Under the pieces are notes generated by a model. The model was given only the letters and a program-made list of their open reading frames with translations, had not been told where the DNA came from and ran no database searches. From Sedimentisphaerales bacterium (GTDB lineage Bacteria; Planctomycetota; Phycisphaerae; Sedimentisphaerales; Anaerohalosphaeraceae), in contig JAFGKL010000087.1 of assembly GCA_016928585.1 (NCBI GenBank), positions 1-35,553 of the forward strand: a stretch of 35,553 nucleotides of DNA. Direction: 5' to 3'. Both the position numbers and the translations under genes were made by a program. Below, piece by piece: positions 1 through 35,553 of this stretch (position 1 is the first letter of the stretch; each line of letters opens with the position of its first letter).

Positions 1-600
1 AATATTCTTCACCTTACCAGCAAAAATCTTATCGATTGGAAGTATCAATCGACGTTAAAGCTGGTATGCGACAAGGTTATCGACGCCTGCGTTTTTCAGT
101 TGCCAGACGGTACGTGGCGTATGTGGTACAATAATGAAAAAGACCGCAAGTCTATTTATTATGCCGACAGCCCGGACTTATTTACATGGGAAGATAAGGG
201 CAAGGCTATCGGCGATAAGCCCGGCGAGGGGCCGAAGGTGTTTCGGTGGAAGGGGCATTTGTGGATGGTCGTGGATAACTGGCAGGGGCTTGGCATTTAT
301 CGTTCTGACGATGCTCTGAACTGGGTCCGTCAAAAGGATAACCTCTTGGAGACACCCGGCACAGGCAAGGATGACGAATATAAAGGTCATCATCCCGATG
401 TTGTTATCAGTAATGATCGTGCGTACCTGTTCTATTTTACTCATCCCGGCCGAAGAGGGCCGGATGCCAATAAAGATACTGCCGAACAGCGGCGCAGCTC
501 GATCCAGGTAGTCGAACTGGAATATAAAGACGGCAGGATAGAATGTGACAGGGACAAGCCGACTGTTATTTTTTTAGAACCGAAATCAATTGCTAAATAA
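1..600 (+). CDS. C-terminal part of a five-bladed beta-propeller glycosidase (GH43-like), truncated at window start
   Basis: Frame +1 is open from base 1 (NILHLTSKNLIDWKYQSTLKLVCDKVIDACVFQLPDGTWRMWYNNE...) to TAA at 598-600. Repeated blade-like motifs such as WRMWYNN..IYYADSPDLFTWED and GIYRSDDALNW. Confidence 0.7.
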   Translation, partial: NILHLTSKNLIDWKYQSTLKLVCDKVIDACVFQLPDGTWRMWYNNEKDRKSIYYADSPDLFTWEDKGKAIGDKPGEGPKVFRWKGHLWMVVDNWQGLGIYRSDDALNWVRQKDNLLETPGTGKDDEYKGHHPDVVISNDRAYLFYFTHPGRRGPDANKDTAEQRRSSIQVVELEYKDGRIECDRDKPTVIFLEPKSIAK

Positions 601-601
601 G

Positions 602-1642
602 ATGAAAGACAGTTATCTGAAAATACGGTTTTTTTTTATTTGCGGACTTTTATTTGTAATGTCTGTTGAAGTTGAAGCTTCGTGGAAGGATTATCGAGAC
701 AAGCCGGACAACTGGTATAATAGAGTGGATGGCTGGCAGATCGCCGACAATATACTTTCCTGGCAAAGCGAAGAGGGCAGTTGGCCTAAAAATACAGACA
801 CTATGTCAAAAGGTTTTTCGAGGGACAAAGATAGTAAGATCAAGGGAACTTTCGACAATGGGGCGACAGTTGACGAAATGCGGTTCCTTGCCCGTATTTC
901 GAGGGTTACCGATGATTCTCGATATAAGGAGGCATTTTTAAAGGGACTTGGTCATATTTTAAAGGCGCAGTATCCTACGGGGGGCTGGCCGCAGTCCTAT
1001 CCTCCGGGCAGGCACTACCCCCGGCACATTACTTTTAATGATAACACCATGGTTAATATCATGAGGCTTCTTCGTGAAATAGCGACGTTATCAGATTACA
1101 GTTTTGTTGATGGTGAGCTTCGCAAGGCAGCCCAAGCGGCGTTTGATAAAGGTATCGACTGCATTCTGAAATGCCAGATAAGGGTCGATGACCGGTTGAC
1201 GGTTTGGTGCTCCCAGCATGATGAGGTTACGCTTCAGCCGCGTCCGGCGAGAATTTATGAGCTTGTTTCGCTGAGCGGTTCGGAAAGTGCGGGGATACTT
1301 CGATTACTGATGGAGGTTGACGATCCCGATCCTAATATAATTCGTGCTGTCGAAGCCGGCGCCGAGTGGTACGAGACAGCAAAGCTTGAAGGGATAGAGC
1401 AAATTAAAAAAGACGGCGACACTATTATAACTAAAAACCCGGAAGCACCGGCAATGTGGGCAAGATTTTATGAAATTGAAACCAATACGCCATTTTTTTG
1501 CGGGCGGGACGGCATAAAAAAATATTCCCTGTCCGAGATAGAAAGGGAAAGACGAATAGGATATTCATGGTACGGACAGTGGGGCAAAGCCGTTGCCGAC
1601 GACTACCAAAAATGGAAGTTAAAACTTGATGATAAAAATTAA
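602..1642 (+). CDS. pelA: Pectate lyase, PL10-like (PelA), secreted
   Basis: Signal-peptide-like N-terminus, GGWPQSYPPGRHYPRHITFNDNTMVNIMRLL motif typical of PL10, WARFYEIETNTPFFCGRDG. ORF opens at 590 but ATG at 602 (MKDSYLKIRFFF) is plausible. Confidence 0.88.
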   Translation: MKDSYLKIRFFFICGLLFVMSVEVEASWKDYRDKPDNWYNRVDGWQIADNILSWQSEEGSWPKNTDTMSKGFSRDKDSKIKGTFDNGATVDEMRFLARISRVTDDSRYKEAFLKGLGHILKAQYPTGGWPQSYPPGRHYPRHITFNDNTMVNIMRLLREIATLSDYSFVDGELRKAAQAAFDKGIDCILKCQIRVDDRLTVWCSQHDEVTLQPRPARIYELVSLSGSESAGILRLLMEVDDPDPNIIRAVEAGAEWYETAKLEGIEQIKKDGDTIITKNPEAPAMWARFYEIETNTPFFCGRDGIKKYSLSEIERERRIGYSWYGQWGKAVADDYQKWKLKLDDKN

Positions 1643-1663
1643 AAAGTATTAAGGGGATCTGTT

Positions 1664-3127
1664 ATGAGCAGGTGGAACAAATACTTCTGCATTTGTTTTT
1701 TTGGTGCTGCGTTATTTTTAGCAACGTCATGTAACATAGAAGAACTTAGTGTGGATGATAATTGGATCAATAATATAAAACAAAACAGTGTGGGTGATAA
1801 CGGGGCCAGTAACGCAAAAGAATTCAATGTGTGCGATAACGGGGCGAAAGGGGACGGCAAAACTGTTTGTACCGAAATAATCCAGAAGACGATAGATGCC
1901 TGTGCGAAAGACGGAGGCGGGACGGTAGTGTTTTCGCCGGGTACGTATATGACCGGATCGATCTTTTTGAAAGACAACGTAGACCTTAGAGTTGACAAAG
2001 ACGTTCTGATAAAAGGTGTTCAGGATGAATCGGCGTATCCAGATGTTTATACACGCGTAGCGGGCATCGAAACGAACTGGCCGGCGGCATTGATAAATGC
2101 TCACAATTTGTCAGGCGTAAAGATATACGGCGAGGGGACGATCGACGGGTCCGGCTCGATGTGGTGGGATAAGTATTGGAACATGCGAAAAGAGTACGAC
2201 GCAAAAGGCCTGCGGTGGGTGGTTGATTATGACTGCAAGCGTCCGCGTTTGATGCTTATTTATAAGGCGTCGAATGTAAAGGTAGAAGGGCTGACGCTGA
2301 AAGAGCCGGGCTTTTGGACGCTGCATATATGCTACAGTACGAATGTTATCGTTGACGGGCTGACGATCAGGGCGAACCTTGACGAAAAAGTCGGGCCGAG
2401 CTCGGACGGCGTTGATATTGATTCTTCGAGTAACGTGCTGGTCCAGAACTGCGACATCGACTGCAACGACGATAATTTTTGCCTGAAGGCCGGGAGAGAT
2501 TCCGACGGGCTGCGGGTCAATCGTCCGACAAAAAATGTTGTGATAAGGGACTGTATCGCACGTAAGGGACACGGGCTGATAACGTCCGGCAGCGAAACGT
2601 CAGGCAGTATCTATAATGTCGAAGTTTACAATCTAAAGGCTTACGGGACCAGTACGGGGATCCGTTTTAAATCGACGCAGGGACGCGGTGGAACGGTTCA
2701 TGATATTTATATTCATGATATTGAAATGATGAATGTGCGTGATGCCATTAAGCTGGATTATGACTGGTATCCTTCGTACAACACTGTGCCGGAAGAAGTT
2801 CGTAAGCAGATCGAGGCCGAAGGCAAAGAACTTCCGCTGCACTGGCAAAAACTTATGACCAAAGTTCCCGAAGAGCAGGGAACGCCTTATATTCATGGCA
2901 TCAGGATCGAGAATATCAAAGCTGTGGATTCAGAGCGGGCGATCTCTATTAACGGGCGTAAAAATCAAAAGGCCGGGAACTTCCTGCTTAAGAATGTTGA
3001 GATAACGGCAAGGACAGCCGGCAAGATCAAGAATGCCGAAGGCTGGACGTTTAAAAATGTAAAAATTACGGCTAAAGATGATTCGAAAGTAACATTCGAG
3101 AACTGTGAAAATATGACGGGTATGTAA
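1664..3127 (+). CDS. GH28 polygalacturonase family lipoprotein
   Basis: Lipobox-like LATSC, DNGAKGDGKT..IQKTIDAC start of a beta-helix, SSDGVDIDSSSNVLVQNCDIDCNDDNFCLKAGRDSDG (GH28 catalytic motifs). Confidence 0.92.
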   Translation: MSRWNKYFCICFFGAALFLATSCNIEELSVDDNWINNIKQNSVGDNGASNAKEFNVCDNGAKGDGKTVCTEIIQKTIDACAKDGGGTVVFSPGTYMTGSIFLKDNVDLRVDKDVLIKGVQDESAYPDVYTRVAGIETNWPAALINAHNLSGVKIYGEGTIDGSGSMWWDKYWNMRKEYDAKGLRWVVDYDCKRPRLMLIYKASNVKVEGLTLKEPGFWTLHICYSTNVIVDGLTIRANLDEKVGPSSDGVDIDSSSNVLVQNCDIDCNDDNFCLKAGRDSDGLRVNRPTKNVVIRDCIARKGHGLITSGSETSGSIYNVEVYNLKAYGTSTGIRFKSTQGRGGTVHDIYIHDIEMMNVRDAIKLDYDWYPSYNTVPEEVRKQIEAEGKELPLHWQKLMTKVPEEQGTPYIHGIRIENIKAVDSERAISINGRKNQKAGNFLLKNVEITARTAGKIKNAEGWTFKNVKITAKDDSKVTFENCENMTGM

Positions 3128-3152
3128 TTTATACGGTATGGAGGCTTATATA

Positions 3153-4706
3153 ATGAAGCGTAAACGAACACTTGTATCTGTTTTAATGGTTGTTTTCTTG
3201 AATTGTTTTGCGTTGGCAGATGTAAAACCTGCCGGTGTTTTTGGCGATCACATGGTGCTGCAGCGGGGGCGCAGCGTGCCTGTCTGGGGGGCTGCTTCTC
3301 CCGGCGAGATGATCACGGTTAAACTGTCAGGTCAGGAAAAAAGCGTTAACGCGGACGCTTCCGGCAAGTGGATAGTTTACCTTGATGCACTAAAAGCCGG
3401 CGGGCCCTTTGAGATGGTCATAGCGGGTGGTGCAGATGCAATAACGTTTAAAGATGTTTATGTTGGCGAGGTTTGGCTTTGTTCGGGACAATCCAATATG
3501 GATATGACCGTTGCTGCAGAAGACCGTTACTGGTGCGGCGTTATAAATGAAGCGGAGGAAGTTGCCGCTGCGAAATATCCGAAGATACGTGTTTTCGATG
3601 TTCCCTTTAAAACAACAGATGATGTGCAAAGCGAAGTTGAGGGTGAGTGGGAGATATGTTCGCCCGAAACGGCGGGGCACTTTTCGGCAGTCGCATATTT
3701 CTTTGCGCGTGAAATCCACAAAAAGCTGAAAGTTCCGGTAGGACTGGTAACGACTGCCTACGGTGCAAGCACGGCGGAAGCCTGGACAAGCCGTCCTGCT
3801 TTGGAAGCGAATGTTCAGTTAAAGTTTTTGTTAGACAACTATGCCAAGTATTGCGAAGACTATGACAGCGGTAAGACCCAGGAAAAATATGAAACAGACC
3901 TTGCAAAGTGGCAGCAGGACTCTGAAAAAGCAAAGGCAGAAGGTAAAAAAGAGCCAAGAAAACCGCGGCAGCCGAAAAATCCTCATCTCGATCAGCACAG
4001 CCCGTGCGTACTTTATAATGCGATGGTGGCTCCACTGGTTCCGTATTCGATCCGCGGAGCCCTGTGGTATCAGGGAGAATCGAACGGAGGGACGGCTGGT
4101 ATTTATGATGTAATAATGGAAACGATGATAAAGGACTGGCGAAAAGCGTGGGGGCAGGGCGACTTTCCTTTCCTTTATGTTCAGTTGGCAAGCTACGGCA
4201 AACCATCCGATCAGCCGTGCAAAGGAGGACGAACAACAAGGGTTCGCGAGGCCCAGCTTAAAAATCTATCCATTCCAAATAGTGCGATGACAGTGACTAT
4301 TGATATTGGCGATGAAAAAAATATTCATCCAAAGAACAAGCAGGATGTAGGCCGTCGCCTTGCGTTACAGGCCAGGGCCCTTGTGTACGGAGAAAACAAA
4401 CTCGTCTGTTCCGGTCCGATCTACGATCATATGTCAATTGACGGCAATACTATTACATTGTATTTTAAATCGGACGGCAGTAAGCTTGCGGCCAAGGACG
4501 GCAAACTTAATGGATTTGCTATCGCAGGCAGCGATAAAGAATTTATTTGGGCCGATGCTAAGATCATCAAAGATACGATAGTGGTTTCCGCTTCGGATAT
4601 AGAAAACCCGGTTGCTGTTCGCTATGCCTGGGACGACTATCCTGTCGTGAGTTTGTACAATAAAAAAGGATTGCCGGCTTCTCCATTCCGCACAGACGAT
4701 TTTTAA
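3153..4706 (+). CDS. Sialate O-acetylesterase-like (SASA/DUF303) carbohydrate acetylesterase, secreted
   Basis: GDHMVLQRGRSVPVWGAASPGE, GEVWLCSGQSNMDM, ALWYQGESN motifs. SD GGAG upstream of ATG 3153, signal peptide. Confidence 0.9.
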   Translation: MKRKRTLVSVLMVVFLNCFALADVKPAGVFGDHMVLQRGRSVPVWGAASPGEMITVKLSGQEKSVNADASGKWIVYLDALKAGGPFEMVIAGGADAITFKDVYVGEVWLCSGQSNMDMTVAAEDRYWCGVINEAEEVAAAKYPKIRVFDVPFKTTDDVQSEVEGEWEICSPETAGHFSAVAYFFAREIHKKLKVPVGLVTTAYGASTAEAWTSRPALEANVQLKFLLDNYAKYCEDYDSGKTQEKYETDLAKWQQDSEKAKAEGKKEPRKPRQPKNPHLDQHSPCVLYNAMVAPLVPYSIRGALWYQGESNGGTAGIYDVIMETMIKDWRKAWGQGDFPFLYVQLASYGKPSDQPCKGGRTTRVREAQLKNLSIPNSAMTVTIDIGDEKNIHPKNKQDVGRRLALQARALVYGENKLVCSGPIYDHMSIDGNTITLYFKSDGSKLAAKDGKLNGFAIAGSDKEFIWADAKIIKDTIVVSASDIENPVAVRYAWDDYPVVSLYNKKGLPASPFRTDDF

Positions 4707-4764
4707 CTTTCCGGCACGAAATGTTTGCAGTAACAGACAGTGATAAAATACAGGGAATTTTATA

Positions 4765-7700
4765 ATGAATACTTATCGAAATAGAATATTTGTCCGGATA
4801 ACGGTGGCGATCTTAATTTTTATTATATTTACCTGCGGCTGTGTATCTCAACAGCGACAAAGTGTTTCCGGGAAGTTAAACTGGTCTCGGCCAACAATGG
4901 AGAATCGTCCATGGACTCGATGGTGGTGGCAGGGCAGTGCCGTTGACAAAGAAAATCTAACATACCTTTTGTCGCAGTATCAGCAGGCGGGGATAGGCGG
5001 TGTCGAGATATGTCCGATCTATGGCGTTAAGGGTTATGAAGATAAGTTCCTTGATTTTTTGTCGCCGGAGTGGATGAATATGCTGGAGCATACGCTTAAG
5101 GAGGGAAAGCGTCTTGGCATCGGTATTGACATGACGACCGGTACGGGCTGGCCGTTCGGAGGGCCGATGGTTGATAAGAACACGGCTTCATCAAGCGTGA
5201 TCCTTAAAAGTTATGAAATGCAGGAAGGGAAACTTGCTGACCCGCTTCCGAAAGAACCGCTGGAATACCTGGCTGCAGTTTCGCAAGAAGGTCAAAGAAT
5301 AGATATTACGGATAAAGTCGAAGATGGCAAGCTTAACTGGACCTCGCCCGAGGGCCAATGGAAGCTGTATGCGGTCGCGGTGAAATCACCGGTGCAAAAA
5401 GTCAAGCGGTCCGCACCTGGCGGCGAGGGTTATGTGCTGGATCCGTATTCAACTGCTGCGATGGACTCTTATCTTAAAGTCTTTGATGAGGCCTTTGGCG
5501 GCTATAAGGGTCCGATGCCACGAGCGCAGTTCCATGATTCTTTTGAATATTACGGAGCGAACTGGACGACGAACTTTTTTGACGAGTTCAAATCGCGTTG
5601 CGGATACGATCTTCGCGATCATATAGAGGCGCTATCCGGTGACGGTTCAGAGGATACGGTTGCCCGTGTTCAGTGCGATTATCATCAGACGATCAATGAA
5701 CTTCATTTGGATTACGTTCAGCAGTGGACCAAATGGAGTAATTCCAAAGGCAGTCAGTCGAGGAACCAGGCGCACGGTGCACCGGGTAATCTAGTCGATA
5801 TTTATGCCGCATCCGATATTCCCGAAACAGAGATATTTCGTGTTGTTGACGAAAAGCAGATACCGATGTTAAAGCTCAGTTCATCGGCGGCTCATCTGAA
5901 GGGTAGCACATACGCATCTGCGGAATCGTTTACCTGGCTTAACGACCATTTTCAGACATCGCTTGCAGACCTTAAGCTTGCTACTGATTTTCTGTTCCTG
6001 ACGGGTGTGAACCACATATTCTTTCATGGTATTCCATATTCTCCCAAGGAATCGATGTGGCCGGGCTGGCAGTTTTATGCATCGGTTAACTTTGGCCCGC
6101 AGGCGGGTCTGTGGCACGACTTGCCGGCTTTTAATGCCTATGTTACCCGCTGTCAATCCATCCTGCAGGCCGGCAAACCCGACAACGATGTTTTGCTGTA
6201 TCTGCCTATTTATGACTTTTGGCAGAAAAACGATAAGCTGCACATGGCCTTTACGCTTCATAATCAGGATGAGTGGCTCCATACGTCTGCGTTTTATCGT
6301 GCGGCGATGTCGATGTGGCGAAAGGGATATACATATGATGCGGTTTCCGATCAGTTTCTTGCGCAAGCTGAGTGTAAAAATGGGAAAGTCATCATCGGCG
6401 GAAACGAATATGCAGCTGTCGTTATACCAGACTGTCATTTGATACCTGTCGATACGATGAAGAATTTGCTTACACTTGCCAAAGAAGGTGCAACTATCCT
6501 CTTTGAAGATTCGCTACCCGACGATGTTCCCGGCCTGTCAAACCTTCACTTGCGACAGACGGAGTTACAGAAGATGTTAAATTCTGTTATTTTACAACTT
6601 GGCGAAAAACAGAAGATCAGTTTTGGCAAGGGAACCTTGATGGCTGCACCACTGGAAACGATGCTTGCCGGTGCAAATGTTCCCCGTGAGTCGGCAATGG
6701 ATTCAGGTATCAGGTTCGTGCGCAGAAATTGCCCGGAAGGCTTTAATTATTTACTTGTCAATCGCAGTCCTTTCGCTTTCGACGGCTGGATGGCACTTGG
6801 CAAAGCTGCCAAGTCGGCACTTTTGATGGATCCTCTTTTTGACGATCGGATCGGGACTGCAGCCATGCAAAATAGCGAGGAGGCGACAAAAGTCTATATT
6901 CAATTGGAGCAGGGGCAATCATTAGTTTTGCGGACATTTACAGACAAAGCCATAAGTACCCCCGCATGGAAATATTCACGTCCGTCAGGGTTCGTAACTA
7001 ATATAGAGGGGGCATGGGACATCGAGTTCATAGACGGCGGCCCGGTACTTCCGCAGAGTTATCAAGCCAAGCAGTTAAAGTCCTGGACCACACGCAATGA
7101 CGAAGAAGCAAAGAGATTTTTCGGAACGGGGCGTTATACGATCAAGTTTGATAAGCCAAGTCAAGATGCTGACGACTGGATGCTTGACTTAGGATCTGTT
7201 TATGAAAGTGCGCGTGTTAGTCTTAACGGTAAACTTCTTGCAGTTCTTTGGTCCAAACCGTTCCGGCTGCACATTGGTCAATATCTGCTTGGCGGGGAAA
7301 ATACTTTGGAGGTTGAAGTGACCAACCTTGCTGCCAATCGCATACGGGATATGGATCAGAGAGGTGTGAACTGGAAATACTTTTACGATATTAATGTTGT
7401 TAATGTGAAGTATAAACCTTTTGACGCTTCCGACTGGCCGCTGCAGGACTCCGGCTTATTGGGCCCGGTCAGACTGTTTCCGCTTAAGTTAGTCTCGTTA
7501 GATGATAAACCTAAGCCGACAGTTTTTATCATTGGAGATTCAACGGTAAAAAACAGCACTAAAGGGCTTTTGGGATGGGGCAATCCTATCGCGGACCATT
7601 TTGATATGTCAAAAATAAATGTTCGTAATCTCGCACGCGGCGGTTGCAGCAGCCGGACGTATCAAACCGAAGGGTTGTGGGATGAAATAGTTAAAGAGTT

Positions 7701-8217
7701 AAAGCCGGGCGATTTTGTTCTTATGCAGTTTGGGCATAATGACGGGGGGCCGATGAATACCGGGCGCGCACGCGCATCGATCAAAGGTATTGGCAACCAG
7801 ACTCAGGAAGTAGTGATGGAAGCGACCGGCGAAAAAGAGATCGTACATACGTATGGCTGGTATATGCGAAAATATATTACCGACACAAAAGCCAAAGGCG
7901 CCGTGCCGATCGTCCTGTCGCCTATACCGAGAAATATGTGGAAGGATGGTGTTGTTGCAAGGGCCTCCGGCGATTACGGCAAATGGGCAGGGCAGGCGGC
8001 CAAGGCAAAAGGCGCATTCTTTATTGATCTGAACGAATTGATCGCAGTGCGATACGAAAAAGAAGGACAGGAAAAAGTCAGCAGTGAGTACTTCCTCAAA
8101 GATCACACCCACACAACTACCGCAGGTGCTAAATTGAATGCAAAAATCGTTGTTCAGGGAATTAACGGGCTGTCTGGTTGCGCCCTGTCCGATTACATTA
8201 TTTTGCATGCTGAATAA
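4765..8217 (+). CDS. Bifunctional GH106 alpha-L-rhamnosidase + CE12-like SGNH rhamnogalacturonan acetylesterase
   Basis: N-terminal ~900 aa GH106-like (NRPWTRWWWQGSAVDKENLTYLL...GTGWPFGGP). C-terminal ~240 aa PTVFIIGDSTVKNS...ARGGCSSRT...FVLMQFGHNDGG...DHTHTT (SGNH/CE12 blocks). Confidence 0.88.
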   Translation: MNTYRNRIFVRITVAILIFIIFTCGCVSQQRQSVSGKLNWSRPTMENRPWTRWWWQGSAVDKENLTYLLSQYQQAGIGGVEICPIYGVKGYEDKFLDFLSPEWMNMLEHTLKEGKRLGIGIDMTTGTGWPFGGPMVDKNTASSSVILKSYEMQEGKLADPLPKEPLEYLAAVSQEGQRIDITDKVEDGKLNWTSPEGQWKLYAVAVKSPVQKVKRSAPGGEGYVLDPYSTAAMDSYLKVFDEAFGGYKGPMPRAQFHDSFEYYGANWTTNFFDEFKSRCGYDLRDHIEALSGDGSEDTVARVQCDYHQTINELHLDYVQQWTKWSNSKGSQSRNQAHGAPGNLVDIYAASDIPETEIFRVVDEKQIPMLKLSSSAAHLKGSTYASAESFTWLNDHFQTSLADLKLATDFLFLTGVNHIFFHGIPYSPKESMWPGWQFYASVNFGPQAGLWHDLPAFNAYVTRCQSILQAGKPDNDVLLYLPIYDFWQKNDKLHMAFTLHNQDEWLHTSAFYRAAMSMWRKGYTYDAVSDQFLAQAECKNGKVIIGGNEYAAVVIPDCHLIPVDTMKNLLTLAKEGATILFEDSLPDDVPGLSNLHLRQTELQKMLNSVILQLGEKQKISFGKGTLMAAPLETMLAGANVPRESAMDSGIRFVRRNCPEGFNYLLVNRSPFAFDGWMALGKAAKSALLMDPLFDDRIGTAAMQNSEEATKVYIQLEQGQSLVLRTFTDKAISTPAWKYSRPSGFVTNIEGAWDIEFIDGGPVLPQSYQAKQLKSWTTRNDEEAKRFFGTGRYTIKFDKPSQDADDWMLDLGSVYESARVSLNGKLLAVLWSKPFRLHIGQYLLGGENTLEVEVTNLAANRIRDMDQRGVNWKYFYDINVVNVKYKPFDASDWPLQDSGLLGPVRLFPLKLVSLDDKPKPTVFIIGDSTVKNSTKGLLGWGNPIADHFDMSKINVRNLARGGCSSRTYQTEGLWDEIVKELKPGDFVLMQFGHNDGGPMNTGRARASIKGIGNQTQEVVMEATGEKEIVHTYGWYMRKYITDTKAKGAVPIVLSPIPRNMWKDGVVARASGDYGKWAGQAAKAKGAFFIDLNELIAVRYEKEGQEKVSSEYFLKDHTHTTTAGAKLNAKIVVQGINGLSGCALSDYIILHAE

Positions 8218-8383
8218 AATCTGCTTGCTGCCTTTATCTTAAACATATTATTGCTTGCATTTTTAGATGAATTTGATACCCTTGCAAATGAGGCTTAGTG
8301 CCGACAGCGAAAGATCGCGACAAATAACCAATAAAAGCTTTGTTGCTTAAATATTCATATTTGAAACATCTAAGGAGAGTAAT

Positions 8384-10972
8384 ATGAAATGTTTACGGGT
8401 CTTATTGTTAATCGTCCTAAGCTTTGTTTTTGCAGGCTGCGAGCCTCTTAATTCGGAACAGAAAGAAATTGCCTCTTCTGATGTTCGAGAAAAAATCTCA
8501 CTTGTCGAATGGCAATTCAGCGAGGACAAAACTCCCGAAGGTTCAGAAGTGATGATCTCTCAGCCGGCAGAGTGGACGACGGTTACTATTCCGCATGTCT
8601 TTAGGCTCTCCGGTTTGCCGGAAGAATCGTCCGGGCTTTATCGCAGAACGATCACGGCAAAGGCAGACGAAACAGACAGACGTTTTTATCTGTTTCTCGA
8701 GGGTGCGGGTTCAGTCGCAGATGTTTTTGTCAACAGTCAGCATATCGGTCGGCATCGCGGGGCCTTTACCGCGGCGGCTTTTGATCTTACACCGGCAATA
8801 ATGTTCGGTCAGGATAATGAATTGCTGCTGCGAGTAACAAATCGTGAAAGCGAATCCGCAAACTGTTTATCCAAGTCGAATCTTTTTTATACCAACGGCG
8901 GACTTTACCGTCCTGCATGGCTGATAAAGACGAATGCCGTTCATATCTATCCTGACATGGGATCGACGGGTGTTTATCTTACCCCGGTAAACATAAGCAA
9001 AGAAAAGGCCGAGCTTCAGGTCCATACCGTTGTGCGCAACAGCCGGGACCGGGCGGCATATGTTCGCATTAATTACACAGTTAAGGGTCCTAACGGGAAA
9101 AAATGCGGACAGTTCTATGCTCAGGATGCGATCCCAGCAAACTCTAACAAAACGGTTATTGCTGCAAAAGCGATAGCCAACCCAAAACTTTGGGACATTG
9201 GCAAGCCTAATTTGTATACCGTTGAAGCAGAACTTGTCGTAGATGGTAAAGCAGTCGATTCACTGACGGAGCGGACGGGCTTCCGCAAAGTCGAAATGAA
9301 AGATAATCGTTTTGTTATCAATGGAAAAGAACTGCTTGCCCGCGGCGTCTGCAAACACCATCAAAGTGAATATCACTGGAATGCCATTAACGACGAAGAA
9401 CTGCTTGAAGAGTGGAAAGGAATGGTCGATCTGGGGTGTAATACAATTCGACTGGCGCATTATCCGCACAGGCGTTTTGAATATCACCTCGCCGATGAAC
9501 TGGGAATTGCTATTTGGGCTGAAAACGGTCTGGCGGGGCAAAAATGGGACAGGGGTGATAACAAACATGAAACGAAACCCAACGCCGACGGCGAACGGAT
9601 TACGCGAGAAATGGTTCGTCAAAACTGGAACCATCCGAGTATCGTATTCTGGAGCAGCGGAAACGAAACCTATCAAGAGGTTGCTTCCCACTATGCGGAT
9701 ATTATTCGGAAGGAAGACAAGACACGCCTTATTACATACGCCTCGGCAGGTGAAAAACCAAAGAACGTTGATTTTGTCGCCGGCAATACCTACCAAGGCT
9801 GGTATTACGCTCACTATACGGACTTCAAAAAGCTGCCGGAGAACGCATTCATTTCAGAGACAGGCTCCGGGTCATGGATAACTCATCATGTTCCTTATGG
9901 AACATCGCGTTGGAACGTCGACAAGTTCGAGCCGGAAGAATACAACGAACTTTTCGCAGAGTTCCGTTTTCAAACTGTTTTCCGTAACAATCCTTCCGAG
10001 CATAAAATGTTCCTGTGGTGGAATTTCAGAGAATTTTATAACAAAAAATTCAAAGATAACCGCAACACCAAGGGAATTCTTACGCTTAACAGCATGCCCA
10101 AGGATTACTATTATCTTTTCAAATCATTTATGAATGAGGATGAGTCGGTTCTGCATCTTTGCGGACGACATCATTTTTATCGTCGGTTTGAGCCGAATAA
10201 CGGTATTAAAGTATATTCCAATGCAAAGGAAGTTGAGCTGTTCATTAACGGCATTTCACAGGGCAAAATGAAAAACGGTGATTATGTTCAGCCAGATGCA
10301 ACAAAGAAATCGGGAGATAAAACCGAAAAAGTTGAAGGAATTATCATTAACAATGTTTTCTTCTGGAAGGCCGCTTTAGATCCCGGCAAAAACATTGTTA
10401 GTGTTCGCGACGATCGCTTTATGACTGATTCTATGACGATCTACCAGAAGGCCCTTGAAGGCCCGATGCCTGTAAGTGCCGCCAGTCTTGTAACAAACCT
10501 GGAAAGCTCAAACAAAAACAATCCTGCTATCTTCATAGATCGGCCCGTTGAATCTCAAGGGCCATTTTATAGCGAGGTTGACGGTTCTTCTGACAATACG
10601 TTCGATGTTCTGCCGAAATTGGTTGAGGGATCATCATGGATATCGACGAAGCGGCTAAGCGATGAAAAGAACAAAACTGACCTGTCCTTTACAGTTACAA
10701 AACCAGCGACGGTCTATGTTATGTATTCAATCGGTACGTTTCCTGCTCACACACTTGATAAACCGGATACGTCGCTTATGCAGACAGCGGATGCTTTTGC
10801 GGACAGGCTGAAACAAGCCGGCTTTACGGATACCGGCGTTAAGACGATCTGGCGGAGGCACAGTCTTTGGCTGGCTGATTGCGGATTGCTCAGCCGCAAG
10901 GTCAAACCCGGGGATATGATCCATGTTCCCGGTCGGGCACTTGACTATGTGGTCATGATTAAACGTTTATAA
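8384..10972 (+). CDS. GH2 family glycosidase (beta-galactosidase/beta-glucuronidase-like) lipoprotein
   Basis: Lipobox-like FAGC, FRKVEMKDNRFVINGKELLARGVCKHH, NTIRLAHYPH, NHPSIVFWSSGNE, FISETG motifs. SD AGGAG before ATG 8384. Confidence 0.9.
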   Translation: MKCLRVLLLIVLSFVFAGCEPLNSEQKEIASSDVREKISLVEWQFSEDKTPEGSEVMISQPAEWTTVTIPHVFRLSGLPEESSGLYRRTITAKADETDRRFYLFLEGAGSVADVFVNSQHIGRHRGAFTAAAFDLTPAIMFGQDNELLLRVTNRESESANCLSKSNLFYTNGGLYRPAWLIKTNAVHIYPDMGSTGVYLTPVNISKEKAELQVHTVVRNSRDRAAYVRINYTVKGPNGKKCGQFYAQDAIPANSNKTVIAAKAIANPKLWDIGKPNLYTVEAELVVDGKAVDSLTERTGFRKVEMKDNRFVINGKELLARGVCKHHQSEYHWNAINDEELLEEWKGMVDLGCNTIRLAHYPHRRFEYHLADELGIAIWAENGLAGQKWDRGDNKHETKPNADGERITREMVRQNWNHPSIVFWSSGNETYQEVASHYADIIRKEDKTRLITYASAGEKPKNVDFVAGNTYQGWYYAHYTDFKKLPENAFISETGSGSWITHHVPYGTSRWNVDKFEPEEYNELFAEFRFQTVFRNNPSEHKMFLWWNFREFYNKKFKDNRNTKGILTLNSMPKDYYYLFKSFMNEDESVLHLCGRHHFYRRFEPNNGIKVYSNAKEVELFINGISQGKMKNGDYVQPDATKKSGDKTEKVEGIIINNVFFWKAALDPGKNIVSVRDDRFMTDSMTIYQKALEGPMPVSAASLVTNLESSNKNNPAIFIDRPVESQGPFYSEVDGSSDNTFDVLPKLVEGSSWISTKRLSDEKNKTDLSFTVTKPATVYVMYSIGTFPAHTLDKPDTSLMQTADAFADRLKQAGFTDTGVKTIWRRHSLWLADCGLLSRKVKPGDMIHVPGRALDYVVMIKRL

Positions 10973-10985
10973 ACTGTCGCGAGCG

Positions 10986-13565
10986 TTACGGACAACCTAC
11001 GAGCGGTAGATACCCTGTCCAGGTTGAGGCAAACTCGGCGAGGTCCGCAAGGTCAACGTCTCCGCTTTGATCGATATCAGCGTTGTCGCACCAGTCAGGA
11101 CTGGTGCAGGTATCTTGATGCCATTGAGCAGCGAATTCGCTAAAGTCGTTCATGTCCACTTCACAATCGTCGTTAAGGTCGCCATCAAGCGCATTGACCT
11201 TGACAAACACTCCGCCCGGATACGGGTTTTCGTCAGGGTCATCGCTGGTGACCTGCAGTTGAGTCCTTCCGGCACACTGGCAGCAGTCCAGAGTTACCGT
11301 TACAGGCTGGCTGCCCGACGGGGCAATGCTATATGGAAGTGGTGGCGATATTCCAAGAACCCATGCCGGTGTACTAATGTCGGTTACATTCAGAATGCCT
11401 GTTCCATCGTTATAGATAATGAACTCTTCGTTCGGATCTGCCGGACAACTGTCTGTAAGTAACAATGGCTCGATGCGAATATCCGGTTCGACAGCGGCAG
11501 TTAAGCAGAAATTTAAATCTTCCCCTTCCTCAATCCCACTTATATCGCTGTATATTATCCCATCGCCGGTTCCTGAATCTATCCACAGGAACCAGCAGTT
11601 CTCGTCGCCCTGACCGGTAATAGAGACCCAACCGTCAGTTAATGTGCAGCATGTCGAAAGATCAACGCTGTAATATATATACTGGTTATAAATGCCACCA
11701 AAATCAAAATAAATACCAGTCGGGGTCACAGTAGGGGTGACCTGGTATGAACACACAGCAGTTCCCGGCTGGCCGGCATTGTCAGCATAGAAAGTAATAT
11801 CAAAAGAGGGATTGGACTCGGTGCAGTCTTCGAATAACGTTGTATCCATTTGGAACCCCCACCAGTGAATATCACATATCGGAGCAGTAATGCCAGTGAA
11901 GTTGTCATAAATATAATCTCCGAAAACTTCCTCGCTGAACGGTCCAGCAGGAAAGTCGTCCGGCCCGTAAGGCGGCTGGCCGTACAGTGTATTAGCCGGA
12001 CAGTCAAGCGTAGGTCCGCTGCCGCATGGAGGGTCAAGATTTGAACAAAGGGTGTTAGCGCTGAAACGTCCAGTGCAATTTTCCTGAGCGACACCGTCCT
12101 GACAAGTTCCTGTAGAGTCGTCACAGCAAGCGCCTATAGTTGATGAGCTGCTCGTTATGTCGAGCAGGTATAAACCTTCCTGAATGCCGGCACCATCGAC
12201 GATAATGTAGTATGTGTTACCTGCGGTAAGACTTAGCCCTGTTATTTCTGCCGTGGGAGGCAGGGTGTCGCAACTGCCATCATCACAGGCTATATGTGTT
12301 CCGGACCCCGGGGCTCCGCAAGTGTTTTCGTAAACGAACAATTTATTAAAAAATTCAGAATTACATGAAGAAATATCAATTACTTCATTGACAATCGGAG
12401 TGTATGAATAAACCACGTCGGGAGCACCGTCTGTGTCTGCCATAGTACATGATTCATAGTAGTCATTATTAGCCCCGGTTGTGACACCTACCGTACTGTA
12501 AGGCAGAGAAGGAATTACTGTAGCGTTAGCACAGTCTTCCCCGGCGTGATCCCCACAAGGTGGGACGAGTTCAGCGCAAGTTGTGTTTGGAGTAAAACGT
12601 CCTGTACATGAAGACTGTTCAACATTGTTTGTGCAGGTACCTGTTGTGTCATCGCAACAAGCACCTGTAATAGCACCTGTCAGGCTGACAGTCAATTCAT
12701 AATCGCCAGCATAATTGCCATAGCCATCAACGACGATATAATATGTACTGCCGAGATTGAAAACAACATAATCAATTCGAGATCGAGAACCGTCCGTACC
12801 ACAGGCATCATCGTTGCAGGCAATTTGAGTTCCTGACAGAACTTCACCGCACGTGTCTTCGTAAACATAGACTTTTGTATCATATGATGAATTGCACAGT
12901 TCTATTCTGACAGCAGCGGAATAAGAAGGGGTATACGAATAAACTACATCAGGAGCACCGGCTGCACTGGCGTAGCATATTTCATAATAATCATCGTTCA
13001 TGCTGACTGTAGTTCCCGTATCTGTATAAGGAAGCGATGTAATCTCTATGGCTGAGCTGCAGACATCGCCGGGCAACACGATCCTCTCGGTGACATTTAT
13101 TTCATATGTACCGGCGCTTTCGCCAAAGCCGTCAACGATGATATAATAGGTATTGCCGCCTGTAAGAGTGACAGAATTCAACTGTGACTTGAAGCCGTCA
13201 CTTCCGCAGTCGTCATCGTTACATGCAATTTGGCTGCCGGACTGGTAAGCACCACAAGTACTTTCATATACATATAGCTTTGTATCATATGCTGAGTTGC
13301 ACAGGTCGATATCTACCGTAATATTTGAAGCCGGAGTATATGAATAAACTACGTCAGGTGAACCCGGTGCGTCATAGGGACATATCTCGTCGTAGTCATC
13401 AGTTTGTCCGGTGGTATCTCCCGTGTCTGTGTACGGAAGCGCACTTATAACCGTAGCAGTGGAGCAGTCATCACCGCCCTGAGCCAGCACGGCTTGCGGC
13501 CAAACCGCCAATAATAAACATACTATCCCCGCAGCAATAATTTGGTTTTTTGAGAGTCTTCTCAT
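10986..13565 (-). CDS. Secreted protein with three PPC-like repeats, two Cys-rich ACCDD motifs and a C-terminal dockerin-like EF-hand pair
   Basis: Signal peptide; repeats DCSTATVISALPYTDTG...GGNTYYIIVDGFGESAGTYEINV; GACCDDTTGTC.. twice; tail GDLNDDCEVDMNDFSEFAAQW...DIDQSGDVDLADLAEFASTW. SD AAGGAGG upstream. Confidence 0.85.
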   Translation of the reverse strand: MRRLSKNQIIAAGIVCLLLAVWPQAVLAQGGDDCSTATVISALPYTDTGDTTGQTDDYDEICPYDAPGSPDVVYSYTPASNITVDIDLCNSAYDTKLYVYESTCGAYQSGSQIACNDDDCGSDGFKSQLNSVTLTGGNTYYIIVDGFGESAGTYEINVTERIVLPGDVCSSAIEITSLPYTDTGTTVSMNDDYYEICYASAAGAPDVVYSYTPSYSAAVRIELCNSSYDTKVYVYEDTCGEVLSGTQIACNDDACGTDGSRSRIDYVVFNLGSTYYIVVDGYGNYAGDYELTVSLTGAITGACCDDTTGTCTNNVEQSSCTGRFTPNTTCAELVPPCGDHAGEDCANATVIPSLPYSTVGVTTGANNDYYESCTMADTDGAPDVVYSYTPIVNEVIDISSCNSEFFNKLFVYENTCGAPGSGTHIACDDGSCDTLPPTAEITGLSLTAGNTYYIIVDGAGIQEGLYLLDITSSSSTIGACCDDSTGTCQDGVAQENCTGRFSANTLCSNLDPPCGSGPTLDCPANTLYGQPPYGPDDFPAGPFSEEVFGDYIYDNFTGITAPICDIHWWGFQMDTTLFEDCTESNPSFDITFYADNAGQPGTAVCSYQVTPTVTPTGIYFDFGGIYNQYIYYSVDLSTCCTLTDGWVSITGQGDENCWFLWIDSGTGDGIIYSDISGIEEGEDLNFCLTAAVEPDIRIEPLLLTDSCPADPNEEFIIYNDGTGILNVTDISTPAWVLGISPPLPYSIAPSGSQPVTVTLDCCQCAGRTQLQVTSDDPDENPYPGGVFVKVNALDGDLNDDCEVDMNDFSEFAAQWHQDTCTSPDWCDNADIDQSGDVDLADLAEFASTWTGYLPLVGCP

Positions 13566-13947
13566 AACACACCTCCTTAAACATGTGAATTTTATTTAGA
13601 AACAGAAAAGAACAAAACCTGAATGTGTTAGGTATTGTAGCGGATGCCATACATGTTTGTCAAGTGGATTATAGGCTGTCGTTAAGCCTCTTTGTAACTG
13701 TTAAAACTAATGTCAAAATATAGTTTTCTTCTATTTTGCTTTATTTGTTTGCGGTTTGGGTCTGTCAAAAAGTCGAATTTTAATGAACATTGAAGGTCCT
13801 TTTTAGTGACGGGTCATAAGATCGTGAAGGATTTTCGCTGCAAAGGCCATATATAAAGAAAAAACAGGCAAAATATGGTATAATTGCTGTATATGTAATG
13901 AGGGTGTTAAGGATATTTTTATTTTGATTTCAAGGGATTAAATTCGA

Positions 13948-16887
13948 ATGAAAAAACATTATAACTTTATGGCTGTTGTTGCAGCCTTTGTATTAAGTTT
14001 AGCTTCATATAATGTTAATGCAGCACGGTATATGGAGAATCTGGATCGTGGTGTTGTAGCGGTTCATCTTGGCGGAAGTCAGGTTTATGTCGGCTGGCGC
14101 ATGTTCGGTACTGAGCCGGATACGGTTGCCTACAATGTATATCGCGGGGCGGTAAAAATCAATTCATCCCCGATCACAGGCTCGACTAACTATACTGACA
14201 CCAATGGCAGCACAGCCAGTACCTACAGTGTAGCGGCGGTAATAGGCGGTGTTGAACAAGAACTCTCCGAGCCTGTCGGTGTATGGAGCGAGCAGTATCA
14301 CACGGTCCCGCTTGTAGTTCCTGCCGGCGGAACAACTCCCGACAGCGTTGCCTATACATACAGCCCTAATGATTGCAGTCTTGGAGATGTTGACGGCGAC
14401 GGACAGTACGAGATCATTTTAAAGTGGGACCCGTCCAACGCCAAGGACAATTCACAATCTGGATACACGGGCAATGTGTATCTTGATGCCTATGAAATTG
14501 ACGGTACGTTCCTGTGGAGGATCGACCTTGGCATCAATATCCGAGCTGGCGCCCATTATACACAGTTTATGGTATATGATTTTGACAACGACGGCAGGGC
14601 GGAAGTCGCCTGCAAAACCGCCGACGGAACGACCGACGGTCTCGGAACCGTGATCGGTAATGCCTCTGCGGATTATCGGAATTCAAGCGGCTATATTTTG
14701 TCGGGTCCGGAATATTTCACGGTCTTTGACGGGCTGACAGGCGAAGCACTCGACACGGTCAATTATTTTGTGCCAAGGGGTACTGTAAGCGACTGGGGCG
14801 ATAGTTACGGCAATCGTGTTGACCGTTTTCTTGCATGCATTGCATACCTTGACGGGCAGTCGCCAAGCATCGTGATGTGCAGGGGCTACTATACCCGCAC
14901 CGTTCTGGCGGCTTGGGATTTTGATGGTGTTGAACTTACACAGCGTTGGGTCTTTGACAGCGATAACGGCTATCCATCTTATGCGGGACAGGGGAACCAC
15001 AATCTAAGCGTTGGTGATGTGGACGGCGACGGCAAAGACGAGATCATGTACGGCGCCTGTGCGATAGATGATGACGGAACGGGGCTGTATTCCACTGGGT
15101 TGGGACATGGAGACGCGATGCATTTGTCTGACCTTGATCCGAGCCGGCCGGGGCTGGAAGTTTTTACGATACATGAAGGATCAGGGCCGGGCTCTTCCTT
15201 TAGAGATGCCTGGACCGGCGAAGTTCTTTGGATGAGTGCCGACGGCGATGTTGGCCGAGGTGTTTCGGCGGACATCGACGCAGGCTATCCCGGATTCGAA
15301 TGCTGGGGCTTTGGCGGTCTGCGAAGCTGCTCCGGCACAGTGATAACAAGTACAAGTCCGCCGTCAACAAATTTTGTTATATGGTGGGATGCCGACCTGA
15401 CACGGGAACTGCTTGATGCGGAAAAGATCGACAAATGGCACCCTGAATACAACTCCGGCAACGGCGGCAGTGAACGGCTGTTGACCGCATACAACTTTGG
15501 GGCAGATGCTATCAACGGAACCAAAGCCAACCCATGTCTGCAGGCCGATATGCTGGGTGACTGGCGAGAGGAAGTTATTTGGCGGCACTATGACAATACA
15601 AAACTGCTTATCTTTACGACGACTATCCCGACTACTCATCGGTTTTATACACTTATGCACGATCCTCAGTATCGCCTGAGCATAGCCTGGCAGAACGTTG
15701 CTTATAATCAGCCGCCGCATACGGGCTTTTTCCTGGGTGACGGCATGGGCGCGGCGCCGACGCCTGATATCATACTGGTTAACGGTACACCACCCGATCC
15801 TGATGCGATCTTTCGAGAAATATGGACCGGCATAAGCGGCGGCCTTGTCAGCGATCTTACATCTAATGCGAACTATCCCGATACGCCTTCGTCACAGGGT
15901 TATCTGACGCGGTTTGAAGGGCCGGCCAATTCGGGCGATGATTTTGGAACGCGCCTGCGGGCCTACCTGATACCGCAGGAGGACGGTGACTATACATTCT
16001 GGCTTGCTGCCGATGAAACTGCTGAGTTGTGGCTAAGCAACGATGCAACCGAGGACCAGGTCGTGCTGATAGCTTCTGTATCGGCGGCTACCGATCCGCT
16101 TGAGTGGGACAAGTACACCGAACAGCAATCCGCTCTTATCCATCTGGTTGCGGGAAGAAAATATTATGTCGAGATGCTGCATAAGGACGGCACCGGCGAC
16201 GATCACTACGCCGTGGCATGGCAGGGAGCAAGCATTACCCAGCAGATTATCGAAGGTGACTACCTTGTACCGTGGGCTCCGCGCATGGTTGGTGAATTGA
16301 CGGGCAACAACTATGTCAATATCGGTGACTTAATTGAATTTTCAGGTTACTGGTTAGATGAAAACTGCGGGCTTGAGCTGGATGTTGATATAAATGGTGA
16401 CTGCATTGTGAATATAGCAGACCTTGCTATCTTTGCAAAGTACTGGCTCAGCGGCACTGCTCTGGAAATTCTGACACTACAGATACAGGAAAACGAGCCG
16501 GGCTATGTTACCGTTATCGGCACCATTGATAATAACAACGCCGGCTATACCGGCGACGGATTTGCCAATACCTATAACGCTGTCGGTAATTATATCGAGT
16601 GGGCGGTTAATGTCCCGCTTGCCGGTGAGTTCGATCTTCAATGGCGATATGCCAACGGCAGCTCGACGATGCGGCCGGGAGCCGTCAGTGTTAACGGCAC
16701 AACGCAGGTAACCGGCATTGATTTTGCCCAGACGGGCAGTTGGACTACATGGGATGTCTCGCAGGTGGTTACTGTCAGTCTTGATGAGGGCTATAACCAG
16801 ATCAGGCTTGTGGCTGAAACTTCAGACGGACTGCCGAACATCGACTGGATGGAAATTACAGGGATAGCTCCGGCTCCGGGGAATTAG
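13948..16887 (+). CDS. Rhamnogalacturonan lyase PL11-like with PA14, dockerin-like and C-terminal CBM-like regions
   Basis: MENLDRGVVAVHLGGSQVYVGWRMFGTEPDTVAYNVYRG..., repeated GDVDGDGQYEIILKWDP/GDVDGDGKDEIMYG, LQADMLGDWREEVIWR. Then PA14-like block, VNIGDLIEFSGYWLDENC..DINGDCIVNIADLAIFAKYWL, and a beta-sandwich-like tail. Confidence 0.9.
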   Translation: MKKHYNFMAVVAAFVLSLASYNVNAARYMENLDRGVVAVHLGGSQVYVGWRMFGTEPDTVAYNVYRGAVKINSSPITGSTNYTDTNGSTASTYSVAAVIGGVEQELSEPVGVWSEQYHTVPLVVPAGGTTPDSVAYTYSPNDCSLGDVDGDGQYEIILKWDPSNAKDNSQSGYTGNVYLDAYEIDGTFLWRIDLGINIRAGAHYTQFMVYDFDNDGRAEVACKTADGTTDGLGTVIGNASADYRNSSGYILSGPEYFTVFDGLTGEALDTVNYFVPRGTVSDWGDSYGNRVDRFLACIAYLDGQSPSIVMCRGYYTRTVLAAWDFDGVELTQRWVFDSDNGYPSYAGQGNHNLSVGDVDGDGKDEIMYGACAIDDDGTGLYSTGLGHGDAMHLSDLDPSRPGLEVFTIHEGSGPGSSFRDAWTGEVLWMSADGDVGRGVSADIDAGYPGFECWGFGGLRSCSGTVITSTSPPSTNFVIWWDADLTRELLDAEKIDKWHPEYNSGNGGSERLLTAYNFGADAINGTKANPCLQADMLGDWREEVIWRHYDNTKLLIFTTTIPTTHRFYTLMHDPQYRLSIAWQNVAYNQPPHTGFFLGDGMGAAPTPDIILVNGTPPDPDAIFREIWTGISGGLVSDLTSNANYPDTPSSQGYLTRFEGPANSGDDFGTRLRAYLIPQEDGDYTFWLAADETAELWLSNDATEDQVVLIASVSAATDPLEWDKYTEQQSALIHLVAGRKYYVEMLHKDGTGDDHYAVAWQGASITQQIIEGDYLVPWAPRMVGELTGNNYVNIGDLIEFSGYWLDENCGLELDVDINGDCIVNIADLAIFAKYWLSGTALEILTLQIQENEPGYVTVIGTIDNNNAGYTGDGFANTYNAVGNYIEWAVNVPLAGEFDLQWRYANGSSTMRPGAVSVNGTTQVTGIDFAQTGSWTTWDVSQVVTVSLDEGYNQIRLVAETSDGLPNIDWMEITGIAPAPGN

Positions 16888-16942
16888 TGTATATAATTCA
16901 ATCTTAAAACGTCTGTCGGAGCGGACTTTTAATACGCTGTTG

Positions 16943-17428
16943 TTATACCTTTGCCACCATAACCGTGTAATTTTTTCCGTATGCTTTTGCGCATTTCGGA
17001 CAGGTTGTGTAGTAGGTATAGATCTTCTGCGGCTGTTTGCCCTTTGACTGTACGAATTGGTTCATCTGTTTGTACCATTTGGGGGCATCTTTGTATGGGC
17101 CCTCGAACACTTTTGTCAAAAAAGTTCCGGATATGAGAACCATTTCGCTGTCCGGCACGTCCTTCGAGGTTTCGATAAACAGACTTGTCTTCCACAGTGA
17201 ACACTCGTCGCACAGGAAAACTGGCGGTTGTTCTGTGGCAGCATCGGAACTTTGAATTTTCTCCATGTTCCTTACAACAACCTTTCCAAAACCTATCGGA
17301 ATGTGCATAAAAGCACGGACATTATCTTTGACGAATTTCTTATTCTGCCAGACGTGTTCGGTCTCGTCCCACGGAGCAGGGTCAAAGCGGGGACAACAGC
17401 CGGTTTCTGAGTTGTAAAGGTCTTCCAT
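16943..17428 (-). CDS. Uncharacterised protein with CxxC pairs (CDEC...CPKC)
   Basis: 161 aa ORF starting MEDLYNSETGCCPRFDPAPWDE. SD-like GGAGC upstream. Last member of a tightly packed minus-strand gene string. Confidence 0.7.
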   Translation of the reverse strand: MEDLYNSETGCCPRFDPAPWDETEHVWQNKKFVKDNVRAFMHIPIGFGKVVVRNMEKIQSSDAATEQPPVFLCDECSLWKTSLFIETSKDVPDSEMVLISGTFLTKVFEGPYKDAPKWYKQMNQFVQSKGKQPQKIYTYYTTCPKCAKAYGKNYTVMVAKV

Positions 17429-17447
17429 TTTTTGCTCCTTTCAAAAC

Positions 17448-17843
17448 TTATTTACCGTCCTGCGGCGATCGCAATAGATATACATAAGAAATAACAAACA
17501 GCACAAGAAAGATAAAGTCAAACACAGCGAAAGGCTGCCATATCCAGGGTATGCTGCCTGTTAAAGTATGAAACAGGATTACACCGCAATATGAAACCTT
17601 AAGCAGGATGCCATAAGGAATGAGATTTATGTTTTTGTCTGGATCCATTGCTATCGCTGCGTACATTATGCCGTATACTATGAGCAAGGCTGCAGGAAAA
17701 TGAATATATCCAAAATGATTAGGTAATGTTATTTCAAATCGCTGGAAAGCTGCTTTGGCGAAAAACAGAAAAATAATGCCTAACGCCCCGTCATAAACAG
17801 CAGCCAATCCAAAAAGCGATCTGATGAGAGGTTTTGCTTTCAT
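17448..17843 (-). CDS. Small integral membrane protein (about 4 TM helices), uncharacterised
   Basis: 131 aa hydrophobic ORF; start lies 2 bp after the stop of the radical SAM gene. Confidence 0.7.
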   Translation of the reverse strand: MKAKPLIRSLFGLAAVYDGALGIIFLFFAKAAFQRFEITLPNHFGYIHFPAALLIVYGIMYAAIAMDPDKNINLIPYGILLKVSYCGVILFHTLTGSIPWIWQPFAVFDFIFLVLFVISYVYLLRSPQDGK

Positions 17844-17845
17844 GA

Positions 17846-19168
17846 TTATGCTCCTTTCTTATTATGTTCTTCGCGAATAATTTCCTTGAAACTGTTCCTT
17901 CGCCATTTTGTAAATTCATCGTTATATAATTTTGCAACGAGTTTTTTGAAACCGTCGGCTAACTGTTCCGGCGTCATATTCGTTGGTATGAAATTCACAT
18001 CAAACAGTGTACACTTTTGCCATGCGTTTGGCTCGATCAGTCTGTTTTCTGCAAGCAATCTGTCATAAAGAGGCGTGCCGGGGAACGGAGTAAGGATCGT
18101 GACCTGGACTTCATAAAGCCGGCATTGCTTTACGAATTCAAATACTCTATCGAATATATCAGTGGTGTGGCCGTCAAGACCAATTACAAAACAACCGTTA
18201 ACGGTAATCCCGTGAGATTGAATATTCCTGATTGCGTCAGCATATTTTGGGAACTTCTTAAATTTCCAGTTATTCCTCAGCTCAAGACCCTGCAACGACG
18301 GCTGTTCGGGACTTTCCAGGCCTATCAGGACCTGACTACAACCGGTTTGTTCCATTAACTCAAGCAACTGATCGTCTTCGCTTACGGATAGGTCCGTTTC
18401 GGCAAACCACTTTAGTTTTTTGCCTTTTAAATGACCAAGTAACTGTCTCCAATAGGAATGATTTACAAAAGTATTGTCGTCGGCGAATTCAATGAACGGG
18501 TGCTGCCATATATCAAGGATAGCATCGATCTCAGCGATAACGTTTTCTATAGGCTTTTGCTTATAATTTTCGGAAAGAATGATCGAACTGGCACAAAACT
18601 CACATTTATGAGGGCAACCCCTGCTTGTTTGGACAGTAAGGCGGTTGTACTTCGAAATATCGAGCAGACCAAAGTCAGGTACAGGTGAATTGTTCATATC
18701 GAAAGACTTTTTATCTAAGCCGTAGAATTTTGACATAGTTCCCTGCTGACAGTCATTCAATACCTGCTGCCAGTACAACTCTCCTTCTCCTATAACCACG
18801 GCATCGCAATATTCGGCAGCCTCCTGCGGCAGCGCGGTTACATGCGGTCCGCCGATCACGACCGGTATATTCATTTTTTTGTAACGGGCCGCCAGTTCGT
18901 ACGCTTCCGATATCTGAGCACTGTAGCTTGAAATGGCAACGAGATCGAAACCATCCGGCAACGAAGACAGTTCTTTTATATCGGGAACCTCAATATAACT
19001 GACCTTGTGCTGTTTAGGTGTCAGTGCTGCCAGTGTAAGCAAACCGAGAGACGGAAGGGAAGCTATTGTCTTACTGCGCTCTACAAAGCCGGGAAGGGTT
19101 AAGCCCATTTGAAGGAGTTCCGTATCACAGACGCGTATTCCGCTCATTGCTATTAATGCTATATTCAT
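17846..19168 (-). CDS. B12-binding domain radical SAM protein (DUF4070/HpnJ-like architecture)
   Basis: N-terminal cobalamin-binding-like fold (GFDLVAISSYSAQISEAYELAARYKKMNIPVVIGGPHVTALP), TSRGCPHKCEFCASS = CxxxCxxC, C-terminal PFPGTPLYDRLLAENRL. Confidence 0.9.
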   Translation of the reverse strand: MNIALIAMSGIRVCDTELLQMGLTLPGFVERSKTIASLPSLGLLTLAALTPKQHKVSYIEVPDIKELSSLPDGFDLVAISSYSAQISEAYELAARYKKMNIPVVIGGPHVTALPQEAAEYCDAVVIGEGELYWQQVLNDCQQGTMSKFYGLDKKSFDMNNSPVPDFGLLDISKYNRLTVQTSRGCPHKCEFCASSIILSENYKQKPIENVIAEIDAILDIWQHPFIEFADDNTFVNHSYWRQLLGHLKGKKLKWFAETDLSVSEDDQLLELMEQTGCSQVLIGLESPEQPSLQGLELRNNWKFKKFPKYADAIRNIQSHGITVNGCFVIGLDGHTTDIFDRVFEFVKQCRLYEVQVTILTPFPGTPLYDRLLAENRLIEPNAWQKCTLFDVNFIPTNMTPEQLADGFKKLVAKLYNDEFTKWRRNSFKEIIREEHNKKGA

Positions 19169-19542
19169 TTTGCGAATATCCTTAAAAGAAAAAATATAAC
19201 TCCGATTATCACCGACATTGCCGGTATAAAGAAAAGATTTCGGAAGATCTTTTTTGTGGCGGAGAGATAGCAGACCAGGGGCATTGCAACAGCACCGATG
19301 ACAAATAAAGTCGAAGGGATCGTCAGTCCCTGCTGTATCTGCAGGGTATTTGCGGTCAAAGCAAAAGATAAATTAATGAACGCAATGCCAAAAAATGAAA
19401 TGTGTCCAAGGCGGATCATTCGTCTTTGCCAGGATGTGTAACCGCCAAGCCATTGTTCGTTGTGAAAGAATAGACCTGTAGCGGCACCTGCGATACAGCC
19501 AAGGAATATCCCAACCCATGCGGCATAGATATTGATCTGCAT
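19165..19542 (-). CDS. Small integral membrane protein, uncharacterised
   Basis: 125 aa ORF with about 4 hydrophobic segments; 4-bp overlap with the radical SAM gene; TTGTAA-16-TATAAT promoter-like sequence upstream. Confidence 0.65.
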   Translation of the reverse strand: MQINIYAAWVGIFLGCIAGAATGLFFHNEQWLGGYTSWQRRMIRLGHISFFGIAFINLSFALTANTLQIQQGLTIPSTLFVIGAVAMPLVCYLSATKKIFRNLFFIPAMSVIIGVIFFLLRIFAK

Positions 19543-19581
19543 CCTAACTCCTTTTCTCCCTTAACAGACCTTCCATATGTT

Positions 19582-19609
19582 ATTATACCCAAGGCCGACA
19601 ATGTTACAA
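19582..19609 (-). promoter_or_regulatory. Candidate promoter for the TM protein-radical SAM gene set
   Basis: Minus strand TTGTAA - 16 nt - TATAAT, about 40 bp upstream of ATG at 19542. Confidence 0.45.
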
Positions 19610-19634
19610 TAGTTTATTTCCTTATTGTGGTTGT

Positions 19635-20114
19635 CTAGAATCGGCAGTCAATCTGCCGGATACAGAGCTTTTTTATCAGCCATAATATCGGCTTTGATGT
19701 GAGAGGGAAAAAATTCTCGAATGGCTGGATGTTATCTACCTTTGGCCGTTCATCAACATCATGCTTTATGCCGGGGCATCCCTTATCATAGTAGAGCCGG
19801 CCCTGAACATTATACCACGGGTATTCGCGGCAGCCCTTTGGCCTGTCAGCATAGATAGAACAAAGATTATTTTTCAGCAAACAACACACACTTTTTTCGG
19901 CCCGGATAAACATACCATGCCTGGTTCTGACTATCGCGTTACCGTCTATTTTTTGTGATTCGGCTATTGTTACTACGGGCACGCCTATGGTTTTGCAGCA
20001 CTTTGCGCATTTGTCGGCAAGGCAATCCAGACGGGTCGGTTCTGAAGCAGGAACAAGCTTCAGCAGGCCGTTGCGTTTTGCTTTGATTATGGTTCTTATC
20101 ATGGCAAGATCCAT
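19635..20114 (-). CDS. YkgJ-family cysteine cluster protein
   Basis: CLADKCAKCCKTIGVPV...CCLLKNNLCSIYADRPKGCREYPW...CPGI. Starts 1 bp after the symporter stop. Confidence 0.85.
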   Translation of the reverse strand: MDLAMIRTIIKAKRNGLLKLVPASEPTRLDCLADKCAKCCKTIGVPVVTIAESQKIDGNAIVRTRHGMFIRAEKSVCCLLKNNLCSIYADRPKGCREYPWYNVQGRLYYDKGCPGIKHDVDERPKVDNIQPFENFFPLTSKPILWLIKKLCIRQIDCRF

Positions 20115-20115
20115 A

Positions 20116-21600
20116 TTAAGACGATCTTTTTGTTTTACTGGCTAAAAAACCAACTTCGAACAGGATCGAAGATACGAGAAGGCTAAGGACAGGCGATAAG
20201 AACACAAGGCTGGTATTACCCGTGAACCTTCCGTAAACCGCGCTGGACCAGCCGGTAACAAATCCCATCGATACGGCCGTAACCGCCCAGACGGACATGC
20301 GTTTGAGTGTATCGCGTTTAAGGGTAAGGGCTGCGATCACAAGCGGACAAAGACCAAGCTGGGCTCCATATATCGCAAAGACCATGTCTGCGATTGAAAA
20401 GCCGGCATATGATAACAATTGCACGATCAAGGTTGAGGCTGCCGCTGCAAGGACGAGTATCAAGCGTGAGATCAAAAGCTGCTTTTTGGATTCGACACGT
20501 TCCTTAAGCGATAACTTTGTTATATGCGAAAAAATATCTTCATAAAGCGTGTGCGAAACCGCTATAAGCTGGGTCGAAGCAGTTGAGAGCATTGCGCCGT
20601 ACAATCCAAGAATAGCAAAGAACAATACCATGGTGGAAACAGCGCCGCCGGAGCCTCGCACTACTTGTAACACCGCCACCAAAGGATTAACGTCCTGATC
20701 CGGCGTTATTATCATAAACGCAAAACAGGCAAGCAAAGCGAACAATCCCCACGTTGCAGCCGAGCTGAACACGCTGTTCCACAGGCCGCCCGTTACGGTT
20801 CGCCCTTTTTGTGAGCCGGCTATTCGCTGCCATATACTCATATCGGAAATAAAAGTCGGAACGTTTATCACGAATATGCCAAGCAGAAAAGCAGGCAGGC
20901 CGTCTTTATACGAAAAGTTTAATAATCCCGACGGTATCTTTATGATGTTTTCCGACCAGCCGCCGTGACTAACAACATAGTATATATAGAACGCAGGCAG
21001 TGCCAGCAGCAACAGCCAAATAGAGATCATCTGAAGCCTGTCCGTTACGATCACGGCACGAAATCCACCCGAAGCCGTATAGGTGAACGCTACTGCCGAC
21101 AAAGCGATTATAACCAGTGGCGTAGGGATACCCGGAACGAGTCCGGCAAAAAATTTCGACCCGACCGTAAGTTCAACTGCGAAGGCAAGGAGAAACCCAA
21201 GGCTTGTGCAGGCAGCGCCTACATATTGGAGCGTTCTGGAATTAAATTCCGTCCCTAAAAATTCGTGCAGTGTCGGCCGATGGTCATAATTATTTATCTT
21301 CTCCCATATCTTGCCTGCAAACAATCTTACAAGCAGCAGGCCGGCGGAGGTCGTGATCACCGTCCAGAAAAGCCAAACGCCAAGACGCTGCGCAAGTTCA
21401 AAGAAGGCCATTATTACAGTGGCCAACGATATTGTTGTCGCTACCGTACTCGATGAGAATTCGCGGGGGTTATCCACCCTTGCCTGGTTACTTAAGCCCA
21501 TAGGGAGCATGTCGGAGATCTTTTTAGTGTTGCGGCCGAAGAAGAATCCTACTGAAAGATAAACAGCAAATGCAAATAACAGAGCAATTATTATTGTCAT
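20116..21600 (-). CDS. Sodium:solute symporter (SSS) family transporter
   Basis: 494 aa, many TM segments; YTASGGFRAVIVTDRLQMISIW and SAMLSTASTQLIAVSHTLYEDI-like SSS motifs. ATGA overlap with upstream gene. Confidence 0.88.
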   Translation of the reverse strand: MTIIIALLFAFAVYLSVGFFFGRNTKKISDMLPMGLSNQARVDNPREFSSSTVATTISLATVIMAFFELAQRLGVWLFWTVITTSAGLLLVRLFAGKIWEKINNYDHRPTLHEFLGTEFNSRTLQYVGAACTSLGFLLAFAVELTVGSKFFAGLVPGIPTPLVIIALSAVAFTYTASGGFRAVIVTDRLQMISIWLLLLALPAFYIYYVVSHGGWSENIIKIPSGLLNFSYKDGLPAFLLGIFVINVPTFISDMSIWQRIAGSQKGRTVTGGLWNSVFSSAATWGLFALLACFAFMIITPDQDVNPLVAVLQVVRGSGGAVSTMVLFFAILGLYGAMLSTASTQLIAVSHTLYEDIFSHITKLSLKERVESKKQLLISRLILVLAAAASTLIVQLLSYAGFSIADMVFAIYGAQLGLCPLVIAALTLKRDTLKRMSVWAVTAVSMGFVTGWSSAVYGRFTGNTSLVFLSPVLSLLVSSILFEVGFLASKTKRSS

Positions 21601-22334
21601 GATCGCTTAGCCTTGCTTTGATGGATTTTCAGTTCGACGTTAATACGTTCTTTAAGTCCGCCGGGGATGTTCGGATAATTATTTTTGGACATTTCTGTTA
21701 GTACGCATAGTTCGGGACCCGGATACAATTCCACCTTCCAGCCCTGCTCACTAAGTGCACTAAAGACGGCTATCTCTTCCAGCAGATACCTGCGCGACAA
21801 CTCTACGGCTTCTTCCTGAGAAACCGCAAGTTTAAGATTCCTTTTCTTCTGCCGCTCAATGAAAGAAACCGCATCCTTTAGCACGGCGGCTCTGAACGAT
21901 TCATCCGAATCAAAAAGCCCGTCCAGTATTTCCTTTGCACCCTTATATTCATTGCTGTTTAAGCATGGCTGCCACCGAGTCAGCCCAAGGCGCTCGCTTG
22001 GTATCTGACTGAAGAACTTATCTGTCTTTTCAAAAAAAAGATCGCCAAATTCATGTGACGCTTTTCCTGCTTCATCAGGGCTTAGGCCGCTAAATATCTG
22101 CTCGTTATAGCGTCTTAGATAATCACCGGCAACGACCAGTACCCGTTCGAAGTTCCCCAATCCCCAAAGCAATAAAGCCTGCAGGGATTTCCCATAAAAA
22201 CCCGGGTTGTCGAGACTGATGCCAATATAGCATTTCTTATACGAGAAAAGTTTCTCGTTAGAGATCTTCGGTGTAGTCGTTACGATACTGACTGAAGGCA
22301 TATTCAATTTTTCAAAGTCGGAATCCGATCTCAT
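21597..22334 (-). CDS. Putative tRNA-dependent cyclodipeptide synthase (CDPS)
   Basis: Motif-level match to AlbC-type CDPS from memory: CYIGISLDNPGFYGKSLQALLLWGLGNFERVLVVAGD (Ser pocket), NSNEYKGAKEILDGLFDSDESFRAAV, RRYLLEEIAVF (Y-x3-E pair) and VELYPGPEL (Y-P). ATG at 22334 has AAGGAA SD 7 nt upstream; the ORF track starts at an in-frame GTG at 22337. Confidence 0.8.
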   Translation of the reverse strand: MRSDSDFEKLNMPSVSIVTTTPKISNEKLFSYKKCYIGISLDNPGFYGKSLQALLLWGLGNFERVLVVAGDYLRRYNEQIFSGLSPDEAGKASHEFGDLFFEKTDKFFSQIPSERLGLTRWQPCLNSNEYKGAKEILDGLFDSDESFRAAVLKDAVSFIERQKKRNLKLAVSQEEAVELSRRYLLEEIAVFSALSEQGWKVELYPGPELCVLTEMSKNNYPNIPGGLKERINVELKIHQSKAKRS

Positions 22335-23466
22335 CACACATTTCCTTGATAGTTACCAGTTTCTGGCATGTTTCTTCATAAGTTAGACTTGTTCCATAAA
22401 TATTGGTTGCTTCTGAGCCGACGACGGCATTGTCTACGAACAGCACTACATATCCGTTATCCAGGATATATGCCCATAGATTATTCATTTCCATATCTCT
22501 GAATCGCAGCATGTTATCTATTTCGTCCGGTTTGAACCTGCCGGGCTCTATAACCAGTTTTTTGTTCAGTATTATATCGAATGACTCAAGTTCCCGGGTG
22601 TATTTTATACGCTCGGATTCATATCGTTTTTTCAGGCAGTCCGAGATCATTTGATGTGTTGTTTTTTTCTTGCTGCCCGGCCCTTCAGAATGGATTATCA
22701 GCATCTTCCTGAAGTTCTCCTGCCAGAGAAAACTATAATCGAAGGTATCGACATCCATAATTATCTCAGGTCTGCGAACGATCCCGATTATATGTGAGAT
22801 CCTGCTTTTGTGTTTGGCCTCCCAGACGGCAAGTTCCTCCGGGGTTACACGCGGCGTTATCCCTTTAAGGTTGTCAACCAGTTGTAAAATAATATCGAGG
22901 TAGAAGGGGGCCACACCCTGGAGAATGTTGCCGATCTTACTGTAAAGCTGGCCGGATATAGGATTTTCGAAGGTGGGTGTCATGAAATTGTCGATCTGGT
23001 CGGCACTTAGCGCTACAGGTTCGGTTGTGAGGAATGCTTCAAGTTCCTTGACTATACCTTCGGATAATATTTGACGCGAAACAAAACTCGATTCTGCCGT
23101 TCCGAGTATGTCCCAGACATTTTCAAGCCTGCTCATCACACGAGACAGGGCCGGGTTTGCTTCTACGATAAGATCTGCCATGGTTCGCATGTCGTCGATC
23201 GATTGTTTGACCGAGTCGAGTATTTGTATTGCGACCAATACCTGGCATAAAGGAACAAACTCGATGACCTCAAATGTCTGAACGACCTTAATTGCCCTTG
23301 CCGGCTGGAGAATGGCAGAGCCGGCCTCAATCATTCTGTAATGGGATGCGGCAAGACCAAGAGAAGAGGCTATTTCTGACGAGGAAACGCCTCCCATTTT
23401 GTCTCTTAAGTTTTGAAATGCCAATCCCAGCCCCTGGGCTAAAGGATTTCTGGCTTTCTGGGCCAT
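22312..23466 (-). CDS. XRE/HTH-like regulator with long uncharacterised C-terminal region
   Basis: N-terminal LGLAFQNLRDKMGGVSSSEIASSLGLAASHYRMIEAGSAILQPARAIKVV resembles an HTH_XRE domain. SD AGGAG upstream. Stop overlaps the CDPS start. Confidence 0.75.
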   Translation of the reverse strand: MAQKARNPLAQGLGLAFQNLRDKMGGVSSSEIASSLGLAASHYRMIEAGSAILQPARAIKVVQTFEVIEFVPLCQVLVAIQILDSVKQSIDDMRTMADLIVEANPALSRVMSRLENVWDILGTAESSFVSRQILSEGIVKELEAFLTTEPVALSADQIDNFMTPTFENPISGQLYSKIGNILQGVAPFYLDIILQLVDNLKGITPRVTPEELAVWEAKHKSRISHIIGIVRRPEIIMDVDTFDYSFLWQENFRKMLIIHSEGPGSKKKTTHQMISDCLKKRYESERIKYTRELESFDIILNKKLVIEPGRFKPDEIDNMLRFRDMEMNNLWAYILDNGYVVLFVDNAVVGSEATNIYGTSLTYEETCQKLVTIKEMCDEIGFRL

Positions 23467-23524
23467 CCTGTCTCCTATCCCAAACTACCCTCAATATCGG
23501 CTAAATAAAACATGAACTTCTTAA

Positions 23525-23553
23525 ATTATAAGCCTATGTGCAAAAAATGGCAA
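23525..23553 (-). promoter_or_regulatory. Sigma70-like promoter for the XRE-CDPS transcription unit
   Basis: Minus strand TTGCCA - 17 nt - TATAAT, about 60 bp upstream of ATG at 23466. Confidence 0.6.
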
Positions 23554-23675
23554 GCTAATTTGTCAAAATGATTTGCAGGGTCACATAAAAACATGCTTTA
23601 AGTCTTTTAATAGCTTGTGTTTATAATACCAGACAAATATATGTAAATAAAAATAGACAAAATTGCAAAAAAAAC

Positions 23676-23704
23676 TTGACCTTTGGGCCTTTTGGGCGTA
23701 TATT
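23676..23704 (+). promoter_or_regulatory. Sigma70-like promoter upstream of the 23827 gene
   Basis: TTGACC - 17 nt - TATATT on the plus strand; spacer contains a TTTGGGC(C) direct repeat. Confidence 0.55.
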
Positions 23705-23826
23705 TTAATTAGAGAGATCAGATAGCTCATTGGCAACAAATAGTGATCCAAATCTTATATAACCGATCGTTGACCATCCCAGTTTTACAGCATGACAGAT
23801 CCGGAAGAACAGAATGGAGGTTCATT

Positions 23827-25731
23827 ATGTTAGTATCAAAGTATAAAATTAATAGACGACTGGCAATCTCTTTAGTAGCCCTGGTTGTATTCATTTCGCC
23901 TTTGTATGCTGCCGGCAGACAAAGACAAGCATCTGCTGGTAAAAGTGCTGCGCCGAGGGCAACTGCACCAGCTGCTGCTGCGTCGAGACCTGCCACTACT
24001 GCAAGACAATCTGTGTCAAAAGCAGCCGCACCAAGGGCGGCCACACCAACCGTACCGAGCGCGACGGCAAGGCAATCTCGCCCGGCAGCGACCGCAACAA
24101 GATCGGTATCCTCTGCCAGAACCGTAAACAGAGCATCCAGATCAACTGCAAGGGCGACTGCGCCGAGGACCACTGTTACAAGGTCATCCTCACCAAGGAC
24201 TGTTACTGCAAGGACAACTACATCAAGGGCGACTACAGCCGGCAGACAAACTTCTCCGGTAAAGGTTTCGGCTGTACCAACCAGAAGGACTACTTCAACA
24301 GGAACTGCTGCATCTGCTGTAAGACCTGCGAGTACAGCCCGTACTGCCAAAGCAAGCAGCAATAGAACATCTAATGTTGCGACCAGGATCGCAGCACCAA
24401 CCTCCCGGACTTTGGTAAAAAAGAGTCAGCCTTCGGCAAAGACCACTGCGTCTACTATAACCAAATCTTCAAGTTTGATCGGAAGAACCAGTTCAAAACA
24501 AACAGTGGCCACTCGTATAGGTTCGAATAGAACATCCACCAGGCTTACAGACACCGGCAGAAAAAGTAAGCTCAGACAGGACCGGATTACAGATAGAACT
24601 TCAGTCGGTTCCAGGTCGTTGCAGACGAGGATTGGCGAACAAAGAACATCTGCAGCCAGAAGCAGGACCGATCGAGTTTTAGGAGATATTGCCGACAGGA
24701 CAAGGTTAAATAGCAGATCGCTTTCTTCTGTACATTCTCCCCGGATCCGGTCGGGTGCTGAACATCACAGCAGGACAAACAACTATTCAAGAGTGGTTTA
24801 TGAAGATTATTATCATACGACAGGGTACGGCCGTCGCCATGCACATATATACAGGGACATCTATGACAGAATTCAATACAGGATAATCTGGCCGAGGTAT
24901 TACTATCCCGTATATTACAGTTGGGGACCGAGGTTCACATTCAGCTACGTATATCCCTATTATCACCGTAAATATATCTTCGTGAGTCTGGGCGGATATT
25001 GGCCGAGTTACAGATATGTTCGATATTACTGGTACGGCTGCCATCCGTACGAATGGTATGGCTACTATCCTATCGCACGCGAAGTAACCGGCGATACATA
25101 TAACTACTATACGTACAATTACTACTCGACCGGATACTCGCAGGCCGGGTATGCCAATAACCAGGTATCCGGAGTTGATGAAAATACCTTTGCCGATGTT
25201 CGTGAAAGACTTGCAGCCGAAGCAGCCGAAGAACCTGCCGCTGAAACCCCGGCTGACAACTTATTTGACGAGGCGGTAACGGCCTTTGAAGGGGCTAATT
25301 ATGACCTGGCTGCCGATAAGCTGATTGCAGCGATGGAGTATGCCCCTGATGATATGATACTTCCGTTTGCTTATGCACAGGCACTTTTTGCCGGCGAAAG
25401 ATATACAGATGCTGCACAGGCCCTTCGTGATGCTATGGAGAATGCAACAACGGAAAAAGAGGGCGTCTTTTATCCTCGCGGGCTCTACTCTGAGGACGAA
25501 GTTTTATTTGGGCAGATCGATCAGCTTGCCGAGAGGGCACGGGTTTTCAGTTTCGATACCAACTATCAACTTGTTCTGGGTTATCAGCTTTTGGGTATCG
25601 GTAAGATCGAAGAAGCCGAAGGTCCGCTTCGCCAGGCTTTAACTGCTGACGAAAATATACCCGCCGCTGCAAAACTGCTCAATCTTTTGGAGCGGATCAA
25701 AGCCGAAGCTGCAGAAAGATCGGCCGAGTAA
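23827..25731 (+). CDS. Secreted protein: Arg/Ser/Thr/Ala-rich low-complexity region, Tyr-rich region and C-terminal TPR-like domain
   Basis: SD GGAGG before ATG 23827 (MLVSKYKINRRLAISLVALVVFISPLYAAG). Low-complexity ~aa 35-290, YYHTTGYGRRH...YYWYGCHPYEWYGYYP, then A-x-F-x-x-A TPR-like helices. Confidence 0.8.
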   Translation: MLVSKYKINRRLAISLVALVVFISPLYAAGRQRQASAGKSAAPRATAPAAAASRPATTARQSVSKAAAPRAATPTVPSATARQSRPAATATRSVSSARTVNRASRSTARATAPRTTVTRSSSPRTVTARTTTSRATTAGRQTSPVKVSAVPTRRTTSTGTAASAVRPASTARTAKASSNRTSNVATRIAAPTSRTLVKKSQPSAKTTASTITKSSSLIGRTSSKQTVATRIGSNRTSTRLTDTGRKSKLRQDRITDRTSVGSRSLQTRIGEQRTSAARSRTDRVLGDIADRTRLNSRSLSSVHSPRIRSGAEHHSRTNNYSRVVYEDYYHTTGYGRRHAHIYRDIYDRIQYRIIWPRYYYPVYYSWGPRFTFSYVYPYYHRKYIFVSLGGYWPSYRYVRYYWYGCHPYEWYGYYPIAREVTGDTYNYYTYNYYSTGYSQAGYANNQVSGVDENTFADVRERLAAEAAEEPAAETPADNLFDEAVTAFEGANYDLAADKLIAAMEYAPDDMILPFAYAQALFAGERYTDAAQALRDAMENATTEKEGVFYPRGLYSEDEVLFGQIDQLAERARVFSFDTNYQLVLGYQLLGIGKIEEAEGPLRQALTADENIPAAAKLLNLLERIKAEAAERSAE

Positions 25732-25748
25732 TGAAGGAGAAAAAACAA

Positions 25749-26900
25749 ATGGCTAAAAGAAAACTTACAATCTATGTCATTATAATATATGCCATTGAAT
25801 TGCTGCTGATAATGCAGTCCTATTCAACGGCATGGGCCGGCGATTACTATGAGTTTGCTGTAAGTCCTTCATCAAGCGATCAGCAAAACCCGGACATCTA
25901 CGGCAATACGGTTGTTTTCGAACAGTTTGTTTCAAGTGATTGGGACATTTACGGCGCAGACATAACTGATCCGCAGGCACCATCGGTTTTCGGAATAGCC
26001 GAGTTTGAGAACGACCAGACCGTCCCGGCCATTCATGGAGACATCGTTGTTTGGCAGGACTTCGTGGAAACGGATAACGACATATATGGTGTTGACCTCA
26101 ATGATCTTGCTTCTATTTTTGCAGTGGCAAATTATGAAATGGACCAGACCTTACCGGCTGTTTACAACAATAGCGTAGTATGGCAGGATAACTCTTTTGG
26201 CGACTGGGATATTTATTTGTCTGATATTACCGATCCGGTCAACCCCCTGGAATATTCCGTAACGCCGTTCCTGGAGGATCAGCTTGCCCCAAATGTTTAT
26301 GAAAATATGGTTGTCTGGCAGGATATGTCCGCAGGTGATTCCGATGTTTATATGACAGATATTTTCGATCTGAACAATATGCAGACGCATCTTATTTCCG
26401 GTTTCGAACTGGATCAAAAAACGCCCGTTGTGTATGGCACTAAAGTTATCTGGGACGACAATTTTTTTGGTGATTCGGATATCATCGGAGCCGAAATATA
26501 CGAACCGAAAAGACCCATAGAGTTTACCATATCCATGGAAACCTCGTCCCAGACGAATCCCGATATAGACGGCCATATTGTTGTATGGCAGGACGATTAT
26601 TTCGGCGATTGGGATATCTTCGGATACAACCTGACTACCGGGCAGGAATTCCTGATAACGGACAATGCTTACGACCAGATAAACCCGGCCATATATAACA
26701 ATACTGTTGTGTTCCAGGATAATCGCGACGGTGTCTGGAACATCTATGCTGTAATACTAAGCGGCCCGGAAATTGCCGAGTGTACTTCCGCACCCCAGGG
26801 CGATGTTAATGGTGACTGTAAAGTAGACTTGACTGATTTTGCTGTTATCAGTGCAGGCTGGCTGGAGTGTAATCTCGTTCCGGCTGAGTACTGCCAATAG
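25749..26900 (+). CDS. Secreted TolB-like beta-propeller repeat protein with C-terminal dockerin-like motif
   Basis: Repeats of V(V/I)WQD...GDWDIY..D; tail GDVNGDCKVDLTDFAVISAGWL. SD AAGGAG 9 nt before ATG 25749. Confidence 0.8.
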   Translation: MAKRKLTIYVIIIYAIELLLIMQSYSTAWAGDYYEFAVSPSSSDQQNPDIYGNTVVFEQFVSSDWDIYGADITDPQAPSVFGIAEFENDQTVPAIHGDIVVWQDFVETDNDIYGVDLNDLASIFAVANYEMDQTLPAVYNNSVVWQDNSFGDWDIYLSDITDPVNPLEYSVTPFLEDQLAPNVYENMVVWQDMSAGDSDVYMTDIFDLNNMQTHLISGFELDQKTPVVYGTKVIWDDNFFGDSDIIGAEIYEPKRPIEFTISMETSSQTNPDIDGHIVVWQDDYFGDWDIFGYNLTTGQEFLITDNAYDQINPAIYNNTVVFQDNRDGVWNIYAVILSGPEIAECTSAPQGDVNGDCKVDLTDFAVISAGWLECNLVPAEYCQ

Positions 26901-26938
26901 CAAAAGAAGTTTTTAATATACGGAACTTTGTTAAAAAC

Positions 26939-26957
26939 TTAATAAATAATTTATTAA
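26939..26957. repeat. 19-nt AT-rich palindrome in the intergenic region
   Basis: TTAATAAAT-A-ATTTATTAA: 9-nt perfect arms, 1-nt centre. Confidence 0.6.
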
Positions 26958-26984
26958 CACTTTAAGATCAGATGGAGGTGTAAA

Positions 26985-27404
26985 ATGACTAAACAATTAA
27001 CAATTATATTATTGGTAACAGCGATAGGCTTTGGCTTATTCATTACGGGTTGCGAGAATGGAGCACAAACTGGCTCTGTGATCGGTACATTGGCAGGTGC
27101 CGGAATTGGACAGTTGGCAGGCAGGGATACGGAATCAACATTGATCGGAGCTGCGGTTGGCGCCGGTGCCGGTTATATATTTGGCAATGAAAGCGATAAA
27201 AAGAAAACTATCGCTGAAACCAATGCCAATATAGAAGCCCTCAGGGCAGAACAGAACACCACCGTTGTCTGGGTAACAAATAGTAATTGTTCCAAGATTC
27301 CAGTAAGGCTTTCGAGGAACGGCCCGGGCTATATCGGTCCTCGAGGAGAACAGTACAGCAAACTTCCAACCCAGGATCAGTTGCGGGTGGTGTATGGATT
27401 TTAA
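26985..27404 (+). CDS. Glycine-zipper lipoprotein
   Basis: Lipobox FITGC, GSVIGTLAGAGIGQLAGRDTESTLIGAAVGAGAGYIFG; SD GGAGG. Confidence 0.8.
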   Translation: MTKQLTIILLVTAIGFGLFITGCENGAQTGSVIGTLAGAGIGQLAGRDTESTLIGAAVGAGAGYIFGNESDKKKTIAETNANIEALRAEQNTTVVWVTNSNCSKIPVRLSRNGPGYIGPRGEQYSKLPTQDQLRVVYGF

Positions 27405-27467
27405 TACGGCCAAAAACAGTGATTTATAGTGATTAGATTTGCAGATTAAAATTATGAAAGGGAAAAG

Positions 27468-27503
27468 ATGGGCCGGGAACATAATGCTCCCGGCCTTATT
27501 TTT
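27468..27503 (+). terminator. Rho-independent terminator
   Basis: GGCCGGGA - ACATAATGC - TCCCGGCC followed by TTATTTTTT. Confidence 0.85.
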
Positions 27504-27866
27504 TCTGCTTAAAGATCAGATGGCAAAGTCCGTCATTTTTTACCAAATTACCTGGTTGCTCAAATGTGGATACCGGAAAACGAACTTACTGAAAAACTGT
27601 TTTCTTGAGTTTTAGCTTGTCATGGCTGTTGTGAGCAAGGGGGATGGGGTTAGCCAAATTCGACAAATTGACGGATGAAGTGCAGATGGAACTCCTCGAC
27701 GATAAATTCAAAGCCGGGGAGTTGCTAAATCCAGACAAGGCCTTGTTATTAATATCCGTTCGTGATAACATAAGAGAGTGGCTTGGCAACAGTTTTATGA
27801 CTGTAATGCCACAAAGTTATTTGAAATGTACTGCATTTGGTTATTATAGTTGAGAAAAGGTGCGGA

Positions 27867-29114
27867 ATGAAATTAGGAAAATATTCAATGGGAGTTGGTG
27901 ATCGATTTGGTCATCAGGCCGAGGCCCAACTGGAGGCGATCTTAAGGGCGAAGGCCGATTCTATGGGTGTTGAACCCGTATGGAACAAATCGTTCAGGGA
28001 ACACAGTATTATTGGGACCGCACCTGCGGATGTTCGAAAGCAGGCCGATAAAGCAGTTAAGGCTAAAGGCTGGAAAGATGCTTATTTTGTCGATGCTGAC
28101 CATATAAATCTTTTGAATGTAAATGGTTTTATCGAATACAGTGATTTTTTCACGCTTGATGTTGCGGATTTTATGGGCAAGTCAGCAGATAAGGAAGACA
28201 TTGACGCCTTTATAGATAAACACAGCAAATTTGCCGGCGTTTTTACTATTGATGGTATTGAGCAGGAACTTGATATAACCAAAGAACAGATACTGGAAAT
28301 GGCGCAGAAGTATCTAAGGGCTGTCAAGGAGGCCGGCAAGATCTATCGACATATAGAAAAAGCCAAGGGAAAAGATAATTTTATTACCGAAGTGTCGATA
28401 GATGAAACCGATCACCCGCAAAACCCGATCGATATGCTTTTTATTTTAGCGGCAATAGCTGATGAAAACATCCCCGCCCAGACAATAGCGCCTAAATTTA
28501 CAGGCAGGTTTAATAAGGGGGTTGATTATGTCGGGGATGTCAAACGGTTTGAGAAGGAATTCAACGATGACCTGGCAGTGATAAGATTTGCCATAAATGA
28601 ATTTGGATTGCCTGCAAATCTTAAGCTAAGCATTCATTCCGGAAGTGACAAGTTCTCCATATACGAACCTATTAACAGGGCTATAAAAAAATTCAATGCT
28701 GGGCTTCATTTAAAAACAGCCGGTACTACCTGGCTGGAAGAATTGATTGGACTTGCTTCAGCCGGGGGAACCGGCTTTGAAATAGCCAAGACAGTTTATG
28801 CAAGGTCCTTTGATAGATTTGATGAATTGTGCGGGCCTTATGCTACGGTAATTAGTATTGATAAAGATAAGCTCCCTTTGCCGGACGAAGTGGCAGCGTG
28901 GTCCAATGAAAAATTTGCTAAAGTTTTGCGTCATGATCAAAGCTGTGACCAATATGATGTCAATGTGCGGCAGCTTCTGCACGTAGGATATAAAATAGCC
29001 GCAGAATTAGGCGGCCAATTTACCGGTGTTCTTGAAGAGAATAAAGATGTAGTGGCGAAGTGTGTAACTGAGAATATTTTAAAACGCCATATAATACCTG
29101 TATTTAAGAAATAA
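27867..29114 (+). CDS. uxaE: Tagaturonate epimerase family protein (UxaE-like)
   Basis: MKLGKYSMGVGDRFGHQAEAQLEAI...YFVDADHINLLNVNGFI...FTLDVADFMG resembles UxaE; adjacent to uxaC. ATG at 27867 has AAAGG SD. Confidence 0.8.
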   Translation: MKLGKYSMGVGDRFGHQAEAQLEAILRAKADSMGVEPVWNKSFREHSIIGTAPADVRKQADKAVKAKGWKDAYFVDADHINLLNVNGFIEYSDFFTLDVADFMGKSADKEDIDAFIDKHSKFAGVFTIDGIEQELDITKEQILEMAQKYLRAVKEAGKIYRHIEKAKGKDNFITEVSIDETDHPQNPIDMLFILAAIADENIPAQTIAPKFTGRFNKGVDYVGDVKRFEKEFNDDLAVIRFAINEFGLPANLKLSIHSGSDKFSIYEPINRAIKKFNAGLHLKTAGTTWLEELIGLASAGGTGFEIAKTVYARSFDRFDELCGPYATVISIDKDKLPLPDEVAAWSNEKFAKVLRHDQSCDQYDVNVRQLLHVGYKIAAELGGQFTGVLEENKDVVAKCVTENILKRHIIPVFKK

Positions 29115-29176
29115 GATCAATATAATGATCGCCTGTTATATAACTGGCAGGGAAATATTCATAGGAGAAAGCGAAG

Positions 29177-30586
29177 ATGGATTTTTTGACAGAAGATTTT
29201 CTTTTACAGACGAAAACCGCAAAACAGCTTTATCATGAGCATGCGGCCAAAATGCCCATTTATGATTATCATTGCCATCTGCCAACTCAGGAAATAGCCG
29301 AAGACAAACAGTTTGAGAATATGACGCAGATATGGCTCTATGGGGATCATTATAAATGGCGGGCAATGAGAGCCAACGGTGTTGATGAAAGGTTTTGTAC
29401 CGGGGATGCAGGCGATTGGGAAAAGTTCCAAATGTGGGCGAAGACCGCACCATATTGTCTTAGAAATCCTCTTTACCATTGGACACATATGGAACTTAAA
29501 AAACCCTTCGGAATAACAGGAAAGCTTTTGAATCCTGATACCGCCAAAGATATCTACGAAACCTGTAATGAAAAGCTAAGCACGCCGAAGTTCAGTACCC
29601 GTGGTATTATGCGGCAGATGAATGTCAAAATAGTTTGTACAACAGATGATCCTGTAGATTCTCTTGAGCACCATAAAAAGATCGCAAAAGACGGTTTTGA
29701 GATAAAAGTTCTTCCTGCATGGCGGCCTGACAGGGGGATGACTACGACAAATATAGAGGAGTTAAATAACTGGATCGATCGGCTGGCCGCGGTTGCTGAT
29801 GTGGATATTAAGAATTACGCATCATATATAGAAGCCATAAGGAAAAGGCATGACTATTTTCATCAGGTTGGATGCAGAATTTCCGATCATGGAATAAATA
29901 CGGTTTATGCCGAGGATTACACAGAGGAACAGATCAAAGTGATATTTGATAAAATAAGAGTTGGCAAAGGTCTTGATGCGACTGAGAAGATAAAATTCAG
30001 CTCTGCGATGATGTATGAATTTGCGCTTATGGATGCTGAAAAAGGCTGGACACAGCAATTACATCTTGGCGCTCTTAGAAACAGTAATACTAGGATGATG
30101 AGAACACTTGGAGCTGATACGGGCTTTGACTCTATAGGCGATCTTGAAATAGCCGAACCTCTGGCAAAATTTCTTGATAAGCTTGACATTGACAACAAGC
30201 TGCCGAAAACAATTCTTTATAATCTTAATCCCCGCGATAATGAGCTCTTGGCATCGATGACCGGTAATTTCCAGGATGGATCAATACCCGGCAAAATGCA
30301 GTACGGATCGGCATGGTGGTTCCTCGATAACAAGGAAGGCATGGAAGAACAATTGAAAGCCTTGTCAAATCTTGGCTTGCTGAGCAGGTTCGTTGGGATG
30401 CTTACGGATTCGAGAAGTTTCCTTTCTTATCCGCGGCACGAGTATTTCCGCAGGATTCTATGCAACCTGCTGGGCAATGATGTTGAAGGCGGTCTGTTGC
30501 CTAAGGACATGAAGATGTTGGGACAAATGGTAGAGGACATATCCTTTAACAATGCCAAAAATTATTTTGGTATCGATATAGATTGA
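29177..30586 (+). CDS. uxaC: Glucuronate/galacturonate isomerase
   Basis: YDYHCHLPTQEIAEDKQFENMTQIWLYGDHYKWRAMRANGV, TTDDPVDSLEHHK, WWFLDNKEGMEEQLKALSNLGLLSRFVGMLTDSRSFLSYPRHEYFRRILC. Confidence 0.96.
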   Translation: MDFLTEDFLLQTKTAKQLYHEHAAKMPIYDYHCHLPTQEIAEDKQFENMTQIWLYGDHYKWRAMRANGVDERFCTGDAGDWEKFQMWAKTAPYCLRNPLYHWTHMELKKPFGITGKLLNPDTAKDIYETCNEKLSTPKFSTRGIMRQMNVKIVCTTDDPVDSLEHHKKIAKDGFEIKVLPAWRPDRGMTTTNIEELNNWIDRLAAVADVDIKNYASYIEAIRKRHDYFHQVGCRISDHGINTVYAEDYTEEQIKVIFDKIRVGKGLDATEKIKFSSAMMYEFALMDAEKGWTQQLHLGALRNSNTRMMRTLGADTGFDSIGDLEIAEPLAKFLDKLDIDNKLPKTILYNLNPRDNELLASMTGNFQDGSIPGKMQYGSAWWFLDNKEGMEEQLKALSNLGLLSRFVGMLTDSRSFLSYPRHEYFRRILCNLLGNDVEGGLLPKDMKMLGQMVEDISFNNAKNYFGIDID

Positions 30587-30615
30587 TACATAACAGGTAG
30601 CAAGCAGAGAGAGAT

Positions 30616-31620
30616 TTATAGGAATTTTTGTAACTGCGAAGGAAATTCTTCATAACTGAAGAGCCTGTCGTATTCTATCAATCCTGAAAGGGCACGTGAA
30701 AAAACACGGTGCTCGCGTTCCTCAAGAATAGCAATAGGATTCAATCCGCCGACAACGATAGCACCAACACGACCATGCGAAACGGGTATCTCAAGCAGCG
30801 GTTCGCCCGGCAGCCCAAGCTCCATGATCGCGCCAAGCCCTATTTCATCGAGCCTTTCACCTATGTTTATCAAACGTTGCCTGCTCTCGCCGGGGATCTC
30901 CCTGAAGCTTGCCCCGATCAACCCGTTGCCGTCCCGGATCGCACCGTGGTAATCCGTCATACCGCTGCGGATAAAGACTTCAAGCGGATCTATACTGGTT
31001 CCGTCATAATGTATCATTTCTGTAAACCTGAAGGCCTTGCCGTTCTTGAGCCTTAAAAGACCGCCAAAACGGGAAGTCATAGGTATACCGTGCTTTAGCA
31101 GTATGCCATTTAAAGTTATGGAACAAACGGTACAAAATCCCACCTTGTCTTTTGGTATGGTTACTTCTCCTATCGTTTCACCCGGTCCGACCAGTGTCAT
31201 CAACCTTCCCATGCCGTACCGCTTGGCAAAAACCGTATGTATCTTCTCAGCAAAACTGACAAGTTGATGAGGGTTTACAAGGGATGTATTAACAACCACT
31301 GTGCCGCTTCGTGTTGGAAGGTCAAAATTCATACGGTAGATCATCTGATCGATCTTGGCTGATAGATAATCCGGTCTTTGGGTTATTCTTACCGATTGAA
31401 GTTCAGCTAAACCTGCCTCAGTTATCTTTCGTCCTTTTTTACCATTGGCGACCGTAAGTCCTGCTTCGTCAAATTCTTTAAGGTAAAATCTTACGGTTCT
31501 CTCGCTTAAACTGTAACCACTTAGCGCCAGCAGTTCTGTGATCTTTGCCGAACTTATAGGCCCGGCCTGTTCCCTAAGAACATTGAGAATGGCTGTTTTT
31601 TTATCTATTTTTTTTTGCAT
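30616..31620 (-). CDS. nrpR: NrpR-like transcriptional regulator (winged helix + DUF128)
   Basis: N-terminal winged helix (AKITELLALSGYSLSERTVRFYLKEFDEAGLTV) and DUF128-like RVGAIVVGGLNPIAILEEREHRV. Confidence 0.82.
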   Translation of the reverse strand: MQKKIDKKTAILNVLREQAGPISSAKITELLALSGYSLSERTVRFYLKEFDEAGLTVANGKKGRKITEAGLAELQSVRITQRPDYLSAKIDQMIYRMNFDLPTRSGTVVVNTSLVNPHQLVSFAEKIHTVFAKRYGMGRLMTLVGPGETIGEVTIPKDKVGFCTVCSITLNGILLKHGIPMTSRFGGLLRLKNGKAFRFTEMIHYDGTSIDPLEVFIRSGMTDYHGAIRDGNGLIGASFREIPGESRQRLINIGERLDEIGLGAIMELGLPGEPLLEIPVSHGRVGAIVVGGLNPIAILEEREHRVFSRALSGLIEYDRLFSYEEFPSQLQKFL

Positions 31621-31698
31621 TTTTAAAATCCCGCCAATGGCAATTCAACCTTTTTGTATTGCGTTATCCTGATTATTAAGTGAATTATATCAGATAAC

Positions 31699-31859
31699 CG
31701 GCAAACTGCAAAATATATTGCCGATATTTCTATTAAAACGGCAATTTTGCCGGTTTCTTGCTCTAAACAAAGCATTGACAAGGATGATATAAAAGATTAG
31801 TTATTAGCTAATGGCAAAAAGTTGCCGCTTTTATGGCCAATATCAAGGCTTAATTGGCC
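31699..31859. promoter_or_regulatory. Cluster of GGCAA/TTGCC and GGCCAAT/ATTGGCC inverted repeats between nrpR and gdhA
   Basis: CGGCAA-N13-TTGCCG (31699-31723, with nested GCAA-N6-TTGC 31708-31721), CGGCAA-TT-TTGCCG (31739-31752), GGCAA-N4-TTGCC (31813-31826), GGCCAAT-N11-ATTGGCC (31835-31859). Confidence 0.6.
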
Positions 31860-31936
31860 GTAAAATTAATGGTCGAGGTATTTCACAAGCTGCTTGATAC
31901 AGGGGGCTTGTTGCTATCTCAATAAAATAAGATTAG

Positions 31937-33417
<1,481 letters not shown>

Positions 33418-33427
<10 letters not shown>

Positions 33428-33451
33428 GTTTAATACGGGTGTCCTTTTTTT
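33418..33451 (+). terminator. Rho-independent terminator downstream of gdhA
   Basis: AAGGACACCCGT-TTAAT-ACGGGTGTCCTT followed by T-run. Confidence 0.93.
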
Positions 33452-33552
33452 GTGGGATATGGTGGAAGGGGGTGTTTTTAGGGGAGATCAACAATAATAT
33501 TTGTGGCTGATGGAGCTTGAAATATCCATATCTATAGGTTAATGTTCTATTT

Positions 33553-34548
33553 ATGATGAAAGTGTATGACAATTCAGCTTTGCTTGAGAATATTCCGGAG
33601 GGCCTTGCGCTTTCTATAGGGAACTTTGACGGTTTGCACCTCGGGCATAAAAAAATTATCGAGTCGGTAAAAACAGCGGTTAAGCAGTACGATTTGGCGG
33701 GTACGGCTGCTATGACTTTTGAGCCGCATCCTGCTGCGATACTTCATCCTGAAAAAGCACCGGGGATATTGACACCGCCGGCGTATAAAAAACAATTGCT
33801 CGAAGATTGCGGCATTGAACATTTGATAGTTATAACCGACAGCTACGAACTGCTGAACCTTTCGCCGGCGGATTTTGTTTCAAAATTCCTTGTTTTTCGC
33901 ATAAAACCGAGGGTTGTTGTGGAGGGGCCGGACTTTAATTTTGGTTACGGCAGAAGCGGTGATGTAAACACTTTGCGTGAGCTGGGGAAGGGCAAATTTG
34001 AAGTTGTTATCGTCGAGCAGGAGCAGATAGACATTGAATGCGGCGAATACCAGGGGGTGTGTTCGAGTTCGCTTATCCGATGTTTGCTGGAAAATGGAAA
34101 AGCAGATCAGGCCCTTAGCGCGATGGGTCGGCCGTATCGCCTTATTGGAAAAACAGTTGGAGGCAGGGGGATCGGAAAACAGATCGGGTTCCCGACTGCT
34201 AATATCGAGCCGGTGAATCAGGTTGTACCGGCAGAAGGGGTTTATGCAGGGTTCGTATCCATTGCCGAGACCATGGAACAGGTCTGCGGACCCGGTCAGA
34301 AAAGAGCGGCTGCGATAAGTATAGGCCGGGCAAAGACTTTTATAAGCGATCACCCATTGCTCATTGAGGCACATTTGCTTGACGAAGATCCCGGCCCGCT
34401 TGGAGATAAGTTCCTGGCGATGGATTTTATTAAGCAATTAAGACATCAGCAACGGTTTGAGAGCAAAGATGTGCTGGCCGAGCAGATCGAGAAGGACTGC
34501 CGGGATGCAAAAAGCATACTTGATGCCTGCAAACACCTTTTAAGGTGA
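33553..34548 (+). CDS. ribF: Bifunctional riboflavin kinase/FAD synthetase
   Basis: LSIGNFDGLHLGHKKII, TFEPHP, VVEGPDFNFGYGRSGD, GKTVGGRGIGKQIGFPTANIE. Confidence 0.95.
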   Translation: MMKVYDNSALLENIPEGLALSIGNFDGLHLGHKKIIESVKTAVKQYDLAGTAAMTFEPHPAAILHPEKAPGILTPPAYKKQLLEDCGIEHLIVITDSYELLNLSPADFVSKFLVFRIKPRVVVEGPDFNFGYGRSGDVNTLRELGKGKFEVVIVEQEQIDIECGEYQGVCSSSLIRCLLENGKADQALSAMGRPYRLIGKTVGGRGIGKQIGFPTANIEPVNQVVPAEGVYAGFVSIAETMEQVCGPGQKRAAAISIGRAKTFISDHPLLIEAHLLDEDPGPLGDKFLAMDFIKQLRHQQRFESKDVLAEQIEKDCRDAKSILDACKHLLR

Positions 34549-34628
34549 TAGTATTGTGATTCGTTTTTTGGCTAAGCAGAGCGGGAGGTTGTAGATTGTA
34601 AAGGGGGTAAGTTGTTTTGAGATAAAGG

Positions 34629-35141
34629 TTATACAAAGGCGGCGAAAGCGACAATAAGGCAGATAAAGGCTCCTATTACGATTTTGGTGCCTGTTCCTAT
34701 TAAGACCCCGATGCCAGCACCGACGCCCATTTTGGCGGCGCGGCCGGGGTGAACGTCTTCTCTTGTAAGTTCCATGCTCCATGTTCCTATGCCTGCGCCG
34801 ATGCAAGCGCCGGCGAATGTTCCTACGATGGGGATCGGTAAAAGAACGGTGCCTAAAATCGCTCCTGTGATAGCACCAAACAGGGCGCCTAAAGTTCCTC
34901 GGAGGCCGGCACCGGCTTTTTTTGCTCCGCCCATGCCGCCGATGAATTCTATAATTTCGCCTAACAGTGCGAGGATGGTTATGAAAACAAGGGTTGGGGT
35001 TGAAAATATCGCTTCCGGCCTCCAAAGCTCGAATGCCCATGCTGAGATGACGATGAGCCAATTGCCGGGGAGCGCAAAGAAGGTGAGAAACCAAAACATT
35101 GCGTTGCAAAGTAATAAAATGAATATCCAAAAATAAAGCAT
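34629..35141 (-). CDS. DUF456 family membrane protein
   Basis: Gly-rich TM repeats (GGMGGAKKAGAGLRGTLGALFGAITGAILGTVLLPIPIVGTFAGACIGA) and ALPGNWLIV N-terminal motif. Confidence 0.82.
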   Translation of the reverse strand: MLYFWIFILLLCNAMFWFLTFFALPGNWLIVISAWAFELWRPEAIFSTPTLVFITILALLGEIIEFIGGMGGAKKAGAGLRGTLGALFGAITGAILGTVLLPIPIVGTFAGACIGAGIGTWSMELTREDVHPGRAAKMGVGAGIGVLIGTGTKIVIGAFICLIVAFAAFV

Positions 35142-35179
35142 GGGGGCATTATAATTTAGGGGCGCATGCGCTACAAGTG

Positions 35180-35553
35180 TTAGTTCTCGGGTGTGGGGCA
35201 GACGTATCCTTTGTGCTTTTGGTAATAGCGTTGGTGGTAATCCTCGGCCGGGTAAAAGGTTGCGGCCGGTTTGATCTCCGTCTTTATGGAGTCTTCGAAC
35301 TTGCCGCTTTTTTCCAGGGCGGCTTTGGAATCGAGGGCGGCGCGGAGCTGCTTATCACCATAACAGAAGATGGCGGAGCGGTACTGGCTGCCGACATCGG
35401 GTCCCTGCCTGTGGTAGCTTGTGGGGTTGTGTATTTTCCAGAAGGTGTCTAAGAGTTGGCCGTAGCTGACCTTATCGGGGTCAAAAGTTACCTGGACGAC
35501 CTCGGCGTGGCCGGTGATGTCGGCGCAGACATCCTTGTATGTGGGGTTGTCAA
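35180..35553 (-). CDS. msrA: Peptide methionine sulfoxide reductase A, truncated at window end
   Basis: Minus-strand translation reads ...DITGHAEVVQVTFDPDKVSYGQLLDTFWKIHNPTSYHRQGPDVGSQYRSAIF...YPAEDYHQRYYQKHKGYVCPTPEN-stop. Not listed in the ORF track. Confidence 0.92.
   Translation of the reverse strand, partial: DNPTYKDVCADITGHAEVVQVTFDPDKVSYGQLLDTFWKIHNPTSYHRQGPDVGSQYRSAIFCYGDKQLRAALDSKAALEKSGKFEDSIKTEIKPAATFYPAEDYHQRYYQKHKGYVCPTPEN

Follow-up and report, generated by a model that had tools for sequence, protein, structure and literature searches.

A putative cyclodipeptide operon joining a cyclodipeptide synthase to a regulator, an SSF symporter and a CxxCxxCC protein in Phycisphaerae

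Introduction

In the literature that we searched, tailoring enzymes, for the most part oxygenases, are described as the usual company of bacterial cyclodipeptide synthase (CDPS) genes, and a CDPS pathway from a planctomycete was not found there. A 2014 review likewise reports that one or more tailoring enzymes are generally encoded close to a bacterial CDPS gene (PMC4159871). The window analyzed here, a 35,553-nt stretch of a Sedimentisphaerales bacterium (contig JAFGKL010000087.1), was preliminarily described as carrying a putative CDPS gene. This locus raises the questions of whether the gene indeed encodes a CDPS, and with which partners a planctomycete would make and use a cyclodipeptide. 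As will be seen, it offers a compact test case for how a cyclodipeptide serves the bacterium that makes it when a standard tailoring enzyme is absent.

Results

A minus-strand gene of the window encodes a CDPS

The gene lies at positions 21597–22337 of the minus strand and encodes a 246-aa protein when started from the GTG at 22337, or a 245-aa protein from the ATG at 22334, the latter being the version given in the preliminary description. The coordinates of that description were correct, but it omitted the strand, which is minus, as the forward reading of 21597–22334 is full of stops. Residue numbers used here follow the GTG start, and the earlier ones are one lower. Every motif quoted earlier was found in the minus-strand ORF, namely G39-I40-S41-L42-D43-N44, W58...F63-E64-R65, D72, EYKGAKEILDGLFDSDESFRAAV, and, toward the C-terminus, RRYLLEEIAVF (Y184, E188) and ELYPGPEL (Y205-P206).

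The HMM search proposed in the preliminary description gave 40.7 bits against the Pfam CDPS family (PF16715), exceeding the curated cut-off of 27, and the ORF also matched the NCBIfam model TIGR04539 with 71.2 bits (cut-off 45, E 8.5e-20), while its PDB sequence matches at E < 1e-3 comprised CDPS structures only. The motif and family match is far above chance. An AlphaFold (AF2) model built from 11 orthologues had a mean pLDDT of 92 and a pTM of 0.89. When it was searched against the PDB with Foldseek, each of the top 44 matches was a CDPS, variants of tyrosyl-tRNA synthetase came next at E ~1e-4, and the best match was 9j61, a CDPS of Streptomyces sapporonensis (TM 0.80/0.91, 23% identity across the fold). 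The model and its matches place in this protein the Rossmann core related to class Ic aminoacyl-tRNA synthetases that the preliminary description had anticipated.

The active site is intact. Ser37, Asn40, Tyr178 and Glu182 of the Streptomyces noursei enzyme AlbC, an NYH-type CDPS whose reference sequence used here is identical to PDB 3oqv, aligned with S41, N44, Y184 and E188 of the window CDPS. The C-terminus of AlbC was placed wrongly by MAFFT; hence the equivalents of Tyr202/Pro203 were read from the YPG alignment with 9j61 and 5ocd, and are Y205/P206. The catalytic S41, Y184, E188 and Y205, together with N44 and P206, were invariant in 17/17 orthologues. D72 was also invariant across the orthologues and, judging from its spacing, appears to correspond to D58, the additional active-site Asp of ParcuCDPS (PMC7613923). 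Family scores, CDPS-only PDB matches, fold and catalytic residues all bear out the CDPS identity, and the enzyme is predicted to build a small cyclic molecule from two amino acids carried on tRNAs.

The CDPS is of the XYP type and has an unlisted pocket pattern

It was previously suggested that the Asn together with the Tyr-Pro would mix the NYH and XYP subfamily signatures. Such a hybrid is ruled out, since XYP is defined by X40-P203 with X being any residue (PMC13062777; PMC7613923), and since 9j61 also has Asn40 with Tyr-Pro, carrying SLEN...VYPG at the corresponding sites. The protein fails the NYH definition (Asn40, Tyr202, His203), as the His of AlbC is replaced by Pro206, which is invariant in the 17 orthologues. 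A profile of the orthologues scored 120 bits on 9j61 and from 103 down to about 43 bits on the solved XYP enzymes, compared with 38 bits on AlbC, 27 on YvmC and 15 on Rv2275. On the sequence evidence of N44, Y205 and P206, and of profile scores closest to the XYP enzymes, the window CDPS is classified as an XYP enzyme with X being Asn.

Among solved enzymes, 9j61 is the closest in both sequence and fold, and we infer that it is probably BcmA, which makes the cyclo(Ile-Leu) of bicyclomycin. It is, however, only 23% identical to the window CDPS and has an unlike P1 pocket at the equivalents of AlbC positions 33 and 119. The next-best profile and fold matches were the XYP enzymes 5ocd (Fluoribacter dumoffii), 5mlp (Rickettsiella grylli) and 5mlq (Nocardia brasiliensis), which share X40, Y202 and P203 with the window CDPS but are about 19–21% identical to it and differ at position 40 where aligned.

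The P1 pocket was assigned by sequence alignment to AlbC positions 33, 35, 65, 67, 119, 185, 186 and 200. Applied to 9j61, this scheme returned FGLGC[VI]F, the pattern listed for cLI/cLL enzymes. For the window CDPS and its orthologues, it predicted Y37, G39, V/I69, G71, W122, V191, F192 and E203, which were nearly invariant in 17/17 genomes; therefore, the same product is probably made by all carrier species. The pattern Y-G-V/I-G-W-V-F-E matched no specificity motif of Table 2 of PMC5816076, so the product is not predictable from those motifs.

A four-gene order is conserved in one order of Planctomycetota

The gene order HTH384–CDPS–SSF was found in 17/17 CDPS-bearing genomes. Of the order's 162 genomes, 17 carry the CDPS; these 17, and no others, also carry HTH384, and neither gene was found in the remaining genomes of a 395-genome sample of the phylum. 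The SSF gene lies directly 3′ of the CDPS gene in all 17 genomes, two SSF genes being incomplete at contig ends, and a CxxCxxCC gene follows next in 14 loci, the contig ending earlier in the other three (L016, L062 and L064). In the window, the CDPS gene shares ~25 nt with HTH384 and 4 nt with the SSF gene, whose ATG lies over the CDPS stop, and the CxxCxxCC gene starts after a 1-nt gap behind the SSF stop. Pairwise divergences of the three main operon proteins were correlated (Spearman 0.60–0.76, from pairs that are non-independent). Because every carrier belongs to one order, this linkage partly reflects shared ancestry.

The carriers span two families of that order. The TPR662 and propeller-type genes upstream are often kept beside the operon, and the same pair also occurs without the operon in relatives. 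This distribution fits vertical descent with loss, although gain at a fixed place is also conceivable. A single-query scan of genome contigs returned one relative, JAUWIU010000015.1, a result with little bearing on spread outside the phylum. A match in G305, of 20.5 bits and with internal stops, was treated as spurious. PADLOC matched none of the four operon proteins to an anti-phage system, and a search for plasmid carriage of the operon gave no match.

No oxygenase, methyltransferase or cyclodipeptide oxidase was conserved at the CDPS loci of the relatives. Likewise, the MFS transporter, five 2-OG dioxygenases and P450 of the bicyclomycin cluster (PMC6934819) have no counterpart in the window operon. 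The class of the transporter is by itself not new, because sodium solute symporters, as well as radical SAM enzymes, are already among the CDPS neighbours listed in PMC4159871. Judged against the literature searched, the novelty lies in the layout, a transporter–cysteine-cluster fusion without a standard tailoring enzyme, whereas the CDPS itself belongs to a known family.

The first gene encodes an HTH protein and is preceded by an operon-specific element

HTH384, the first gene of the operon (22312–23466, minus strand), encodes an HTH protein of the XRE type, whose C-terminal region of ~300 aa has no recognised fold. An HTH_3 domain was detected in 10/10 HTH384 orthologues, at best with 3.7e-6, the window copy itself being under the cut-off. 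The structure model was poor (pLDDT 62), and Foldseek returned nothing significant for this low-confidence model. Weak matches to phospholipase-D-like folds (MITD1, PLD, PPK1) recurred for residues ~210–345 at E 0.5–2; going by the model, this part might be a degenerate ligand-binding domain.

A ~44-bp promoter/operator-like element, TTTTGACAAATTAGCTTGCCATTTTTTGCA-N8-TATAAT, is located 5′ of HTH384 at 23525–23568 of the minus strand. In each of the 14 loci whose 5′ region is complete, TTTTGACAAATTAGYTTGCTGTTTTTTGCA was found 5′ of HTH384, followed by TATAAT after 7–8 nt. The best-match scores were 19–30 of 30, with shuffled means near 16; that of L017 (19) was not above chance. With at most two mismatches allowed, the pattern had a single genomic site in each of 13/13 cassette-bearing genomes, always 5′ of HTH384, including genome G806, which was outside the set used to define the pattern, and it was absent from the 5 cassette-less genomes searched. 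Its sequence looks like a sigma-70-type promoter (TTGCYN, 17 nt, TATAAT) combined with a local operator, for which HTH384 is the candidate binder. The arrangement is that of a self-contained and probably autoregulated operon in Phycisphaerae.

The last two genes encode a symporter and a cysteine-cluster protein

The gene at 20116–21600 (minus strand) encodes a 494-aa membrane transporter of the SSF (sodium:solute symporter) family, with 38 bits against PF00474 (cut-off 22.8). For a comparison of the sodium site, no solved SSF protein was matched in the PDB by sequence at E ≤ 0.01, a 13-sequence profile included. The gene at 19635–20114 (minus strand) encodes a 159-aa CxxCxxCC protein (PF03692, 37.3 bits, cut-off 23) with eight conserved cysteines, the first motif being CX4CX2CC. 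In three loci (L013, L018 and L021), the SSF and CxxCxxCC proteins are fused into a single protein of ~650 aa, and Pfam confirmed the CxxCxxCC part in all three. The operon thereby links the CxxCxxCC domain, about which little is known, to a definite partner, the transporter, and to a pathway. The CxxCxxCC protein most likely binds a metal or an Fe-S cluster, its task being either modification of the cyclodipeptide or gating of the transporter.

Discussion

Proposed function of the operon

We consider it rather probable that HTH384, the CDPS, the SSF symporter and the CxxCxxCC protein form a four-gene cyclodipeptide operon, in which a dedicated regulator governs the synthesis of one particular cyclodipeptide and the symporter carries this product through the membrane. 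By analogy with its family, the CDPS would use two aminoacyl-tRNAs, the first aminoacyl group being loaded on Ser41 and the second then added, and would release one preferred cyclodipeptide by cyclisation. HTH384 would control the operon through the ~44-bp element in front of it, and its C-terminal region would probably sense the product or a related cue, which is a guess given the pLDDT of 62. As suggested by its family and linkage, the SSF protein would transport the product, or a compound derived from it, either into or out of the cell. The CxxCxxCC protein, with a bound metal or Fe-S cluster, may modify the cyclodipeptide or gate the transporter.

The strongest alternative assigns the CxxCxxCC protein one of these two roles, that of an Fe-S tailoring enzyme such as a diketopiperazine methyltransferase, with the SSF protein exporting or importing the modified product. 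Among the proteins conserved with the CDPS, it alone is neither a transporter nor a regulator, and a tailoring enzyme would be expected from the general neighbourhood of bacterial CDPS genes (PMC4159871). A catalytic role is possible by analogy, because FliB, whose CX4CX3CC motif resembles CX4CX2CC, methylates lysines of flagellin and binds a [4Fe-4S] cluster (PMC8598068). However, FliB was compared by motif alone, its likeness, eight conserved cysteines included, stays at that level, and its substrate and size differ from those of the window protein. The fusion to a transporter, moreover, also suits a regulatory or metal-handling role. We also know of no demonstrated activity for most PF03692 proteins. 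This alternative is considered less likely than the first reading. In its boldest form, the cysteine-cluster protein would be the sole candidate tailoring enzyme, an Fe-S protein coupled or fused to the symporter, and the operon would combine oxygen-independent modification with transport under a dedicated autoregulator of a new type; this version is speculative and somewhat doubtful.

The operon could also serve metal acquisition, in which the cyclodipeptide or a derivative would chelate a metal, the SSF protein would import the complex, and the cysteine cluster would receive the metal. A cysteine-rich partner fused to the transporter is consistent with this reading, and there is a precedent in Bacillus, where pulcherriminic acid binds iron. 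This compound is a known iron-chelating cyclodipeptide derivative (PMC7731078). However, an oxidase able to make a chelating diketopiperazine is not conserved at the loci, and a metal-regulator signature was not found in HTH384. To our knowledge, SSF proteins are not classical metallophore importers either, and we regard metal acquisition as improbable.

An ordinary secondary-metabolite cluster, in which the cyclodipeptide would be tailored by the B12-binding radical SAM protein encoded downstream (17846–19168, minus strand), appears more improbable still. The gene shares its strand with the operon, and radical SAM enzymes are on record as neighbours of CDPS genes (PMC4159871), but it lies outside the conserved unit, and a gap of 92 nt and a small, unrelated membrane gene stand between it and the operon. 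It was missing from the CDPS loci of all relatives, and close orthologues (64–66%) were found in two of the genomes only, on contigs other than that of the CDPS. Being unlinked to the CDPS in relatives, the radical SAM protein was rejected as a tailoring partner.

Finally, it is hardly credible that the CDPS-like protein no longer makes peptide bonds and instead employs aminoacyl-tRNA in sensing or in some other transfer reaction, since, despite its distance from the solved enzymes (23% identity to 9j61 over the fold) and the unusual charged E203 in the predicted P1 pocket, all catalytic residues and D72 are invariant among the orthologues and the pocket residues are nearly so, as expected of a working enzyme.

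Other genes of the window

The polysaccharide-degrading character proposed in the preliminary description for this planctomycete is borne out by genes for pectin and rhamnogalacturonan degradation in the window. Region 590–16887 encodes a pectic acid lyase, GH28, a SASA esterase, GH106 with a GDSL lipase domain, GH2 and a family 11 rhamnogalacturonan lyase, and region 27837–30586 encodes a tagaturonate epimerase and a glucuronate isomerase. Amid the polysaccharide genes, an 859-aa ORF (10986–13565, minus strand) had no Pfam match at 1e-5. A 161-aa protein (16943–17428, minus strand), matching PF20603 (Bact_hydrolase) very strongly with 211.8 bits, adjoins the small membrane protein and the radical SAM gene. 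On the plus strand, a 662-aa protein is encoded divergently from the operon at 23743–25731; its gene often adjoins the operon in relatives and also occurs without it. The N-terminal half of this protein is very rich in Ala, Thr, Arg and Ser, the middle is Tyr-rich, and the C-terminus is TPR-like.
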